A DNA stretch of 64,000 nucleotides from Nonomuraea angiospora (GTDB lineage Bacteria > Actinomycetota > Actinomycetes > Streptosporangiales > Streptosporangiaceae): positions 4,216,001-4,280,000 of the forward strand of contig NZ_JADBEK010000001.1 of NCBI RefSeq assembly GCF_014873145.1, read 5' to 3'. The position numbers and the translations under genes are program-made. This document shows, one piece after another, positions 1-64,000 of the stretch. How positions within the stretch are numbered: position 1 is the first letter of the stretch; each line of letters begins with the position of its first letter. Under the pieces are notes generated by a model. The model was given only the letters and a program-made list of their open reading frames with translations. It had not been told where the DNA came from and searched no databases.

Positions 1-1638
1 CCGGTTCTTGGCCTTGGCGGTGAAGCCGGTCGGCGAGCCGGGCGCCACGCAGGGCTTGGCCCCGGCGCTGGGCTGCGACTCGACCTCGCCGCCCGCCCAG
101 TGCGCGACCACCACGAACGTGTACTCGTTCGCGCAGTCCCCGCCCGTGAACTCGAACTGGAACGGCCCGTTCGCGTCCATCGACTGCGGCACGGACCGGC
201 CGGCGCCGGACGAGGTCTTCAGGGTGTACCGCCCGACCTTGCCGCCGGTGGACGGGCTGAAGGTCACCGTCACCTTTCCTGGTCCGGACCTGGCGCTGAC
301 TGCGCCGGGCGCGGACGGCGCGCTGGGCGACGGGGTCGGCGTGGGCGACCTGGTGGGCTCGCGGCTCGGGGTCGGCGTGGGCTCGGCCTCGCGGGTCGGC
401 TCGGCCTCACGGGTCTGCGTGGGGCGCGGCTCCGTCCTCGTGGGCACGGGGTCGGGCCGGGCGTCCGTCTTGGACGGGTCCGGGCGCGGCGTCTGCTTGG
501 GCTTGGGCGTGCTGGTCGGCCCCGGTACGTCGGAGTCGTCCTTGTCGACGTCGTGCTTGCGGCCCTCGGGGTCGATGACGACCGCTTTGTCGCCGTTCTC
601 ATCATTGGCCCAGAGCAGTCCGTCCTTGACGAACACGTCCACCGGGCCGGGCTCCTGGGCCACCTGGAGCGTGGTGGGCCGGCCGCCGGCCGCGCTGTCC
701 CAGACGATGAGGGAGCCCTTGCCCTGGTCGGGCACGTACACCTTGGTGCCGAGCACCTGCGGCACCCCGAGCTTGGCGGGGTCCTGCGACTCGAACTTGG
801 TGCTCAGCACCGAGTTGGACGAGGTGTCGATCACGACGAGCAGCCCCGAGTCGCCGGGCGTCAGGATCGGGACCAGCGGGCCTTCGGTCGTGGCCGGGGT
901 GAGCGCGCCGCCCTTGGCGGCCTGGGCCACGCCCTTGGGCAGGGTGATCTCGCCGACGCCGCCGTCCGCGCCGATGACCGTGGCGGTGGCGGCCCGGCTG
1001 TTGACCACGACGGGCAGGCCGCCGGCGATCGTGACCGCCAGCTCCTCGCCCGGCTCGCCGACCTTGAGCGGGCTCGCCGCTGCGCCGCCGGACACGGGTA
1101 CGACCTGGCCCTTCGCGGTCACGGGGACCCACAGCCGGCCGCCGCCGTCGATGCGGGCCGCGCCGAGCGGGCCCGGGAGGGTGATCGGCGCGCCGACGGA
1201 GTTGAGCGTGGCCGGGTCGATCCGCTGGACCTTGCCGGACGCCGGGTCCACCGCGTACCCGGTGTCGCCGGACACCGCGAGCTGCAGGCCGGCCGCGCCG
1301 AGGTCGCGGGTCTGGGAGACCGTGAGCTGGCTGGGGTCCACGCGGCTGACGTAGCCGGTGGCGTCGTCGACGAGCAGCACGTTGCCGCCGTCCTGCACGA
1401 CACGCAGCTGCCGGCCGGCCTTGTCGCCGAGGTAGCCGTCGACCTCGCCGGACAGGCCGTTGACGTGCACGATCTTGCCCTTGGCCCGGGTCCAGAGCCA
1501 GGCGCCGACATCGGCCAGCTTCGGGTTGGCGCTGGACACGCCCACGCCGAACCACGCCGCCGCGGCCACCAGGACCACGGCCGCCACACCGGCGATCACT
1601 GCGGTGTTTCGATCACCTCGGAGCATGCGCAACTGCAC
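1..1638 (-). CDS. Fn3-domain, membrane-anchored beta-propeller-like protein (3' end missing)
   Basis: The reading frame enters at position 1 without a stop, so 546 codons are visible and the C-terminus lies outside the window. I chose GTG at 1638 because GGGGTGAG lies 6-7 bases upstream; ATG at 1626 is the alternative. An N-terminal hydrophobic segment (about residues 14-32) is followed by repeated 'VDPAS.KVQRIDP' and 'VWVP' type strands resembling an NHL/YVTN propeller. A Pro/Thr/Arg/Glu-rich linker follows (about residues 390-450), then a fibronectin type III domain (about 450-530) containing GPGKVTVTF and YTFVVVAH. It is probably anchored outside the membrane. In actinobacteria such Fn3 proteins often precede MoxR/DUF58/transglutaminase genes, but here the downstream genes are not visible. 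The exact role is unknown. Confidence 0.8.
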   Translation of the reverse strand, partial: MQLRMLRGDRNTAVIAGVAAVVLVAAAAWFGVGVSSANPKLADVGAWLWTRAKGKIVHVNGLSGEVDGYLGDKAGRQLRVVQDGGNVLLVDDATGYVSRVDPSQLTVSQTRDLGAAGLQLAVSGDTGYAVDPASGKVQRIDPATLNSVGAPITLPGPLGAARIDGGGRLWVPVTAKGQVVPVSGGAAASPLKVGEPGEELAVTIAGGLPVVVNSRAATATVIGADGGVGEITLPKGVAQAAKGGALTPATTEGPLVPILTPGDSGLLVVIDTSSNSVLSTKFESQDPAKLGVPQVLGTKVYVPDQGKGSLIVWDSAAGGRPTTLQVAQEPGPVDVFVKDGLLWANDENGDKAVVIDPEGRKHDVDKDDSDVPGPTSTPKPKQTPRPDPSKTDARPDPVPTRTEPRPTQTREAEPTREAEPTPTPSREPTRSPTPTPSPSAPSAPGAVSARSGPGKVTVTFSPSTGGKVGRYTLKTSSGAGRSVPQSMDANGPFQFEFTGGDCANEYTFVVVAHWAGGEVESQPSAGAKPCVAPGSPTGFTAKAKNR

Positions 1639-1762
1639 GCGTAACTCACCCCGTATGTACGATTACAGAGCGTTTGCCCCCGTATTATCGGGCATCACAC
1701 TAGCGGTCACGGGCCGCTTGTGCGTATGTACCGGCTGGTAGCGCTCATGAGGTGGTTGTGGT

Positions 1763-2998
1763 GTGCCGAGACTGTCGGCGCGAAGCCGTACCTTAGTCCC
1801 CGTGTCCGAACAGCCCCTGACCCTCGACGCCGTCCTCACCGACGAGGCGGTCCTGTCGACCTACCGCCGGATGTTCGCCGCGCTCGCGCGCGACAGCGGC
1901 GCGGTCGTCGACGACCCTGCCCTGGTCGACATCGCCGAGACGCTGTTCTCGGCGTTCGCGGAGGCGGGCGAGGAGTGGCTGACGCACGAGCAGATGCGCT
2001 TCGTGTGCCGGGCCTATCCGGGCGACCAGTTCGACAACCGGCTGCGGGTGCTCAAGGGGCTCGGGGCCATCCGCGAGGTGTTCCCCAAGCCCAACCAGCT
2101 GCGCTACCGGGCCTCGTTCACGAGCGTGGTCGGGCTGATGTTCATCCGGCGGATGATGTCCGACGGCGGGCAGTCGGAGATGCACCGGCTGCTGGCGCTC
2201 GAAGACCTCAACGTCGCCGACCCCCACACGACGATGGAGGAGGCCAGGCAGAGCGCGGTCAACCTGTCGCGGGCGTTCCGGCTGTGGGCGCTGGAGCTGA
2301 TCACGCTCACCACCGGCACCATCGAGGAGCTGCGCGAGCAGGCGCCCAAGCTGTGGGGCACCGAGGAGATCGCCCGGCGCGCCCAGGGGCTGCACGGCAC
2401 CATCCTGACCCGCTGGCCGGAGCTCGACCGGGTCTGCACCGACCTGCGGGCGGCCATCTACGCTTACAGCGACGCCTCCCGCCGCGCCGCCGGGCGCCTG
2501 GCCGACTCGGCGGGCACCACCCGCAACCTGACGTTGCTGCCCACCGAGACGTGGCGCACGTTCTCGCAGACCGCGTCGCGGGAGCAGCTGGCGGCGGTGC
2601 TCGACGGGTTCGTGTTCGACGTGCCCGCGCCGTGGCACGATCCGGCCGCCATCGCCCGCGCCGTGGACGAGGCCCCGCGCCCCGCTCCCGCCCAGCCCAC
2701 TCCCCCGCGCTCCAACCTCCCCGACCCCGGCCCCGGCGACTCGCTCGACACCTCGCTCAGCACCGCCATGGAGCGGCTGCGGGAGGTGGCGGAGTCGCTG
2801 CTGGGCGACGCCCCGCGGGTGGCGCTGGCCGACGTGCTGGGCTCCGACTGGCCGTCGGCGCGCCGCGTGCTCGCCGACCTGACGACCGTGGACCTGCGGC
2901 CTGAGCTGCCTTACCGGCTGACGTGGTCCGACGGCCTCTCGATCGACCCGGACCGCGAGCCGGCCTGGCTCTCCCAGGGCTACTTGGAGCGCACCTGA
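1763..2998 (+). CDS. Kleisin-like (MukF/MksF/JetA-type) subunit of an SMC-like operon
   Basis: 411 residues, not recognised directly. I infer the role from position as first gene of a set whose third gene is an SMC-type ATPase, and from composition: an alpha-helical N-terminal half with winged-helix-like segments (about residues 20-110, containing QMRFVCRAYPGDQFDNRL), long helices through the middle and a Pro-rich linker (about 310-335) before a small C-terminal domain. MukF, MksF and JetA of condensin/Wadjet complexes share this plan. GTG at 1763 has GAGGTGG 7 bases upstream; GTG at 1802, starting VSEQPL, is a leaderless alternative. The stop overlaps the next start as TGATG, so translation is probably coupled. 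It could be another kleisin class; DNA-bridging function is inference. Confidence 0.6.
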   Translation: MPRLSARSRTLVPVSEQPLTLDAVLTDEAVLSTYRRMFAALARDSGAVVDDPALVDIAETLFSAFAEAGEEWLTHEQMRFVCRAYPGDQFDNRLRVLKGLGAIREVFPKPNQLRYRASFTSVVGLMFIRRMMSDGGQSEMHRLLALEDLNVADPHTTMEEARQSAVNLSRAFRLWALELITLTTGTIEELREQAPKLWGTEEIARRAQGLHGTILTRWPELDRVCTDLRAAIYAYSDASRRAAGRLADSAGTTRNLTLLPTETWRTFSQTASREQLAAVLDGFVFDVPAPWHDPAAIARAVDEAPRPAPAQPTPPRSNLPDPGPGDSLDTSLSTAMERLREVAESLLGDAPRVALADVLGSDWPSARRVLADLTTVDLRPELPYRLTWSDGLSIDPDREPAWLSQGYLERT

Positions 2999-5052
2999 TG
3001 CCCACCCCGAACCACCCGTCCCCCACCCACCCGGACGCCGACCGCCCGGACGCTGGCCCCCCGGACGTTGGCCGCATGGGTGTTGAGCAGGACGGCGCCC
3101 GTGCGGGGGCTCGTTCCAGGAGCGGCGTGAAGGCACGGGCTCGGGCGGGTGCCCTCGACGGGCCCGCCGCGCACGTGCGGGTGCGGTCGGGCGGGCCGCT
3201 GTGGCTGGCGGCCGGGGAGCCCGCGCCGCCGGGCATGGTGCGGCTGACGCGGCCCGACTCCACCGGGCAGGCTCTGCCGGTGTGGCCCGACGGGGTGACG
3301 CCGTCGCTGCTGGAGGAGTACCAGGTGGCGCCCGTTCCGGTGGAGCGGTCCGGCGAGACCAGGCGGGTGCTGGCGGCGGTGCTCAAGTGCTGCTGGACCG
3401 ACCTGTCCGTGGACCCGTGGCCGGGCGAGCCTGCGCCCGTGGAGCTGGTGCTCGACACGTACCGGGCGCTGATCGGCCGCACCGACGACCTGATGCGCAA
3501 CTGGGCGATCGGTGCGATGCGGCGCCTGCACGACTCGGCGTGGATCGTCGTGGACGACGGCGTGGTCACCCTCGGCCCGCGCTGCGCGCTGTGGCCGGTC
3601 GAGTCGCACGCGCAGTTGCAGGAGCTGGTCCGCCGCCTGCCCGAGCCCGAACGCCCCGAGCTCACCGTGGTCGGCGACGCCGACATCGTGGCCGCCGCCC
3701 ACCCGGCCGCCCCCGCCCCTGATCCGGAGGCGGCGGGGCTCGGGGGGCGGGTCGAGGGCGGGTCCGCGGAGTTCGACGATCTGCTGGGAGCTTATGACGA
3801 GCGGCGGCGGGCGGAGCTGGTGGCGGCGTTCATGGTGGTGGAGCACGCCGCCGAGCCGGTGCAGGAGGTCCGCTTCGCCGCCCTGCGCGACCCGGCGCTG
3901 CGCCACACGGTTAGCGAGATGCTGGCCAGGCGCGGTCGTACGCTGATCCAGCACCGCGACCGCTGGACCTCCGGCTACGACGACACCCAGGCCGCCGCCC
4001 TCGCGAAATCCGCGTCCGAGACCGCATCGGAGGCCGCGCACAAGGGCACTCACGAGATCCCGCGCAAAGCCACGCATGAGGCCCCGCACGACGACCGACA
4101 CGAGTCTTCACGCAAGATCACACACGACGCTCCGCAAGAGTCTTCGCACAAGACCACACACGATGCTTCGCACGACGACCCGCACGACTCTTCACGCAAG
4201 ACCTCGTCCGAGGCCCCGCGCAAGGCCGCAGACGACGGCGGGCGCGGCGCCACGCACGGGCTCCCGGGCGAAGCCGCGAACGGGGCTTCCGCCGGTGCCG
4301 GGCCGACTCCGGCAGAGAGCCTCCCAGCCACGGGTGCAGCTCTCGGCGGAGCGGCGGGCGCAGCCGTCGCAGGGAAGGCGAGCGCAGGCATCACAGGAGA
4401 GGTGCGCCCGGCCGTCGGCGGCGACGTGCGCGCGGCCGTCGCCAGGGAAGCGCGCACGGCGGTCGGAGGAGAGGCCCGCGCAGCCGTCGGCGGAGAGGCG
4501 AGCACGGCCGACGGCGCAGAGGCGCGCGCGGCCGACGGCGGCGAGGCGGGCACGGCCGTCCGCCGGGAGTCGCGCGAGGGCATCGGCGGGGAGGCGGGCG
4601 AGGCCGTTGAGCGGGCGAACGGTGACGAGCCGGTGGCCGCGCGGGCGGTGGCTCCTGGCGTTCGGCCCGTTGTCCCGGCGGGCGCGCGGCTGGGGGTGAG
4701 CGAGCGGGCGGTGCTGACGCTCGTCCTGGTGCACTCGGTCGCGATCCCGAGGGCCGAGGGGCTGTTGCCCGAGGACTCGTGGTTGTCGCCGCACCCCACC
4801 CCGGTGGACGAGCTGCGCCGCCACACCCAGCTGCCGATCGGCGAGCTGGAGGCGGCGTTGCGGACCTTGCGGCACGCGGGACTGCTAGGGCAGGTCAAGG
4901 CCGGTGAGGAGGCGGGCGGTTACGTGCCGGGGCCGCAGTTCCACCGGCTCACTCCGGCGGCCCGGCGGCGGTTGCAGGAGGAGCTGATCCTGGCGGCCGG
5001 GCCCAACACGCCGCTGGCGGCCGCCGTACGATCCCGAAGATCGACGAAGTGA
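2998..5052 (+). CDS. MukE/JetB-like winged-helix subunit with large repeat inserts
   Basis: 684 residues from the ATG that overlaps the upstream stop. Two plausible folded parts are seen: residues about 60-230, a helical/winged-helix-looking region (VRVRSGGPLWLAAG to RCALWPVESHAQ) continuing to about 330, and a C-terminal winged helix (about 570-670, GELEAALRTLRHAGLLGQ). Between them lie about 220 low-complexity residues: first a His/Asp/Ser/Lys-rich stretch, then nine tandem octapeptides. MukE, MksE and JetB proteins are usually 200-400 residues, so the inserts explain the extra length. The first about 50 residues are Pro/Asp/Arg-rich and may be disordered, so an internal GTG start near the VRVRSGG segment cannot be excluded. 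The role as accessory subunit is inferred from operon position. Confidence 0.55.
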   Translation: MPTPNHPSPTHPDADRPDAGPPDVGRMGVEQDGARAGARSRSGVKARARAGALDGPAAHVRVRSGGPLWLAAGEPAPPGMVRLTRPDSTGQALPVWPDGVTPSLLEEYQVAPVPVERSGETRRVLAAVLKCCWTDLSVDPWPGEPAPVELVLDTYRALIGRTDDLMRNWAIGAMRRLHDSAWIVVDDGVVTLGPRCALWPVESHAQLQELVRRLPEPERPELTVVGDADIVAAAHPAAPAPDPEAAGLGGRVEGGSAEFDDLLGAYDERRRAELVAAFMVVEHAAEPVQEVRFAALRDPALRHTVSEMLARRGRTLIQHRDRWTSGYDDTQAAALAKSASETASEAAHKGTHEIPRKATHEAPHDDRHESSRKITHDAPQESSHKTTHDASHDDPHDSSRKTSSEAPRKAADDGGRGATHGLPGEAANGASAGAGPTPAESLPATGAALGGAAGAAVAGKASAGITGEVRPAVGGDVRAAVAREARTAVGGEARAAVGGEASTADGAEARAADGGEAGTAVRRESREGIGGEAGEAVERANGDEPVAARAVAPGVRPVVPAGARLGVSERAVLTLVLVHSVAIPRAEGLLPEDSWLSPHPTPVDELRRHTQLPIGELEAALRTLRHAGLLGQVKAGEEAGGYVPGPQFHRLTPAARRRLQEELILAAGPNTPLAAAVRSRRSTK
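4050..4215 (+). repeat. Degenerate tandem repeats, His/Asp/Ser-rich insert
   Basis: The coding strand repeats a block of roughly 50 bases giving peptides of the kind HDDRHESSRKITHDAP, QESSHKTTHDAS and HDDPHDSSRKTSSEAP. Copies are imperfect but in frame. Base use is less GC-rich than in flanking sequence. It lies inside the MukE/JetB-like gene. Confidence 0.75.
4398..4615 (+). repeat. Nine tandem 24-bp repeats encoding octapeptides
   Basis: Nine successive units with pattern E-A-R-x-A-V-G-G (for example EARTAVGG, EARAAVGG, EASTADGA, EARAADGG, EAGTAVRR), each 24 bp, are in frame in the MukE/JetB-like gene. The regular period suggests replication slippage; the encoded segment is probably a flexible or helical linker. 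Confidence 0.8.
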
Positions 5053-5109
5053 CCGCGACGGCACACAGATTCAGCGTCATGACTGATGGAAGGACTACGG
5101 GGGTAACAG

Positions 5110-8100
5110 GTGTCGCAGGTGGAGAACGTCGTCGGAGACCGGGTGCTGATCGCCGTGCAGGCGGTCAACATTTCGCGGCTCTCGACCCATCCGGTGCCCA
5201 CCGTCCCCAGCACGCTCATCGTCGTGGCGGGCGCCGGGCCCAAGGACTCCAACGGCGCGGGCAAGTCGTCGTTCATCGCCTCGATCACGGCGTTGCTCGG
5301 TGACGAGCAGTGGCGCTTCGCCTCGGGCGCCAAGGCGGTGTCGGAGCTGCTCTTCAACGCCGAGCTGGCCAGCGGCGCCGGAGGGCGCCAGTGGGCGAGC
5401 GCCGACCACGGCTACATCGTGGGCGTCTTCGGCCCGCCCGGCATGGACGGCTTCGCCCCGTACGACGCGGCGGAGGCGGGCGCTCTTCCGCCCGGTGGGG
5501 CGGACGGCGCCGCATCGGACCGCGCCCGAGCCGCCAGCACCGCAGCCCACGGCGGCGCGTCGCCGACCAGTGAGACGCCCGCCGGCGTGACGGGCAACGG
5601 AGCGGCGGGCACCGGTGAGGCGGGCGCCGGACGCTCTGGGGGCGGCGAGTTCGTGCTCGAGAGTCAGGTGGCCGGGGCCGAGCTGAGTGGTGAGCTGTTC
5701 GAGGTGCCCGACACCTCGGGCGGAGCGCTCACCGTGTGGCTCAAGGTCAACCAGGAGGCTCCGCACCTGGAGATCCGGTGGCGGGAAGGGGTGCATCTGG
5801 CGGCCTCCCCGTCCGAGGCCGAGCGGGTGGCGCGGGCCGACGAGATCTGGGCGACGCTGCCGAAGTCGGCCGGGCGGCGCGACGTGGTGGCGCGCGACCT
5901 CACCAAGGTGCTCTACGGCGACCGGGTCAGGTGCGTGTCGTTCCTGTCCACCTCCGTACGCAGCAAGGTGGCCACGAACCTGCTCTCCCAGCCGCTCAAC
6001 GAGATCTCGCCCGAACGCGTCTTCGAGGCCATCGCGGCCCTCACCGGCCTCGACGCCGAGCTGGAGCAGGAGCGGGAGGCCCGCCGCGACGAGCACGCCA
6101 AGCGGGTGCGCGCCGCGCAGGCGGCCGAACGGCTGGCGGAGTTCGAGACGGAGTCGAAGGCGCTGCTGACCACGTTCGACCGGCGTGACCAGGCGCGGAT
6201 CCGGTTGGCGGACGCGCTGCGGTGCTGGCGCGGCAGGCAGGCGCGCAAGCTGGCCGACGCGGCGGGCAAGGACGAGGCGCTGGCCGCCGACCTCGAACGG
6301 CACCGCGCGGCCGGAGAGGCGGCGGCCGAGGCGATCGCCATGGTCAAGGCGGAGATCGGCACGCTGCGGGAGGACACCCTCGACAGGCAGGTCTCGCAGG
6401 CCCGCAAGGAGCTGGCGGCGCTGCAGGCGCGGGCGGCCAAGCTGGACGCCGACCGTGCGGTGGCCGAGAACTCCGCCGACGAGCTGCGCGGTCTGATCCC
6501 GGCGCTGGAGGAGACGCGCAGGTTCGCGGACGGGCGTGACGTGCCCACGGCCGAGCGGGAGCTGCAAGAGGTCCGGCTGCGGCTGAACGAGGCGCTCAAG
6601 GCGCTGGGGGTGGCCGACCAGGAAGTGTCCTCGGCGCAGGCGGCGCTGGACGACGCCGAGGGCGGCCCGGCGGCGGCCCAGCTCAACGCGCTGGCGGCGG
6701 CGGGCATCGGCGCGACCGGCCTACTGGACGCCCTCGACGTGGCCGAGCAGGCCCGCGACGCCGCCCACACGCCCCCGGCACAGTCCGCCGGCGGAGGCCG
6801 GGCACTACGCGGGGCGAGCGAGGCTGTTCCTGAGGCGGGTGGGGCTGTTTCCGGGGCGGGTGGGGCTGTTTCCGGAGCGGGTGAGGTCGAGGCGCTCGGC
6901 GCCGCGCTCAAAGCACGCTACGGGAAGGCTGCCGGCGGCGTTGCGGGTGAAGTGGCCGGGCTGGCGTTGGGGGATTTGCGGGGGTGGCCGAACGAGCATG
7001 CGGTGATCGTGGATGCCGCGCAGCTCGACGACGCCGCTGCCGCTCTGGCCGAGTTGCCCGGGTCCGTGCTGGTCAGCTCGGCCGGGGTGAGCGTCGTGGG
7101 GGCGTTCGACGGGGTGGCGACCGGGCGGGAGGCCCGGATCAAGGCCGCCGAGCTGCGGCTCAACCGGGCCAAGGACGTCCAGGAGACGGCGGCGCAGGCC
7201 GTACGCGACGGAGAAGAGGACGTCGCGGAGGCGCAGCGGCGGCTGGAAGGGGCCAGGGCCGGGGTGCGCCTGGCCGAGCTGGAGGCGAAGCTGGGCGAGC
7301 GGCGGGCCAGGCTGACCGAGCTGAACGCGGCGATCGGGGAGCTGGCGCCGAAGGTGGCCGAGGCCGAGCGGCAGGCCGGTGCGCTGGACTTCCGGGCCAG
7401 GACCAGGGACATGGAGATCGAACGCCTGGAAGGGCGGCGGCACCGGCACGAGACCGAGCGAACGCAGGCACGCGACCAGGAGGCCAAGGTCGGCGCCGAA
7501 CGCGAGGCGCTCAAGCTCGACGCGCTGGCCGCCGACTGGGGCGGCACGGTCGAGACGGCCCGCGAATGGCTGAACGCCCTGCCAGAGGAGGAGCGGCCGC
7601 GTGCGGCCGAGGAGTGGTGGCGGGTCGCCGAACGCCACTTCGACCAGGCCTTGCGCGACACGTTCCCGGAGGAGGACGCGGAGATTCCCGAGGAGCTGCA
7701 GTTCCTGCTGAGCGAGCGGGGCGGGAGCACGGCGCGGGAGCAGGCGACGTTCGCGGCGGTGTGCGGGGCACTGGCCTCCTACCTGCGGGGCCAGGAGGAG
7801 TACGAACGGCACCAGCGCCGCCAGATCGAGGCGCAGGTCGTCACCCGGCAGCGCGACCTGTCGGCGGCGGCCAGGGGCGCCGAGGAGGCGGCGCAGTCGA
7901 CGGCCGTGCACCGGGCGGCGCTGACGGCGGCGATCAAGGCGCGGCTCACGCGGGTGGCCGAGGAGTTCGAGAAGCTCGACACCTCGTACGGGGGTTACGG
8001 GGCGACGCTGGAGTTCCCGGTGCCGCCCGCTCCGGCCGATCCCGAGCAGCGCTGGCAGTGGCGGGTGACGCCGAAGTGGCGGCGCGGCGAGGGGCAGGGG

Positions 8101-8493
8101 TTCGTGCCGTACAACCGGCGGGCCAACACCGCGCTCATGGACGAGAAGGCCGTCAAGCTGGTGTGCGCGGCGGCCATCGCCTCGTCCGGGGGTGGTCACC
8201 TGTGCCTGGTGCTCGACGAACTGGGCCGCAACCTGGGCAAGGAACACCGCAGGGAGGCGGTCGCGCTCTTCAGGCGGATCGGGGAGACGTACGGGATCAC
8301 GGTGATCGGGGCGCTGCAGGACGACATGGAGCCGTACGCGATCGATGCCTGCGGGCAGTACATCAAGCTGCGGCGGTCGTCGGACGCGATGCCGTACAAC
8401 GAGCCGCCGGTGATCGTCGGGCACGACCAGCACGCCGACCGGGTACGTGCCCTGGCCGCCTACGTCGACAGAACGGCGGCGGCCCTCACCTGA
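5110..8493 (+). CDS. SMC-like coiled-coil ATPase (MukB/MksB/JetC type)
   Basis: 1127 residues. GTG start with a GGGGG run 8 bases upstream, 57 bases after the previous stop. The N-terminal ABC half has a Walker A at about residues 46-54 (DSNGAGKSS). Two long Ala/Glu/Arg-rich coiled coils (about 300-500 and 720-960) flank a hinge-like segment (about 600-720, containing AVIVDAAQLDDAAAALAEL). The C-terminal half carries a Walker B (CLVLDELGRNL, about 1035) and a downstream TVIGALQDD switch. The signature motif is atypical (ALMDEKAVKL instead of LSGGQ). A Gly/Ala-rich insert occupies about residues 120-180. It is shorter than MukB and close in size to JetC. With the two genes upstream it should form a DNA-loop-extruding SMC complex. 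No JetD-type nuclease gene follows. Confidence 0.8.
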   Translation: MSQVENVVGDRVLIAVQAVNISRLSTHPVPTVPSTLIVVAGAGPKDSNGAGKSSFIASITALLGDEQWRFASGAKAVSELLFNAELASGAGGRQWASADHGYIVGVFGPPGMDGFAPYDAAEAGALPPGGADGAASDRARAASTAAHGGASPTSETPAGVTGNGAAGTGEAGAGRSGGGEFVLESQVAGAELSGELFEVPDTSGGALTVWLKVNQEAPHLEIRWREGVHLAASPSEAERVARADEIWATLPKSAGRRDVVARDLTKVLYGDRVRCVSFLSTSVRSKVATNLLSQPLNEISPERVFEAIAALTGLDAELEQEREARRDEHAKRVRAAQAAERLAEFETESKALLTTFDRRDQARIRLADALRCWRGRQARKLADAAGKDEALAADLERHRAAGEAAAEAIAMVKAEIGTLREDTLDRQVSQARKELAALQARAAKLDADRAVAENSADELRGLIPALEETRRFADGRDVPTAERELQEVRLRLNEALKALGVADQEVSSAQAALDDAEGGPAAAQLNALAAAGIGATGLLDALDVAEQARDAAHTPPAQSAGGGRALRGASEAVPEAGGAVSGAGGAVSGAGEVEALGAALKARYGKAAGGVAGEVAGLALGDLRGWPNEHAVIVDAAQLDDAAAALAELPGSVLVSSAGVSVVGAFDGVATGREARIKAAELRLNRAKDVQETAAQAVRDGEEDVAEAQRRLEGARAGVRLAELEAKLGERRARLTELNAAIGELAPKVAEAERQAGALDFRARTRDMEIERLEGRRHRHETERTQARDQEAKVGAEREALKLDALAADWGGTVETAREWLNALPEEERPRAAEEWWRVAERHFDQALRDTFPEEDAEIPEELQFLLSERGGSTAREQATFAAVCGALASYLRGQEEYERHQRRQIEAQVVTRQRDLSAAARGAEEAAQSTAVHRAALTAAIKARLTRVAEEFEKLDTSYGGYGATLEFPVPPAPADPEQRWQWRVTPKWRRGEGQGFVPYNRRANTALMDEKAVKLVCAAAIASSGGGHLCLVLDELGRNLGKEHRREAVALFRRIGETYGITVIGALQDDMEPYAIDACGQYIKLRRSSDAMPYNEPPVIVGHDQHADRVRALAAYVDRTAAALT

Positions 8494-8509
8494 GGGGCTT
8501 CTGGCCCAT

Positions 8510-8790
8510 AGGCGCTCACCTGAATGACGGGTAGCCCGCGGGCCGCTCACCTGACGGGCACGCCTATGGGCACTCACCTGACAGGCAGCCCACGGACCCT
8601 CACCTGGCAGGCAGGCTCGTGGGCGCTCGCTTGACAGGTGAGGGCCCGTGGTCGCTCACCTGACCGGCGGGCCTGTGGGTGCTCACCCGACGAGCAGGCC
8701 CGTGGGCCCTCACCCAACGAGCAGGCCCGTGGGCCCTCACCCAACGAGCGGGCCCGTGGGTGCTCATTTGACGGGCGGGCCTGTGTAGGA
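8510..8790. repeat. About ten 27-bp tandem repeats (minisatellite)
   Basis: Imperfect units of about 27 bases (26-31), each with a CTCACC(T/C)GACxGGC core and a CCxGTGGG tail, run from just after the SMC-like gene into the 3' end of the citrate-synthase fusion, where the last unit encodes its final residues (GPPVK and stop). The two units near 8695-8750 are almost identical. There are no unique spacers, so this is not a CRISPR array. Confidence 0.85.
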
Positions 8791-10278
8791 GGCTCGGAGG
8801 CGGAGGAGGGTGCCTCGGTCGTACTCCTCCATCGCGTGCGCAAGCCACCCCGCCACCCTGGCCACCGCGAAGATGGCCTCGCCCGCGCCGCTCACCATGC
8901 CGCTCACGGCGGTGAGCGTGGCGAGGGCGAAGTCGACGTTGCGCTCCGGGAGGCGGCGCCTGCGCATCTCCTCCAGCACGGCGACCCCGGCGGTGATCCG
9001 GTCGTGCCCCGGCGCCGCCTCCTTGACCAGATCGAGGAGGAGGGCGCCGCGAGCGTCGCCGTTCTTGTAGACGCTGTGGCCGAAGCCGGGGATGCGCTCG
9101 CCGCGGCGTACCCGCTCGGCGATCGCCCGGGCGGCCTGGCGCGGCTCGGTGACCTCGGCGAGCAGGCGTTCGGCGCCGTACGACGCGCCGCCGTGCAGCG
9201 GGCCGCCCAGCACGCCGAGCCCGGTCAGCACGACGGCGTACGGGTCGGCCTTGGCGGAAGCGGCGACCCTGGCGGCCAGGGTGGAGGCGGCGAGCTCGTG
9301 GTCGGCGAGCAGGACCAGGGCGGCCTGGACGGCGTTCAGGAGCCCGGGGGTGGCGGGGCGCGGGCACAGGCGGGACCAGAGCCGCTCGGCGATCGAGTCG
9401 CCTTGGGGCTCGCTGAGCTGCGGGAGCGCGTCGACGAGGCCCGCGATCATGCGGCGGCCGGTCGCGGCTACGGAGTCGGGGTCGAGCTGGTAGCGCAGGG
9501 AGTCGGAGGCGCCCAGGACCGTGGTGATCACCTGCAGCCGGTCGAGGGGCAGGAGGTCGTCGGGGAGGCCGCGCTGGGCGGTGACGGCCGCCCGCAGCGC
9601 ATCGTCCTCACACCGCCACGGCTCCGGCCATCGGATCCCCACCCCTTGGGTGCTCGTCTCTGTGGCGGGGTGAGGGGCGGCGGCTCGGGTCCCGGGGGCG
9701 GCAGGGCCCGCCAGGCGGCGTGGGTCCCTTTGGTGGGCGGACGGGTGCGGGTCCCCTTCGCGGGCGGACGCGTGCGGGTCCCCTTGGGGAGCGGACGCGT
9801 GCGGGTCCCCTTCGCGGGCGGACGGGTGCGGGTCCCCTTCGCGGGCGGACGCGTGCGGGTCCCCTTGGGGAGCGGACGCGTGCGGGTCGCCGTGGCGAGC
9901 GGGCGTGGCCGACGGGTGTGGGGGCTTGGCGGGGGTGGAGCGGGATAGGGGGTGCCAGAGGGATGGGTCGGCGGTCCAGAGCCAGGCGGCGACCGTTTCG
10001 TAGTCGCTGGTGAGCGCCAGCCCGAGCGCGTCGAGGCCCCGGTAGTGGGGCCGGTCCACGCCCAGGGCCGTGATGGCGGACTCGATGACGAGCTCCGGCG
10101 GCTGGCTCCGGGGGCGGCCGCGGCGGGCGAGGCGCTCGATCTCCTCCGCCGAGAAGAGGCTGCGCCGTCCGTCGTCGCTGTGCCGCCGCTGCAGCACCCC
10201 CCGGCTCACGTACGCGTACAAAGTGGCCGGTTTGACGCCGAGCCGCTCGGACGCCGTGGCCGCGTCGATCCACTCCAC
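8764..10278 (-). CDS. HTH-citrate synthase fusion
   Basis: 504 residues from GTG 10278, preceded by GGAGGG 9 bases upstream; TTG at 10299 would add seven residues without a good ribosome site. Residues about 5-50 form a MerR/excisionase-like helix-turn-helix (ATASERLGVKPATLYAYVSRG) ending in RRSLFSAEEIERL. The citrate synthase fold follows (HYRGLDALG). It is split by a repeat-built linker (about residues 120-185) and resumes to the end. The catalytic residues appear kept: His in PLHGGAS, His in GFGHSVYKN and Asp in ERNVDFALA. The usual GFGHRVY arginine is Ser. Such HTH-fused citrate synthases occur in actinobacteria, presumably acting as enzyme, regulator or both. The divergent homocitrate-synthase-like gene and shared palindromes suggest local autoregulation (inference). 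Confidence 0.85.
   Translation of the reverse strand: MEWIDAATASERLGVKPATLYAYVSRGVLQRRHSDDGRRSLFSAEEIERLARRGRPRSQPPELVIESAITALGVDRPHYRGLDALGLALTSDYETVAAWLWTADPSLWHPLSRSTPAKPPHPSATPARHGDPHASAPQGDPHASAREGDPHPSAREGDPHASAPQGDPHASAREGDPHPSAHQRDPRRLAGPAAPGTRAAAPHPATETSTQGVGIRWPEPWRCEDDALRAAVTAQRGLPDDLLPLDRLQVITTVLGASDSLRYQLDPDSVAATGRRMIAGLVDALPQLSEPQGDSIAERLWSRLCPRPATPGLLNAVQAALVLLADHELAASTLAARVAASAKADPYAVVLTGLGVLGGPLHGGASYGAERLLAEVTEPRQAARAIAERVRRGERIPGFGHSVYKNGDARGALLLDLVKEAAPGHDRITAGVAVLEEMRRRRLPERNVDFALATLTAVSGMVSGAGEAIFAVARVAGWLAHAMEEYDRGTLLRLRASYTGPPVK
9723..9911 (-). repeat. Seven tandem 27-bp repeats in the citrate synthase linker
   Basis: Seven units with exact 27-base spacing encode nonapeptides of the type GDPHASARE / GDPHPSARE / GDPHASAPQ. 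They sit between the N-terminal and the main part of the citrate synthase domain, so they lengthen a surface linker without breaking the frame. Confidence 0.9.
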
Positions 10279-10303
10279 GCCGACGGGTCCCTCCAACAAG
10301 ATG

Positions 10304-10325
10304 ATTGATGAAAATCAATATTGAT
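10304..10325. promoter_or_regulatory. Operator candidate: three ATTGAT half-sites
   Basis: ATTGAT (10304-10309) is paired across a 4-base spacer with ATCAAT (10314-10319). The latter also forms a perfect 12-base palindrome ATCAATATTGAT (10314-10325). The AT-rich cluster is in the short divergent gap between the HTH-citrate synthase and the homocitrate-synthase-like gene. That is the expected place for an autoregulatory site of the HTH domain (inference). Confidence 0.5.
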
Positions 10326-10356
10326 ACACGTTGAACGAGCATGTCAACGTGAAGGC

Positions 10357-11577
10357 ATGCCAAAAGTTCACTTCCTCGATGTGACCAACCGGGACGGCGT
10401 GCAGACCGCGCGCACCGGCCTGTCGAAGTTCGGCAAGACCATGGTCAACTTCTATCTGGCCAAGCTCGGCGTGGCGCAGTCCGAGATCGGGTTCCCCTTC
10501 CTGTTCCACGAGGTCCCGTACGTCAAGGCGCAGGTGGCGCTGGCCGAGGCGGGGGCGTTCGGCGGGTTGCGGCTGTCGGGCTGGTGCCGGGGCGTGCCGC
10601 AGGACGTCGAGAAGGCGGCCCCGCTCGGGCTCAGGCACTACAACCTGTCCATCTCGACGTCCGACTACATGATCCAGAACAAGTTCCGGGGACGGCTGGA
10701 CAGGGACGCGATCGTCAGGGAGATGACGGCCGCCGTGCGCACGGCCAAGGCGGCGGGCGCCGAGACGGTGGGGGTCAACGCCGAGGACGGTTCGAGGACG
10801 GACGACGGGTTCCTGCTGGAGTTCGCGCTGGCGGCCAAGGAGGCGGGCGCCGACCGGGTGCGTTACTGCGACACGATCGGCGGCGAGACGCCCGACAGGA
10901 TCCGCGAGCGCTTCGCCAAGCTGGCCGCCGCCACCGCGATGCCGGTCGAGACCCACTGCCACAACGACCTGGGCATGGCCGTGGCCAACTCCGTCTCGGG
11001 GGCCCTCGGCGACCTCGACGCGGGGCAGGACGCGTGGATCAACACGTGCGTGAACGGCATCGGCGAGCGCTCCGGCAACGCCGACCTGCTCTCGACCATT
11101 CTGGCCTTCCGGCACGGCTTCGGGCTCGACGCGGAGATCGGCGACGCTCTCGACCTGTCATGGGCGCGCAGGTTCGGTCTGTGGGCCGGTTACGCGTTCG
11201 GGCAGCCGCTGCCGTACCACCAGGTCGGGGTGGGACGTAACGCGTTCGCGCACGAGAGCGGCATCCACGCCGACGGCGCGCTCAAGGACCACGGCAACTA
11301 CGAGCTCTACGACGAGGCCACGCTGGGCCCGTTCCCGCACGACTGGCACGCGCGGGACGGCCGGGTGGTGCTGACCGGCGAGTACGGCGGCAAGGCCGGT
11401 TTCCGGCACGTCATGGACGGGCTGGGCGTCGAGGTCCGCGACGGGGACCTGGCGTTCCGGCTGGTGCAGCTCTGCAACGCCATGACCGGCCGTCCGCTCA
11501 CGGACGACGAGCTGCGCCTGATCGCCGCGTACCCGCGGGAACTGTCTCTTCTCTTCCCCGGCTACGAGAACCCTTAA
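10357..11577 (+). CDS. DRE-TIM metallolyase, homocitrate/isopropylmalate synthase-like
   Basis: 406 residues from ATG 10357 (MPKVHFLDVTNRDGVQ). This start places the DVTNRDG metal/substrate motif (residues 8-14) where the family has it. There is no clear ribosome site, so a leaderless or weakly translated message is possible. The HCHND motif (THCHNDLGMAVANS), the NTCVNGIGERSGNADL segment and the FAHESGIHADG motif are all intact. These are the divalent-metal and acyl-CoA-condensing signatures of LeuA/homocitrate synthase/citramalate synthase. It lacks the about 150-residue allosteric LeuA C-terminal domain, so it is NifV/homocitrate-synthase-like in length. The true 2-oxoacid substrate is unknown. 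The divergent HTH-citrate synthase is its probable regulator. Confidence 0.8.
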   Translation: MPKVHFLDVTNRDGVQTARTGLSKFGKTMVNFYLAKLGVAQSEIGFPFLFHEVPYVKAQVALAEAGAFGGLRLSGWCRGVPQDVEKAAPLGLRHYNLSISTSDYMIQNKFRGRLDRDAIVREMTAAVRTAKAAGAETVGVNAEDGSRTDDGFLLEFALAAKEAGADRVRYCDTIGGETPDRIRERFAKLAAATAMPVETHCHNDLGMAVANSVSGALGDLDAGQDAWINTCVNGIGERSGNADLLSTILAFRHGFGLDAEIGDALDLSWARRFGLWAGYAFGQPLPYHQVGVGRNAFAHESGIHADGALKDHGNYELYDEATLGPFPHDWHARDGRVVLTGEYGGKAGFRHVMDGLGVEVRDGDLAFRLVQLCNAMTGRPLTDDELRLIAAYPRELSLLFPGYENP

Positions 11578-12105
11578 GAGCTCGGAGGCCGGCCTGGCGT
11601 ATACCAAGGTGACCGTGGGCACGGGTGCGGGTCCGGAGCCTGTACTCGCAGATATCACGCGTTCACTTCGACCACCGAGCGCATCCCGGCACAGCCCGCC
11701 CCAGTGGCGAACTCGCAGCCCACCGCGCCTGGCGACCTGCTGCTCCTGGATCTGGAGACCACCGACGGCAAGTCCGTGGCCGAGGTCAACGCCTGAGCCA
11801 AGAGGTGGTTGTCGTACCCGGGCCATCCCGTCGCCTGAGCAGGCAGGCGGGACGCCGGCCCCGGGGAATCCCTCCGCGGTGGAAACGGTGAGGTCGGGAG
11901 AACGCGCTCGCGCCCCCCTCCCGACCTCCACCGATTCCCCCTCCGTCCAGCAGCGTTGCTACGCGGCGACTTCCAGAACATTCCCGACAGGGCCCCGCAG
12001 TGGGGTGGCGTGGCTTCGGGTGCGAAACCGGAATCGTTGAGTCATTCACAGGAGAGGCGAAGGGCTGCCTTGAGAGCACTGCTCCGGTTCGAACCCCGGG
12101 TGGGT
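11578..12105. other. Intergenic region with a hairpin and a possible gene scrap
   Basis: About 530 bases hold no convincing complete gene on either strand. A short in-frame tract 11704-11796 (GTG... TGA, peptide containing GDLLLLDLETTDGKSVAEVNA in outline) reads like a gene end but has no recognisable partner. A strong hairpin lies at 11890-11928. Confidence 0.5.
11890..11928. terminator. 11-bp perfect hairpin, terminator-like
   Basis: GAGGTCGGGAG (11890-11900) is exactly complementary to CTCCCGACCTC (11918-11928) across a 17-base loop. There is no T-run after it, as is common for actinobacterial terminators. Confidence 0.5.
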
Positions 12106-13524
12106 TCAGGCTTCTCGCCGAGCCAGGTAGACGGTCAGGGAGAGCATGAACAGGCCGATGACGTACAGGCCGGCGCCCGCCACGATCTGCCCAGCCGTCA
12201 CGCGTGCCGTACCGGCCGGGATGTAAACGGGGCGCGTTTGCCGCGCGCTTTCCCTGCTTTCCGCCTCGACCGGCAGCCAGGTCTCCACCGCGCCGTTCGG
12301 ATCACGCAGTTCGGCGTAGAGGAACCACATGCCTGCCGGGTCGACTCGTACCCGGCCAGTACTGCGGCAGACGCCAGGCAACGGAGTGAGCGGGCCGGAG
12401 ACCTCTTGACCAGCGCGGCGGGCGACAATGCGCAGCGGGGCGAGATTCGCGCACCCCTCCACGGTGAGCGTCATCGTTCCGGCACCGTCCGAACCGGCCG
12501 TCAGAACGGCTGTGCCGACGACCTGGCCCTGCCCCGGGTCGTGGGCCGAAGCAGGTTCGGGGAGGAGGATGGGCACGCTCAGCCCCAAGAGAAGAGCGAC
12601 AGCAGCCGCGCCTCGTGCTCGACGACCCACAAGAAGCAGGACACCGCAGAAGCCGATCAACACCACCGCCCCGGGGGCGAGCACGGCGTCAAAGCTCACG
12701 CTGCTCACGTCCACGCCCGCGGCCAGCAGCGTGGTAGCGGCAACGCCCGCCGCGCCCGCGGCGTAGGCGATGAACGGCCGGCGCCACGGCAGGTCGATCG
12801 CGGCGAGGCCGAGGACTGCCAGCGGGAGATCGGGAGCCGTGCGGCCCATGGCGGCCAGAAGCATGCTGATCACCAACCTCGCGAGAACGTAGACGACAAC
12901 CGCTCCCGCGACGAGACAGCCATCCGGAGACAGGGCGCGGAGCAACATCGCCACGTAGATCGAGGCGACAAGGAGCACCGGAAGATAGAGCACCTCGCCG
13001 AACTGTGGCACGTCCGTCTCGTACTCGAGCACGGAAGTGACGGCGCTGCCGAGCAGCAACGCCCCGCCCGCCCACCACAGCGGCAGCGGGGCGGCCCGCC
13101 GTAGACCCGCGAGCACCCCTCCGATCAAGGCCAGCGTGCTGAACACGGTGAGCATGTGGCTCGGGCTCCACAACACCGAGTCGCGGCCGAAGACCTCGTG
13201 CCACCAGGCGTCCGCAGGTGCGGAGGCCAGCGTGACCAGGCCGCCGATGCCCGCGATGAGCAGAGGAGGCTGCCTCAGCACCGCGATCAGTGACCGCGCC
13301 CGCCACAGCGCGCGCAGGCCCCACCCCGCGACCACCGAACCGACGACCGCCACCGAGCCGTACAGCAGCAGATGCGGAGGAATCAGTGCGTCGTCCCTGC
13401 CGATGTCGGTGTGCCAGGCGTCGTCCCAATAGGTGGCGAACAGTGAGACGAGGCCGGCCATCACAACGATGGCGGCCGCAGCGGGAGCGAGCGGCAGACG
13501 CTGTGGTGCTGTGTTCTCGGACAT
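12106..13524 (-). CDS. Multi-pass membrane protein with extracytoplasmic C-terminal domain
   Basis: 472 residues from ATG 13524 (MSENTAPQ). A GTG at 13581 overlaps the stop of the upstream AraC gene (GTGA) and would add 19 basic residues. It shows eight to ten hydrophobic segments in residues about 15-330, with conserved-looking polar patches WDDAWHTDIGRD and DAWWHEVFGRDS in loops. After SAHDPGQG comes a beta-rich, Cys-containing domain (about 335-430). The last segment (VTAGQIVAGAGLYVIGLF) is a C-terminal transmembrane helix. The family is not recognised. The HDPG segment followed by a beta domain loosely recalls CopC/YcnI-like copper proteins, but this is weak. It is probably cotranscribed with the AraC gene upstream. 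Confidence 0.75.
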   Translation of the reverse strand: MSENTAPQRLPLAPAAAAIVVMAGLVSLFATYWDDAWHTDIGRDDALIPPHLLLYGSVAVVGSVVAGWGLRALWRARSLIAVLRQPPLLIAGIGGLVTLASAPADAWWHEVFGRDSVLWSPSHMLTVFSTLALIGGVLAGLRRAAPLPLWWAGGALLLGSAVTSVLEYETDVPQFGEVLYLPVLLVASIYVAMLLRALSPDGCLVAGAVVVYVLARLVISMLLAAMGRTAPDLPLAVLGLAAIDLPWRRPFIAYAAGAAGVAATTLLAAGVDVSSVSFDAVLAPGAVVLIGFCGVLLLVGRRARGAAAVALLLGLSVPILLPEPASAHDPGQGQVVGTAVLTAGSDGAGTMTLTVEGCANLAPLRIVARRAGQEVSGPLTPLPGVCRSTGRVRVDPAGMWFLYAELRDPNGAVETWLPVEAESRESARQTRPVYIPAGTARVTAGQIVAGAGLYVIGLFMLSLTVYLARREA

Positions 13525-13577
13525 GGTGGCAGCTTGACTGCTCCGTCCCCTCGGCCGCTTGTACGCAGCGGCTGCCT

Positions 13578-14294
13578 TCACTCCCAGCGCAGACCGCGCG
13601 CCGCCGCAGAAGGCGGAAGACCGAACATGGCATGTGTGACGCGGGTCAGATGGGAACTGTCGGTGAAGCCGGCCAGATGAGCCGCCTCAGTCAGCGAACC
13701 GCCCGCTTGGACTGCCTCCATGGCCGCGCGCAAGCGGGCCCAGCGTACGTACGCGGTGAACGGCAACCCCAGCCGCTCGCTGAACAGGTGCCTCAACCTG
13801 CTGGGCGACAGGCCGACCTGGGCCGCCACATCCGCCAGGCGCAGCGGCCCCGCAGTGCCCTGGTCCACCAGGTCCACCGCCCGTCGCAGGGAGGGATCCG
13901 GGTCAGCGGCAGGGGGTGAGGTCAGCAGCGTGAGCGCCGTTTCCGGAAACTCCTCATCGAGGGGAACGGACAAGAGGAGAGCGGCCTTGCTCTCCCAGCC
14001 GGCCATCGGGTCCTGGGCGGACACGCCGGTGCCACGACTTGCCGGGTCCAGATAGATCGCGGCGCCGAAGGCGCTCTCGGCGCGCACGGCGTGCTGGACA
14101 CCAGGCGATATCGCCGCCGTCGCGACGTTCCGCTCGCCTCCGCTCTCGTCCGTCACGATGACGCGTCCCGAGCCGACCACGAGCAGTTGTACGGCGGCGT
14201 GCGTGTGAGCGTGGGCGGATCCGAGCTTGCCGACGAAGACCAACGCGCCGGGTCGCAGACGCACGGTTCCCGTCCAAGACCCCGCATCGCGCAT
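13578..14294 (-). CDS. AraC-family transcriptional regulator
   Basis: 238 residues from ATG 14294 (MRDAGSWTG). The frame is open further upstream, but that part lacks family-like sequence. An N-terminal cupin-like sensor (HAHTHAAVQLLVVGSG, about residues 30-50) is followed by two helix-turn-helix motifs in the C-terminal about 100 residues (LADVAAQVGLSPSRLRHLF and SLTEAAHLAGFTDSSHLTR). It is shorter than typical 280-300 residue members. Its stop overlaps the GTG of the membrane-protein gene downstream, so they may form an operon. The palindrome just upstream of the start is a likely operator. The ligand is unknown. Confidence 0.85.
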   Translation of the reverse strand: MRDAGSWTGTVRLRPGALVFVGKLGSAHAHTHAAVQLLVVGSGRVIVTDESGGERNVATAAISPGVQHAVRAESAFGAAIYLDPASRGTGVSAQDPMAGWESKAALLLSVPLDEEFPETALTLLTSPPAADPDPSLRRAVDLVDQGTAGPLRLADVAAQVGLSPSRLRHLFSERLGLPFTAYVRWARLRAAMEAVQAGGSLTEAAHLAGFTDSSHLTRVTHAMFGLPPSAAARGLRWE

Positions 14295-14296
14295 GC

Positions 14297-14315
14297 CTAC
14301 TAGTATACGTAGTAG
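14297..14315. promoter_or_regulatory. Inverted repeat upstream of the AraC gene
   Basis: CTACTA (14297-14302) and TAGTAG (14310-14315) are perfect inverted copies with 7 bases between, directly before the ATG of the AraC regulator. The AT-rich centre (GTATAC) may overlap a -10 element. Autorepression is inferred. Confidence 0.4.
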
Positions 14316-14602
14316 GTAATCTCCCGCGTCGCTACGCGCAGGGGAACTTCGCCGTTGATCACGGCGGACTTCCCGGTCGATCCGGCTGGCGCCGCCGTCC
14401 ACCACGCCAGGTGCTCAGCCTGATCCCCGCGCTCGTGGGCGACGCCAAGGACCACGGCGTCGCAGAAGACGGACGTCAGCGCACGCGCCCGACCTCAGAC
14501 CCACGCGCGACGTCGCACGAATTACTACGAACAATAGGAGATGCACTTATCCTGAACGCATGAAGCGAGCAGGTAGTAGATCAGCGTTAGGTGGCGGCGG
14601 CT

Positions 14603-14860
14603 CCTGGGTAGCGCGTACGCCTGCCTGAGTGAGGACAACATCACGGAGCCGGCCAAGTGCACCCGCAGCAACCTCGACTGTGCGGACATCTGCGAGACCA
14701 CCGCCCGGGTGCTGGCACGGCACACCGGCTATGACGCGAACATCACCCGCGCCATCCTCGAAGCGTGCGCTCAGGTGTGCAAGGCGTGTGGTGATGAGTG
14801 CGAGCGGCACAGCATGCACGCCCACTGCCCCGTGTGCGCCCAGGCATGCCGCGGCAGGCG
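14603..14860 (+). pseudogene. Remnant of a DUF326 four-helix copper-storage protein gene
   Basis: The frame reads ...YACLSEDNITEPAKC, then NLDCADICETTARVLARHTGYD, then CAQVCKACGDECERH and HCPVCAQAC, which is the Cys-rich pattern of the Csp/DUF326 four-helix-bundle copper proteins. The N-terminal first helix is missing, with in-frame stops (TAG TAG) just upstream near 14570-14580. The expected C-terminal continuation (ACRRCEQAC-like) is replaced by GRRQTLATQP. About 85 of a normal 110-130 residues remain. It is therefore a decayed or displaced fragment, not a working gene. The 14316-14602 stretch before it also contains only scraps. Confidence 0.75.
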
Positions 14861-14908
14861 CCAGACCCTGGCCACCCAGCCGGTCTACGGTCTTCGTGGA
14901 AGGGGCTC

Positions 14909-16195
14909 TCAGAGGCTGTCGTCGCCCGTCTCGGGGAGGGCGAGCAGGCAGAGGAGGCTCAGCAGGGCCATCGCCGAGACGTACGCGCCGACGCCCATCA
15001 CGCCCACCCCGCCGGCCTGCAGGCTGGCGGCGACCAGCGGCGGCACCGCGCCGCCGAGCACCCCGCCCAGGCTGTAGGCCACCGAGGCGCCGCTGTAGCG
15101 GTACTGGGTCTTGAAGAGCTCCGGCAGGTACGCGCCCATCGGCCCGAAGACCAGCCCCATCAGGCCGAGCGCCCCCGCCAGCGCCACGCCCACCAGGAAC
15201 ACGGACCTGGTCTCCATCAGCGGGAACATCACCAGCCCCCACACGACGGCCACGCCCGTCCCGGCGAGCAGGGTGCGGCGGCGGCCCAGCCGGTCGGAGA
15301 CCATCGCGGAGACCACCGTGCCCGCGGCCATGAACACGACCCCGGCCATGGTCAGGCCGAGCATGGTGGTCTTCGGGATCTTGAGCGCGGTGGTGCCGTA
15401 CGCCAGGCAGTAGGTGGTGGCGGTGTAGAAGAGCGTGTAGGCGACGGTCATGGCGCCGGCGCCGAGGAGCACGCGCCGCCACTGGTGCCGCAGGAGGCCG
15501 GCGATCGGCACCTTGGCGATCCGGTGCTGGTCCATGGCCGCCTGGAAGACCGGCGTCTCGGAGATCTTGAGGCGTACGTACAGGCCGACGATCACCAGCA
15601 GCAGGCTGGCCACGAACGGCAGCCGCCACCCCCACGCCCCGAACTGCGCGTCGCTGAGCGTCTCCCCCAGCACGAGGAACAGCCCGTTCGCCACGATGAA
15701 CCCGGCCGACGGGCCGAGCTGCGGGAACATCGCGTAGAGCCCGCGCCGGCCGGGCGGCGCGTGCTCGGTGGCCAGCAGCGCCGCGCCGCCCCATTCGCCC
15801 CCGAGCCCGATGCCCTGCGTGAACCTCAGCAGCACCAGCAGCACGGGCGCGATCACGCCGATGGCCGCGTAGCCGGGCAGCAGCCCGATGGCGACCGTGG
15901 AGAGCCCCATCACCAGCAGCGACACCACGAGCATGGACTTGCGGCCGACCCGGTCGCCCCAGTGCCCGAACAGGGCCGAGCCGAGCGGGCGCGACAGGAA
16001 CGCCACCGCGAAGGTCGAGAACGCCGCCAGGTTGCCCGCCACCGGGTCCATGCCGGGGAAGAACGCGGTGTTGAGCACCAGGGCCGCCGCGGTGCCGTAA
16101 ATGTAGAAATCATAGAATTCGATCGCCGTGCCGATGAGGCTGGCGGCCGCGATCCTTGACCGGCTGGGTGCGGCGACCTGGGGGGACGTTGTCAT
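14909..16195 (-). CDS. MHS-family MFS transporter (metabolite:H+ symporter)
   Basis: 428 residues, 12 predicted transmembrane segments. The N-terminus IGTAIEFYDFYIYGTAAALV and the loop GHWGDRVGRK after TM2/3 are hallmarks of the ProP/ShiA/KgtP (MHS) subfamily. RFTQGIGLGGEWGGAAL is the TM4 signature. Substrates in this family are organic acids, betaines or shikimate; I cannot choose among them. The start is ATG 16195 with only a weak GTGAG upstream. It stands alone, divergent from the HAD gene. Confidence 0.9.
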   Translation of the reverse strand: MTTSPQVAAPSRSRIAAASLIGTAIEFYDFYIYGTAAALVLNTAFFPGMDPVAGNLAAFSTFAVAFLSRPLGSALFGHWGDRVGRKSMLVVSLLVMGLSTVAIGLLPGYAAIGVIAPVLLVLLRFTQGIGLGGEWGGAALLATEHAPPGRRGLYAMFPQLGPSAGFIVANGLFLVLGETLSDAQFGAWGWRLPFVASLLLVIVGLYVRLKISETPVFQAAMDQHRIAKVPIAGLLRHQWRRVLLGAGAMTVAYTLFYTATTYCLAYGTTALKIPKTTMLGLTMAGVVFMAAGTVVSAMVSDRLGRRRTLLAGTGVAVVWGLVMFPLMETRSVFLVGVALAGALGLMGLVFGPMGAYLPELFKTQYRYSGASVAYSLGGVLGGAVPPLVAASLQAGGVGVMGVGAYVSAMALLSLLCLLALPETGDDSL

Positions 16196-16281
16196 ATTTG
16201 TCTCACTATGCGATATAGCGTCTTGTGAAGCGACACGAAGAAGCTACCACCTGCGAAAAGGCACCTCCGAAAGGAACGGGT

Positions 16282-16917
16282 TTGGCTGTCGATCTTGTCA
16301 TCTTCGACTGTGACGGAGTGCTCGTGGACAGCGAGCCGATCTCCGTACGCGTGGGCACGGCGGCGCTGCGCCGCCTGGGCTGGTCGATCGACGAGACGGA
16401 GTACATCGAGCGGTTCGTGGGCTGCACGAACGACTACTGGGAAGAGCAGGTGGGCGAGACGCCGCCGGGCTGGCGCGACCAGCTCAGAGCCGAGTACACG
16501 GCGGCGGTCAGGGCCGAGCTGCGCGCCATCCGAGGCATCGAGGAGGCGCTCGACCGGCTCACCGTCCCGAGCTGCGTGGCCTCGAACGGCCGGCACACCG
16601 TGATCCGCCACAGCCTCGAGCTCGTGGGGCTGGCCGGGCGGTTCGACGGGCGGGTGTTCAGCGCCGAGGACGTCGCCAGGGGCAAGCCGGAGCCGGACCT
16701 GTTCCTGCACGCGGCGGCCACGCTGGGGGCCGAGCCTGAGCGGTGCGTGGTGGTGGAGGACAGCCCGTTCGGGGTGACTGCGGCGATGCGCGCGGGCATG
16801 CGCTGCCTGGCCTTCGCCGGCGGCCTCATCCCCCCGGACCGCCTCGCCGGTCTGGGGGCCACCCTGTTCCACGACCCGGCCACGCTGCCGGAGCTGATCA
16901 CCTCATTCGAGCGCTGA
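16282..16917 (+). CDS. HAD-superfamily hydrolase (beta-phosphoglucomutase/phosphatase-like)
   Basis: 211 residues. I chose TTG 16282 because AAGGAA lies 5 bases upstream and the next residues (AVDLVIFDCDGVLVDSEP) give the normal N-terminus; the longer frame from 16225 lacks family similarity. HAD motif I is DCDGV, motif II is CVASNGRH, motif III is the Lys in ARGKPEPDLFL, and motif IV is VVEDSPFGVTAA. The cap is a helical C1 type inserted after motif I. It is probably a cytoplasmic sugar-phosphate phosphatase; the substrate is unknown. Confidence 0.9.
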   Translation: MAVDLVIFDCDGVLVDSEPISVRVGTAALRRLGWSIDETEYIERFVGCTNDYWEEQVGETPPGWRDQLRAEYTAAVRAELRAIRGIEEALDRLTVPSCVASNGRHTVIRHSLELVGLAGRFDGRVFSAEDVARGKPEPDLFLHAAATLGAEPERCVVVEDSPFGVTAAMRAGMRCLAFAGGLIPPDRLAGLGATLFHDPATLPELITSFER

Positions 16918-16933
16918 GACGGGGGACGCGCCG

Positions 16934-17818
16934 TCACCTCTGCCGGGTACGGCCGTCCTCGTCCAGGTAGTCACGCCACGACCGCTTCGGGGTCCAGCCC
17001 AGCAGGCGGTGGGCCTTGTCGCACGAGATGCCCGAGGAGTCCGGGCGGGAGATCGGCCGCAGCTCGATCCGGTCGCCGTAGTGCTCCCGCAGCTTGGCGG
17101 CGAAGTCGTGCCCGCCCGCGTTGTCGGGCGCGGCGATGTAGAACACTTCGTGACCGGGCAGGTCGGACTCGACGGCCAGGACGATCGCGTCCGCGAGGTC
17201 GTACACGTCGGTGTAGCTCCACAGCCCCGCGCCGATCAGGGAGGCGTCGCGGACCTGCGGTCCGATGTTGCGCTCGTAGTTGCCCTCGTGCTGCACCCAG
17301 CTCGGCCGCAGCGAGATGCACCTGATGTCGCAGCGGCGCACCGCGGCGTCCATGAGCTGCTCGCCGAAGTGCTTGGACAGCGCGTACGGGTCCTGCGGCC
17401 GGGCCGGGTGCTCCTCGTCCACCGGCGCGTAGTCGGGCAGGAAGGGGCGGTCGGCGAAGAAGTAGCCGGGCACGGTCTCGCTGGAGATGTTCACGAAGCG
17501 GGGGACGCCGAGGCGCACCGCCGCCTCGAGCACGTTGAACGTGGCCATCAGGTTGTTCTGGAAGACCACGTGCGGCGCGTTGGCGGTGGGGTCGGGGATG
17601 GCGGCGGCGTGCACGACCGCGTCGGCCCCCTGGACCACGGCGTACGCCTGCCCGGCGTCGGTCAGCTCGGCCTGCTTGTAGGCGGGTTCACCGGGCTCGT
17701 GCCGCTCCCAGATCGGGCGCGTGAGATCCACGCCGGTCACCTCGTGACCGGCCTCGGCCAGCGCCTTGACGGCCGCCCGGCCGACCTTGCCATGGGCTCC
17801 GGTGACGACGACGCGCAT
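16934..17818 (-). CDS. NAD(P)-dependent epimerase/dehydratase (extended SDR)
   Basis: 294 residues. A Rossmann nucleotide-binding motif opens the protein (VVTGAHGKVGRAA), HAAAIPDP follows at about 70, and the catalytic Ser and YxxxK are seen (SSETVPG; YALSKHFGEQL). It resembles uronate dehydrogenase and UDP-sugar epimerases. The C-terminal part carries the TPKRSWRDYL ending common in NAD-dependent epimerases. The start is ATG 17818 and there is no obvious operon partner. The substrate cannot be assigned. Confidence 0.88.
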   Translation of the reverse strand: MRVVVTGAHGKVGRAAVKALAEAGHEVTGVDLTRPIWERHEPGEPAYKQAELTDAGQAYAVVQGADAVVHAAAIPDPTANAPHVVFQNNLMATFNVLEAAVRLGVPRFVNISSETVPGYFFADRPFLPDYAPVDEEHPARPQDPYALSKHFGEQLMDAAVRRCDIRCISLRPSWVQHEGNYERNIGPQVRDASLIGAGLWSYTDVYDLADAIVLAVESDLPGHEVFYIAAPDNAGGHDFAAKLREHYGDRIELRPISRPDSSGISCDKAHRLLGWTPKRSWRDYLDEDGRTRQR

Positions 17819-17881
17819 GGGTCCACTCCTTCATGGGGTTCGGTGCGAGCAATCTACGCGAGATCGCGCCGCCGTCGCCGC

Positions 17882-20800
17882 TCAGCCCACCCCCGCCAGC
17901 GACACGGTGGACCCGGCGCGGGTCTTGGTGACCTTGAGCTGGGCCGTGATCCTCGACCGCAGTTCGGCGACGTGGCTGACGATGCCCACGGCCCGCCCGC
18001 CGTCGCGCAGCCCGTCGAGGATGTCGAGCACGCCGTCGAGGGTGTCCTCGTCCAGGGTGCCGAAGCCCTCGTCCACGAAGAGCGTGCCCAGCTCGGTGCC
18101 CCCGGCCTCGGCCGTGACGACGTCCGCGAGGCCCAGCGCCAGCGCCAGTGACGTGATGAAACTCTCGCCGCCGGACAGCGTGGCCGGGTCGCGGTCGACT
18201 CCGGTCCACCCGTCGGCGACCCGCAGCCCCAGCCCGCCCCCGGAGCGCCCCCGGGACCCGGCCGTCTTGCGCAGGTCGTGGCGCAGCAGGTAGCGGCCCG
18301 CCGACATGTGGTCGAGCCGTTCGTTCGCGGCGTCCACCACCTGCCGCAGCCGCTCCCCCAGCACGTACGACGACAGGCTCATGCTCCACTGGTTGTCGCC
18401 GGACGTGCCGCTGGCCAGCGCCGCCATGCGCTCGGCCAGCCGGTGCCGCTCGGCCGCCGGCCGCCAGCGCTCGATGCGATCGGACAGCTCGCCGTGCAGC
18501 TGGGCCAGCCGCTCCGCCCTGGCCACGGCCCGGTCGCGGGCGCTCGACAGCCTCGTGCGCGCCTCCTCCAGCCGGTCGCGCTCGCTCCCGATCGAGGCCA
18601 GGTCGGGCGCGGGCGCCGCGGCGGCCGCGACCAGCTCGGGGTCGGCCAGGACGCTCGTGACGGCGGCGTGCTCGTCGTCCAGCCGCCGCAGCGCCTCCGC
18701 CCGCCGCTCCCGCTCCGCGGGACTCCGGAACGCCGCCTCCGCCTCCGGCACGTCCGCGAACCCCGCCTCGGCCGCCGCCTCCTCCGCGGCCCGCCGGGCC
18801 CTGGCCAGCTCGTCGACGGCCGCCACCGCCGCCCGGGTGGCCTCCAGGGCCTCCCGCAGCAGCCCGGCCTCGTCGTGCAGCCGCGACAGGCGCGCGGTCA
18901 GGGTGGGATCGTCGCCCCGCGCCGCGTCCAGCCGGGCGCCGAGCCGCCCGGCGTCCCCGCTCAGCTCCTCATGGCGGGTGCGGTACGACGCCAGCCGCGC
19001 CTCGACCCGGCGCCGCTCCTCCTCCAGCTCCAGGCGCTCCCGGCCGAGCGCCGCCGCCTCCCGCGCCAGCGCCGGCTCCCGCTCCGCCGACGCCCGCAGC
19101 CTGCGCAGCTCCCGCTCGACCCGCGCCAGCACCGCCGGCCCGTCCGCGCGTGCGGACTCCGGGTCCTGGTCTGCGGTGGGCAGGGTCGTCTGGAGGAGGC
19201 GGGTGCGTTCGGACTCCAAGTGGGCGTGGTGGGCGCGGTGGCCGGCGAGGGTCTCGGCGATCTCCCTCGCCTGGTCCCTGACCCGTTCGCGCTCGATCTC
19301 GACGCGTTCGAGCGCCGCGGCCAGGCCGGGCTCGCGATCGGCCACCGCCTGGAGGCGGGCCAGCTCCTGCTCCGCCCCCAGCACCTGCGCCTCGGCCGTC
19401 TCGACGTCCAGCCCTCCGGTGGCCTCGACCGCGTCGGCGTGCCGGGACTCGAGGGAGGCCAGGGCGCGTTCGGCGGACTCGCGCTGGGCCAGGGCGGCCT
19501 CGTGGGCGCTCTCGGCCTCGTGCTCGTCGTCGGCCGAGGGCGCGCTGGGGGCCGGGGAGGCGGGATCGGGGTGGTGGTCGGAGCCGCAGACCGCGCAGGG
19601 CCGGCCGGCGGACAGGTCGCGGGCCAGCTCGGCCGCCATGCCGTCGATGCGGGCCTGGCGCAGGTCGAGCCAGCGTTCACGGAGCGCCTGGGCGTGGTCC
19701 ACGAGCGCCTGGTGGGCGGCGGCGGCCGCCTCCAGCTCCGCGGCCAGGGCTTCGCGGCGGTGGGTGGCCTCCAGCGCGGCCCTGGCGGCGTCGAGGCCCG
19801 CCGACGCCACGGGGATGGCCGCCGCCTGCGCCTGCACCTCGGCGAGGGCCGCGGCGGCGTCGGCGATCCGCTCGGGCAGCTCCGCCTCGGCGGCGGACAC
19901 CTCGGCCTCGCGCTGCGCCAGCGCGTCGAGCTCCGCGGCCAGCCTGGCCAGCTCGTCGTCGATCTCGATCAGGTGGGCGGCGGCGTCGCGTACGGCCTGC
20001 GCGGCCGGGATCCTGGCGGCGTCCACGCGCGCCTCGGCCAGCCTGCCCTCGGCCTGCTCGATGAGGGCGGGCAGGGCGGCCAGCCGCGCGCTGACGGCCT
20101 CGCCGGCGCCGACCAGCCCGGCCAGCTCCTCCTCCACGCGCAGCAGGTCACGCCGGACCACCGACAGCCGGGCCTCCTCGGTGAGCAGCTCCGACAGCCG
20201 CGCGATCTCGGCCTGCCGCTCCCGCTCCAGCGCGGCCAGCTCGGCCGCCGACGGCTCACCCGCCGAACGCCCGTCCGGCCTGGGCCCGGCCGTAGACGAG
20301 CCACCCGAAGCCGCACGGTCCGTCGCGTCTGCCGCCTGCCGGGCGAGGAGGGGGCGGGCCCGGGCGAGGGCGTCGGCGGCCAGGGCGCGTGCCTTGGCGG
20401 CGGCCTCCGAACGCTGCCTGACCGCCGTGATGAGCGGCAGCACGCGATCGGCCCTGGCCGCGTCGTCGAGGATGGCCTGCAGGTCGGCCCGTTCGTCCGC
20501 CCGCTCGTCAAGGGTGCGGCGCATCGTGAGCGCCTCGGCGTGCCGGCGCTGCCGGTCGGCCAGCGCCGCGGCCTGCTCGAACCGCAGCCGCGCCGACCGC
20601 GCGGCCTGCCCGGCCGCCTCGTGCTCCTCGCCCGCCCGGCCCACGACGGCCCGCGCGGCGTCGAGCAGCGCCCCCGCCCACCTCAGGGGGTCGTCCTCGA
20701 AGTCCGAGGGCTCGAAGGCCCCGTCCAGGTCGTCGCCCGCCGCCTCCTCGACCCGCTGGACGGCGAAGTCGACCTCCTGCCGGAGCTCCTGTGCCTCCCG

Positions 20801-21403
20801 GAAGGCCAGCTTGCGGTGCTCGGCCAGCCACGACTCCGCCTGGGTGAAGACCTTGACCGAGAACAGCCGCTCCAGCAGCTTGCGCCGCTCCTCCCCCTCG
20901 GCCCGCAGGAACTTGGCGAAATTGCCCTGGGGCAACATCGCCACCTGGCAGAACTGGGCGGCGTTCATGCCCAGCAGCCCGCCGATGAGGTCGCCCGCCT
21001 CGTCCAGCCGGGTGGTCAGGCCCTGCCACTCCGACCCGCGCCACTCGGAGACGACGACCTTGGGCTTCTCCTCGGTGAACCCCGTACCGCGCAGCTTGGG
21101 CCGCTGCCAGGACGGCGAGCGCTGGATGCGGAGTAACCGCCCGCGGATGGTCACCTCCAGCGTGACCGAGGGCCCGGCCGAGGGCGGGGCGTGGTCGCAG
21201 CGGAGGCTGCGGGCGTCGTTGCGCTGCGGGTCGGGCACCTGACCGTAGAGGCCGAAGCAGAGCGCGTCGAGGATGGTCGTCTTGCCCGCCCCCGTGGGCC
21301 CCTGGATCAGGAACAGGCCCGCCTCGGCCAGGGCGTCGAAGTCGACCGTCTCGGTGCCCGGGAACGACCCGAACGCCGTCAGCGAGAGCCGGTGCGGCCG
21401 CAT
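17882..21403 (-). CDS. sbcC: Exonuclease SbcC (Rad50-like ATPase)
   Basis: 1173 residues. Residue 1 region MRPHRLSLTAFGSFPGTETV and Walker A GPTGAGKTT are typical. Two very long coiled coils flank a zinc hook (CAVCGSDHHP, encoded near 19590). The C-terminal half has the signature TLSGGESFITSLALAL and Walker B TLFVDEGFGTLD. With SbcD it forms the nuclease complex that cleaves hairpins and processes DNA ends. ATG directly follows the sbcD stop (TAG ATG), so the two are cotranscribed and coupled. Confidence 0.97.
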   Translation of the reverse strand: MRPHRLSLTAFGSFPGTETVDFDALAEAGLFLIQGPTGAGKTTILDALCFGLYGQVPDPQRNDARSLRCDHAPPSAGPSVTLEVTIRGRLLRIQRSPSWQRPKLRGTGFTEEKPKVVVSEWRGSEWQGLTTRLDEAGDLIGGLLGMNAAQFCQVAMLPQGNFAKFLRAEGEERRKLLERLFSVKVFTQAESWLAEHRKLAFREAQELRQEVDFAVQRVEEAAGDDLDGAFEPSDFEDDPLRWAGALLDAARAVVGRAGEEHEAAGQAARSARLRFEQAAALADRQRRHAEALTMRRTLDERADERADLQAILDDAARADRVLPLITAVRQRSEAAAKARALAADALARARPLLARQAADATDRAASGGSSTAGPRPDGRSAGEPSAAELAALERERQAEIARLSELLTEEARLSVVRRDLLRVEEELAGLVGAGEAVSARLAALPALIEQAEGRLAEARVDAARIPAAQAVRDAAAHLIEIDDELARLAAELDALAQREAEVSAAEAELPERIADAAAALAEVQAQAAAIPVASAGLDAARAALEATHRREALAAELEAAAAAHQALVDHAQALRERWLDLRQARIDGMAAELARDLSAGRPCAVCGSDHHPDPASPAPSAPSADDEHEAESAHEAALAQRESAERALASLESRHADAVEATGGLDVETAEAQVLGAEQELARLQAVADREPGLAAALERVEIERERVRDQAREIAETLAGHRAHHAHLESERTRLLQTTLPTADQDPESARADGPAVLARVERELRRLRASAEREPALAREAAALGRERLELEEERRRVEARLASYRTRHEELSGDAGRLGARLDAARGDDPTLTARLSRLHDEAGLLREALEATRAAVAAVDELARARRAAEEAAAEAGFADVPEAEAAFRSPAERERRAEALRRLDDEHAAVTSVLADPELVAAAAAPAPDLASIGSERDRLEEARTRLSSARDRAVARAERLAQLHGELSDRIERWRPAAERHRLAERMAALASGTSGDNQWSMSLSSYVLGERLRQVVDAANERLDHMSAGRYLLRHDLRKTAGSRGRSGGGLGLRVADGWTGVDRDPATLSGGESFITSLALALGLADVVTAEAGGTELGTLFVDEGFGTLDEDTLDGVLDILDGLRDGGRAVGIVSHVAELRSRITAQLKVTKTRAGSTVSLAGVG

Positions 21404-22513
21404 CTACGCCATCGTCTCCTTCACCCTCGACGCCTCGATGGCCTGTCTTAGCAGGTCTTCCTCGTCACGTGCGGCAGGCTCGCCGCGCACTTCCCTGACG
21501 AAATCGAGGGCCACCTCGGCCTCCGGCCGCCCGCTCAGCCGTACGGGCTGGGCGGCGGGCGCGGCGCCGACCGGGTCGAAGGAGAGGGCGAGGGTGTGGG
21601 GGAAGCGGGCGCGGAGCCGGTCCATGGCCGATTTGGGGCGGACGGCGTCGGTGAGGGTGACGTGCAGCCAGTGGTCCTCGTACGGGGTGTGCCGGGCAGA
21701 GGTCAGCAGCTCCTCCAGGTCGCCCCGCAGCCGCCCCACGGGCCGCGGCACCGGCGCAGGCACGAAGTCGGCCCCCGAGCCGAGCGTGACCAGCCACGAG
21801 CCCTTGACGTGACCGACCTCCGAGAACGAGTACGCCAGCGGCGACCCCGAGTAACGCACCGTCTCCGACATGCGCTGCCGCCCGTGGAGGTGGCCCAGCG
21901 CGACATAGGACACCCCGTCGAAGGCCGACAGCGGGACGTGGGCCACCCCGCCCACGCTGATGTCGCGCTCGCTGTCGCTGGCCTGGCCCCCGACGACGAA
22001 GCAGTGTGACAGCACCACCGAGGCGCGGTGGCGGGCGGCGTCGGCTCGGATGCGGTCCATCGCGTACGTGATGGCGGCCGTGTGGCTGCGGTCGGGCAGC
22101 TCCCAGGCGTGGCGGACCAGCTCGGGCTCCAGGTAGGGGATGCCGTAGAAGGCCACGTCGTCGATCAGCACCGGCTCCCAGGAGAGGTCGGGCGAGGTGC
22201 GCACGTGCACCCCGGCGGCCTCGAAGAGGCCCGAGCCGAAGCGCAACCGCAGCGCCGAGTCGTGGTTGCCGCTGATCAGCACCACCCGCGCCCCCGCCCC
22301 GCGCAGCCGCCCGAGCGCCGAGTCCAGCAGCGCGACCGCGTCGACCGGCGGCAGCGCGCGGTCGTAGACGTCGCCCGCGACCGCCACCACGTCGACCTGC
22401 TCCGCCCGGACGGTCTCCACCAGGTGATCGACGAACGCCTCCTGCGCCGAGAGCAGGCTCTCGCGATGGAACGAGCGCCCCAGGTGCCAGTCCGAGGTGT
22501 GCAGGATCCGCAT
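21404..22513 (-). CDS. sbcD: Exonuclease SbcD (Mre11-like phosphoesterase)
   Basis: 369 residues. The Mre11 metallophosphoesterase motifs are all present: HTSDWHLGRSF (start), VAGDVYDRA, ISGNHDSALRL, LSHCFVV and ALGHLHGRQ. The C-terminal capping domain follows. It is the nuclease subunit of SbcCD and is followed without a gap by sbcC. Start ATG 22513. Confidence 0.97.
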   Translation of the reverse strand: MRILHTSDWHLGRSFHRESLLSAQEAFVDHLVETVRAEQVDVVAVAGDVYDRALPPVDAVALLDSALGRLRGAGARVVLISGNHDSALRLRFGSGLFEAAGVHVRTSPDLSWEPVLIDDVAFYGIPYLEPELVRHAWELPDRSHTAAITYAMDRIRADAARHRASVVLSHCFVVGGQASDSERDISVGGVAHVPLSAFDGVSYVALGHLHGRQRMSETVRYSGSPLAYSFSEVGHVKGSWLVTLGSGADFVPAPVPRPVGRLRGDLEELLTSARHTPYEDHWLHVTLTDAVRPKSAMDRLRARFPHTLALSFDPVGAAPAAQPVRLSGRPEAEVALDFVREVRGEPAARDEEDLLRQAIEASRVKETMA

Positions 22514-22608
22514 GTCGCAGGAAGCTAACAGCTCTCGCCGACAAATGCGGCCTCATCTGTCCCGCCGGCCGGGAGTACGCTAGAAGATCGGCGGGCAAAC
22601 CAACGCAC

Positions 22609-24114
22609 ATGGGGAGGCCGATGCGCACTGGCCGTGGCACCTTGAGCGTCGCCGCCGGTCTGGTGCTGGTGGCTCTCGCGACGGTCGGATACGTGCTGCC
22701 GCCCGCGTTCGATCCGCCGCCGCTCAAGGTGGATCCAGCCTTCCAGACGATCCCGACGCAGCCCGCGAGCGAGCTGCGGCCGGTGGTGGCGGTCGCCCCC
22801 GTCCGCCGGGAGGAGATCTCCGTCTCGGCGGAGGGCCAGCGCCTGGACGGCACGCTCCGGGTGCCGATGACGCCTGGGCGGCACCCGGCGATGGTGTTCG
22901 TGTCGGGGTCGGGCAACGGGTCGCGGACGGAGTTCACGCCGCAGGCGGAGTTCCTGGCGAAGGCGGGCGTGGTGACGATCGCGTTCGACAAGCGCACGGT
23001 CGGCTACGACTTCCGCCAGCGGGACTTCTCGCTGCTCGCCGACGACGCCCTGCGCATGGTGGAGCTCCTGCGCACGCGCCCCGAGGTCGATCCGGCGCGC
23101 ATCGGCCTGTGGGGGGTCAGCGAGGGCGGCTGGGTGGTGCCGATCGCCGCGGCGAAGAGCACGGCGGTGGGGTTCGTGATCCTGGTGTCGTCCCCCAACG
23201 TCTCCCCGCTGCGCCAGGTCGCCTGGGCGCTGAACGAGCAGCTGCTGCGGCTGCGGGCCCCGATCGGCGCCCGCGACCTGCTGACCAGGGCCATGGGCGG
23301 GGTCGGCTTCAACTTCCTCCGCTATGACGCGCTGCCGGCGTTAAGCGGCATCAGACAGCCGGTCCTGGCCTTCTACGGCACCACCGACCCCTCGATCCCG
23401 TTCGTCGAGTCCACCCAGGCGCTCATCAAGGGCATGAACAAGGCGGGCAACGACGACTACACGATCCGCTTCATGGCCAAGGGCGACCACGCCATGCGGG
23501 TGAGCGGCGGCCCCTTCACCCAGGGCTACCTCGAGACCATGGCCAACTGGATCACCGGCCTGCCCGGCACCGCGCGGCCCGCCCTGCACATGGCGGGCGC
23601 CACGCCGGTGCAGCGGTTCGAGGCCAGCGACGTGCCGGCCGCCCCCTGGTACGCGGGCGGCACGATGCTCGGGCTGACGATCTGCCTGGCCGCCGTCGGC
23701 TACGTGGCGGGCCCCGTCGCGGCCATGGTCGTACGCCTGCGCGGCCGTCCCCACGTCCCCGCCGAGACGAACGCCAGGCTGTGGCCCCCGATCAGGCGCC
23801 GGCTCAGCCGGATGGTCTGGACGGGCCTGGGCCTGCTGGCCTCGGTGCTCGCGTTCATCACCTTGCTGGTGCTGTTCTCGGTCAACCAGGCGGGCGCCTG
23901 GCCGGCCGTGCTGGCCGGCTGGCTGATCGTGCGGCTGCTCGCGGCGCTCATGCTCCTCCAGGAGGTGACGGCCGTGGCGGCGTTCGTGTCGGCCCTGCGC
24001 GAGGGCATGCGGCCCGGCCGCTGGCAGCACGTGGCGGTCGCCGGCGTGCTGGGCGGCACGGGGCTGCTGCTGGTGGCGGCGGCCTACTACGGGTTGTTCT
24101 CCTTCCCCTGGTAG
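22609..24114 (+). CDS. Alpha/beta hydrolase with N-terminal anchor and C-terminal membrane domain
   Basis: 501 residues. A signal-anchor (TLSVAAGLVLVALATVGYVL) precedes a peptidase S9/dienelactone-hydrolase-like domain (about 65-310) with oxyanion region FVSGSGNGSRTEF, nucleophile elbow GLWGVSEGGWV and a C-terminal His in KGDHAMRVSGG. Then come about four transmembrane helices (about 350-500; QPVLAFYGTTDPSIPF marks the acid region before them). The hydrolase domain should face outside. ATG 22609 contains GGGGAGG inside its first codons, which could instead serve ATG 22621. The lipid or ester substrate is unknown. Confidence 0.8.
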   Translation: MGRPMRTGRGTLSVAAGLVLVALATVGYVLPPAFDPPPLKVDPAFQTIPTQPASELRPVVAVAPVRREEISVSAEGQRLDGTLRVPMTPGRHPAMVFVSGSGNGSRTEFTPQAEFLAKAGVVTIAFDKRTVGYDFRQRDFSLLADDALRMVELLRTRPEVDPARIGLWGVSEGGWVVPIAAAKSTAVGFVILVSSPNVSPLRQVAWALNEQLLRLRAPIGARDLLTRAMGGVGFNFLRYDALPALSGIRQPVLAFYGTTDPSIPFVESTQALIKGMNKAGNDDYTIRFMAKGDHAMRVSGGPFTQGYLETMANWITGLPGTARPALHMAGATPVQRFEASDVPAAPWYAGGTMLGLTICLAAVGYVAGPVAAMVVRLRGRPHVPAETNARLWPPIRRRLSRMVWTGLGLLASVLAFITLLVLFSVNQAGAWPAVLAGWLIVRLLAALMLLQEVTAVAAFVSALREGMRPGRWQHVAVAGVLGGTGLLLVAAAYYGLFSFPW

Positions 24115-24155
24115 ACGCCCTGGTAGACGCACCTGGTAGACGCACCTGGTAGACA
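24107..24155 (+). repeat. Four 12-13 bp tandem repeats over a stop codon
   Basis: CCTGGTAGACGC begins at 24107, 24119, 24132 and 24145 (last copy diverges). The TAG stop of the hydrolase gene (24112-24114) lies in the first copy, and the same TAG recurs in each unit. Confidence 0.85.
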
Positions 24156-24168
24156 TGGCGCGGACCGG

Positions 24169-25095
24169 CTACCCGTCCTGCTCCGCCGGACACGGCCCCA
24201 GATAGGCGTCCATCCAGCGGTCCAGCTCGGCGAAGACCTGCTTGCGCGCCGGCTCCGCCGACAGCACCAGGTCGTGCAGGCCGTCCGGGATGCGCACGCA
24301 CGTGACGTGCGGGCCGAGCGAGGTGGACCAGCGGGCGATGTGCCGGGGATCGAGCACGACGTCCGCCGAGCGGGCCTCCGGGACGAGGTCGCGTACCCGC
24401 AGCCCGTTGCTGGAGGCCAGCACGAGGACCGGCACGTCCACCGCGAGCCCCGCCTGCAGCCGCCGCTGCGCCCGGCGGATGGCGGCCAGCCACATGGCGT
24501 GCACGGAGAAGCCGCCCAGCGGCTTGAGCTCCAGGTCGTAGTCCCACTCGCCGCCCTCGCTGCGGTGCAGCGTCTGCCCGTAGACGGTGCTGACGCCGAG
24601 CGGGAGCGCCCACCTCATGTACGAGAGCGGCGTCTTGAACAGGTCGGCGGCCACGCGCAGCGGGGCGGGCACGTTCAGGTCGAAGAACGGGCTGTTGAGC
24701 ACCATCCCCTGCACCAGCCCCCGCCCGCGGACCCGGTCGGCCCACAGGGAGGCGACCAGGCCGCCGGTCGAGTGGGCGTTGATCGTCAGCTCGTCGTGGT
24801 CCTGCCTGACGATGCGGACGGCCTCGTCGATCTCGGGGAAGTAGTCGGTGACGCTCCTGATCAGGCCCCTGGTCTGGTGCGGCAGCAGCGAACGCCCGTA
24901 TTTGCGCAGGTCGAGAGCGTAGAAGTCGATGCCGCGCTGGACGTAGTGGTCGGCGAGGTGGTCCTGGAAGAAGTAGTCGGTGAACCCGTGCAGGTAGAGC
25001 ACCGCCCTGCGGGATCCCGCCTTCCTGGAGACCAGCGTCGCGACGACCTCGCCCTCGAAGTCGTCCGGCAGCTGCAGCACGGTGATCTCGTACAT
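24169..25095 (-). CDS. Alpha/beta hydrolase (serine esterase/lysophospholipase-like)
   Basis: 308 residues from ATG 25095 (MYEITVLQLPDDFEGEV); ATG 25107 is possible. The sequence upstream belongs to the TnpB right end, so longer starts are unlikely. Oxyanion-loop LYLHGFTDYFFQDH, nucleophile elbow AHSTGG, acid around VLVLASSNGLRVRD and His in PDGLHDLVLS make a complete triad. It resembles the Ser aminopeptidase/monoglyceride-lipase (hydrolase_4) family. No signal peptide is seen. Confidence 0.85.
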   Translation of the reverse strand: MYEITVLQLPDDFEGEVVATLVSRKAGSRRAVLYLHGFTDYFFQDHLADHYVQRGIDFYALDLRKYGRSLLPHQTRGLIRSVTDYFPEIDEAVRIVRQDHDELTINAHSTGGLVASLWADRVRGRGLVQGMVLNSPFFDLNVPAPLRVAADLFKTPLSYMRWALPLGVSTVYGQTLHRSEGGEWDYDLELKPLGGFSVHAMWLAAIRRAQRRLQAGLAVDVPVLVLASSNGLRVRDLVPEARSADVVLDPRHIARWSTSLGPHVTCVRIPDGLHDLVLSAEPARKQVFAELDRWMDAYLGPCPAEQDG

Positions 25096-25170
25096 GCTAG
25101 ACACCATAAGGATTGTCCGGCCATGACGGGACACCGGCCGGCAGACCGCGCATCGCAAAGTTGACTTCGT

Positions 25171-25197
25171 CTCCCGCCTAAAAGGCAAGGGCGGGAG
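25171..25197 (-). ncRNA. Right-end hairpin, likely 3' part of the TnpB guide RNA
   Basis: CTCCCGCC (25171-25178) pairs perfectly with GGCGGGAG (25190-25197) over an 11-base loop and overlaps the tnpB stop codon. In IS605-type elements the reRNA/omegaRNA covers the tnpB 3' end and terminates at the right-end hairpin, with the guide just beyond it. The full RNA extent is not determined here. Confidence 0.55.
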
Positions 25198-26386
25198 TTC
25201 CGGCCCTCGCGGGCCGGGTTTCCTGCTTCACTGCCGACCGCACCCGAGGAGACCCGGAATGTCTTACATCGGCTCCACAGGCCGTCACCGCTCGACCAGC
25301 GGCCAGGATGTTCTTCGCCGCGTTGACATCCCGGTCGTGCCAGGTGCGGCAAGCGGGGCACCTCCAGTGCCTCACGCCAAGCTTCAGCTCGACAAGCAGA
25401 TGCCCACAGCAGCTGCAGGTCTTGGACGATGGGTACCAGCGGTCGATCACGATCAGTCGACGGCCGTACGCGGCGGTCTTGTATTCGAGCTGACGACGGA
25501 ACTCGCCCCACCCGCAGTCTGAGATCACCCGCGCCAAGGAGCGGTTGCGGACCATGTTCGTCACGGCGAGGTCTTCGATCACTATCACGTCGTTGTCGCG
25601 GACCAGCCGCGTGGAGGTCTTGTGCAGGAAGTCGGCACGGGCGTCGCGGACCTTGGTGTGCGCGCGAGCGACCTTCAGCTTGGCCTTGGCCCGGTTGGCC
25701 GACCCGAGCTGCTTGCGCGCCATGCGCCGCTGGTAACGGGCCAGGTTACGAGCCTTACGTTCGAGGTGACGCGGGTTGGCGATCCGCTCGCCGGCGGAGG
25801 TCACGGCGAAGTCGCGCACTCCCAGATCCACGCCGACAGCTTCACCGGTCGAGGGAAGCCGCATGCCTTTGTCGTCGGCCTCAACGGACAGGGAGATGTA
25901 CCAGCGGCCGTCTGGAGCACGAGATATGGTCACGGTCGTCGCCTCGACCGAGGCGGGGTCGATGCCGGGCCAGGACCAGACGAACTCCAGCGGGCCCTCC
26001 ATCTTCCCCAGGTGCAGCCGTCCGTCCTTCCAACGGAACGCCGAGCGGGTGTAGGTCGCCGACTGACGGCCGTGCCGAGACTTGAAGCGGGGGTATTTGG
26101 CGCGCCCGGCGAAGAAGTTCGCAAACGCGGTGTACTGATGGCGCAGGGCCTGCTGCAGGGGCACCGACGAGACCTCATACAGAAAGTCGTGCTCACCGCC
26201 GCGTTTGAGCTCGGTCAGATACCGGTCTGTCTGTGCGTAGGAGGTCTTCACGCCTTCCCGGTGGTAGCGCTGGTGCCGCCACGCGAGCACCCTGTTCCAC
26301 ACCAGGCGTACACACCCGAAGGTGCGGTTCAGCACCGCGGCCTGTTCGGGGGTGGGGTAAGCCCGCACTTTGTACGCCGTACGCAC
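25178..26386 (-). CDS. tnpB: RNA-guided endonuclease TnpB
   Basis: 402 residues, full length, GTG start at 26386. The RuvC catalytic triad is intact: Asp187 (VGVDLGVRD), Glu271 (VIVIEDLAV) and Asp353 (HDRDVNAAKNI). The zinc ribbon CxxC pairs are present (TCSCCGH, WRCPACRTW). The N-terminal DNA/RNA recognition part (YPTPEQAAVLNRTFG, QALRHQYTAFANFF) is typical. There is no frameshift, so it may be active. It lies next to a truncated enoyl-CoA hydratase gene. Confidence 0.95.
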   Translation of the reverse strand: MRTAYKVRAYPTPEQAAVLNRTFGCVRLVWNRVLAWRHQRYHREGVKTSYAQTDRYLTELKRGGEHDFLYEVSSVPLQQALRHQYTAFANFFAGRAKYPRFKSRHGRQSATYTRSAFRWKDGRLHLGKMEGPLEFVWSWPGIDPASVEATTVTISRAPDGRWYISLSVEADDKGMRLPSTGEAVGVDLGVRDFAVTSAGERIANPRHLERKARNLARYQRRMARKQLGSANRAKAKLKVARAHTKVRDARADFLHKTSTRLVRDNDVIVIEDLAVTNMVRNRSLARVISDCGWGEFRRQLEYKTAAYGRRLIVIDRWYPSSKTCSCCGHLLVELKLGVRHWRCPACRTWHDRDVNAAKNILAAGRAVTACGADVRHSGSPRVRSAVKQETRPARAGTPALAF

Positions 26387-26403
26387 GTTCGAATTTTAGC
26401 TGA

Positions 26404-26544
26404 TCAAGGCCCCGCCATGCCACCAGAGGTCTTGGCAAAGGTCAAGGCGTTCAGCCGCTCCGGGCGGTTCAATGTGACGGTGGCGATCTGGTCGGCGACT
26501 TCGTACTCGATCTCGGTGAAGTCTGTTCGGCTACTGATGTTCAT
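26404..26544 (-). pseudogene. Truncated enoyl-CoA hydratase (N-terminal fragment)
   Basis: 46 codons from ATG 26544, preceded directly by CGGAGG, give a peptide with TDFTEIEYEVADQIATVTL and NRPERLNALT. This is the first strand pair of the crotonase fold. After LNALT the sequence leaves the family and a stop follows at 26404, beside the TnpB left end. The rest of the gene (about 210 residues) is not on the other side of the element. It is a broken remnant. Confidence 0.85.
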
Positions 26545-26633
26545 CCTCCGATAAAGACATATTTCGTATTAGGTGCGTAGGCTGCCGCCTCTGTAAGAGG
26601 CCTAGCGTTGCAATTCGGGGAAACGGGGAAGGC

Positions 26634-28070
26634 GTGCGGCAGGCAAAGGAACCCTCGAGCGCCGGGGCGGTCCTCGGATGGCTGGCGCTGGCGGCGCTGG
26701 CGCCCGGGTCGGCCCATCTGCGCGTGGGTTGGCGCAGGACCGGACTCGCCCTGATCTCCTGTTACATCGTGGGCCTCCTGGCCTTGGTCGCGTTCGCGCT
26801 GACGACCGACAACCTGGTGGGCACGCTCATCGAGCGAATGACGACGATCATCGTGAGCGCCGCCGTGCTGGGCGTGGCCTGGTTCGCCGTGATCGTGCAC
26901 TCGTTCATCGTGCTGCGGCCGGGGCGGCTGCCACAAGGCGGGCAGATCGTCACCGGGACGCTGGCGGGGCTCCTCGCCGTCGCGGTGGTCCTCCCGTTCG
27001 GCGTGGTCACGCAGTACGTGTGGACCTTGCAGAGCACGGTCAACGACATCTTCCAGGAGACCCCGTCCGACGCCCCGCCGTCCGACGCCGCCGCCGCGGA
27101 GCGGCCGGAGGACCCGTGGGCGGGGCGGCAGCGGGTCAACATCCTGCTGCTGGGCGGCGACGCCGACGACAACCGGATCGGCGTCCGCACCGACAGCATG
27201 AACCTGGCCAGCGTCGATGTGAAGACCGGCAACACCGTGCTGTTCAGCCTGCCGCGCAACCTGGAGAACGTGCGCTTCCGCCCCGGCACGCCGATGGCCC
27301 AGCACTTCCCCAACGGCTTCCGCCTTCCGCCCGACCCCGGCGGCGGGCGCAGCGACCTGCTCAACAGCGTCTGGGAGTACGCCGACGCGCACCCGGAGAT
27401 CTTCGGCGGCAGGCAGCACCAGGGCCCGAGGGTGCTGATGGACACGATCGGCTACACCCTCGGGGTCAAGGTCGACTGGTACGCCCTGGTCAACATGTGG
27501 GGCTTCGCCCGGCTCATCGACGCCATCGGCGGTATCACGATCACCGTCGAGAAGGACGTGGTGTTCGGCAAGTACAACGAGGGCCTGGTCAAGGCCGGCA
27601 CGCGCAAGCTCAAGGGCGCCGACGCCATGTGGTACGCCCGCTCGCGCACGTTCAGCGACGACTACACCCGCATGCGCCGTCAGCGCTGCGTGCTCGGCGC
27701 GCTGCTCACCCAGGCGGACCCGGCGACCGTGCTGGCCCGCTTCAACCGGATCGCGCTGGCCACCAAGGAGCTGATCAGGACCGACATCCCGCGGGGGATG
27801 CTCAAGAACCTGGTGCCGCTGGCGCTGAAGGTCAAGAACGCCAAGGTGACGAGCGTGCAGTTCGTGCCGCCGCTGATCAGCACCGGCTATCCCGACTGGG
27901 AGAAGATCCGTACCATCGCGGCGAAGGAGATGCGGGACTCGGGCGAGACCAAGCCGCCCGTCGCCGCCACCGCCTCCGCCAGTCCGTCCCCCAAGAGGAC
28001 GGCGGCCGCCAAGAAGGCCGGTCAGAGCCCCGCGAAGGGCATCACGGACGGCTGCGACGGCTCGCTCTGA
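26634..28070 (+). CDS. LytR-CpsA-Psr (LCP) family cell-wall ligase
   Basis: 478 residues from GTG 26634 with GGGGAAGG just upstream. Three hydrophobic segments in the first 130 residues are followed by the extracellular LCP domain: ILLLGGDADDNRIGVRTDSMNL, then LFSLPRNLENVRF with the conserved Arg, then GFARLIDAIGGITI, and AMWYARSRTFSDDYTRMRRQR. LCP enzymes attach glycopolymers to peptidoglycan. It has three N-terminal helices rather than the usual one and a Lys/Ala/Pro-rich C-terminal tail. Confidence 0.92.
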   Translation: MRQAKEPSSAGAVLGWLALAALAPGSAHLRVGWRRTGLALISCYIVGLLALVAFALTTDNLVGTLIERMTTIIVSAAVLGVAWFAVIVHSFIVLRPGRLPQGGQIVTGTLAGLLAVAVVLPFGVVTQYVWTLQSTVNDIFQETPSDAPPSDAAAAERPEDPWAGRQRVNILLLGGDADDNRIGVRTDSMNLASVDVKTGNTVLFSLPRNLENVRFRPGTPMAQHFPNGFRLPPDPGGGRSDLLNSVWEYADAHPEIFGGRQHQGPRVLMDTIGYTLGVKVDWYALVNMWGFARLIDAIGGITITVEKDVVFGKYNEGLVKAGTRKLKGADAMWYARSRTFSDDYTRMRRQRCVLGALLTQADPATVLARFNRIALATKELIRTDIPRGMLKNLVPLALKVKNAKVTSVQFVPPLISTGYPDWEKIRTIAAKEMRDSGETKPPVAATASASPSPKRTAAAKKAGQSPAKGITDGCDGSL

Positions 28071-28085
28071 CCGGCTCGCGGCCTA

Positions 28086-28181
28086 CCCGCGGACCGGTTT
28101 ACCCCCGGGTAGACCTGCCCGCGGACCGGCCTACCCCCGGGTGGACCTGCCCGCGGACCGGCCTGCCCGCGGACCGACCGC
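28086..28181. repeat. 32-bp tandem repeats between convergent genes
   Basis: CCCGCGGACCGG starts at 28086, 28118, 28150 and 28166. The first two units are full length (32 bp, near identical), and the last are half units. Each contains the palindromes CCGCGG and CCCGGG, so the RNA would fold strongly and may end transcription of both convergent genes. Confidence 0.8.
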
Positions 28182-28188
28182 TCGCGGC

Positions 28189-29133
28189 CTACGCGCGGGC
28201 GACGATCCGGCCGACGGGGATCCCGCCGCCCAGCACGTCCACCTGCTCGAACGCCGCCGCCGTCGTGACGTCGCAGCCCATGCGCCGCAGGACCGCCAGG
28301 GCGACGGCCGTGGTGGCGCGCGGGCTGCCGTCGATGACCTTGACCGCCACCGAGTGACCCGACTCCAGGGCCACCACCAGCACGCCCTCCGCGCCGCCCT
28401 TGGCCACGGCGCCGGGCAGCGCCCGCATCAGCTCGGTGTTCTGGTGCCCGGTCCCGCCCACGTACTCGGGGTGCGCGCGCATGGCGTCGGCGACCTGGCG
28501 GGGCGCGCTGCCCGGCGCGGCCAGCACCAGGCCCTGCACGGCCCGCGCCAGCCCGGTCAGCGACAGGCCGAACAGCGGCGCGCCGCAGCCGTCCACCGCC
28601 ACGTGCGCGGTCTTCTCCCCCGCCAGCTCCTCGGTGACCGAACGGACCTGAAGCTGCAGGGGGTGGCCGGCCGACAGGTAGCCGGGCACGTCCCAGTCGT
28701 TGGCCACGGCGGCGGCGAGCATGGCGGCGTGCTTGCCGGAGCAGTTCATGCGCTCGCGGGACTGGCCGGCGCCCTGCCTGATGAGCCCGTACATGGTGGG
28801 GGCGTCCTCCGGCCACGACGGCGGGCAGGCCAGCGCGCCGAAGTCCAGGCCGTAGTCGTCGAGGATCTCGCGGACCAGCTCCACGTGGAAGTCCTCGCCC
28901 GTGTGGCTGCCCGCCGCGATGGCCAGCCGCGGCCCCGCCAGTGCCGCGCCGGCGATCAGGCAGGCCAGCGCCTGGAACGGCTTGGCGGACGAGCGCGGCA
29001 GCACCGGCGCGTCCACCTGCCCGAGGGTCACCTCGGGACGCCCCGACGGGTCGAGGCCGACGGCGCTGCCGTAATGGACGCTCTCCACGAATCCGGAGCG
29101 GATCACCTCGGCGAGCACAACTAGATCAGGCAC
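28189..29133 (-). CDS. L-asparaginase (type II / AnsA-Rhizobium family)
   Basis: 314 residues. SGFVESVHYGSAV at the start, RSSAKPFQALACL, AAGSHTGEDFH, NCSGKHAAML and VDGCGAPLFGLSL are the characteristic motifs of the thermolabile asparaginase family (PF06089) found in Rhizobium and actinobacteria. It hydrolyses asparagine to aspartate and ammonia. The permease gene follows upstream in the same direction with its stop at 29126, overlapping this start region by 8 bases. This links amino-acid uptake with breakdown. Confidence 0.92.
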   Translation of the reverse strand: MPDLVVLAEVIRSGFVESVHYGSAVGLDPSGRPEVTLGQVDAPVLPRSSAKPFQALACLIAGAALAGPRLAIAAGSHTGEDFHVELVREILDDYGLDFGALACPPSWPEDAPTMYGLIRQGAGQSRERMNCSGKHAAMLAAAVANDWDVPGYLSAGHPLQLQVRSVTEELAGEKTAHVAVDGCGAPLFGLSLTGLARAVQGLVLAAPGSAPRQVADAMRAHPEYVGGTGHQNTELMRALPGAVAKGGAEGVLVVALESGHSVAVKVIDGSPRATTAVALAVLRRMGCDVTTAAAFEQVDVLGGGIPVGRIVARA

Positions 29134-29950
29134 GAGCGGTTCTCCTGCTGAATCGGATGAGGGTGCCGGCCTGTCGCGCCTCCAGCGTGCGGGCCAGCTT
29201 GGACAGGGACACGTTGACCGCGAGATAGATCAACGCGACGACCAGGTACGTCTGGATGAGCAGGCCGTTGTAGGCCGCCAGCACCTTGCCGCTGTAGAGC
29301 AGCTCGCCGTAGCTGACGACGAAGCCCAGCGAGGTGTCCTTGAGCAGGCCGACCGACTGGCTGACGATCGACGGCAGCACGCGGCGGGCCGCCTGGGGCA
29401 GCACGACGAGGCGCATGGTCTGGAACGGCGTGAGGCCGACGGCCAGGCCCGCCTCGGTCTGGCCGCGTTCGACGGAGTTGATGCCGGCGCGGAAGATCTC
29501 GGCGAAGGCGGCCGCGTTCGAGACCGTCAAGGGCACGGCCAGCTTCCAGAACAGCGGCAGGTCCAGGCCGTAGCGCGGCAGCGCGAACAGCACCACGTAC
29601 ACCAGCAGCAGCGCCGGCACGACCCTGACGACCTCGACGTAGGCGGCGGCCGGGAGGCGGATCCACCTGCGGTGCGAGAGCCGCCCCAGGGCCAGGAGCA
29701 GGCCGAACGCCATGGACAGCGCCGCCGACACGACGGCCGCCAGGACCGTGGACCACAGCCCCGTCAGGAGGTAGCGCCACATCGGCCAGGTCGCGTACGG
29801 CTGCCAGCGGGCGGCGTCGAGCTGCCCGTTGGCCGCGAACTGCCGCACGGCCAGGACGGCGAGCGCGACGGCGGCCAGGACGCCCAGCACGGTCGCCACG
29901 CGGATGCGCCGGCGCGCCTTGGGGCCGGGTTCGTCGAAGAGGACGCTCAC
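29126..29950 (-). CDS. Amino-acid ABC transporter permease (GluD-like)
   Basis: 274 residues; GTG 29950 overlaps the stop of the partner permease (GTGA). About six hydrophobic segments are seen. The EAA loop is EAGLAVGLTPFQTMRLVVLPQA. An N-terminal extension precedes the HisM/GlnP-type domain (GLWSTVLAAVVSAALSM). It matches GluD of the actinobacterial glutamate importer in size and order. Confidence 0.93.
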   Translation of the reverse strand: MSVLFDEPGPKARRRIRVATVLGVLAAVALAVLAVRQFAANGQLDAARWQPYATWPMWRYLLTGLWSTVLAAVVSAALSMAFGLLLALGRLSHRRWIRLPAAAYVEVVRVVPALLLVYVVLFALPRYGLDLPLFWKLAVPLTVSNAAAFAEIFRAGINSVERGQTEAGLAVGLTPFQTMRLVVLPQAARRVLPSIVSQSVGLLKDTSLGFVVSYGELLYSGKVLAAYNGLLIQTYLVVALIYLAVNVSLSKLARTLEARQAGTLIRFSRRTARA

Positions 29951-30591
29951 CGCAGGATCACCAGCTTGCGTTCGAGCCGGCCGGTGGTGAATCCCACCGC
30001 CGCGGCGATCAGGGCGTACGCCAGGCCCGCGCCGACGAAGATCGGGATGGGCTGGGCCTCGACGAGGTTCACCCGGTTGGCGGCGGCCGTCAGGTCCACG
30101 ACGCCGACGGCGGCGGCCAGGGCGGTGTTCATCGTGGTGGCGATGAAGATGTTGCCGAGCGGCTGGACGACCGTGCGCAGCGCCTGCGGCAGGACCACGT
30201 GCCTGAGCGACTGGCTGAACGTCAGCCCGATCGCCCGCGCCGCCTCGCCCTGCCCCCTGCTCACCGAGTTCACGCCGGAGCGCAGGGCCTCGCCGACGTA
30301 CGCGGCCTCGTACACGGCGATGACCACGATGGCGGTGACCAGCGGCTCGGCCTGGACGCCGATCTCCGGCAGGCCGAAGAAGGCCAGGACGAGCAGGACG
30401 AGCAGCGGCAGGTTCTGGAAGGACTCCACGTACGCGGTGCCGATGGCGCGCAGCACCCGCACGGGGCTGACGCGCAGGGCGCACACCAGCGCCCCCAGCA
30501 CCGCCGCGCCCGCGAAGGACGCGGCGGTGAGCTGGAACGTCACGATCAGCCCCTGCCACAGCTCGGGCAGGTGATCGAGGAGAACGGACAT
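29947..30591 (-). CDS. Amino-acid ABC transporter permease (GluC-like)
   Basis: 214 residues, about five transmembrane helices, HisM family. The EAA loop reads GEAARAIGLTFSQSLRHVVLPQA. Start ATG 30591 overlaps the binding-protein stop by one base (TGATG). It is the GluC position of the importer. Confidence 0.93.
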   Translation of the reverse strand: MSVLLDHLPELWQGLIVTFQLTAASFAGAAVLGALVCALRVSPVRVLRAIGTAYVESFQNLPLLVLLVLAFFGLPEIGVQAEPLVTAIVVIAVYEAAYVGEALRSGVNSVSRGQGEAARAIGLTFSQSLRHVVLPQALRTVVQPLGNIFIATTMNTALAAAVGVVDLTAAANRVNLVEAQPIPIFVGAGLAYALIAAAVGFTTGRLERKLVILR

Positions 30592-31499
30592 CAGGACCCC
30601 GGCACGGAGCCGATCTGCGGCGGCTGGGGAGCGTCGCCGGTCACCACGGTGCCGATGGACTTCTTCCAGATCTCCTGCCAGACCCCGGTGTCCTGGGTCT
30701 TCTTCAGCCAGTCGTTGACGAACTTCTTGAACTGGTCGTCACCGTGCTTGAGCCCGATCCCGTACGGGTCCACGGTGAACGGCTTGGTGACGATCTCGAT
30801 CGACGGGTCCTTCTTGGCGTCCGCGATGAGGAGCGTCTCATCCTGCACGTAGGCCACGCCCCGGTCCTGCTTGAGCGCCTGGACGCACTCCGGGTCGCTG
30901 CCGAAGGTGATGATCTCCGCCTGCGGCGCCAGCTTCTTGATCGCGGGGATGGCCGGGGTGTTCGCGCCCGCCAGGACCTTCTTGCCGTTCAGGTCCTCCG
31001 GCTTGGCGATGCCCGTCGTGCCCTTCTTCACCGCGATCGTCAGCCCCGAGGTGTAGTACGGGCCCGCGAACGCCACCTGCTTCGCCCGCTCCTCGGTGAT
31101 CGTGTACGTCTGGAAGACGACGTCCACGGTCCCGTTGGCCAGCAGCGCCTCCCGGGTCTCCGACGCCGAGTTGACGATCTTCACCTTGGGCTCGCCCAGG
31201 ATGTACTTGGCCAGCGCCTTGCCCATGTCCGCGTCGAACCCCTCGACCTCGCCGGTGGCGGGGTTCTGCTGGGAGAGCAGGGGCGCGTCCAGCGAGCCGC
31301 CCACGAGGAGCTCGCCGCGCTGTTTGATCTTCTCCATGGTGGAGCCGGGCAGGATGTCGGCCGCCGCCGCGACGGGCGCCTTGGCCAGGACGTCGGCGCC
31401 CTTCTCGGACGGCGCTCCGGGCACGGCGGGACTACTCGACTCACCACAGGCCGCCAGCGCTAAGAGCGAGACGGCGACGACGGCGACAAACCTCTTCAT
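30591..31499 (-). CDS. Amino-acid ABC transporter substrate-binding lipoprotein (GluB-like)
   Basis: 302 residues. Lipobox LLALAACG (Cys18) shows a lipid-anchored protein. The SBP_bac_3 fold is clear: GELLVGGSLDAPLLS, VEGFDADMGKALAKYI, ETREALLANGTVDVVFQTYTI and GIGLKHGDDQFKKFVN. It should bind glutamate or a similar amino acid. It is the first gene of the operon with the two permeases and the asparaginase. No ATP-binding subunit (GluA) is present in the cluster. Confidence 0.93.
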   Translation of the reverse strand: MKRFVAVVAVSLLALAACGESSSPAVPGAPSEKGADVLAKAPVAAAADILPGSTMEKIKQRGELLVGGSLDAPLLSQQNPATGEVEGFDADMGKALAKYILGEPKVKIVNSASETREALLANGTVDVVFQTYTITEERAKQVAFAGPYYTSGLTIAVKKGTTGIAKPEDLNGKKVLAGANTPAIPAIKKLAPQAEIITFGSDPECVQALKQDRGVAYVQDETLLIADAKKDPSIEIVTKPFTVDPYGIGLKHGDDQFKKFVNDWLKKTQDTGVWQEIWKKSIGTVVTGDAPQPPQIGSVPGS

Positions 31500-31512
31500 G
31501 AACGGTCACTTC

Positions 31513-31526
31513 CTTCGATTTCGAAG
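31513..31526. promoter_or_regulatory. 14-bp perfect palindrome upstream of the ABC operon
   Basis: CTTCGATTTCGAAG is a perfect inverted repeat ending 13 bases before the binding-protein start codon. It lies in the divergent gap with the ROK regulator, whose HTH might bind it (inference). Confidence 0.35.
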
Positions 31527-31605
31527 ATAGGCCGGACCGTAGTGGGTGATTTCGTAGCAAGTCAATACGTTGTCGGCCTAAGTCCGGACATGGTAGGTAT
31601 CTCAC

Positions 31606-32742
31606 ATGAAGCAGCGGCTGCCCGTGCAGGGGGCACAGGGCGACCTGCTGAGACTCGTCGCCACCGGCAAGGCCGAGTCACGCGCCGACCTCGCCCGCTT
31701 ATCCGGCCTGGCGGCCTCCAGCGTGTCGCTGCGCGTGGAGGAGCTCATAGACGCGGGCCTGCTGGCCGAGGAGGGCTCGGGCACCTCGCGCGGCGGCCGC
31801 CGCCCCCGCCGGCTGCGGCTCTCCCCCGGCGCCGGCGTGCTGGCCGTCGCCGACCTGGGCGCCCACCACGTACGCCTCGGCCTCCTGGACCTCAGCGGCA
31901 CGCCTCTCGTCATCGAGGAGCGCGGCTGCGAGATCAACGACGGCCCGCAGGTCACCCTGGACCGCATCGCGGACGCGTTCGACGAGCTGCTGGCCGCCCA
32001 CGTGCCCCCGTCGGTCCCCCTGCGGGGGGTGGGCACCGGCATCCCGGGCCCGGTGGACCCGTCGAGCCTGCGCGTGGTGACGCCCTCGCGCATGCCCGGC
32101 TGGAACGAGTTCCCGGTGGCCGACCACCTGGCCGCCCGCTACGACCTGCCGATCCTCGTCGAGAACGACGCCAACCTGATGGCCGCGGGCGAGGCGCGCT
32201 GGTGGCCCGGCAGCCAGAACCTCATGATCGTCAAGGCCGGCACGGGCATAGGCTGCGGCGTCATCGTCAACGGCCGCCTGCACCGGGGCAGGGGCGCGGC
32301 CGGCGACATCAGCCACGTGCGGGTGCGCTCGGACTCCTCGGTCGTGTGCGCCTGCGGGCATCCGGACTGCCTGGAGGCGTACGCGAGCGGTGCCGCCCTC
32401 ATGGCGGCCCTGCGCGAGTCCGGCATCGAGGTGACCCGCACGGCGGACATCGTCACCCTGGTCAACGACGCCATCCCGGAGGCCACGAGCCTGGCCCGCA
32501 CCGCGGGCCGGCGCATCGGCGAGGTCCTGACGGTGCTGGTGAACTTCTTCAACCCGGACGTGGTGGCGGTGGGCGGCAGCCTGTCGGCGGCGGAGCCGCT
32601 GATCACCTCGATCAGGGCGGCGGTGTGGGAACGCTGCCTGCCGCTGGCGACGCGCGACCTGGAGATAGCCCCTGCCCGGGGCGGCCGGGACGCGGCCCTG
32701 CTGGGCGCCGGCACCCTCCTGCTGGAGGCCGCCCTGGCCTGA
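31606..32742 (+). CDS. ROK-family transcriptional regulator
   Basis: 378 residues. A winged helix-turn-helix occupies residues about 10-65 (SRADLARLSGLAASSVSLRVEEL). The ROK sugar-kinase-like part has VAVADLGAHHVRLGLLDL, PGPVDPSSL, ENDANLMAAGE and a zinc site CACGHPDCLEAYAS. The lack of an obvious change in these motifs does not tell whether kinase activity is retained. It is divergent from the amino-acid transporter operon, which is unusual since ROK repressors normally control sugar uptake. Confidence 0.92.
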   Translation: MKQRLPVQGAQGDLLRLVATGKAESRADLARLSGLAASSVSLRVEELIDAGLLAEEGSGTSRGGRRPRRLRLSPGAGVLAVADLGAHHVRLGLLDLSGTPLVIEERGCEINDGPQVTLDRIADAFDELLAAHVPPSVPLRGVGTGIPGPVDPSSLRVVTPSRMPGWNEFPVADHLAARYDLPILVENDANLMAAGEARWWPGSQNLMIVKAGTGIGCGVIVNGRLHRGRGAAGDISHVRVRSDSSVVCACGHPDCLEAYASGAALMAALRESGIEVTRTADIVTLVNDAIPEATSLARTAGRRIGEVLTVLVNFFNPDVVAVGGSLSAAEPLITSIRAAVWERCLPLATRDLEIAPARGGRDAALLGAGTLLLEAALA

Positions 32743-32758
32743 CGCGTCTCGGATGCCC

Positions 32759-32784
32759 CGGCGGGCTCGGTCCTCAGCCCGCCG
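32759..32784. terminator. Bidirectional terminator hairpin
   Basis: CGGCGGGCT (32759-32767) pairs exactly with AGCCCGCCG (32776-32784) over 8 bases, in the gap and end codons between the convergent ROK and zincin genes. Confidence 0.65.
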
Positions 32785-33505
32785 CGGCCGGCATGCGGAA
32801 GACGTCGGGGAAGGCCTGTCCTGCTGACAGCCGTTCGACGAGGGTTCGTACGGCCTCCTTCCCGCCGTTCGCGCCCACCCAGCGGCTCACCTGGCAGGCG
32901 GCCTGGGCGTACGTCCGGGGATCGGCCGATGCCGCCCGCAGCCACTCGTCCAGCGTGACAGGGAGGGGCTGACGGGGGTCGACCAGGCACCGGTCGCCGG
33001 TCGGCGCGAGGTAGCGGGGGTCGTCGCTGACCAGGACGGCGAGACCCTCGTCGAACCACTGCGGGACCTCGGCGCCGTTGAGCCGGGCGTGCAGCTCCAC
33101 GTGGGTCATCTCGTGCGAGGCGATCACGGGATCGACGCCGCGCGGGGACAGCATCACCGCGCGGTTGAGCACGGCGATGCCGCGTTCGCCGCCGCCGCCG
33201 ATCCTGCGGTAGCAGTCGTCGGACAGGCACACGAGAAGGTCCGGAGAGCTCTTCCGCCCGCCGAAGAAGTCGCGCACCCGCTGGTTGGCCTGCTCGACGA
33301 CCTCGCTCACCTGCCGGCGCCGGGCCGGCGGCAGGCCGAGCTCGACGTACGCGCCGGGCTGCAGCCGTTCCAGGCCGTAACAGCCGGGGCAGGTGGTGGC
33401 CGCGACGGACGGGAAGGCGATCGCCGTCACCACCACGGCGGCGGTGAGGAGCACCGCGACGGCGGCGCCCGCGATCCGCCAGGGTCTACCTTTTCGTTGC
33501 CTCAC
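32774..33505 (-). CDS. Membrane-anchored zinc metalloprotease (gluzincin, MA-like)
   Basis: 243 residues from GTG 33505 (VRQRKGRPWRIAG), with GGAGG about 12 bases upstream. The longer open frame upstream is not protein-like. One transmembrane helix (VAVLLTAAVVVTAIAF) is followed by an outside domain with HExxH in ASHEMTHVELHAR and a second glutamate in PQWFDEGLAVLVS, the peptidase-MA arrangement. Two Cys pairs are present (TCPGCYG, VCLSDDCYR). The substrate is unknown. Confidence 0.85.
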   Translation of the reverse strand: MRQRKGRPWRIAGAAVAVLLTAAVVVTAIAFPSVAATTCPGCYGLERLQPGAYVELGLPPARRRQVSEVVEQANQRVRDFFGGRKSSPDLLVCLSDDCYRRIGGGGERGIAVLNRAVMLSPRGVDPVIASHEMTHVELHARLNGAEVPQWFDEGLAVLVSDDPRYLAPTGDRCLVDPRQPLPVTLDEWLRAASADPRTYAQAACQVSRWVGANGGKEAVRTLVERLSAGQAFPDVFRMPAAAG

Positions 33506-33630
33506 GTGTACGTGGTCCTCCGGGATGACAGGGGGTTGGCCGTCGTGTTCGATCGTACGGCTGTCAGAGGGCCTGATCGGCCACCCGGGCCGGCCGCGGC
33601 GCGGTTCGGCGGAGGCCGGAAATCGAAGTG

Positions 33631-34262
33631 CGCCGGCAGCGGTTCGGATGCGATCCTCCAGACGTGGATGAGCCCCGGTGCGGCGGGGGTCGTGACGCGC
33701 GAGGCGGCGTCCGAGGTGGGGCGGCTGCTGCGTGCCGTGCACTCCCTTCCCGTGCGGGGGGGCAGGCTTCTTCAAGGAGGCGCCCGGCCCGCCCCCGTGC
33801 GCCGGTGCGGGGACGTGGGCTGAGCAGGCCGCGGGGCTGGCGGATCGGCTCGGCCCTGTCGCCGGCGCCGCGATCCTGACCCCGGCGCTCCATGCCCGAT
33901 GCCGGGATCTCCTCCTGGACGGGACTCGCTGGGATCAGCCCTGCGTGTACGTGCACGGTGATTTCCACCCGCGGCATCTGCTGTCGGCCGGGTCCCGGAT
34001 CGAGGCGGTCATCGACTGGGCGCACTGCGGCGCGGCCGGTCCATGGCTGGACCTGGCCAGGATGGACTTCCGCGAGCCCGGCTCGCAGCGCGCGATGCTC
34101 GACGCGTACTTCCCGGCGGGAATTCCGGCCGACACGCCACAGCACCTGGCGAACCACCGGCTGCTCTACATGCTGCTGGCACTCGTGTGGGAGTACGAGT
34201 GCGGCGGGGACTGGCTGCACGAGCGCGTGCCGGGCATCGAATCGGCACTCGCCGCCCTCTAG
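33631..34262 (+). pseudogene. Broken aminoglycoside-phosphotransferase-family kinase
   Basis: The first part reads GSDAILQTWMSPGAAGVVTREAASEVGRLLRAVHSLPV in outline. It must change frame at a run of seven G (about 33754-33760) to continue as GGAGFFKEAPGPP and then the APH core: YVHGDFHPRHLL (catalytic loop) and EAVIDWAHCGAAGPWLDLARM (Mg-binding Asp). The N-lobe of about 90 residues is absent upstream. Its stop overlaps the convergent CoxL-type gene. A one-base sequencing error at the G-run could explain the shift but not the missing N-lobe. Confidence 0.75.
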
Positions 34263-36547
34263 CCGCGTGGCCCCGAACCCTTCGTGGCCGCCCACACCGC
34301 GGCGGGGGTCAGGGGCATGTCGATGTGGTCGAGGTCGAGGGCGTCGCAGACGGCGTTGACGACGGCCGGGGGGATGCCGATGCAGCCGGCCTCCCCCGCG
34401 CCCTTGGCGCCCAGCGGGGTGTTGGGGTTGGGGGTGACGGTCTGCAGGAGGGTGACGGGGGGCATGTCGGCGGCGGTGGGCAGGAGGTAGTCGAAGAGGG
34501 TCGAGGCGCAGGGCAGGCCATCCTCGCCGATGACCGCCTGCTCGTAGAGGGCCTGGCCGAGGCCCTGGGCGATGGAGCCGTAACCCTGGCCGGTGACGAT
34601 CATGGGGTTGACGACCACCCCGTAGTCGTCCACGGCCACCAGCTGGCGCACGTGGACGGTGCCCAGGTCCGGGTCCACCTCCACCACGGCGACGTGGGCG
34701 CCGTACGGGAAGGCCTGGGGCGGGGCGACGATCTCGTCGGCGCGCAGGGGGCCGGTGCGGGCGACCAGCTCGCCGATGGGCAGCCCGGGGAGGGGGCCGG
34801 TCTCGACGTTGAGCGTTTCGGTGTCGTCCTGGAGGGCGGGGTGGGGGGCGCCGCCTGCCATCAGGCGGCCCGCGGTGTACGAGACGTCCTCCTCCCCCAC
34901 CCCCAGCAGTTCGGCGCAGCGGCGGCGGGCGGCGGCCACGAGGGCTTCGGCGGCGCGCCACAGCGCCGCGCCGCCCACCTGCATGGAGCGGCTGCCGAAG
35001 GTGGCGAAGCCGTAGGGGACCTCGCCGGTGTCGCCCTCGACGACGCGGACCCGGTCCACCTCCACGTCCAGCACCGAGGCCACCACCTGGGCGAACGCGG
35101 TGAAGTGGCCCTGACCGGTGGACGTCGATCCGACGCGGGCGATGAACGTCCCGTCCGCGCACGCCTCCACGCTCCCGAACTCGTCGCTGTCCGGCGGGCC
35201 TCCCGAGCGTTCGACATATGTGGCGATCCCCACCCCGAGCGGCCGTCCGCCGTCCTCGCGGCGGCGGGCCTGCTCGGCGCGGAGCTCGTCGTAGCCGACG
35301 GCGGCCAGGGCCCGGTCGAGGGCGGCGGCGTAGTCGCCCGAGTCGTACGTGCGGCCGGTCGGCGTCAGGTAGGGGTACTGGCCGGGGCGGACGAAGTTGC
35401 GGCGGCGCAGCTCGGCCGGGTCCAGACCGAGCCGGCGGGCGAGGCGGTCCACGGTGCGTTCGAGGGCGTAGGCGGCCTCGGGGCGGCCGGCGCCGCGGTA
35501 GGAGGTCGTCGGGGCGGTGTTGGTGAGCACGCACCTGACGCGCGTGTGCACCCGGGGCGTGCGATAGGCGCCGGTGCTCATCGCCCCGGTCATCATGGGG
35601 ACGAAGGCGCCGAGGTGCGGGTAGGCGCCGATGCCGGCGTCGACGAGCAACTCGTACGCGAGGAAGGTGCCGTCCTCGTCGGCCGCCAGCCGTACGCGCT
35701 GGTGCTGGCCGCGGCCGCGCGGGCCCGCCAGCATGGCCTCGGCGCGGTCCTCGCACCAGCGGACCGGGCGGCCGAGGTGGACGGCGAGCAGGGCGGCGAC
35801 CAGATACTCCGGGTAGGTCTGGCTCTTGGCGCCGAACGCCCCGCCGGTGGCCGGGACGATCACCCGGATCCGTTCCCGGTCGAGGCCGAGCGCCGCGGCG
35901 AGCGCGTCGCGCAGCCGGTGCTGGGCCTGGTGGGAGACCCACACGGTGAGGCGGTGCCCGCCTCCCGGGGCGACCAGGATCGCCCGTGGCTCCAGGGACG
36001 TGGGGAGCAGGAGCTGCTCGCGGTAGGCGCCCTCGACGACGACCGGGGCGGTGGCGAACACGTCGTCGGCGGGGCGGCCGAAGGTGCGTTCGGCGGCCAG
36101 GTTGTCGCGGTCGTCGAACAGCCGGGGCGTTCCCTCCGCCAAAGGGGCGCCGGTGCGGGTGAAGGGCAGCGGTTCGAGGTTCAGGCGGACGGCCTCGGCG
36201 CCGTCCTCGGCGCGGGCGCGCGTGCCGGCCGCGACCACCGCGAGCGCCTCCCCCGGGTAGCGGACGCGGCCCGTGGCGAGCAGCGGCCACGGCGGCAGGC
36301 CCTTCTCGCCGGGCATCGCGCGGGTGGCGAGGTACGGCAGGTCGGCGGCCGACCACGCGCCCGCCACCCCCTCCTCCTTGAGCGCGGCGGCGACGTCGAC
36401 GCCGCGGATCCGCGCGTGCGGCACCGGGCTGCGGGTGAACGCGAGCTCCAGCGTGCCCGGGAGGTCCAGATCGGCGACCCGGCGCGCCCGTCCGGTGAGC
36501 AGGTCGCGATCCTCCCGCCGCGCGAGCGGCATCCCGATGTACCGCAA
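34259..36547 (-). CDS. Xanthine dehydrogenase/CoxL-family molybdopterin subunit (form II type)
   Basis: 762 residues from TTG 36547, which keeps the conserved RYIGMPLARREDRDLLTG opening; GTG 36619 and ATG 36532 are alternatives. Molybdenum-cofactor segments are present: GGAFGAKSQTYPEY, STGQGHFTAFAQ and the catalytic-Glu region GAKGAGEAGCIG. The active-site loop reads SYRGAGR, matching the form II (AYRGAGR) class rather than the AYXCSFR of true CO dehydrogenase. It is therefore probably an aldehyde or purine-type hydroxylase. The CoxM and CoxS partners are divergent, starting 60 bases away. Confidence 0.92.
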   Translation of the reverse strand: MRYIGMPLARREDRDLLTGRARRVADLDLPGTLELAFTRSPVPHARIRGVDVAAALKEEGVAGAWSAADLPYLATRAMPGEKGLPPWPLLATGRVRYPGEALAVVAAGTRARAEDGAEAVRLNLEPLPFTRTGAPLAEGTPRLFDDRDNLAAERTFGRPADDVFATAPVVVEGAYREQLLLPTSLEPRAILVAPGGGHRLTVWVSHQAQHRLRDALAAALGLDRERIRVIVPATGGAFGAKSQTYPEYLVAALLAVHLGRPVRWCEDRAEAMLAGPRGRGQHQRVRLAADEDGTFLAYELLVDAGIGAYPHLGAFVPMMTGAMSTGAYRTPRVHTRVRCVLTNTAPTTSYRGAGRPEAAYALERTVDRLARRLGLDPAELRRRNFVRPGQYPYLTPTGRTYDSGDYAAALDRALAAVGYDELRAEQARRREDGGRPLGVGIATYVERSGGPPDSDEFGSVEACADGTFIARVGSTSTGQGHFTAFAQVVASVLDVEVDRVRVVEGDTGEVPYGFATFGSRSMQVGGAALWRAAEALVAAARRRCAELLGVGEEDVSYTAGRLMAGGAPHPALQDDTETLNVETGPLPGLPIGELVARTGPLRADEIVAPPQAFPYGAHVAVVEVDPDLGTVHVRQLVAVDDYGVVVNPMIVTGQGYGSIAQGLGQALYEQAVIGEDGLPCASTLFDYLLPTAADMPPVTLLQTVTPNPNTPLGAKGAGEAGCIGIPPAVVNAVCDALDLDHIDMPLTPAAVWAATKGSGPRG

Positions 36548-36606
36548 TGTTTGGACACCCCCGCTTTCGGTACCAACGTCGATATCGGATTCCCGGGATG
36601 GGGGAC

Positions 36607-37476
36607 ATGAAACCGGCACAATTCGACTACGTCGCGCCTGCCTCCGTACCGGAGGCCGTGGCCGTGCTGGCCGAGCACGGGCCGCAGAGCCGCGTGCTGG
36701 CGGGCGGCCAGAGCCTGCTCATCGAGCTGCGCTACCGGACCGCGCGCCCGGCCCTGGTGGTGGACGTCAACCGCCTCCCCGGGCTCTCGCAGGTCACGGT
36801 CGAGGACGGCTCCGTCCACGTCGGCGCGCTGGTCCGGCACGCGCAGCTGGAGCGCGCCCGGTTCGACGACCCGCTGGCCGAGCTGTTCCGCCAGGTGGCG
36901 CCGTACGTCGGCCACCCGCCCATCCGCGCCCGCGGCACCTTCGCGGGCAGCCTGGCCTGGGCGCATCCGGCGTCGGAGTGGTGCGCGCTGGCCATGGCCC
37001 TGGACGCCGGGATCGAGGTGACCGGCCCCGCGGGAGCGCGTACGGTGCCCGCCGGCGCGTGGTTCCGCGGCGCGTTCCGGACCGCCTGCCTGCCGGAGGA
37101 GCTGGTCACCGGCGTCCGGCTGCCGCGCCCGCCGGCCGGGGCCGTCGCGGCCTTCGCCGAGCACCGCCGCACCCACAGCGGCTTCGCCCTGTCCGCCGCC
37201 CTGGTGATGCTGCGGCTGGCCGCGGGCCGCGTCGAGTGGGTCCGCGTCGGGCTCGCGAACGCGGCGGACGTCCCCCTCCGCGCGGTCGAGGCCGAGCGGC
37301 TGATGACGGGCGAGCGGCCGGAGCCGGAGCTGTTCGCGCAGGCCGGCGCGCTGGCCGCCGCCGAGGCGGACCCGCCGGAAGGGCCGCACGCGCCGGCCGC
37401 CTACCTCAGGCACGCGCTGTCCACGCTCGTACGGCGCTGCCTGGCCCGAGCCGTCCACCACGCGGGGACCCCGTGA
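36607..37476 (+). CDS. CoxM-type FAD-binding subunit of a Mo-hydroxylase
   Basis: 289 residues from ATG 36607 (MKPAQFDYVAPAS); ATG 36598 would add three residues. FAD-binding motifs are RVLAGGQSLL and RGTFAGSLAWAHPASEW (normally TIGGSLAHADPA-like). The C-terminal CO_deh_flav_C domain begins near 175. It passes electrons between the 2Fe-2S subunit and FAD. Its stop overlaps the next start (GTGA). Confidence 0.92.
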   Translation: MKPAQFDYVAPASVPEAVAVLAEHGPQSRVLAGGQSLLIELRYRTARPALVVDVNRLPGLSQVTVEDGSVHVGALVRHAQLERARFDDPLAELFRQVAPYVGHPPIRARGTFAGSLAWAHPASEWCALAMALDAGIEVTGPAGARTVPAGAWFRGAFRTACLPEELVTGVRLPRPPAGAVAAFAEHRRTHSGFALSAALVMLRLAAGRVEWVRVGLANAADVPLRAVEAERLMTGERPEPELFAQAGALAAAEADPPEGPHAPAAYLRHALSTLVRRCLARAVHHAGTP

Positions 37477-37952
37477 AGGTCCGGTTCACGGTCAACGGCC
37501 GGACCCACCAGATCGACGTGGAGCCGCGGACGAGCCTGGCCGACGCGCTGCGCGACCGGCTGGGCCTGACCGGGACCACCTTGGGGTGCGAGCACGGGGT
37601 GTGCGGCTCGTGCACCGTGCTGGTGGACGGGACGGCCATCCGCTCCTGCCTGACCCTGGCCGTACAGGCGGAGGGCGCCGACGTCCGCACCGTCGAAGGG
37701 CTGGCCGACGGCGACGAGCCGCACCCGCTGCAGGAGGCGTTCGCGGCCGAGCACGCGCTGCAGTGCGGCTTCTGCACCCCCGGCTTCCTCATGCTGCTCG
37801 CCGGCGCGCTGGCCGAGGAGCCGGAGCTGGACCGCGACGAGCGGCGGCTCGACGCGGTGCTGGCCTCCAACCTGTGCCGCTGCACGGGGTACGCGGGCAT
37901 CCGCCGCGCCGCCGTCCGCGCGGCGGAAAGCCTACGCGCGAACGGCGGCTGA
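37473..37952 (+). CDS. CoxS-type [2Fe-2S] subunit of a Mo-hydroxylase
   Basis: 159 residues from GTG 37473, overlapping the FAD-subunit stop. The plant-type cluster ligands are in CEHGVCGSCTVLVDG and the proximal cluster in CGFCTPGFLM and CRCTGY. Length and motif order are normal for the small subunit. Confidence 0.95.
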   Translation: MKVRFTVNGRTHQIDVEPRTSLADALRDRLGLTGTTLGCEHGVCGSCTVLVDGTAIRSCLTLAVQAEGADVRTVEGLADGDEPHPLQEAFAAEHALQCGFCTPGFLMLLAGALAEEPELDRDERRLDAVLASNLCRCTGYAGIRRAAVRAAESLRANGG

Positions 37953-37962
37953 AGGGCTTGGC

Positions 37963-39051
37963 TCAGAGGACCCTGAGGCCGTCCATCGCGTCCCGGTCCC
38001 AGTCGATGCCCAGGCCGGGCACGTCGGGCGCGATCGCGTGGCCGTCCTCGATCGGCAGCTCAGACCGCGTGATGGCGCGCAGCTGCGGGATGTGCTCCAC
38101 GTACGCCCCCGCCGGCACCGCGGCCACCAGGCTGACGTGCAGCTCCATCAGGAAGTGCGGGCACACCGGCACGTTGAACGCCTCCGCCAGGTGCGCCACC
38201 TTCAGCCACGGCGTGATCCCACCCACCCTGGCCACGTCCGCCTGCACCACCGCGGCCGCCCCGCGCGCCAGGTAGTCGCGGAACTGCCCCACCGAGTACA
38301 TCGACTCGCCCACCGCCACCGGGATCGTGGTGGAGCGGGCCAGCTCCCGGTGCCCCTGCACGTCGTCGGCCGGCAGCGGCTCCTCGAAGAAGTACACCTG
38401 GTACGGCTCCAGCGCGTGCGCCCGCCGCCTGGCCTCGGCGTACGTCATGGACTGGTTGGCGTCCACCATGATGTCCAGCCCGGGGCCCACGGCGGCCCGG
38501 ACGGCGGCGACGCGCTCCACGTCCTCCTCGATCCGGGGCTTGCCGATCTTGAGTTTGACGCCGCCGAGCCCGGCCTCCTGGGCCGCCAGCGCCCCGCGTA
38601 CCAGGTCGTCGAGCGGCAGGTGCAGCCAGCCGCCCTCGGTGTCGTACACCGGCACGGCCTGCCTGAACCCGCCCGCCAGCCGCCACAGCGGCTCGCCCGC
38701 GCGCAGGCAGCGCAGGTCCCACAGCGCCGTGTCGACGGCCGCCAGGGCCAGCGAGGTGATCGCGCCGACCGCGGTGGCGCGCGTGGAGGCGTACAGCTCG
38801 CGCCACAGCGCCTCCACGTCGCGGGCGTCGCGGCCCTCCAGCAGGGGCAGCAGGTGGTCGCGGAGCATGGACAGCACGGCGCGGCCGCCCGTGCCGATCG
38901 TGTACGAGTAGCCGGTCCCGGCCAGCCCGTCATCGGTGAGCAGCTCGACGAAGATCGTCTCCTGCTTGACGAACGCCTGCACGGCATCCGTCCTGACGGT
39001 CTCCACGGGCAGGTCGACCAGGTACGCGTCGGCGCGCACGATCTTCGTCAT
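37963..39051 (-). CDS. Enolase-superfamily dehydratase (mandelate racemase group)
   Basis: 362 residues. Catalytic layout is intact: KLKIGK (KxK base), DANQSM (Asp ligand), FEEPLP (Glu ligand), VGESMYS (third ligand) and the His of CPHFLMELH. This is the MR subgroup, which dehydrates sugar acids such as galactarate, glucarate or galactonate. It follows the GntR gene by one base and faces the ACS-type transporter, a typical sugar-acid catabolic set. Confidence 0.9.
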   Translation of the reverse strand: MTKIVRADAYLVDLPVETVRTDAVQAFVKQETIFVELLTDDGLAGTGYSYTIGTGGRAVLSMLRDHLLPLLEGRDARDVEALWRELYASTRATAVGAITSLALAAVDTALWDLRCLRAGEPLWRLAGGFRQAVPVYDTEGGWLHLPLDDLVRGALAAQEAGLGGVKLKIGKPRIEEDVERVAAVRAAVGPGLDIMVDANQSMTYAEARRRAHALEPYQVYFFEEPLPADDVQGHRELARSTTIPVAVGESMYSVGQFRDYLARGAAAVVQADVARVGGITPWLKVAHLAEAFNVPVCPHFLMELHVSLVAAVPAGAYVEHIPQLRAITRSELPIEDGHAIAPDVPGLGIDWDRDAMDGLRVL

Positions 39052-39052
39052 C

Positions 39053-39745
39053 TCAGGGTCCCATCTGGAGGAAACGGTCGCGAGCGGCGGCGAGGTGGGC
39101 CCGCATGGCCTCGGAGGCGGCCTCCGGCCTGCCCGCCACGACGGCCTCGGCGATGCGGGCGTGCTCGGCCAGCGTGGGGTCGCCGTCGCGGCGGCCCGCG
39201 TACTCGATGCGGAACAGGTGCAGGTGGGAGTGGGTACGCCGGAGCGACTCCCGCAACGCGCCGCTGCCCGAGAGCTCGGCGATCAGGTCGTGGAAGCGGG
39301 CGTCGTGGTCGGCCAGGCCGTGGTAGTCCTCGTACCTGGTGCCCTGGGGCGCCTTCGGGACGCTGGCCAGCTCGGCCCGCACGCGCTCCCCCGCCTCGGC
39401 CGTCACCAGCTCGGCCGCGCGCCCGGCCGCCCACGGCTCCAGGAGCAGCCTGAGCTGGTAGAGGTCGGCGATCTGGCCGGGCGTGAGCAGTGGCGCCACG
39501 GAGTAGCCGCGCAGCGCCTCCTTGGTCAGCAGGCCCTCGGACTCCAGTGCGGACAGCACCTCGCGCACCGGCGTCTGGGAGACCTCGAGCAGCCTGGCGA
39601 CGGCGTAGATGTTGACGCGGGCGCCGGGCTCCAGGTCGCCGTTCATGATCAGGCCCTTGACGCGCTCGTGGACGTCCTCGGTGAGAACGCTCCGCCGGGC
39701 GGCCGGGACGCGGCCCATCAGCCGCTTTTCGAGCTCACTGGCCAA
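39053..39745 (-). CDS. GntR-family (FadR/VanR subfamily) regulator
   Basis: 230 residues from TTG 39745 with GAAGG adjoining; ATG 39718 (MGRVPAARR) is equally plausible. The winged HTH is ARVNIYAVARLLEVSQTPVREVLSALESEGLL. The all-helical FCD sensor has the metal ligands in DHDARFHDLI and TLAEHARIAEAV. It probably controls the divergent MFS and the downstream dehydratase in response to a sugar acid. Confidence 0.9.
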   Translation of the reverse strand: MASELEKRLMGRVPAARRSVLTEDVHERVKGLIMNGDLEPGARVNIYAVARLLEVSQTPVREVLSALESEGLLTKEALRGYSVAPLLTPGQIADLYQLRLLLEPWAAGRAAELVTAEAGERVRAELASVPKAPQGTRYEDYHGLADHDARFHDLIAELSGSGALRESLRRTHSHLHLFRIEYAGRRDGDPTLAEHARIAEAVVAGRPEAASEAMRAHLAAARDRFLQMGP

Positions 39746-39782
39746 CCTTCACGCTCCGGTGGGTCTTGACGGGCATCTCTGG

Positions 39783-39820
39783 ATGTATGCAACATAGCGG
39801 AAATATCCAATAGGAAATAT
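39783..39820. promoter_or_regulatory. Operator candidates between GntR and MFS genes
   Basis: ATGT-ATGCA-ACAT (39783-39795) is an interrupted palindrome like FadR/VanR-type operators. Next to it is an AT-rich near-palindrome around ATATCC...GGAAATAT (39802-39820) that may hold a -10 element. Confidence 0.4.
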
Positions 39821-39834
39821 TACTACTGAGGATC

Positions 39835-41145
39835 GTGATGGCCACAACCCTCCGAACCACTGTCCGCGGCCGGTTGCGCTGGTACATGATCAGCTACGTC
39901 TTCGCCGGGCTCGTCATCAACTACCTGGACCGCGCGAGCCTGGGGGTGGCCCTGCCCTTCATGGGAGAGACGTTCAAGCTCTCCAAGACCGAGGAGGGCA
40001 TGATCCTGGCGGCCTTCTTCTGGTCGTACGACTTCTTCCAGCTCGCCGCCGGCTGGTTCGTGGACCGGTACGGGCCGCGCAGGACGTTCACGTTCGCCTC
40101 CGTGTGGTGGTCGCTGTTCACCTCGCTGACGGCGCTGGCCAACAGCTTCGCGGCGCTGTTCGGCGTACGGCTGCTGCTCGGCATCGGCGAGAGCCCGGCC
40201 GCCACGACCAGCGCCAAGGTCGTGGGCCGGTGGTTCCCCCGGCACGAGCGGGCGCTGGCCACCGGGATCTGGGACTCCGGCTCGCGCGTGGGAGGCGTCA
40301 TCGCGCTGCCGGTGGTCACGGGGCTGATCGCGTGGCTGGGGTGGCGGTGGACGTTCGCGATCATCGGGCTGATCGGGCTGGCGTGGGCCGTCGGATGGTG
40401 GAGGACGTACCGGGATCCGCAGGACCACCCGAAGATCACGGAGGAGGAGCTGGCGTACCTGCGCGAGGGCGGGGCCCGCTTCGAGGGCGACGACGACGGG
40501 GACGCGGCCGGTCTGCGCTGGCGCGACCTGTTCCGCTACCGCACGATCTGGGCGATGATGCTGGGCTTCTTCTGCCTCAACATGGTCGTCTACTTCTTCC
40601 TCACCTTCTTCCCGACCTATCTGGTGGAGGAGCGCGACTTCAGCCTGCTGAAGCTCGGCCTGTTCGGCGCGCTGCCCGGCCTGGTGGCCATCGGCGGCGA
40701 GTGGCTGGGCGGCTGGCTGTCCGACCGACGCATCGCCAGGGGCGATTCCCTCACGCGGGTCAGGAAGACGTTCATCGCGGGCGGGTTCCTGGTCTCGACG
40801 GTGATCGGCGTCGCGGTCTGGGTGCCGGAGGCGTGGATGGCGCTGGCCCTGCTCTCGATCGCCTACGCCGGCTCGACGTTCGCCGCCTCCAACATCTGGT
40901 CGCTGCCCGCCGACGTCGCCCCGGCCGACCGGTACGTGGCCTCGATCGGCGGCATCCAGAACTTCGCCTCGAACTTCGCCGGCATCATCAGCCCCATCAT
41001 GGTCGGCTTCCTGGTGGACAGGACGTCGTCGTTCACCGTGCCTTTGACGGTGATCTCGTGCGTGGCCCTGCTGGGCGCCTTCACGTACGCGGTGATCCTC
41101 AAGCGGGTCGAGCCCATCGGCCTCCCGCGGCGGGCCGAACCGTAA
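39835..41145 (+). CDS. MFS transporter, ACS family (sugar-acid type)
   Basis: 436 residues; GTG 39835 followed by ATG 39838, with GAGG upstream. Twelve transmembrane helices are seen. INYLDRASLGVALPF in TM1, DRYGPRRTF in the 2-3 loop and GIGESPAATTSAKVVGRWFPR after TM4 are the ACS (glucarate/galactonate/phthalate) signatures. The genes around it point to uptake of a sugar acid. Confidence 0.9.
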   Translation: MMATTLRTTVRGRLRWYMISYVFAGLVINYLDRASLGVALPFMGETFKLSKTEEGMILAAFFWSYDFFQLAAGWFVDRYGPRRTFTFASVWWSLFTSLTALANSFAALFGVRLLLGIGESPAATTSAKVVGRWFPRHERALATGIWDSGSRVGGVIALPVVTGLIAWLGWRWTFAIIGLIGLAWAVGWWRTYRDPQDHPKITEEELAYLREGGARFEGDDDGDAAGLRWRDLFRYRTIWAMMLGFFCLNMVVYFFLTFFPTYLVEERDFSLLKLGLFGALPGLVAIGGEWLGGWLSDRRIARGDSLTRVRKTFIAGGFLVSTVIGVAVWVPEAWMALALLSIAYAGSTFAASNIWSLPADVAPADRYVASIGGIQNFASNFAGIISPIMVGFLVDRTSSFTVPLTVISCVALLGAFTYAVILKRVEPIGLPRRAEP

Positions 41146-41236
41146 AGATCCGCTCTTGCCCCTGTGGCGGCGCGGCCCTCCCGCGCGCCACCGTGATCTC
41201 CTGAGCGGTGTTCGAACCATCACTCAGGAGGTCCGC

Positions 41237-41452
41237 ATGCGCCGACGCGCTCACCTGCTCGCCACCGCCGCCCTGCTCGCCACCCTCGGCTCGGCCGTCG
41301 TCCTGGGCTCCATCCCGGGCAGCGACTTCCACCCCATCACCCAGCGCATCGCCAACTCCCTCGTCCTGACGGACGGCTACCTCTCGACGGTGAACGCCGT
41401 CCTGAACGGCACCCTGGGCGACCCCCTGGGCAGCGTCGGCCTGCCCATCTGA
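41237..41452 (+). CDS. Small secreted protein, unknown
   Basis: 71 residues; ATG 41237 has AGGAGG about 6 bases upstream, a strong site. The signal peptide is RRRAHLLATAALLATLGSAV with a likely cleavage after a small residue. The mature part of about 40 residues (DFHPITQRIANSL, LGDPLGSVGLPI) has no Cys. I do not recognise the family. Confidence 0.65.
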   Translation: MRRRAHLLATAALLATLGSAVVLGSIPGSDFHPITQRIANSLVLTDGYLSTVNAVLNGTLGDPLGSVGLPI

Positions 41453-41506
41453 TCTCGCGGGCCGGTGAAGGCCGCCCGCCACCGGGCCGGGCTCCGTCTT
41501 GGGGCC

Positions 41507-42511
41507 TTACGCGTGGAAGGCGTCCTTCGCCAGCCTTCGCACCCGCGCCTCGTCGATGTCGTGCCCCAGCCCCGACTGCGTGAGCGGGACCGCGATGACG
41601 CCGGCGTTGGCGCCCACGATCGGCGTGACGATCTGGTTCTGGCGCGGCGGCTGCGTCACGTCGCACGGCAGCGTGCAGCCCGGCAGGCTCGCGACCGCCA
41701 CCGTCGCCGCCCTGGCCAGCCCCGCGCCCTGGCCGCCCGCGCACTGGATGTCCAGCCCCGCGGCCGCGGCCCGGTCGTGCGCCCGGCGCGCCTCCGTCAG
41801 CGAGGGGAACGCGTTCGGCCGCAGCAGCAGCACCTTGGCGGCCCGCAAGGTCAGGTAGTCGTCCAATTGGGCGGTGGAGGCGACCTCGACCGCGACCGAG
41901 GCCGAGACCTGGTCCTGGAGCGAGGCGTGCGTGTGGACGTCGCCGACGGCGAAGGGCCGCTCGATGACCTCCAGCCCGTAGGAGTCGAGGGCGACGAGCT
42001 GGCCGAGGTCGGTGTAGGCGTTGCCGCAGTCGACGGCCAGGGTCAGCGCGGGGTACGCCAGGCGCACCGCCCGCACGGGCTCGACGTCCCAGCCGGGCCT
42101 GATGTCCAGCGTGACGTGGCCGTACCCGGCGCAGACCTGCTGGTTGACCCGGGCCACGAGGCTCTCCACGGACGGGTCGGGGGCCAGCCGGACGGTGGCC
42201 ATCAGCGAGGTGCGGGTGCCGCCGATCGCCTCGGCGAGCGGCACCCCGCGCATCCGGGTCCACAGGTCCCAGCAGGCCATGTCGACCGCCGGGTCGCCGC
42301 TCGGCACCGTGTCGGGGTGCTCCCAGTCGACGCCGATCAGCAGGGCGCCCAGCGTCTCCTCCAGCCTGGACCACGTCTTCGGCTGGGGGGAGATCGACTC
42401 GCCCCAGCCGGTCATGCCGCCGTGGTCGGTGAGCTTCACGAGCAGGGTCTCCGACTTCCTGCCGAACGGCAGGACAAGCCGGAAGACCTCAAGCTCCCGC
42501 ACTCGCGGCAT
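41507..42511 (-). CDS. MenC/N-acylamino-acid-racemase-like protein, catalytic lysines lost
   Basis: 334 residues from ATG 42511 with GGGGGA upstream. It has the enolase-superfamily capping domain (LVLPFGRKSETLLVKLTDHGG) and barrel of the OSBS/NSAR group, recognised by QPKTWSRLEETL, IGGTRTSLMATVRL and GGQGAGLARAATVAVASLPG. However the KxK motif (usually VKLKIxPGWD) reads VTLDIRPGWD, and the second catalytic lysine (usually NIKPGRVGG) reads LLRPNAFPS. The first two metal ligands are kept (VDCGN, IERPF), and the third site has Glu instead of Asp. It may be a pseudoenzyme or have a new activity. Confidence 0.85.
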   Translation of the reverse strand: MPRVRELEVFRLVLPFGRKSETLLVKLTDHGGMTGWGESISPQPKTWSRLEETLGALLIGVDWEHPDTVPSGDPAVDMACWDLWTRMRGVPLAEAIGGTRTSLMATVRLAPDPSVESLVARVNQQVCAGYGHVTLDIRPGWDVEPVRAVRLAYPALTLAVDCGNAYTDLGQLVALDSYGLEVIERPFAVGDVHTHASLQDQVSASVAVEVASTAQLDDYLTLRAAKVLLLRPNAFPSLTEARRAHDRAAAAGLDIQCAGGQGAGLARAATVAVASLPGCTLPCDVTQPPRQNQIVTPIVGANAGVIAVPLTQSGLGHDIDEARVRRLAKDAFHA

Positions 42512-42522
42512 GTATCCCCCTT

Positions 42523-43896
42523 TTATGACGCGGCTCCCTCCATAGTGCCTGCTGCGCGGGACTGGGCAAAACGGGGGGCCAGCAGAAAGGCCACGGCCGC
42601 GAGCACGGCGGTGAAGGACAGGCCGATCGCGTAGTTCTCGGCGGTGGCGGTGAACAGGGCGCCGCTGATCGCGACGGCCACCACGGTGAAGACCGACTCG
42701 CCCACGCCGACGGCCGCGGTGTTCTGCCCCTCCTCGCCCTCCTTGGACATCTCCAGCACCAGTACGGACACCGTCGGGTGCAGCGCGCCGATGCCGAGCC
42801 CGGCGATCGCCATGGCCACGAACGCGAGCGCCAGCGGCATGGAGTCGATGAGCACGAGCGTCACCAGCGCGATGCCGACGGTCAGCATGGCGGCGCCGCC
42901 GCGGATGGCGGCCAGGTGGCTGATCGTGCCGCGGCCCTTGATCCAGGAGCCGGTGGACCAGCCGAGGGCCCCGACGGTGAGCACGAGGCCCGCGCCGGTG
43001 GGGGTCAGGCCGCGCTCGTTGATCAGCATGAGCGGGATGAGCACCTGGGCGGCCGTCAGCGAGCCGAAGGCCAGGCCGCGCAGCACGGGCGCGGTCGGCA
43101 GGCCGGGGGCGGCCCTGAGCGAGCCGGGCAGCAGCAGCCTGGGCAGGGCCACGGCCAGCAGCACGATGCCCGCGAGGAGCAGGGGCAGGCCCCCGAGCCC
43201 GAGCGCGCTGCCGTACTGGATCAGGGCCGCGGCCACGGCGGTCAGCGTGGCCCAGACGAGCTTGCGGCCGAGGCCGGGGGCGGGCGCGGCGATGCCGTCG
43301 CTCACCTCGCGCCCCGCGGTGCCGCGCCAGAGCAGCAGCGCCGACGGGATGACGATCAGGGAGACGCCGATGAAGATCCACCGCCAGTCGATGTTCTGGG
43401 CCACGAACCCGGCGATGGCCGGGCCGACCATGGACGGCACCACCCACGCCGCCGAGAACAGGGCGAACACCTTGGGATGCAGGCTTCCCGGATAGACCCG
43501 GGCGACCAGCACGTACAGCGACACCTGGATCAATCCCGCCCCGAGCCCTTGCACGAACCGGCCCGCGACGAACACCTCCATGCTCGGCGCGAACCCGGCC
43601 AGCAGCAGCCCGGCCACGAAGCCCGCCACGCCGGCCGCGATCGGCGGCAGCGGGCCGCGCACGTCGCTCCACCGCCCGCCCAGGACCGTCGCGATCACGC
43701 TCGCCGCCAGGGTGGCGCTGAAGGCCAGGTTGTACAGGTGCATCCCGCCCAACTCGCGGGCCACCACGGGCATCGCCGTGGCCACCGCCATCGCCTCGAA
43801 GGCCACCAGCATGACCAGCGCGACCAGCCCGATGCTGATCGCCCGGTACTGCGGCGACACCACGCCCGCCGCGCCTCTCTCAACTGTCGTCGTCAT
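42523..43896 (-). CDS. MFS drug-efflux-type transporter
   Basis: 457 residues from ATG 43896 (MTTTVERG). 14 or 12 hydrophobic segments are seen. Opening ISIGLVALVMLVAFEAMAVATAMPVVAREL and loop GGRWSDVRGP fit the DHA family (multidrug). It ends 12 bases before the MenC-like start, so the two may be cotranscribed. It lies downstream of the TetR gene. Confidence 0.88.
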   Translation of the reverse strand: MTTTVERGAAGVVSPQYRAISIGLVALVMLVAFEAMAVATAMPVVARELGGMHLYNLAFSATLAASVIATVLGGRWSDVRGPLPPIAAGVAGFVAGLLLAGFAPSMEVFVAGRFVQGLGAGLIQVSLYVLVARVYPGSLHPKVFALFSAAWVVPSMVGPAIAGFVAQNIDWRWIFIGVSLIVIPSALLLWRGTAGREVSDGIAAPAPGLGRKLVWATLTAVAAALIQYGSALGLGGLPLLLAGIVLLAVALPRLLLPGSLRAAPGLPTAPVLRGLAFGSLTAAQVLIPLMLINERGLTPTGAGLVLTVGALGWSTGSWIKGRGTISHLAAIRGGAAMLTVGIALVTLVLIDSMPLALAFVAMAIAGLGIGALHPTVSVLVLEMSKEGEEGQNTAAVGVGESVFTVVAVAISGALFTATAENYAIGLSFTAVLAAVAFLLAPRFAQSRAAGTMEGAAS

Positions 43897-43969
43897 ACCG
43901 GGCAAGGTATGGCCAACCCCCACACCGGCGCCTCCGGCGGGGGTCCTATACGGCTCTCGGCCATTGGGC

Positions 43970-44707
43970 CTAGGGCATGCGGGCCTCGATGCCGTCGAGG
44001 AGCAGCTCGAGACCGTACCGGAAGCGTTCCTCGCCGTCGTCGGCGACCAGGTCGTCCACGAACTTGGTGATGTGCGGGAACCGCGCCGCCGGCAGCGCAC
44101 GGTAGTAGCCGGCGATCTGCCCGACGAAGGACTCGAAGTACTCCTGCGGGTCGCTCAGGCCGGCCGCGCGCATCCTGGCGAAGTGGACGGAGCCCTCGTA
44201 CGCGTCGCTGACGACATAGAGGGAGATCCGGTCCATCGACAGGGACGCCTCCCTCGGCGACATGCCGGCCTCGATCAGCAGCCCGAAGACGAACTCGCCC
44301 ATGCGGATCGAGTTCTCCCCCGTGGGGATGTTGGCCAGCGCCACCCGGGCCAGGTCGGTGTGCTTGGCCAGCACCCGGTGCACCTCGACCATGTACTCCC
44401 GCAACTGGTCCTTCCAGCGGCCCGGATCGCGCTCGGGCAGCCGGATCTCGCTGAGCACCCGGTCGTAGATCAGCTCCAGCAACTCGTCCTTGTTGGCGAC
44501 GTGCGCATAGAGGGAGGCGGGCCCCGTGTCGAACTCCTGGGCCACGCGTCTCATGCTCAGCGCGTCGAGCCCTTCGGCGTCGAGGATCCGCAGCCCGGCC
44601 TCGACGATCAGGTCCTGGCTGAGCTGCCGCCTGAGCTGGGCCGGCTTGCGCGACTTACGCCATGGGGGGAGCGGGAGGTCCTCGGTTCCTGCCATGCGAG
44701 CCATCAT
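43970..44707 (-). CDS. TetR-family repressor
   Basis: 245 residues from tandem ATGs at 44707/44704; ATG 44695 is also possible. The HTH is SMRRVAQEFDTGPASLYAHVANKDELL. The C-terminal ligand domain resembles TetR_C of drug-pump regulators. It is divergent from the DHA2 pump, whose promoter carries several palindromes. Local control of both pumps is expected. Confidence 0.92.
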   Translation of the reverse strand: MMARMAGTEDLPLPPWRKSRKPAQLRRQLSQDLIVEAGLRILDAEGLDALSMRRVAQEFDTGPASLYAHVANKDELLELIYDRVLSEIRLPERDPGRWKDQLREYMVEVHRVLAKHTDLARVALANIPTGENSIRMGEFVFGLLIEAGMSPREASLSMDRISLYVVSDAYEGSVHFARMRAAGLSDPQEYFESFVGQIAGYYRALPAARFPHITKFVDDLVADDGEERFRYGLELLLDGIEARMP

Positions 44708-44790
44708 ACGAACACTGTACTTGACACGAACGGTGTTCGCCACTAAAACAGTGTTCGTAGCGAACAGCGTTCGTTAATAGAACACCGTTT
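44708..44790. promoter_or_regulatory. TetR operator array in the divergent promoter
   Basis: ACGAACACTGT (44708-44718) is repeated inverted as ACAGTGTTCGT (44748-44758). CGAACGGTGTTCG (44727-44739) and CGAACAGCGTTCG (44761-44773) are short palindromes of the same GAAC...GTTC type, and AACACCGTT (44781-44789) is a further half-site. All lie between the TetR and DHA2 pump starts. Confidence 0.7.
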
Positions 44791-44804
44791 TAAAGGAGCC
44801 CCCC

Positions 44805-46250
44805 ATGACAGTCACCGCCTCAGCGGCGACGACCGAGACCCAGCCCTACCGCTGGCGCTGGGTCGCACTGTTCGTGATCCTGGCCGCCGAGGTCATGGAT
44901 CTGCTCGACGCGCTCGTCACCACGATCGCCGCCCCCACGATCCAGAAGGAGCTGGGCGGCAGCGACAGCATCGTGCAGTGGCTCGGCGCCGGATACACCC
45001 TGGCCATGGCCGTCGGCCTGATCACCGGCGGGCGCCTCGGCGACCTGTTCGGCAGGAAGCGCATGTTCGTGATCGGCGCGCTGGGCTTCACCGCCGCCTC
45101 GCTGCTGTGCGGCATCGCGATGAGCCCGGAGATGCTGATCGGGAGCCGGGTGCTGCAGGGCCTGTTCGGGGCCGTCATGCTCCCGCAGGGCCTGGGGCTG
45201 ATCAAGGAGATGTTCCCGCCGCAGGACCTGGGCAAGGCTTTCGGCATGTTCGGCCCGGTCATGACGATCTCGTCCGTGGGCGGTCCGGTGCTGGCCGGAT
45301 GGCTGGTCGACGCCGACTTCTTCGGCACGGGCTGGCGCATGATCTTCCTGATCAACCTGCCGCTCGGCCTGGCCGCCGCGCTGGCCGGCATGCGGTTCCT
45401 GCCCGAGTATCGCCTCTCGAACGCCACCAGGCTCGACCTCGTCGGGGTCGTCCTCGTCTCCCTGGCCTCGTTCCTGCTGATCTACCCGCTCATCCAGGGC
45501 CGCGAGCTGGGCTGGCCCGTGTGGACGTTCGTGTCCATGGCCGCCTCGATCGTGATGTTCGCGATCTTCGGCCGGTACGAGTCGCGCCGCGCCAGGTCCG
45601 GCAAGGACCCGCTGGTCACGCCCGGGCTCTTCCGCAAGCGCGCCTTCACCGGCGGTCTGGTCGCCGGCCTGGCCTTCTTCTCCGGCATGATGGGCCTCGG
45701 CCTCGTCTTCAACCTCTACACCCAGCTCGGCCTCGGCTTCACCCCGCTGGAGGCCGGTCTCACCGGGCTGCCGCAGGCGCTCGGCGGCGTCGTCGGCTTC
45801 GGGCTGGCGATGTCCGGCCTGCAGGAGAAGCTGGGCCGCGGCCTGCTGCAGATCGGCACCGTCGTCATGGCCGCGGGCGCGGCCGCGCTCGCCCTGACCA
45901 TCCACCTGGCCGGGGTCGACGTCAGCGGCTGGCAGCTCGCCCCCAGCCTCGCCTTCGTCGGCATCGGGATGGGCCTGACCATGGCCCCGTTCTTCGACAT
46001 CGTGCTCGCCGGCGTCGAGCCGCACGAGTCCGGGTCGGCCTCCGGCACCCTGACCGCGATCCAGCAGCTCGGCGGCGCGCTCGGCACCGCCGTGCTGGGG
46101 ACGCTCTTCTTCAACCTGCTGGCGCGCCAGTGGAGCTTCGGCTCGACGATGCAGGTCACCGTCTGGGTCGAGGTCGGGCTGCTGGCCCTGACGTTCGCCC
46201 TGTCCTACCTCCTGCCGCGCAAGGCCAGGCCGGGCGAGGCCGGCCACTGA
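44805..46250 (+). CDS. DHA2-family (EmrB/QacA) MFS multidrug transporter
   Basis: 481 residues, ATG 44805 with AAAGGAG upstream. Fourteen hydrophobic segments. LLDALVTTIAAPTIQKELG in TM1 (motif D1), GGRLGDLFGRKRMF (motif A) and RVLQGLFGAVMLPQGL (TM4) define the DHA2 family. It is probably drug or antibiotic export, induced through the TetR regulator next to it. Confidence 0.93.
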   Translation: MTVTASAATTETQPYRWRWVALFVILAAEVMDLLDALVTTIAAPTIQKELGGSDSIVQWLGAGYTLAMAVGLITGGRLGDLFGRKRMFVIGALGFTAASLLCGIAMSPEMLIGSRVLQGLFGAVMLPQGLGLIKEMFPPQDLGKAFGMFGPVMTISSVGGPVLAGWLVDADFFGTGWRMIFLINLPLGLAAALAGMRFLPEYRLSNATRLDLVGVVLVSLASFLLIYPLIQGRELGWPVWTFVSMAASIVMFAIFGRYESRRARSGKDPLVTPGLFRKRAFTGGLVAGLAFFSGMMGLGLVFNLYTQLGLGFTPLEAGLTGLPQALGGVVGFGLAMSGLQEKLGRGLLQIGTVVMAAGAAALALTIHLAGVDVSGWQLAPSLAFVGIGMGLTMAPFFDIVLAGVEPHESGSASGTLTAIQQLGGALGTAVLGTLFFNLLARQWSFGSTMQVTVWVEVGLLALTFALSYLLPRKARPGEAGH

Positions 46251-46292
46251 CGCCCCGTGGCGGGGCGCACGGTGAACCGGCCGGGTGACGGC

Positions 46293-47432
46293 TCACACCG
46301 CGAGGTGACGCTCGGCCCACTGCGCGATGTCGCGCCGCTCGATCGCGGCGGCCATCAGGTCGGGGAAGGCGTCGGGCGTGCACGCGAAGGCGGGCACGCC
46401 CATCGCGGCCAGCGCGGCGGCGTTCTCGTGGTCGTAGAACGGCGCGCCCTCGTCAGAGAGCGCCAGCAGCACGATCACCTGGACGCCGGCCTGCGTCATC
46501 GCGGCCACCCGGCGCAGCATCTCCTCCCTGACGCCGCCCTCGTAGAGATCGCTGATCAGGACGAAGATCGAATCGGTGGGCCGGGTGATGAGGCCCTGGG
46601 AGTAGGCGATGGCCCGGTTGATGTCGGTGCCGCCCCCGAGCTGGGTGCCGAACAGCAGCTCCACCGGATCGTGCAGCTGGTCGGTGAGGTCCACCACCGC
46701 CGTGTCGAACACCACCAGGGACGTCTTCAGCGACCGCATCGAGGCCAGCACCGCCCCGAACACGCTCGAATAGACCACCGAGGCCGCCATCGACCCGCTC
46801 TGGTCGATGCAGAGCACCACCTCGCGCTGCACCGACCGCTGCCTGCGGGCGTAGCCGACGAGCCGCGACGGGACGACGGTGTTCTTCTCCGGCAGGTAGT
46901 TCTTGAGATTGGCCCTGATCGTCCGGTCCCAGTCGATGTCGGCCACCCGCTTGGGGCGGTGCGTCCTGGCCGAGCGGTCGAGCGCGCCGGTCACGGCGGC
47001 CCTGGTCTTCTGGGCCAGCCTGCGTTCGAGCTCGTCCACCACCTTGCGCACCACGGCCCTGGCCGACTCGCGGGCCTGGTCGGGCATGACGCGGTTGAGC
47101 GCGAGCAGCGTGCCGACGAGGTGCACGTCCGGCTCGACCGCCTCCAGCATCTCGGGCTCCAGCAGGAGCCGGGTGAGATTGAGCTTCTCGATGGCGTCCT
47201 TCTGCATGACCTGGACGACCGTGGAGGGGAAGTACGCGCGGATGTCGCCGAGCCAGCGGGCCACGCGGGGCGCGGACGCGCCGAGCCCGCCCTCCCTGCC
47301 GCCCTGGTCGTAGACCGCCGACAGCGCGGCGTCCATCCGCGAGTCCAGGCCCTCCAGCCCGAGCCCGGTGCCGTCGGCGTCGCCGCCGCCCAGCACCAGC
47401 CGCCACCTGCGCAGGCGCTCGTCGTCGGTCAT
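46293..47432 (-). CDS. VWA-domain protein (CoxE-like), last gene of the MoxR operon
   Basis: 379 residues; ATG 47432 overlaps the DUF5682 stop (ATGA). The C-terminal half is a von Willebrand A domain with the MIDAS residues DQSGSMAAS, a Thr in LGGGTDINRA and Asp in ISDLYEGG. The N-terminal half is helical (ESARAVVRKVVDELERRL). MoxR ATPases act with VWA partners in assembly and remodelling of proteins; here the two genes share an operon. Function of this particular set is not established. Confidence 0.92.
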   Translation of the reverse strand: MTDDERLRRWRLVLGGGDADGTGLGLEGLDSRMDAALSAVYDQGGREGGLGASAPRVARWLGDIRAYFPSTVVQVMQKDAIEKLNLTRLLLEPEMLEAVEPDVHLVGTLLALNRVMPDQARESARAVVRKVVDELERRLAQKTRAAVTGALDRSARTHRPKRVADIDWDRTIRANLKNYLPEKNTVVPSRLVGYARRQRSVQREVVLCIDQSGSMAASVVYSSVFGAVLASMRSLKTSLVVFDTAVVDLTDQLHDPVELLFGTQLGGGTDINRAIAYSQGLITRPTDSIFVLISDLYEGGVREEMLRRVAAMTQAGVQVIVLLALSDEGAPFYDHENAAALAAMGVPAFACTPDAFPDLMAAAIERRDIAQWAERHLAV

Positions 47433-49846
47433 CCGTCCTCCTTTCCGAGGATCGCCAGCACGGTCGCGACGGCCGCCGCCGCGCGCTGCTCGTCCACGTC
47501 CTGCCGCCCTTCCCGCGCGCCGCTCCCGGCCGAGCGGACGCGCTCCCCGATCGCCCTGCGCTCGGGCGCGGCGAACCCGCCGAACGTACGGCGCAGCAGC
47601 GGCAGCACGTCGGTGAACTGCTCGCCGGACAGCCCCGTGAGCCACCCGTCCACCAGGCTCAGCAGCCGCGGATCGTGCACCAGCAGCAGCCCGCCGCCCG
47701 CCAGGAACCCCTCGACCCACGCCGCCGCCCTGGCCGGGACCTGCCCCCTGGACATCGCCCTGGCCATGCGGTCGCCCGCGTCGTCGAGCTCCCCCGCGTC
47801 GAGCAGGATCCTGGTGAGCCGCCCCTCGATGAGCCCGTGCAGGTCCTGCCGGTCACTGACGCCCCGCAGGGTGACCAGCCACCGGCTCCGCGGCGACACC
47901 TCCTCGCCGGTGCCGTCCGTCTCCAGGAGCGCGACGGCCGCGTGCACGGCGTCCACGTGCTTGAGCAGGCCGGCCGCCGCGTCGTCGTCCAGCCCCGTCA
48001 CCGCGACCGGCAGCCCCACGCGGATCCGCTCCAGCATCGAACGGACGATCACCGCCAGCCCCTCGGCCGGGGTGCCGCGCACGTCGCCGTAGCGGTGGGC
48101 GCGCACCATCGCGGGCAGCGCCGCCATCAGGTGCGTCACGTCGGTGTCCAGCGCCGCCCTGGCCGACAGCGCCGCCAGCACCTCGGGCAGCGCCTGCGGC
48201 AGGTCGGCCAGCAGGCACCGCTCGACCAGCGAGGTCAGCTCCGCCAGGGCCGTCCGGTCCGTCGCGGCCAGGTCCCTGGCCCGCTGCGCCGCCGCCCCGG
48301 CCACGGTGGTGCCCAGCGCGGCCTGCTCGATGAGCGCCAGGTCGTGCTCGGGCCGCCACCGCAGCGTCCACGTCTCCCTGAACGTGCCCTTCCCGCGCGA
48401 CTCGCCCAGCGTGCCCCAGTCGACGCCGAGCAGCCCGAGCCGGTGGAGCAGGTGGCTGCGGTCGAGGTCGAGCGGCTTGCGCAGGTCGAGGTCGATCTCG
48501 CGGTCGAGCGCCTCCGGCCTGAGCCGCAGGCGCCGCTGCTGATCGCGCAGGTCCCGCTGGAGCGGCACCATCGGGGTGCCGTCACTGACCTGGCCGAGCC
48601 GGTCGCCGACGACCATGCGCCGCTGGATCAGCTCCACGGCCAGGTCGTCGCCCTCGCACAGCACGGCCCTGGCCGCCTCGGTGACCTCGCCGAGCCCGGC
48701 CAGGGGCCTGCCGCGCAGGGCGGCCAGGGTGTGCGCGAGGCGTACGGACTCGATGACGTGCGCGGACGACACCGCCAGCCCCTCCTCGCGCAGCACCGCG
48801 GCGGCCTCGGCCAGCCACCGCTCCACGGGCCGGTCGGTCGCCCCGAACAGGTGGTGGTACCAGCCGGGCGAGGTGATCCCCGCGCCGTAGCCGCTCCACG
48901 ACGCCAGCCGCCCGTACGTCCACGGCACCCACGTCAGCTCGGCCTTCACCTTGGGCAGCCCGCGCAGGATCGCGTTGTCCTTGGCGGCGGACGGGAGCGG
49001 GCCGGTCAGCGCCGGGACGTGCCAGGCCCCGCAGATCACCGCGATCCGCCCGTAGCCCTCCTTGAGGGCCGCGCGCAGGGTCTTGCGCATGTACGCCTCG
49101 CGCCTGGCCTCCCGCTCGTCCGGCTCGTAGCCCTCGCGTACGGCGGCCATGGCCTCGGCGATCACCTCGAAAGGCGTGTCGCCGCGGTGCTCGACGACGT
49201 CCTCCCACCAGCGTTCGGGGTCGTCGTATCCGGCGGCCGCGGCGAGCGAGCCGATGGGGTCGGCCCGCAGACCGGACGTGCCGCCGCCCCGGCCTTCGTC
49301 CTCGTCCTCGGTCTCGCCCCGCTCTTCGCCCCGCTCTTGGTCCCGCTCTTCGCTCTCCGCCAGGGAATGGGCCGCCGGGAGGTCGCAGAAGCGCACCGGG
49401 ACGCCGGTCGCGGTGCCGTACAGGATGGCCTGCCATTCGGGCGAGAACGCGGCGAACGGCCAGAACGCGGCCTTCGCGGGCGCCCCCGGCACGTGGGCCA
49501 GCAGAGCGACGGGCGGCTCCAGCTCGGGCGCGAGCGTGACGAGCGGGTCGGCCTCGGGCGGGCCCTCGATGAGGATGGCGTCGGGGCGCAGGCGTTCGAG
49601 CTCCTGCCGCACGGCCCGCGCGGACCCCGGCCCGTGGTGCCGCACGCCGAGCACCGACACGATCGGCCCACCCGCGACACCGGGACCCGAGACGGCCGAC
49701 CGGCCGCCGACGCCGGGGAGGACCGTGGCGGCCTGCCTGCCCGCGGCACCGGGACCTGGGACGGTCGGCCCGCCCGCGACACCGGCACCCGAGACGGCCG
49801 GCTCGCCCGCGACACCCGGGACACCCGGGACCGGGAGGATGCTCAT
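47429..49846 (-). CDS. DUF5682-family protein with N-terminal repeat extension
   Basis: 805 residues; ATG 49846 overlaps the MoxR stop (ATGA). The family core begins near residue 65 (VLGVRHHGPGSARAVRQ). Motifs: RHHGPGS (69-75), LIEGPPE (92-98), WWEDVVEH (213-220) and CGAWHVPALTG (272-282). The spaced G-x-x-H, Glu and G-x-W-H pattern resembles the TraB/Tiki/EreA-type hydrolase superfamily, but this is my inference. The long C-terminal part is helical. The first about 62 residues are Gly/Pro/Val repeats not expected in the family; GTG inside the VSVLGVRHH region is an alternative start. A charged insert (residues 163-190, Glu/Arg/Asp) is also present. Confidence 0.85.
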   Translation of the reverse strand: MSILPVPGVPGVAGEPAVSGAGVAGGPTVPGPGAAGRQAATVLPGVGGRSAVSGPGVAGGPIVSVLGVRHHGPGSARAVRQELERLRPDAILIEGPPEADPLVTLAPELEPPVALLAHVPGAPAKAAFWPFAAFSPEWQAILYGTATGVPVRFCDLPAAHSLAESEERDQERGEERGETEDEDEGRGGGTSGLRADPIGSLAAAAGYDDPERWWEDVVEHRGDTPFEVIAEAMAAVREGYEPDEREARREAYMRKTLRAALKEGYGRIAVICGAWHVPALTGPLPSAAKDNAILRGLPKVKAELTWVPWTYGRLASWSGYGAGITSPGWYHHLFGATDRPVERWLAEAAAVLREEGLAVSSAHVIESVRLAHTLAALRGRPLAGLGEVTEAARAVLCEGDDLAVELIQRRMVVGDRLGQVSDGTPMVPLQRDLRDQQRRLRLRPEALDREIDLDLRKPLDLDRSHLLHRLGLLGVDWGTLGESRGKGTFRETWTLRWRPEHDLALIEQAALGTTVAGAAAQRARDLAATDRTALAELTSLVERCLLADLPQALPEVLAALSARAALDTDVTHLMAALPAMVRAHRYGDVRGTPAEGLAVIVRSMLERIRVGLPVAVTGLDDDAAAGLLKHVDAVHAAVALLETDGTGEEVSPRSRWLVTLRGVSDRQDLHGLIEGRLTRILLDAGELDDAGDRMARAMSRGQVPARAAAWVEGFLAGGGLLLVHDPRLLSLVDGWLTGLSGEQFTDVLPLLRRTFGGFAAPERRAIGERVRSAGSGAREGRQDVDEQRAAAAVATVLAILGKEDG
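49656..49830 (-). repeat. About 33-bp tandem repeats in the DUF5682 N-terminus
   Basis: Units starting with CCCGCG(A/G)CACCGG recur near 49669, 49740, 49773 and 49807 and encode Gly/Pro/Val/Ala-rich peptides (PGVAGGPTV type). Confidence 0.7.
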
Positions 49847-50907
49847 GACACCTCGCGGCAGGCGCGGTAGAAGTCGCGCCAGTCGGAGCGCTCGCGCACC
49901 ACGGTCTCGAGGTATTCGCGCCACACCACCCGGTCGGAGACCGGCTCCTGGACGACGGCTCCCACGATCCCGGCCGCCACGTCGGAGGGCCGCAGCACGC
50001 CGTCGCCGAAGTGGGCCGCCAGGGCGATGCCGCTGGTGAGCACCGAGATGGCCTCGGCCGTGGACAGGGTGCCGCTGGGCGACTTGACCTTGGTGCGCCC
50101 GTCCTCGGTGACGCCGGTGCGCAGCTCGCGGAACACCGTCACCACCCGCCGGATCTCGGCCAGCCCGGTCGTCGTCTCCGGCAGCTCCAGGGCGCGGCCG
50201 AGCTGGGTGACGCGGCGCGCGACGATGTCCACCTCCTCCTCGGCGGTGGCCGGGACCGGCAGCACGACCGTGTTGAACCGGCGGCGCAGAGCGCTGGACA
50301 GCTCGTTGACGCCCCGGTCGCGGTCGTTGGCCGTGGCGATCACGTTGAAGCCGCGCTCGGCCTGGACCTCGCGGTTGAGCTCGGGGATCGGCAGCGTCTT
50401 CTCCGACAGCACGGTGATCAGGGCGTCCTGCACGTCGGAGGGCATCCGGGTGAGCTCCTCGACGCGGGCGACCCGGCCCTCGGCCATCGCGCGCATCACG
50501 GGCGACGGGGTCAGCGCCTCGATCGAGGGGCCCTCGGCCAGCAGCCTGGCGTAGTTCCAGCCGTAGCGGATGGCCTCCTCGGCGGTGCCCGCGGTGCCCT
50601 GCACGAGCAGCGTCGAGTCGCCGCTGATGGCGGCGGCCAGGTGTTCGGACAGCCAGGTCTTCGCCGTGCCGGGCACGCCGAGCAGCAGCAGCGCGCGGTC
50701 GGTGGCCAGCGTGGCGACGGCCACCTCGACGATGCGGCGCGCGCCCACGTATTTGGGGGTGATGCGGTCTCCGTCGCCCAGGATGTACGTGGTCACGGCC
50801 CACGGGGAGAGCTTCCAGCCGGGCGGCCTGGGCCGGTCGTCGTCCTTGGCCAGGAAGGCCAGCTCCTCGGCGTACTGGTCTTCCGCGTGCGGACGCAGAA
50901 CAGTCAT
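49843..50907 (-). CDS. MoxR-family AAA ATPase
   Basis: 354 residues; ATG 50907 overlaps the DUF5691 stop (ATGA). Walker A is GVPGTAKTWLSEHL; the Walker B region reads ARVEELTRMP, with Glu where Asp is usual (LDEINR). Sensor 1 is VIATANDRDRG and the Arg finger region is SSALRRRFNTV. It belongs to AAA_5/MoxR. It presumably remodels a client in concert with the VWA and DUF5682/DUF5691 proteins. Confidence 0.93.
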   Translation of the reverse strand: MTVLRPHAEDQYAEELAFLAKDDDRPRPPGWKLSPWAVTTYILGDGDRITPKYVGARRIVEVAVATLATDRALLLLGVPGTAKTWLSEHLAAAISGDSTLLVQGTAGTAEEAIRYGWNYARLLAEGPSIEALTPSPVMRAMAEGRVARVEELTRMPSDVQDALITVLSEKTLPIPELNREVQAERGFNVIATANDRDRGVNELSSALRRRFNTVVLPVPATAEEEVDIVARRVTQLGRALELPETTTGLAEIRRVVTVFRELRTGVTEDGRTKVKSPSGTLSTAEAISVLTSGIALAAHFGDGVLRPSDVAAGIVGAVVQEPVSDRVVWREYLETVVRERSDWRDFYRACREVS

Positions 50908-52493
50908 GGGTGAAGCTCCTTGTACATGTCGGCACGGAAACGCAGCAGGGCGGCCACCTGCTGGACGGACTCCACGGGCGAGTAGCTCAGCGCCAGCGGG
51001 AACAGGGCCGGGTCGATGCGCTCGCCGGCCAGCTTGACCAGCTCGCCGAGGTTCCACGGCTGCCTGGTGGCCACCTTCACGATCTTGCGGAGGACGGCCG
51101 TGGCCAGGCCCTCGCGCCAGTGGGACGACACTCCGCCCAACACCATGATCAACTGGCTGTCCAAGTCATGCTTTTTCACGAAATCGGCAGCGAGTTTCTG
51201 CTGCTCGTCGGCCGGGAGGGACTCCAGGAGGTCCGCGATCGGGTCCCAGCCGAACATCGCCCGCGCCCACTCCGGGTCCTTCTGCAGCACGGCGGCGCGT
51301 ACCCAGGCGGCCTTCACCTCGGCGTCCCAGTCGGGGATCTTCATCTTGAGCAGCGCCGCGGGCGGGTGACCCCAGATCGACAGCGGGGCGCGGGCGAGGA
51401 TCTGCTGCAGCCACCAGGCCCGCTCGCCGATGCCCCTGGGCGGCTTGGGACGGATGCCGTCGCGTTCCATGGCCTTGTCGCAGTCTCGCGGGGCCTCGAC
51501 CGCGATGACCTTCCGGGAGATGGTCACGCAGGCCCGCGCCCTTTCGGCCATGCGCTGGGACATGCGCGAGCCGGGCAGGCGGGTCAGGAGGTTGGCGGCG
51601 GCCTGGCGCACCTCCCGGCGGCGGTCGTCGAGCGCGCTCTCCAGGAACGGCTCGTCGTCCATGCTCAGCCCGTCGGCCAGCACTTCCACGAACTCGGCCC
51701 GGTCGTCGGGCGTCTCGCGCTCCCACGTGCTCTCCAGCAGCCGCCTGGCCTGCGCGGGATCGGCCGTCCTGAGCGTGCGCAGGTGCGCCCGCCGGTCCGC
51801 GGCGCCGCCCAGCTCCCACGTCTCCCCGGTCGGCTCCTCCAGGAGGTAGTCCCAGGCGGGATTGAGCCCGGCCAGCCACCGGCCCCGCTGCCCGGCCAGG
51901 ACCCCCAGGTGGACCCGGATCGAGCGATCCCGCCGTCCTTTCTCCAGGAGCTCGGGCAGCACGTACGGCGGCACCCTCCGGCCGGTGGCGGCGGCCGCGG
52001 CCAGCCATTCGGGCAGCAGCCGCTCGTGCTCGCCACCCATGATCCGCACCAGCCGCTCCGCCGCCCGCCTCCCCACGGCCACCCGCTCCTCGACAGGAGC
52101 CGCCTGAGCTTCCGGGGACGCTTCAGAGGACCCGTCCCGCCCCCCGACCGCCCCGGCCGCCTGCTCCCGCCGCCCAGCCGCGCCGGTCGCCTGCTCCCGC
52201 TGCCCGGCGGCGTCAGGCGCCTGCGGCTCGGCCGCGTGGGGCGCCTGCTCCTGCGGCCCGGCGGCGTCAGGCGCCAGTGGCCCGGCCGCGTGGGGCGCCT
52301 GCTCCTGCGGCCCGGCGGCGTCAGGCGCCTGCGGCCCGGCCGCGTGGGGTGCCTGCTGCCCGACCGCGCCCGCCTTGCGTCCGGCCCTTCGGCGCGCCAC
52401 TTCCACGGCTGCGGCATCAAGCAGATCGCCCTGGTACGGCCTGCGGTCGGTCCCCACGAGCGCCGTCGAGGCCAGCTCTTCCCAGCCGGTCAC
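50904..52493 (-). CDS. DUF5691-family helical-repeat protein
   Basis: 529 residues; GTG 52493 overlaps the SWIM gene stop (GTGA). The opening WEELASTALVGTDRRP and the C-terminal two thirds (helix pairs with EVRQAAANLLTRLPGSRM, HEAT-like) are typical of the DUF5691 family that accompanies SWIM/MoxR/DUF5682/VWA genes. A repeat linker (residues about 42-115) separates the two. No enzymatic motif is seen. Confidence 0.85.
   Translation of the reverse strand: MTGWEELASTALVGTDRRPYQGDLLDAAAVEVARRRAGRKAGAVGQQAPHAAGPQAPDAAGPQEQAPHAAGPLAPDAAGPQEQAPHAAEPQAPDAAGQREQATGAAGRREQAAGAVGGRDGSSEASPEAQAAPVEERVAVGRRAAERLVRIMGGEHERLLPEWLAAAAATGRRVPPYVLPELLEKGRRDRSIRVHLGVLAGQRGRWLAGLNPAWDYLLEEPTGETWELGGAADRRAHLRTLRTADPAQARRLLESTWERETPDDRAEFVEVLADGLSMDDEPFLESALDDRRREVRQAAANLLTRLPGSRMSQRMAERARACVTISRKVIAVEAPRDCDKAMERDGIRPKPPRGIGERAWWLQQILARAPLSIWGHPPAALLKMKIPDWDAEVKAAWVRAAVLQKDPEWARAMFGWDPIADLLESLPADEQQKLAADFVKKHDLDSQLIMVLGGVSSHWREGLATAVLRKIVKVATRQPWNLGELVKLAGERIDPALFPLALSYSPVESVQQVAALLRFRADMYKELHP
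52160..52370 (-). repeat. 54-bp tandem repeats in the DUF5691 linker
   Basis: Three to four units of 54 bases encode 18-residue blocks of the type PQEQAPHAAGP(L/Q)APDAAG. The unit near 52220-52330 is almost exactly duplicated. Confidence 0.85.
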
Positions 52494-53932
52494 AGGATCA
52501 CCGCCGTTCCTTCGTCGTCCCAGGTGGTCAGGGGCCGCAGCCCGCGCGGCGTCCATTCGACGGCCACGGTGACCGGACGCCCGCCGGAGACGGCGATCAG
52601 CCGCCAGGGGTCGCGGGCCGCGCGATGCAGCGGCAGGCCGCCGATCGAGTCGCGGCCCGGGACCACCCCGGCCAGCACGAGCGGCCACGACTCGGTCCAC
52701 GGATCCTCGCCCAACACCCCGGCCACCTCGTCGAGCGCCTCCTCCGGCGACACCCCGGGCGGCGTCCCTCCAACGAAACCGCCCGCGCCGGAGCCATACC
52801 GTACGGCGTCATCCGTGCCGCGGTCGTGGCGGGCGGCGACCAGCGCTCGCAAGGGGGCGGCGCCCGGGTAGAACGTGAGATCGGCCTCGATCGTCGTCCC
52901 CGTGACCAGGGAGGCGTCCAGCGGCTGCCCCTGCGGCGCGAACGAGAGCACGAGAGCCGCCCGCCCGCTGCGCCGCCCCCGCAGCCAGACCCGCCGCGAG
53001 GTCAGCCGGTCCTGCTCCTCGTCCCGCCTGCCCAGCACGTCCCACTGGTCGCGCACCGCGGGCCCGGCCAGCACCTCCTCCTTGGCGACCGGAAAACCGA
53101 CCCGGCTGAGCACGGTCTCGGCCAGCGCCCCGGGCAGCTCCGCCCGCCGGCGGTAGGCGACGGCGAGCAGGTGGATCAGCGCGTATTCCTCCAGCAGCCG
53201 CCCCGGCCAGTCGTCCTCCGCCCGGACCCGGACCAGCCTGGAGACGACCCCCGCCACGCCGGGCGCCTGGGCGTCGATGAGCCGCTTGGCCAGCCCCTCC
53301 CATTCGTGCTCGGCGGCCCCCGCCAGCCCCTGCCGCACCTGGTCGTCGAGCCACCGCTCCAGCTCGCTCAGCCCGGCGGCGACGCGCCCGTGGCGGACGG
53401 ACTCCGCACCCATCCGCGACGATCCACCGGACCGCCCGGCGCCGGAGACACCGCCGCCGCCCTCACCCGAGGACACCTCGGCCCGCCCGGCGCCGTCGCC
53501 CTCACCGGAGGACGCCTCGGCGGCCCTCTTCGCCCGCACCGCCTCGATCTTGGCCGCTTCCTTCGCCGCGCGCTCGGCCCGCGCCTCCACCCACTCGGTC
53601 ACCCACTGCGGCGCGCCCTGCTCGACGGACACCCCTCCGGCCGCCCACATGAGCAGCAGCCCGAGCGCGTGCTTGCATGGGAACTTACGGCTCGGGCAGC
53701 TGCACCGGTAGGCGGGCTCGGTCAGGTCGACGCAGGCGAGGTAGGGCTTGGCGCCGCTGCCCTCGCACTCGCCGTACACGACCGTGCCCGTCGTGCCGCA
53801 CGCCGACCATTTGCCGGGCGCCGCGACCTTCTGCGCGGCCGACCGCGACGCCGCGTCCGGGGCCAGGGCGAGCACCTGATCACGGCTCCACCGTTCGATC
53901 ACCTGCCGCAGACTAGCCACCTCCACCGACAT
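52490..53932 (-). CDS. SWIM zinc-finger protein, first gene of the MoxR operon
   Basis: 480 residues from ATG 53932 (MSVEVASLRQVIERW). The SWIM zinc finger is YRCSCPSRKFPCKHALGLLL (CxCx(n)CxH, about residues 76-95). A Lys/Ala/Glu-rich coil and a Ser/Gly-rich linker (SSGEGDGAGRAEVSSGEG) follow, then a helical domain and a beta-rich C-terminus. SWIM fingers are thought to mediate DNA or protein contacts. The operon runs SWIM, DUF5691, MoxR, DUF5682, VWA with 4-base overlaps at every joint. Confidence 0.92.
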   Translation of the reverse strand: MSVEVASLRQVIERWSRDQVLALAPDAASRSAAQKVAAPGKWSACGTTGTVVYGECEGSGAKPYLACVDLTEPAYRCSCPSRKFPCKHALGLLLMWAAGGVSVEQGAPQWVTEWVEARAERAAKEAAKIEAVRAKRAAEASSGEGDGAGRAEVSSGEGGGGVSGAGRSGGSSRMGAESVRHGRVAAGLSELERWLDDQVRQGLAGAAEHEWEGLAKRLIDAQAPGVAGVVSRLVRVRAEDDWPGRLLEEYALIHLLAVAYRRRAELPGALAETVLSRVGFPVAKEEVLAGPAVRDQWDVLGRRDEEQDRLTSRRVWLRGRRSGRAALVLSFAPQGQPLDASLVTGTTIEADLTFYPGAAPLRALVAARHDRGTDDAVRYGSGAGGFVGGTPPGVSPEEALDEVAGVLGEDPWTESWPLVLAGVVPGRDSIGGLPLHRAARDPWRLIAVSGGRPVTVAVEWTPRGLRPLTTWDDEGTAVIL

Positions 53933-54014
53933 TTCGCGCCCCGTCCGCGAGATGCCCAACCACCGGGAATGAACCACCCACCTTGTCCTGATTTATCGGC
54001 ATAAACTCTGCTAG

Positions 54015-54560
54015 GTGGAGTTGCGCACCTACCCCGACGGCCCGTCGATCCAGGTGCCCGACGAGGCGGCGGCCCTGGCCAGCCCGCTCGACGGGCAGCT
54101 CGTCCTGGACGGGAACCTCTTCCTACGCAGGGACGTGACGGGCGCCCCGGTGGCGTTCGTCGAGCGCCCGCCCGTCGCGGCGGCCCTCGACCTGCTCCCC
54201 CACCCCGAAGGCGGCTGGTTCAGGGAGACGTGGAGATCGTCCGTGACCTTCCGCCCGGACGGCTACCCCGGGCCGCGGGCCAGCGCCACGGGCATCTACT
54301 TCCTGCTGAATCCGGGCGAGGAGTCGGTGCCGCACCTGGTCAGGTCGGACGAGGTCTGGCTGTGGCACCGCGGCGGCCCGCTGAGCCTGACGATCGGCGA
54401 CTCCGTGGTCACGCTGGGGCCCGACGTGGAGCAGGGCCAGGTGCCCCAGGCGATCGTGCCCGGCGGCGTGTGGCAGTCGGCCCGCCCGGCCTCCGACGAG
54501 GCGGTACTGGTGAGCTGCATCGTGTCCCCAGGCTTCGATTTCGCCGACTTCATGGCTTAG
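54015..54560 (+). CDS. Cupin, DUF985 family
   Basis: 181 residues. The core LDLLPHPEGGWFRETWRS and GIYFLLNPGEESVPHLVRSDEVWLWHRGG is characteristic of DUF985/cupin_5. The last part VPGGVWQSARPASDEAVLVSCIVSPGFDFADFMA completes the family. The first 45 residues are an extra segment. GTG 54015 is the start I used; TTG 54021 is possible. It ends 22 bases before the NACHT gene and may be cotranscribed. Enzymatic role is unknown. Confidence 0.88.
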   Translation: MELRTYPDGPSIQVPDEAAALASPLDGQLVLDGNLFLRRDVTGAPVAFVERPPVAAALDLLPHPEGGWFRETWRSSVTFRPDGYPGPRASATGIYFLLNPGEESVPHLVRSDEVWLWHRGGPLSLTIGDSVVTLGPDVEQGQVPQAIVPGGVWQSARPASDEAVLVSCIVSPGFDFADFMA

Positions 54561-54582
54561 CAAAGCCTGTATATAGGGAGGC

Positions 54583-57500
54583 ATGCCAGGCATTGAGGCG
54601 GCGCTGACGGCCGCGGGCAAGTCGATCGCCGAACGTGCCATGCGGGAGTGGCTCGCCACCCGGGCCGCGCACAAGGAGCGCGGTTCGGAGCTCAAGGACC
54701 TCATCCAGGGCGGCTTCCGTGACCGGCTGGCGCCCAGGAAGTTCGACAACCAGCTCCAGGGCATCGCGCTGGCGGTGGAGGGGCGGCTGTCCCGGCTGCT
54801 GGATCAGGAGTTCCGCGGGCTGGACGAGCAGGCGCGGGCCGCCGTGCTGCTGGAGGTGGTTCACGCCCTGCGGCAGGCGGACCTGTCCGACGCCGCCCTC
54901 TTCGAGGCCGACGCCGACCCCGCCAAGCTCGCCGGGCGCGTCATCGCGCGGCTGCCGGAGCCCCGGCTCGGGGAGGCGGAGGACCAGCTGTACGGGGTGC
55001 TGCTCGCCGAATGCGTCGACTGCCTGACGGGCATGATGCGCCAGCTCCCCCAGTACGTGCCGCGGGCGGCCACGGAGAGCCTGGCCCGGCTGAGCGGCCT
55101 GGCCGAGGGCATGGAACGCCTGCTCGCCCGCATGCCCCTGCGGACGCTGGAGGCGCCCGAGGGCCGCCAGGACGACGACGCGTTCCAGCGCCACTACCTC
55201 GGCTTCGTCAGCCGCACTCTGGACGAGGTGGAGCTGTTCGGGGTGCGGGTGGAGAACTACCGCCCCCGAACGTCGCTGAGCGTCGCCTACATCAGCCTCA
55301 ACGTCTCGGCCGGCGAGCGCGGGCGCCGCGCCCCCGAACGCCTCTCGGTCGCCTCGCTCACCGGCCGCCCCACGGCGGAGCTCGGCACCGAGCGCATCGA
55401 GTCGGCGCTGGGCCGCGAACGCCTCATGTTGCTGCGCGGCGACGCGGGCTCGGGCAAGAGCACGCTGCTGCGCTGGCTGGCCGTCACCGCCGCCCGCGGC
55501 GACTTCTCCGGCGCCCTGTCCGACTGGAACGGCTGCGTCCCCCTGATGATCAAGCTCCGCAGCCACGCCGAGGGCAGGTTCCCCGCGCCGCCCGCGTTCC
55601 TGGACGACATCGCCCAGGAGGTCTCCGGACGCATGCCGCGCGGGTGGGTGGAGCGGGTGCTGGAGTCCGGCCGCGGGCTGCTGCTGGTGGACGGCGTGGA
55701 CGAGCTGCTGGTACGGCACCGCCCGGCCGTGCGGGAGTGGCTGTCGCGGCTGCTGGCCGCGTACCCGGGGATGCGCGTGGTGGTGACCTCGCGGCCGACC
55801 GCGGCGGACGCGCGGTGGCTGGCCGACGAGGGGTTCGCGGCGGCGACGCTCGAGCCGATGACGCCCGGCGACCTGCGGGAGCTCATCCGGCAGTGGCACG
55901 TGGCGATGCGCGACTGCCCCAGCCTGCCGTGCGCGCCCGAGGAGCTGGAGGGCTACGAGGTCGCGCTGCTGGCCCGCATGGAGTCCAACCCCCACCTGGG
56001 GGTCGTGGCGTCGACGCCGCTGCTGGCCGCAATGTTGTGCGCGCTCAACCTCGACCGCCGCACGCAGCTGCCGCCCAATCGGATGGGCTTCTACAACTCG
56101 GTGCTCAGCCTGCTGCTGGACCGGCGGGACGCCGAACGCCGGATCACCGACGAGGTCTCCCTGGACCCTGACCAGAAGGTCTGGATCCTGCGCGACCTCG
56201 CCTGGCGGCTGGTGTCCATGGGGCGGTCGGAGCTGTCGAAGGCCACGGCGCTGAAGAGCGTCGAGCGCAAGCTGGCCTCGATGACCCGCATGCCATATCC
56301 GGCCGCCGACGTGCTCGAACACCTGCTCCGCCGGTCCGGCGTGCTGCGCGAGCCGGTGCCCGGCCGCATCGACTTCGCCCACCGTACGGTGCAGGAGTAC
56401 CTCGCGGCGGGCCAGCTCGTGGAGGACGAGGACGTGGACGCGGCGGTCGAGCGCGCGCATCTGGACCAGTGGCGCGAGGTCGTGGTGATGGCCGCCGGGC
56501 ACGCGACCGGCCGCGTGCGCAGGGAGCTGCTGGCGGGCCTGCTGGACCGCGCCGACCAGGGCGGGCCGCACTCGCGGCGGCTGCGGTTACTGGTGGCGGG
56601 GTGCCTGGAGACGATCCAGGAGATCCCGGTGGAGCTGCGCGACCGCATCGAGGCGTGCCTGGCTGAGGTGATCCCGCCGCGCTCGGAGGTGGAGGCGGGC
56701 ATGCTGGCGGCGGTGGGCGAGGAGATCCTGCGGCGGCTGCCCGACGACCTGTCCCGTCTGTCGCCGCTGCGGGCGGCCCACACGGTGCGGACCGCCTGGT
56801 TGATCAACGGGCCGGAGGCGCTGGACAAGCTCGCGGGGTACGCGGCCGATCAGCGGTGGGCTGTCCGCAAGGAGCTCAACGAGGGCTGGAACTACTACGA
56901 CGCCGACGCCTACGCACGACGCGTCCTGGCCGGAGTGGACACGGCCACGATCCCCGACATCCGTCTTCTTCGCGCGGTGGCGCACTTGCGCGAGGCCAAG
57001 GCCCTGACCGTCAACCTGGAAGAGTCGCTCACCGACCTCGGCTTCCTACGGAACGTACCGCAGGTGAAGATCCTCAACCTGCACGACGTCGACACGGACT
57101 CCCTGGAGGACGTGGAGGCGTTGCCCGCATTGGAGGCGCTCTGGGTCTCGCTCGACACACCACGCCCCCTCGACCTGGAGGTTCTGTCCAAGCTTCCCCG
57201 GCTGAGTGATCTCACGATCTGGAACGCCGGATTCGACGATCTGAGCTTTCTCGATCGGATCCCGCGATTGCTGGCACTGGGTCTGGATCTCCCGCCCGGC
57301 GATCAGACCGACTGGATGGGCCCGCTGTCTCGGCAAACCGAGCTGCGGGAGTTGTACATCTATCGCAGCCACCGACCGATACCGCCCGAGACGTTCGCCG
57401 GAATGCGTCACCTGAATTCGCTCACGTTGGGCGCGCCCGGGGAGATCGGCGACTGCCTGAAGGGCCTGCCGCGGGCTTCGATGGAGACACTGCAGCTCAT

Positions 57501-57834
57501 CGGCCCGGCACGGCTGGACCTGGCGGAGCTGGAGCACTTCCGCCTCGGAGGCCTCTGGCTGCGGGATCTCGACATCGGCGATCTCAGCCCGCTCCGCAGC
57601 CAGGAGCACCTCGTCCAGTTGGGCCTAGACGGTTGCCGCATGGTGGCCGACCTCGCGCCGCTCGCGCAGCTCCCGCATCTGCAGACATTGCGCCTTGTAG
57701 ACACGCTCGACGTCATCGACCTCGCGCCTCTGGCGGGAAAGCGAGGTCTCGCCGTGGTCCTCAGTGCCCATCAACGCGTCGCCAACGAGCACCTGCTCCG
57801 CGGCACCGTCAAGATCCGGTACCTCGGCACCTGA
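54583..57834 (+). CDS. NACHT-LRR STAND ATPase (immune-sensor type)
   Basis: 1083 residues. Residues 1-190 are helical, like NACHT N-terminal helical domains (NNH-type). The NACHT module has Walker A GDAGSGKST (286-294), Walker B LLLVDGVDEL (366-375) and sensor TSRP (402-405). A winged-helix/helical region follows with DFAHRTVQEYLAAGQLVEDEDV (a NACHT hallmark). From about residue 820 to the end are leucine-rich-repeat-like strands (VKILNLHDVD, LSDLTIWNAG, LVQLGLDG). This matches bacterial NACHT proteins, several of which give phage resistance. No nuclease or TIR effector is seen at the N-terminus. Base use near the 3' end is less GC-rich. Confidence 0.9.
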   Translation: MPGIEAALTAAGKSIAERAMREWLATRAAHKERGSELKDLIQGGFRDRLAPRKFDNQLQGIALAVEGRLSRLLDQEFRGLDEQARAAVLLEVVHALRQADLSDAALFEADADPAKLAGRVIARLPEPRLGEAEDQLYGVLLAECVDCLTGMMRQLPQYVPRAATESLARLSGLAEGMERLLARMPLRTLEAPEGRQDDDAFQRHYLGFVSRTLDEVELFGVRVENYRPRTSLSVAYISLNVSAGERGRRAPERLSVASLTGRPTAELGTERIESALGRERLMLLRGDAGSGKSTLLRWLAVTAARGDFSGALSDWNGCVPLMIKLRSHAEGRFPAPPAFLDDIAQEVSGRMPRGWVERVLESGRGLLLVDGVDELLVRHRPAVREWLSRLLAAYPGMRVVVTSRPTAADARWLADEGFAAATLEPMTPGDLRELIRQWHVAMRDCPSLPCAPEELEGYEVALLARMESNPHLGVVASTPLLAAMLCALNLDRRTQLPPNRMGFYNSVLSLLLDRRDAERRITDEVSLDPDQKVWILRDLAWRLVSMGRSELSKATALKSVERKLASMTRMPYPAADVLEHLLRRSGVLREPVPGRIDFAHRTVQEYLAAGQLVEDEDVDAAVERAHLDQWREVVVMAAGHATGRVRRELLAGLLDRADQGGPHSRRLRLLVAGCLETIQEIPVELRDRIEACLAEVIPPRSEVEAGMLAAVGEEILRRLPDDLSRLSPLRAAHTVRTAWLINGPEALDKLAGYAADQRWAVRKELNEGWNYYDADAYARRVLAGVDTATIPDIRLLRAVAHLREAKALTVNLEESLTDLGFLRNVPQVKILNLHDVDTDSLEDVEALPALEALWVSLDTPRPLDLEVLSKLPRLSDLTIWNAGFDDLSFLDRIPRLLALGLDLPPGDQTDWMGPLSRQTELRELYIYRSHRPIPPETFAGMRHLNSLTLGAPGEIGDCLKGLPRASMETLQLIGPARLDLAELEHFRLGGLWLRDLDIGDLSPLRSQEHLVQLGLDGCRMVADLAPLAQLPHLQTLRLVDTLDVIDLAPLAGKRGLAVVLSAHQRVANEHLLRGTVKIRYLGT

Positions 57835-57904
57835 CCTCGAAGACGGCTGAGGTAACGTCGGCTCTCTCCCCGCACGATCAAGCCGCTCGATCAAGGAGAG
57901 ACGC

Positions 57905-58777
57905 ATGGTCCACAAAGCCGTCATCCCCGTGGCCGGCCTCGGTTCGCGGCTGCTGCCGCTGACCAGGGCGCTGCCCAAGGAGATGCTGCCGATCGGCGAC
58001 AAGCCCGTCATCGAGCACACCATCCGGGAGCTCGTGGACTCCGGCATCGACGAGATCACCATCGTCACCTCGTCCCGCAAGGATCTCATCCAGCGGCACT
58101 TCGCCCCCGACGCCGACCTCGAGCTCCAGCTGCGCGCTTCGGGCAAGGACGACCTGGCCGACGCGGTGGCGGAGCTGTCGTCGCTGGCCCACATCACGTA
58201 CCTGTTCCAGAACGGCCCCTACGGCAACGGCACGCCCGTGCTCAACGCCGCCCGCGTCATCGGCGACGAGCCGTTCATGGTGCTGTGGGCCGACGACGTG
58301 TTCGTGGCCGAGGTGCCCAGGGCCAAGCAGCTCAAGGCCGCGTACGACGCCACCCAGGCCCCCGTGCTGGCCCTGATGCCGATGGCCGTCGAGGACGCCT
58401 CGCGCTACGGCGTGCCGATCGTCAAGGAGGACCTCGGCGGCGGCCGCCTGCTGATCTCCGGGCTGGTGGAGAAGCCGTCCCCCGAGCAGGCTCCCTCCCG
58501 GTACGCCGCCATCGGCGGATATGTCGTCACCCCGGGCGTCGTCGAGGAGCTCCACGAGCAGACGCGCAGGTGGCACGAGAACCCGCAGGGCGAGATCTAC
58601 CTCACCGACGCCCTGCACCGGCACGCCGCGGACCACCCGGTGTACGGGCAGGTGATCGACGGCACCTGGTGGGACACGGGCTCGCCGCTCAACTACCTCA
58701 AGGCCCAGTTCGCCGCCGCGCTGGCGCACCCGAGGTTCGGGCCGGAGCTGCGCAAGCTCGCCCAGGAGAGCAGCTGA
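57905..58777 (+). CDS. galU: UTP-glucose-1-phosphate uridylyltransferase (GalU)
   Basis: 290 residues, ATG 57905 with AAGGAGAG upstream. VIPVAGLGSRLLPLTRALPKEMLPI is the nucleotidyl-transferase signature, with GNGTPVLNAARVIGDEPFMVLWADDVF and GLVEKPSPEQAPSRYAAIGGYV following. It makes UDP-glucose from glucose 1-phosphate. Length is normal. Confidence 0.95.
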   Translation: MVHKAVIPVAGLGSRLLPLTRALPKEMLPIGDKPVIEHTIRELVDSGIDEITIVTSSRKDLIQRHFAPDADLELQLRASGKDDLADAVAELSSLAHITYLFQNGPYGNGTPVLNAARVIGDEPFMVLWADDVFVAEVPRAKQLKAAYDATQAPVLALMPMAVEDASRYGVPIVKEDLGGGRLLISGLVEKPSPEQAPSRYAAIGGYVVTPGVVEELHEQTRRWHENPQGEIYLTDALHRHAADHPVYGQVIDGTWWDTGSPLNYLKAQFAAALAHPRFGPELRKLAQESS

Positions 58778-58841
58778 CATCCGGTTGGGTTTTTTCCGGC
58801 GAGATGATTGTCTGACCGAAGGAACTATGAGGAGGACGCCG

Positions 58842-60392
58842 GTGAGCCGTCAGATCGTTTCCATCGTGGGTGGCAAGGAGACGGGAAGCGCCACCACGTA
58901 CCCGTCGACCAACCCGGCGCGCCCGGGCGAGGTCGTGGCCCACGTCGGGCTGGCCGACGCCGGCACGTTCGCCGCCGCCTGCCGCACCGCCAAGGAGGCC
59001 CAGCGCGAGTGGGCCAAGGTGCCCGCGCCGGTGCGCGGCCGGGTGATCGCCTCCATCGGCCGGCTGGTCGAGGCCAACGCCGAGCGGCTGGCCCACCTGG
59101 TGACGGAGGAGATCGGCAAGCCGTACGCCGAGGCCCTCGGCGAGGTGCGGGAGATCGTCGACACCTGCGACTTCTTCCTGGGCGAGGGCCGCAGGCTGTA
59201 CGGGCAGACGGTCCCGTCGGAGATGCCGGCCAAGAACCTGTTCACGTTCCGCAACCCGATCGGCGTGGCGGCGGTCGTCACCGCGGGCAACTTCCCGGTC
59301 GCCGTCCCGTCGTGGTACCTGGTCCCGGCGCTGCTCTGCGGCAACGCCGTCGTCTGGAAGCCCGCCGAGTACGCCGCCGCCTCCGCGCACGCCATGTACC
59401 AGCTCTTCGTGGCCGCCGGGCTGCCCGACGGCGTGCTGAACATCGTGTTCGCCGACGGCGCCGCCACGTACGAGGGCCTGGAGCAGGCCCTCGGCGAGGG
59501 GAGCGTGCAGAAGGTCGGGTTCACCGGCTCCAGCGAGGTCGGCCGGAAGATCGGCGAGCTGACCGGGCGGCACCTTCAGTCGGCCTGCCTGGAGCTGGGC
59601 GGCAAGAATCCGATGGTGATCATGCCGGACGCCGACCTCGACCTGGCCGTGGAGGGCGCGCTGTTCTCCGGTTTCGGTACGGCCGGTCAGCGCTGCACGA
59701 GCCTGGGCACGGTGATCGTGCACGAGAGCGTGCACGACGAGTTCGTGGAGCGGTTCGCGCGGGCCGTGGGCGAGGCCAGGATCGGCGACCCCGAGGAGGA
59801 CGTGCTGGCGGGCCCGCTGCTCGACCAGAAGTTCGCAGATCGGTACGAGGAGTACCTGACCTGGATCCAGCCCCACCACCAGGTCGTGTCCGGAAATATC
59901 GGGAAAATTACGGAGGACAACCCGCGCCGCGACTTCGACGGCGACAGCGCCAACGGCGGGGGCCTCTACTACCATCCGGTGGTCGTCGACGGCGTCCGGC
60001 CCACCGACCGCCTCTTCCTGGAGGAGACGTTCGGCCCGATCGTCGGCGTGACCACCTTCAGCACCCTCGACGAGGCCATCGAGCTGGCCAACCTGCCCGG
60101 CTACGGCCTGTCGAGCTCCATCTACACCACCGACCCGCAGCACGCCTTCCGCTTCCGCGAGGGCATCTCGGCGGGCATGGTCAGCGTCAACAACTCGACC
60201 TCGGGCGCCGAGGCCCACCTCCCGTTCGGCGGCAACGGCAAGTCCGGCAACGGCAGCCGCCAGTCCGGCATGTGGGTGCTCGACCAGTTCACCCGCTGGC
60301 AGGCGATGAACTGGGACCATTCGGGCCGCCTGCAGAAGGCCCAGATGGACGTCGCCGAGATCGAGCCCGACCTGGCCTTCCGCCTGCCGTAG
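58842..60392 (+). CDS. Aldehyde dehydrogenase (ALDH7/semialdehyde-type)
   Basis: 516 residues from GTG 58842 with AGGAGG 6 bases upstream; ATG 58827 is possible. TAGNFPVAVPSWYLVPALLCGNAVVWKPAE, GFTGSSEVGRKI, ELGGKNPMV (Glu) and GTAGQRCTSLG (catalytic Cys) are intact. The GQRCTSLGT surround and NNSTSGAEAHLPFGG resemble ALDH7-type aminoadipate-semialdehyde or related dehydrogenases. Substrate not certain. Confidence 0.92.
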   Translation: MSRQIVSIVGGKETGSATTYPSTNPARPGEVVAHVGLADAGTFAAACRTAKEAQREWAKVPAPVRGRVIASIGRLVEANAERLAHLVTEEIGKPYAEALGEVREIVDTCDFFLGEGRRLYGQTVPSEMPAKNLFTFRNPIGVAAVVTAGNFPVAVPSWYLVPALLCGNAVVWKPAEYAAASAHAMYQLFVAAGLPDGVLNIVFADGAATYEGLEQALGEGSVQKVGFTGSSEVGRKIGELTGRHLQSACLELGGKNPMVIMPDADLDLAVEGALFSGFGTAGQRCTSLGTVIVHESVHDEFVERFARAVGEARIGDPEEDVLAGPLLDQKFADRYEEYLTWIQPHHQVVSGNIGKITEDNPRRDFDGDSANGGGLYYHPVVVDGVRPTDRLFLEETFGPIVGVTTFSTLDEAIELANLPGYGLSSSIYTTDPQHAFRFREGISAGMVSVNNSTSGAEAHLPFGGNGKSGNGSRQSGMWVLDQFTRWQAMNWDHSGRLQKAQMDVAEIEPDLAFRLP

Positions 60393-60401
60393 TGAATACG
60401 G

Positions 60402-60433
60402 GAACGGGCCCCTCGGTGACGAGGGGCCCGTTC
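60402..60433. terminator. Bidirectional terminator, 13-bp stem
   Basis: GAACGGGCCCCTC (60402-60414) is exactly complementary to GAGGGGCCCGTTC (60421-60433) across a 6-base loop. It lies between the convergent ALDH and glutamine synthetase genes. Confidence 0.9.
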
Positions 60434-60454
60434 TCTCGCGTCAGAGAGGAGGTC

Positions 60455-61474
60455 TCAGACCTGGCCGGCCTTCTCCAGGGCCGCGCAGCAGGTGTTGACC
60501 AGCAGGCGGGTGACCACGTACGGGTCGACGTTGGCGTTGGGGCGACGGTCCTCGATGTAGCCCTTCTTCTCCACCTCGACCTGCCACGGGATGCGCACGG
60601 ACGCGCCGCGGTCGGACACGCCGTAGGTGTACTTGTTCCACGGGGCGGTCTCGTGGTGGCCGGTGAGGCGGGACTCGATGTCGGCGCCGTACTGGGTGAC
60701 GTGCTCCATCGGCTTGTCGCCCTCACCGAGCGCCTCGCAGGCGGTGATGATGGCGTCGTAGCCCTCGCGCATGGCCTTGGTCGAGAAGTTGGTGTGCGCG
60801 CCGGCGCCGTTCCAGTCGCCGCGGGCGGGCTTGGCGTCGAGGGTGGCCTCGACGCCGAACTCCTCGGCGGTCCGGTAGAGCAGGTAGCGGGCGACCCACA
60901 GGTGGTCGGAGACCTCGAGCGGGCCGGCCGGGCCGACCTGGAACTCCCACTGGCCGGGCATGACCTCGGCGTTGATGCCGGAGATCTTCAGACCGGCGGC
61001 GAGGCAGCGGTCGAGGTGCAGCTCGACGATCTCGCGGCCGAACACGGCCTCGGCGCCCACGCCGCAGTAGTAGTGGCCCTGCGGGGCGGGGAAGCCGCCC
61101 TCGGGGAAGCCGAGCGGGCGGCTGCCCTTGAAGAAGGTGTACTCCTGCTCGATGCCGAACCAGGACTCCTGGGCGGCGTACTTCTCGGCGATCGGGCGCA
61201 GCAGCGCGCGGGTGTTGCTGACGTGCGAGTCGCCGTTGATCTCCTCGACCTCGCAGAGGACCAGGACGTTGTCACCGCCGCGAATCGGGTCGGGGCAGAC
61301 GAACACCGGGCGGAGCACGCGGTCCGACGAGTGCCCCTCGGCCTGGTTGGTGCTGGAGCCGTCGAAGCCCCAGACCGGCGGCTCGGCCCCGTCGGCGAGG
61401 ATCCTCGTCTTCGAGCGCAGCAGAGCCGTGGGCTCGGTGCCGTCGATCCAGATGTACTCAGCCTTGTAGCTCAC
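60455..61474 (-). CDS. glnII: Glutamine synthetase type II (GlnII, eukaryotic type)
   Basis: 339 residues from GTG 61474 with AAAGGA upstream (GTG 61492 would add six residues). YKAEYIWIDGTEPT at the start, WGFDGSSTNQAEGHSSD, ESWFGIEQEYTFF, GWEFQVGP-like MPGQWEFQVGP, NGAGAHTNFSTKAMR, and SVRIPWQVEVEKKGYIEDRRPNANVDPY in outline identify the eukaryotic-type GSII. It makes glutamine from glutamate and ammonia. Actinobacteria often carry this beside GSI. Confidence 0.95.
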   Translation of the reverse strand: MSYKAEYIWIDGTEPTALLRSKTRILADGAEPPVWGFDGSSTNQAEGHSSDRVLRPVFVCPDPIRGGDNVLVLCEVEEINGDSHVSNTRALLRPIAEKYAAQESWFGIEQEYTFFKGSRPLGFPEGGFPAPQGHYYCGVGAEAVFGREIVELHLDRCLAAGLKISGINAEVMPGQWEFQVGPAGPLEVSDHLWVARYLLYRTAEEFGVEATLDAKPARGDWNGAGAHTNFSTKAMREGYDAIITACEALGEGDKPMEHVTQYGADIESRLTGHHETAPWNKYTYGVSDRGASVRIPWQVEVEKKGYIEDRRPNANVDPYVVTRLLVNTCCAALEKAGQV

Positions 61475-61662
61475 GGCGGTCCTTTTCTTCACGGTGTTTC
61501 ACAGCCACGCCGAGTCTTACGGACAGCCGTTTCCCGCTTTTTGCCCGAATGTGAACGCCGTGTTAATCGGGCCGCGAAACGGTAAAGGATGCGAGGACGA
61601 CGGATGGCGTGACGCCCGGGCGCCACGCCATGCCGTTGCCGGCCCCGCTCACCCAGGGCAGC

Positions 61663-64000
61663 TCAGGTACGGCCCTCCGTTCCGTTCCCGTCGTAGCCGA
61701 GCAGCCGCATCGCCGTGTCGGGATCCATCGCCGCGGCCAGGAGCTGGGCGCGGGCGTGGGCCTGGTCGCGTTCGCGTTCGGCCTTGGCCTGCGCGGCGCG
61801 TACCCCCTTGACCGCGACGAGCGCGAGCCCGGCGCCCACGATCACCGCGACCACCACGACGAACAGCAGGAGCAGCAGGCCCGGCGAGGCCACGGTCGAG
61901 GTGGCCGCGTTCGTGCCGACGCCCGCCACCGTGCCGGTCACCGCGAGCGCCGCGATGATGGACAGCGCCACGAGCCCGAGCAGGCTGGCCACGACCAGCC
62001 AGACCCGGCCCGCGCGCCGCGGCGCCGGGGGCGGGACCGGGGTCGCGGCCGGTGTCCCCACCACGACGGGCACGGGCGCGGGAGGCGGCGAGGCCGCCGC
62101 CCACGGCACGAACTCGGGGCGTTCGGCCACCTCTCCGTTCACCTCGTGCGTGATGGGGAGCGGAGCCTGGATCACCGAGGGCTGCACCGCCGGGGGCGCG
62201 AGCTGGACGGCCGTCACGCCGGGACCGCCGTAGGCGACCGGCTGCGGCTCGACCGGCTCCTCCACCGGTCCGGGCAGGTCCCGCTCGATGTGGCTGTGCT
62301 CCTTGTGGGCCCTGGCCGCGTCGCGGTGGTAGTCCTCCAGCTCCCGGCAGAGCTCGTCGGAGGCGTAGATCGTGCCGTCGATGAGCGGCCCGGGCTCCCT
62401 GCGGATGATGGCCACCACGTCGTCGCCGTTGAGCGTCTTGTGCGTCTCCAGCGCGTGCGCCACGCAGAGCACCTCCCTGCGGTGCTCCTGCAGCAGCTCC
62501 TCGGTCTTCTCCAGCAGCCGCACCAGGTTGAACTCGATCCGCTCCCCCAGCACGTCGGGGGTCAGGTCGGGCTGGTTCCTGGCGGGCTCCCTGTCGGTGA
62601 TGCCGATGGAGCCGCCCCCGCCGGGGCGCGACTTGCGCACGGCCTTGCCGCCCAGGATCTCCAGCTCCTGCAGCGCCGGCAGCGAGGTGACGCCGGAGCC
62701 CATGCCCCAGTACGACTCCATCATGGCGGTCAGGTACGTGGCCGAGTAGAGGTCGCCGGAGACCCCGGAGGAGTTGTCCTCCCCGAAGAACATCCGCTCG
62801 CCGGCCAGCGAGGCCAGGGAGACCATGATGTCGGCCTCGTGCTCGGACTTCCACCGGGTGAACTGGTCCTCGGGCTTGATCGAGGCGACCATGCCGAGGT
62901 AGTCGGCGCCCTTCTCGATGGTGGCGATGTCGATCTCGAGGTGGAAGCGGGTCACGTACGCCACGACGGCGTGGCAGGCCTCGTGCACGGCCACGGCGTG
63001 CCGCTCGCGCTCGATGTACTCGACGTCCTCGGGCGGGCCGAGCTGCTTGAGCCGCTTGGCCCGCAGCACGTCCGACCAGGTGATGATCTCGCGCCCGTCC
63101 CTGATGGCGGTGATCAGCGACTCGTTGACCAGGTCCTTGATCGTGGCGCCGGTGGCGTACGGGGTGATCGTGGCCAGCTTGTCGATCTGCTCCGGGGTGA
63201 GCTCGTGCCACACCTTGTCGAAGTAGCCCTGGTACGTGCGGACCCGGCCGGCCTTGGACGGGTAGCCGACCTTGTAGATGCGGTCGATGCGGCCGGGCCG
63301 CAGCAGCGCCTCGTCGAGCGCGTCGGGCCGGTTCGTGGCCATCATGACGAGGATGCGGTACTTGGGCGGCGGCTTGGGCCGCATGCCGAGCAGCCTGCGG
63401 ACGAGCCGGTTGAAGAACCCGCGCGGCTTCTTGAGCCCGGACAGCTCGGTGAGCAGTGCCTGCAGCGTGCCCGGGTCGCCCGAGCCGTTCATGCCGCCGC
63501 CCATGAAGAAGCGGTTGCGCCGCTCCGGCTCGTCGGGCGACTCGCGCCTGGCCCGGAAGGCCAGCACCTGGCGGGTCTCCTCGGACAGGTAGTTGAGCCC
63601 GTGGCAGCCGTTGACGCCGGACAGGCCGGAGAAGCCGCCCTGCCCGGGCGGGCCCTGCTGGGCGAGGCGGCCGCGCTTGCCGAGCGAGTCGGCCTCGTCG
63701 AAGAAGACGATCACGCCGCCGTACCGGAGCGCCAGCTTGCGCAGCTTCCTGAACAGCCCCTTGACCTTCAGGATGCCGACGCCCATGAACATGTTCGTGA
63801 ACGCGCCCGGATCCACGAACACGTACGGCTTGCCGGTCTCACCCGCGACGGCCTCGGCCATGAGGGTCTTGCCGGTGCCCGGCGGCCCCCACAGCAGCAG
63901 GCCGCTGGGGACGTACCCGCCGCGCCGCTCGATCTCGTCGGGGCGTTCGAGGAAGACGATGTTCTCCCGGACGCGCTCGACCACGTGGTCCTGCCCCCAC
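61663..64000 (-). CDS. FtsH-like AAA+ zinc metalloprotease with C-terminal membrane segments (5' end missing)
   Basis: The frame is open to position 64000, so the N-terminus is outside the window; the last codons read ...GGGQDHVVERVREN. AAA motifs: GPPGTGKTLMAEAVAGE, FFDEADSLGKRGRLAQ, and the second region of homology with ATNRPDALDEALLRPGRID. The protease has HEACH (nt 62971-62985) and a downstream Asp in SGVSGDLYSAT, the FtsH metal site. Unlike FtsH, two transmembrane helices lie at the C-terminus (nt about 61815-62005) after a long Pro-rich linker. The missing part upstream could contain more. It may process membrane or other proteins from the cytoplasmic side. Confidence 0.88.
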   Translation of the reverse strand, partial: WGQDHVVERVRENIVFLERPDEIERRGGYVPSGLLLWGPPGTGKTLMAEAVAGETGKPYVFVDPGAFTNMFMGVGILKVKGLFRKLRKLALRYGGVIVFFDEADSLGKRGRLAQQGPPGQGGFSGLSGVNGCHGLNYLSEETRQVLAFRARRESPDEPERRNRFFMGGGMNGSGDPGTLQALLTELSGLKKPRGFFNRLVRRLLGMRPKPPPKYRILVMMATNRPDALDEALLRPGRIDRIYKVGYPSKAGRVRTYQGYFDKVWHELTPEQIDKLATITPYATGATIKDLVNESLITAIRDGREIITWSDVLRAKRLKQLGPPEDVEYIERERHAVAVHEACHAVVAYVTRFHLEIDIATIEKGADYLGMVASIKPEDQFTRWKSEHEADIMVSLASLAGERMFFGEDNSSGVSGDLYSATYLTAMMESYWGMGSGVTSLPALQELEILGGKAVRKSRPGGGGSIGITDREPARNQPDLTPDVLGERIEFNLVRLLEKTEELLQEHRREVLCVAHALETHKTLNGDDVVAIIRREPGPLIDGTIYASDELCRELEDYHRDAARAHKEHSHIERDLPGPVEEPVEPQPVAYGGPGVTAVQLAPPAVQPSVIQAPLPITHEVNGEVAERPEFVPWAAASPPPAPVPVVVGTPAATPVPPPAPRRAGRVWLVVASLLGLVALSIIAALAVTGTVAGVGTNAATSTVASPGLLLLLFVVVVAVIVGAGLALVAVKGVRAAQAKAERERDQAHARAQLLAAAMDPDTAMRLLGYDGNGTEGRT

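Follow-up and report, generated by a model that had tools for sequence, protein, structure and literature searches.

Among the closest described relatives of the locus studied here are NorQ-NorD, CbbQ-CbbO, RavA-ViaA and CoxD-CoxE, each of which likewise pairs a MoxR ATPase with a VWA partner, CoxE being the VWA partner of CoxD. The accounts of NorQ-NorD describe, in the parts consulted, a VWA protein that docks in a hexameric MoxR ring (PMC13036017, PMC9976466), and in the excerpts available NorQD acts on nitric oxide reductase and CoxD on CO dehydrogenase, both being MoxR proteins that insert metals. As far as the consulted portions of this literature go, none of the four pairs is described with a DUF5682, DUF5691 or SWIM partner, and NorQD, CbbQO and RavA-ViaA, in contrast to the operon described below, have known clients. 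The MoxR ATPases of E. coli K-12 are two in number, according to the portion of PMC3893208 consulted, where YehL is listed as a subfamily of its own (Snider and Houry 2006, as cited there). RavA has been studied, whereas no function is reported for YehL and its partners in the literature found, in agreement with the statement of an earlier sequence-only reading of this DNA that no experimental function was known for such a gene set. A further group, the MoxR-vWA ternary conflict systems, joins MoxR and VWA proteins to additional components, as the present locus does (PMC7159879).

The window is a stretch of 64,000 nucleotides from Nonomuraea angiospora. Open reading frames and Pfam matches bear out the five-gene set proposed for it, SWIM-DUF5691-MoxR-DUF5682-VWA, running from 53932 to 46293 on the minus strand, and the claimed 4-base overlap can be read in the sequence at each of the four junctions:

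52490..53932, minus strand: SWIM zinc-finger protein, 480 aa (Pfam PF04434, 26.5 bits; CxCx6CxH motif)
52490..52493, minus strand: SWIM stop and DUF5691 start, 4-base overlap GTGA (sequence read)
50904..52493, minus strand: DUF5691 protein, 529 aa (Pfam PF18944, 435.2 bits)
50904..50907, minus strand: DUF5691 stop and MoxR start, 4-base overlap ATGA (sequence read)
49843..50907, minus strand: MoxR AAA+ ATPase of the YehL type, 354 aa (Pfam PF07728, AAA_5, 133.8 bits)
49843..49846, minus strand: MoxR stop and DUF5682 start, 4-base overlap ATGA (sequence read)
47429..49846, minus strand: DUF5682 protein, 805 aa (Pfam PF18934, 920 bits)
47429..47432, minus strand: DUF5682 stop and VWA start, 4-base overlap ATGA (sequence read)
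46293..47432, minus strand: VWA_CoxE protein with a MIDAS motif, 379 aa (Pfam PF05762, 187.9 bits)

A GTG at 53977 is a possible alternative start of the SWIM gene. A scan of 46000-55000 for RNA families gave no matches.

MoxR, DUF5682, VWA and a protein with a zinc motif are common to four related architectures, of which the window type (class A) is one and the E. coli cluster yehI-yehL-yehM-yehP-yehQ is another. E. coli K-12 thus has its own version of the system, which the sequence-only reading had not mentioned. YehL shares 42% identity with the window MoxR over 352 residues (E 8e-83), YehP shares 36% with the window VWA protein over 368 residues, and YehM shares 26% with the window DUF5682 protein and matches PF18934 at 330.8 bits, compared with 920 for the latter. 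The yeh cluster also encodes a SWIM protein, YehQ, but the zinc (SWIM) motif is all that it has in common with the window SWIM protein, without full-length homology, and the gene order differs as well. A further difference lies in the partner YehI, a DUF4132 protein: DUF5691 in class A stands where classes B and C, E. coli included, have DUF4132 proteins. No homology signal was found between DUF5691 and either DUF4132 or a 1600-aa class B protein, and DUF5691 as a homologue of either was rejected. To speak of functional replacement between DUF5691 and DUF4132 is therefore a statement about gene context alone, because such homology is not detectable and the class A SWIM proteins have little in common with those of classes B and C beyond the zinc motif.

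The complete five-gene set was present in all 65 named class A loci with sufficient flank; 80 named loci had been fetched, and the other 15 were left out of this count for flanks that were too short. Two of these 15 (L126 and L145) showed no MoxR or VWA match near DUF5682, within too little flank. The genes are collinear in 44 of the 65 loci and not all on one strand in 21, with SWIM and DUF5691 divergent. Across 107 class A loci, 4-base overlaps occur at the four junctions, taken in order, in 43, 58, 53 and 67 cases, DUF5691 and MoxR lie on opposite strands in 30, and a single open frame spans SWIM and DUF5691 in 10, while in some cyanobacteria the genes of the operon are scattered. Since the overlaps vary among relatives, they are no sign of stoichiometry, and the fixed stoichiometry that had been read from them was rejected, the genes also being divergent or unlinked elsewhere.

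The motifs of the ATPase and its VWA partner are kept by almost every relative scored. Walker A and a Glu-Glu Walker B (R-V/F-E-E) are present in 103/103 MoxR relatives scored, and the latter recurs in YehL and in the 19 rows of classes B, C and D. RavA, unlike the window MoxR, carries the canonical Asp-Glu (L-D-E), and BLASTP of the window MoxR against the first 364 residues of RavA gave no significant match (E 0.056 over 25 residues). Judged by identity and Walker B signature, the window MoxR is nearer to YehL than to RavA. The MIDAS motif DQSGSM is kept in 99 of the 102 VWA relatives scored, and the model of ViaA, the partner of RavA, matches the window VWA protein with 13 bits only.

The DUF5682 protein is predicted to consist of an N-terminal alpha/beta domain and C-terminal helical repeats (model mean pLDDT 79.9), and its N-terminal domain holds invariant H/E/R/E/H residues across 184 sequences. 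These enzyme-like His, Glu and Arg invariants suggest that DUF5682 is probably an enzyme. The N-domain resembles the EreA/ChaN/TraB-TIKI superfamily in the order of its motifs, with a His after strand 1, a Glu after strand 2, an R-E/D-x-x-M helix and a G-x-x-H after a late strand. Profile comparisons of the N-domain with EreA, ChaN and TIKI did not reach significance, and EreA-ChaN, the positive control pair, was also weak. Against Pfam, sub-threshold matches to ChaN appeared in 3 and to TraB in 1 of 20 members, with unrelated families such as CBM46 scoring equally well or better, and the DUF5682 profile, run against PDB sequences, found just four weak matches (E 0.28 or worse). Neither EreA nor ChaN was among the matches listed by the Foldseek and VIA searches, which mainly probed the C-terminal helices of DUF5682, these taking up the listings.

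With respect to the two remaining proteins, 94 of the 101 class A relatives that were scored carry the SWIM motif, and DUF5691 is predicted by AlphaFold2 to be all-helical and putatively HEAT-like (mean pLDDT 82.4, mostly above 90 from about residue 140 and low in residues 38-122). Among 392 sampled genomes, DUF5691 above the cut-off is confined to those that bear DUF5682 (25/25; 17/17 in 246 Actinomycetota and 8/8 in 146 Cyanobacteriota), a co-occurrence with a nominal pooled chance of about 2e-37, uncorrected for the relatedness of the genomes. DUF5691 matches under the Pfam cut-off, in 3 actinobacterial and 7 cyanobacterial genomes, were excluded from these counts, as was one cyanobacterial genome with a sub-cut-off DUF5682 match alone. 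The 25 genomes include three cyanobacteria in which the genes are unlinked, and where partner genes are missing around DUF5682 in cyanobacterial genomes, DUF5691 and VWA are kept elsewhere in the genome in 5/5.

Our results lead us, with moderate confidence, to read the operon as a protein-remodelling MoxR-VWA machine of the YehL type with the probable enzyme DUF5682 at its centre, and as a stably inherited host maintenance or stress system rather than a phage-defence cassette. Of the two options in the earlier suggestion of a protein-remodelling or defence complex, remodelling is the best reading, given Walker A, MIDAS, the helical DUF5691 and the DUF5682 invariants, and the likeness to conflict systems was not supported, as set out below. 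By analogy with NorQ-NorD, the MoxR ATPase would form a hexameric ring in which the VWA protein is docked, and ATP hydrolysis may then drive the ring to twist a target held by the VWA MIDAS. DUF5682 would be the central partner of the machine because it is fused to VWA in class B, where the two are one ORF in 8/8 loci. Its N-terminal domain, with the invariant His/Glu/Arg-Glu/His set, may either act on the remodelled target or be switched by it. We infer that SWIM and the putatively HEAT-like DUF5691 form the adaptor arm that recruits targets, with DUF4132 proteins presumably substituting for DUF5691 in classes B and C (E. coli among them).

The membership of the window VWA protein in the VWA_CoxE family, together with the insertion of metals by MoxR proteins elsewhere (NorQD, CoxD), would also fit a role in enzyme maturation, namely loading one specific enzyme with a metal cofactor (perhaps molybdenum), which we consider unlikely. 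molR/DUF4132 remnants adjoin the E. coli locus, and molR is cited as required for molybdate use (a citation in the consulted part of PMC8533742), but DUF4132, the subunit on which this link depends, is absent from class A, and in the same part of that study Deinococcus moeA and moeB were unchanged while the DUF4132 gene changed. A small gene with a B12-binding domain adjoins DUF5691 in 7/7 Streptomyces-type loci of a first set, yet it is no recurring neighbor in 12 Nonomuraea loci. Furthermore, a Pfam scan of the recurring neighbor clusters, which covered all but the small c33 and c37 and left two others without a match, named no gene for molybdenum or CO dehydrogenase.

SWIM fingers are found in DNA-associated proteins, and the scan of a class C DUF4132 protein (L069) revealed a WGR domain. 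These features raise the possibility, to us decidedly unlikely, that WGR-DUF4132 or SWIM proteins recognize damaged nucleic acid or the proteins bound to it and that MoxR-VWA-DUF5682 remodels or clears them. Such a role in DNA damage would be in line with the strong upregulation of two genes, one for a DUF4132 and one for a WGR protein, upon DdrO depletion in D. radiodurans, as given in the part of PMC8533742 consulted. At three loci (clusters c28-c30), the class A operon also has a gene with an IMS domain (Y-family polymerase-like) within a few kb, but these loci are limited to one actinobacterial family. Against this role, there was no WGR match in the window proteins, in the one class B and the one class D locus scanned, or, at E 0.001, in E. 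coli YehI.

The inheritance of this operon speaks more for a maintenance machine than for a conflict system. If the operon were a conflict or anti-phage system, MoxR-VWA would set a threshold, SWIM or DUF5691 would sense the invader and DUF5682 would be the toxic effector, and we regard this as very improbable. The pairing of MoxR and VWA is the same as in the ternary systems, and the bpMoxR model gives a match of 25.5, below its cut-off of 27. The hallmarks of conflict systems given in section 6 of PMC7159879 (Kaur et al. 2020) served as test criteria, and the resemblance that had been suggested was not borne out, most of the recognition features described there being absent. The third components of the ternary systems are VMAP, iSTAND, FtsH or a beta-propeller protein (PMC7159879), none of which was named when the five genes and the listed window neighbors were scanned with Pfam, and the main text of that paper makes no mention of YehL, YehM or SWIM. 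The ternary systems have variable effectors and fast gain, loss and transfer, whereas the window operon has a constant gene set, with a VWA tail longer than 60 aa in just 1 of 103 VWA proteins and thus no variable VWA effector. PADLOC-DB 2.0.0 likewise returned no family at E 0.001 for any of the five proteins.

The neighborhood and the distribution point the same way. A NACHT gene at 54583-57834 adjoins the operon, but it sits between the conserved neighbors c7 and c12, and of the 80 named loci just one (Thermoactinospora rubra, L094) has a full-length homologue next to the operon; in 11 other Nonomuraea class A loci there is none at full length and a fragment in one (L073). It was rejected as a part of the system, being no more than a sporadic neighbor. 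Occurrence at phylum level is patchy (19/246 Actinomycetota, 11/171 genera), one genome can carry several paralogous classes, Shigella sonnei lineages 2 and 3 are without yehM-yehL, and among the five proteins SWIM shows the lowest conservation (mean identity 0.75), all of which would suit a conflict system. However, the genes of the operon are about as conserved as their neighbors (mean identity 0.96 for MoxR and 0.90 for VWA), the MoxR tree follows largely family-wise descent, and matches to the window DUF5682 number only 21 among 72,556 plasmid records and 1 among 50,697 phage records. Near-universal presence, which had been named beforehand as an argument against defense, is seen within Nonomuraea (DUF5682 in 54/54 genomes) and E. 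coli (yehM in 5284/5426) and not at the level of the phylum. On the tests of presence, neighborhood, PADLOC, conservation and tree, a defense system was rejected as the main reading. E. coli DGF-298, which is without yehI to yehQ, indicates that the cluster is dispensable in the laboratory and gives no clue to function.

Going beyond the remodelling machine itself, we suggest tentatively, and with more doubt than conviction, that the four architectures belong to one ancient, unnamed machine family composed of a Glu-Glu MoxR ring, a VWA adaptor, a DUF5682 enzyme, a zinc protein and, as a recruiter that can be exchanged, DUF5691 or DUF4132, in which DUF5682 would represent a new EreA/ChaN/TIKI-like branch of hydrolases gated by mechanical remodelling. 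Once the window operon is grouped with the E. coli cluster and the other two architectures as a single family, YehL acquires a defined set of partners (DUF5682, VWA, a zinc protein and a scaffold), a signature in Walker B and candidate residues for an active site, and there are genomes in which the genes are unlinked yet retained together, so that the function of the YehL subfamily becomes directly testable in laboratory strains. Moreover, the operon is conserved in many actinomycetes, and the evidence speaks against giving it the plausible label of a defense system. If the one-family reading is true, YehL, the second MoxR ATPase of E. coli, would be the motor of an enzyme and not a plain chaperone.

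Pfam scanning of the window places five minus-strand genes at 53932-46293 with SWIM, DUF5691, AAA_5 (MoxR-like), DUF5682 and VWA_CoxE domains, in agreement with the coordinates and domain calls of the sequence-only reading. The 4-base stop/start overlap that it described at every joint is also present, the four junctions reading GTGA, ATGA, ATGA and ATGA. The SWIM gene may begin at either ATG 53932 or GTG 53977, and the matches listed for the DUF5682 protein (at least 120) are nearly all from Nonomuraea where named.

Features in the window
53932-46293, minus strand: operon of SWIM, DUF5691, MoxR, DUF5682 and VWA genes
52130-52380, minus strand: imperfect Ala/Pro/Gly/Gln-rich repeat in the N-terminal region of the DUF5691 protein, with low-confidence structure prediction at residues 38-122
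54583-57834, plus strand: 1083-aa NNH1-NACHT protein (NACHT 75 bits) between Cupin_5 and nucleotidyltransferase genes

In stretches of about 20 kb around 47 loci from a DUF5682 search of 246 Actinomycetota and 54 Nonomuraea genomes, genes were called and clustered, and we found four architectures that share MoxR, DUF5682 and VWA.

Architectures of DUF5682 loci
Class A (window type): SWIM, DUF5691, MoxR, DUF5682, VWA
Class B: DUF4132 protein, ~1600-aa protein without Pfam match, MoxR, DUF5682-VWA fusion, SWIM protein
Class C (E. coli type): DUF4132 protein, MoxR, DUF5682, VWA, YehQ-like protein (6/6 actinobacterial loci)
Class D: C...C...CKH-motif protein, second ~460-aa protein, VWA, MoxR, divergent DUF5682 (6/6 loci)

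The class B fusion is 1186-1340 aa long, and the same gene clusters recur in 8/8 class B loci, with Pfam run on L062 alone. The class C DUF4132 protein of L069, the one scanned, carries a WGR domain, and one class D case shows a fusion involving the ~460-aa protein. The window genome contains classes A, B and D; its further DUF5682 operons lie on G000:C1 at 2866490-2869141 (L062, class B) and 10610033-10611889 (L063, class D). Class A also occurs on Deinococcus, Rhizobium and Hymenobacter replicons, and class C is annotated in Agrobacterium vitis; DUF4132 and MoxR are present in all eight class C loci of Pseudomonadota, two of which run off the end of the stretch.

Judged by sequence, the window operon belongs to a broader family that also takes in the E. 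coli set yehI, small yehK, yehL, yehM, yehP and yehQ (K-12 order). The window MoxR shares 42% identity with YehL, from which a MoxR subfamily takes its name according to PMC3893208, and the VWA protein shares 36% with YehP; YehM, a DUF5682 protein, shares 26% identity with its window counterpart, and YehQ and the SWIM protein have only the SWIM motif in common. For RavA, the second MoxR of E. coli, residues 1-364 were compared with the window MoxR and no match was significant. In the reduced genome of E. coli DGF-298, PMC10652928 reports yehI to yehQ as absent; the function is therefore dispensable in that strain. At E. coli locus L002, the yehF-yehH region beside intact yehI (2475-6270) has scores that mark it as the remains of another DUF4132 protein, yehH being annotated as a pseudogene. 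Six single-member protein records (P0248, P0250, P0252, P0257, P0260 and P0361) join DUF5682 to AAA_5, VWA, SWIM or DUF4132 domains and are perhaps frameshift or deletion products in Escherichia.

Several observations support the view that the parts work together. Among 246 Actinomycetota genomes, DUF5691 exceeds the Pfam cut-off in 17, each of which belongs to the 19 that have DUF5682; among 146 Cyanobacteriota, the same 8 genomes pass the cut-off for both DUF5691 and DUF5682 (nominal pooled chance ~2e-37, uncorrected for relatedness). Of the 80 named class A loci fetched, 15 were left out for short flank, and each of the other 65 contains all five genes. SWIM and DUF5691 form one open frame in 10/107 class A loci, in Hymenobacter a single 1009-aa protein holds both, and in class B DUF5682 is fused to VWA. 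No partner gene was found in the 20 kb around DUF5682 in the sampled cyanobacteria G305, G369 and G421, and neither MoxR nor VWA was seen in the available flank of loci L126 and L145, both cut short on one side; DUF5691 and VWA are kept elsewhere in all five genomes.

Neighbouring genes differ by group. Nonomuraea class A loci have in common MFS, TetR, enolase-like, cupin, nucleotidyltransferase and aldehyde dehydrogenase genes. In the Streptomyces-type loci L044-L050, a small B12-binding-domain gene adjoins DUF5691 on the opposite strand (7/7) and succinyl-CoA ligase subunits are neighbours in 6/7, and an IMS-domain (Y-family polymerase-like) gene lies a few kb from the operon at three loci of one actinobacterial family (e.g., L054, 2658-4292). 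No outside gene was seen common to these three groups. Such within-group links bear weakly on two readings that remain rivals, that the operon inserts a metal cofactor, as NorQD- or CoxD-like systems do, or that it maintains nucleic acids.

The sequence-only reading had likened the operon to MoxR-VWA conflict systems. According to PMC7159879, such systems are recognised by effectors that vary within a conserved framework, by segments of high variability, and by being gained, lost and transferred among closely related organisms; these features are mostly absent here. A conflict or anti-phage system is improbable. The VWA tail exceeds 60 aa in just 1/103 class A relatives. Mean identities across 12 Nonomuraea loci (MoxR 0.96, VWA 0.90, DUF5682 0.85, DUF5691 0.82, and SWIM, the most variable, 0.75, with a lowest 40-column window of 0.63) stand against a range of 0.72-0.91 in seven neighbouring genes, each scored over 8-12 loci. 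DUF5682 is present in 54/54 Nonomuraea genomes, 52 of them with a class-A-strength match (at least 546 bits) by table reading, 12 loci being checked by neighbours, and yehM in 5284/5426 E. coli genomes (at least 80% cover in 5166). Universal presence, named beforehand as speaking against a defence role, holds within Nonomuraea and nearly so in E. coli, but not at phylum level, where DUF5682 is patchy: 19/246 (Actinomycetota), 8/146 (Cyanobacteriota) and 11/249. Shigella sonnei lineages without yehM-yehL, reported in PMC12795559, also speak for a conflict system. Against it, a MoxR tree built from 76 of the 80 named loci sets the 73 from Actinomycetota apart from the remaining three. Its branching follows families for the most part; among the exceptions are Cellulomonas and a Propionibacteriaceae bin, placed with Nocardiaceae where support is weak. 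The window DUF5682 is matched by only 21/72,556 plasmid records, some chromosome-sized, and 1/50,697 phage records. The phage record in question, L218 (MT835988.1), is a faecal scaffold entered as 'Bacteriophage sp.' and unverified; it carries MoxR-DUF5682-VWA and is likely bacterial DNA.

PADLOC gave no match for the operon proteins. A full-length homologue of the adjoining NACHT gene lies next to the operon of Thermoactinospora rubra (L094, 1480-4863), and L073 has a fragment of one, which favors a defence link, but no homologue was found in any other of the 47 first-set and 80 named loci searched. The genes flanking the NACHT gene in the window are neighbours in other Nonomuraea, and it is a sporadic, partly decayed gene with a possible role in defence.

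The open-licence literature yielded no paper on DUF5682 or DUF5691 and, for two or more yeh genes together, genome notes only. Among the matches listed, those for the five yeh names singly were mostly unrelated by title, those for SWIM zinc fingers with MoxR or VWA included no paper titled on this gene set, and four of the MoxR-YehL/RavA papers name YehL. PMC8533742 links DUF4132 to the DdrO response in Deinococcus.

In NorQ-NorD, as described in PMC13036017 and PMC9976466, the MoxR ring takes a VWA finger into its pore and twists the VWA partner, thereby remodelling a client that the MIDAS probably holds. By analogy, the MoxR-VWA motor of the window operon may work likewise. The most plausible working enzyme is DUF5682, which class B fuses to VWA. 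The most plausible client-recruiting arm is SWIM with DUF5691; the two are fused in some relatives, and DUF4132 proteins occupy the place of DUF5691 in classes B and C. The cellular role of the system is likely to be one in stress or maintenance.
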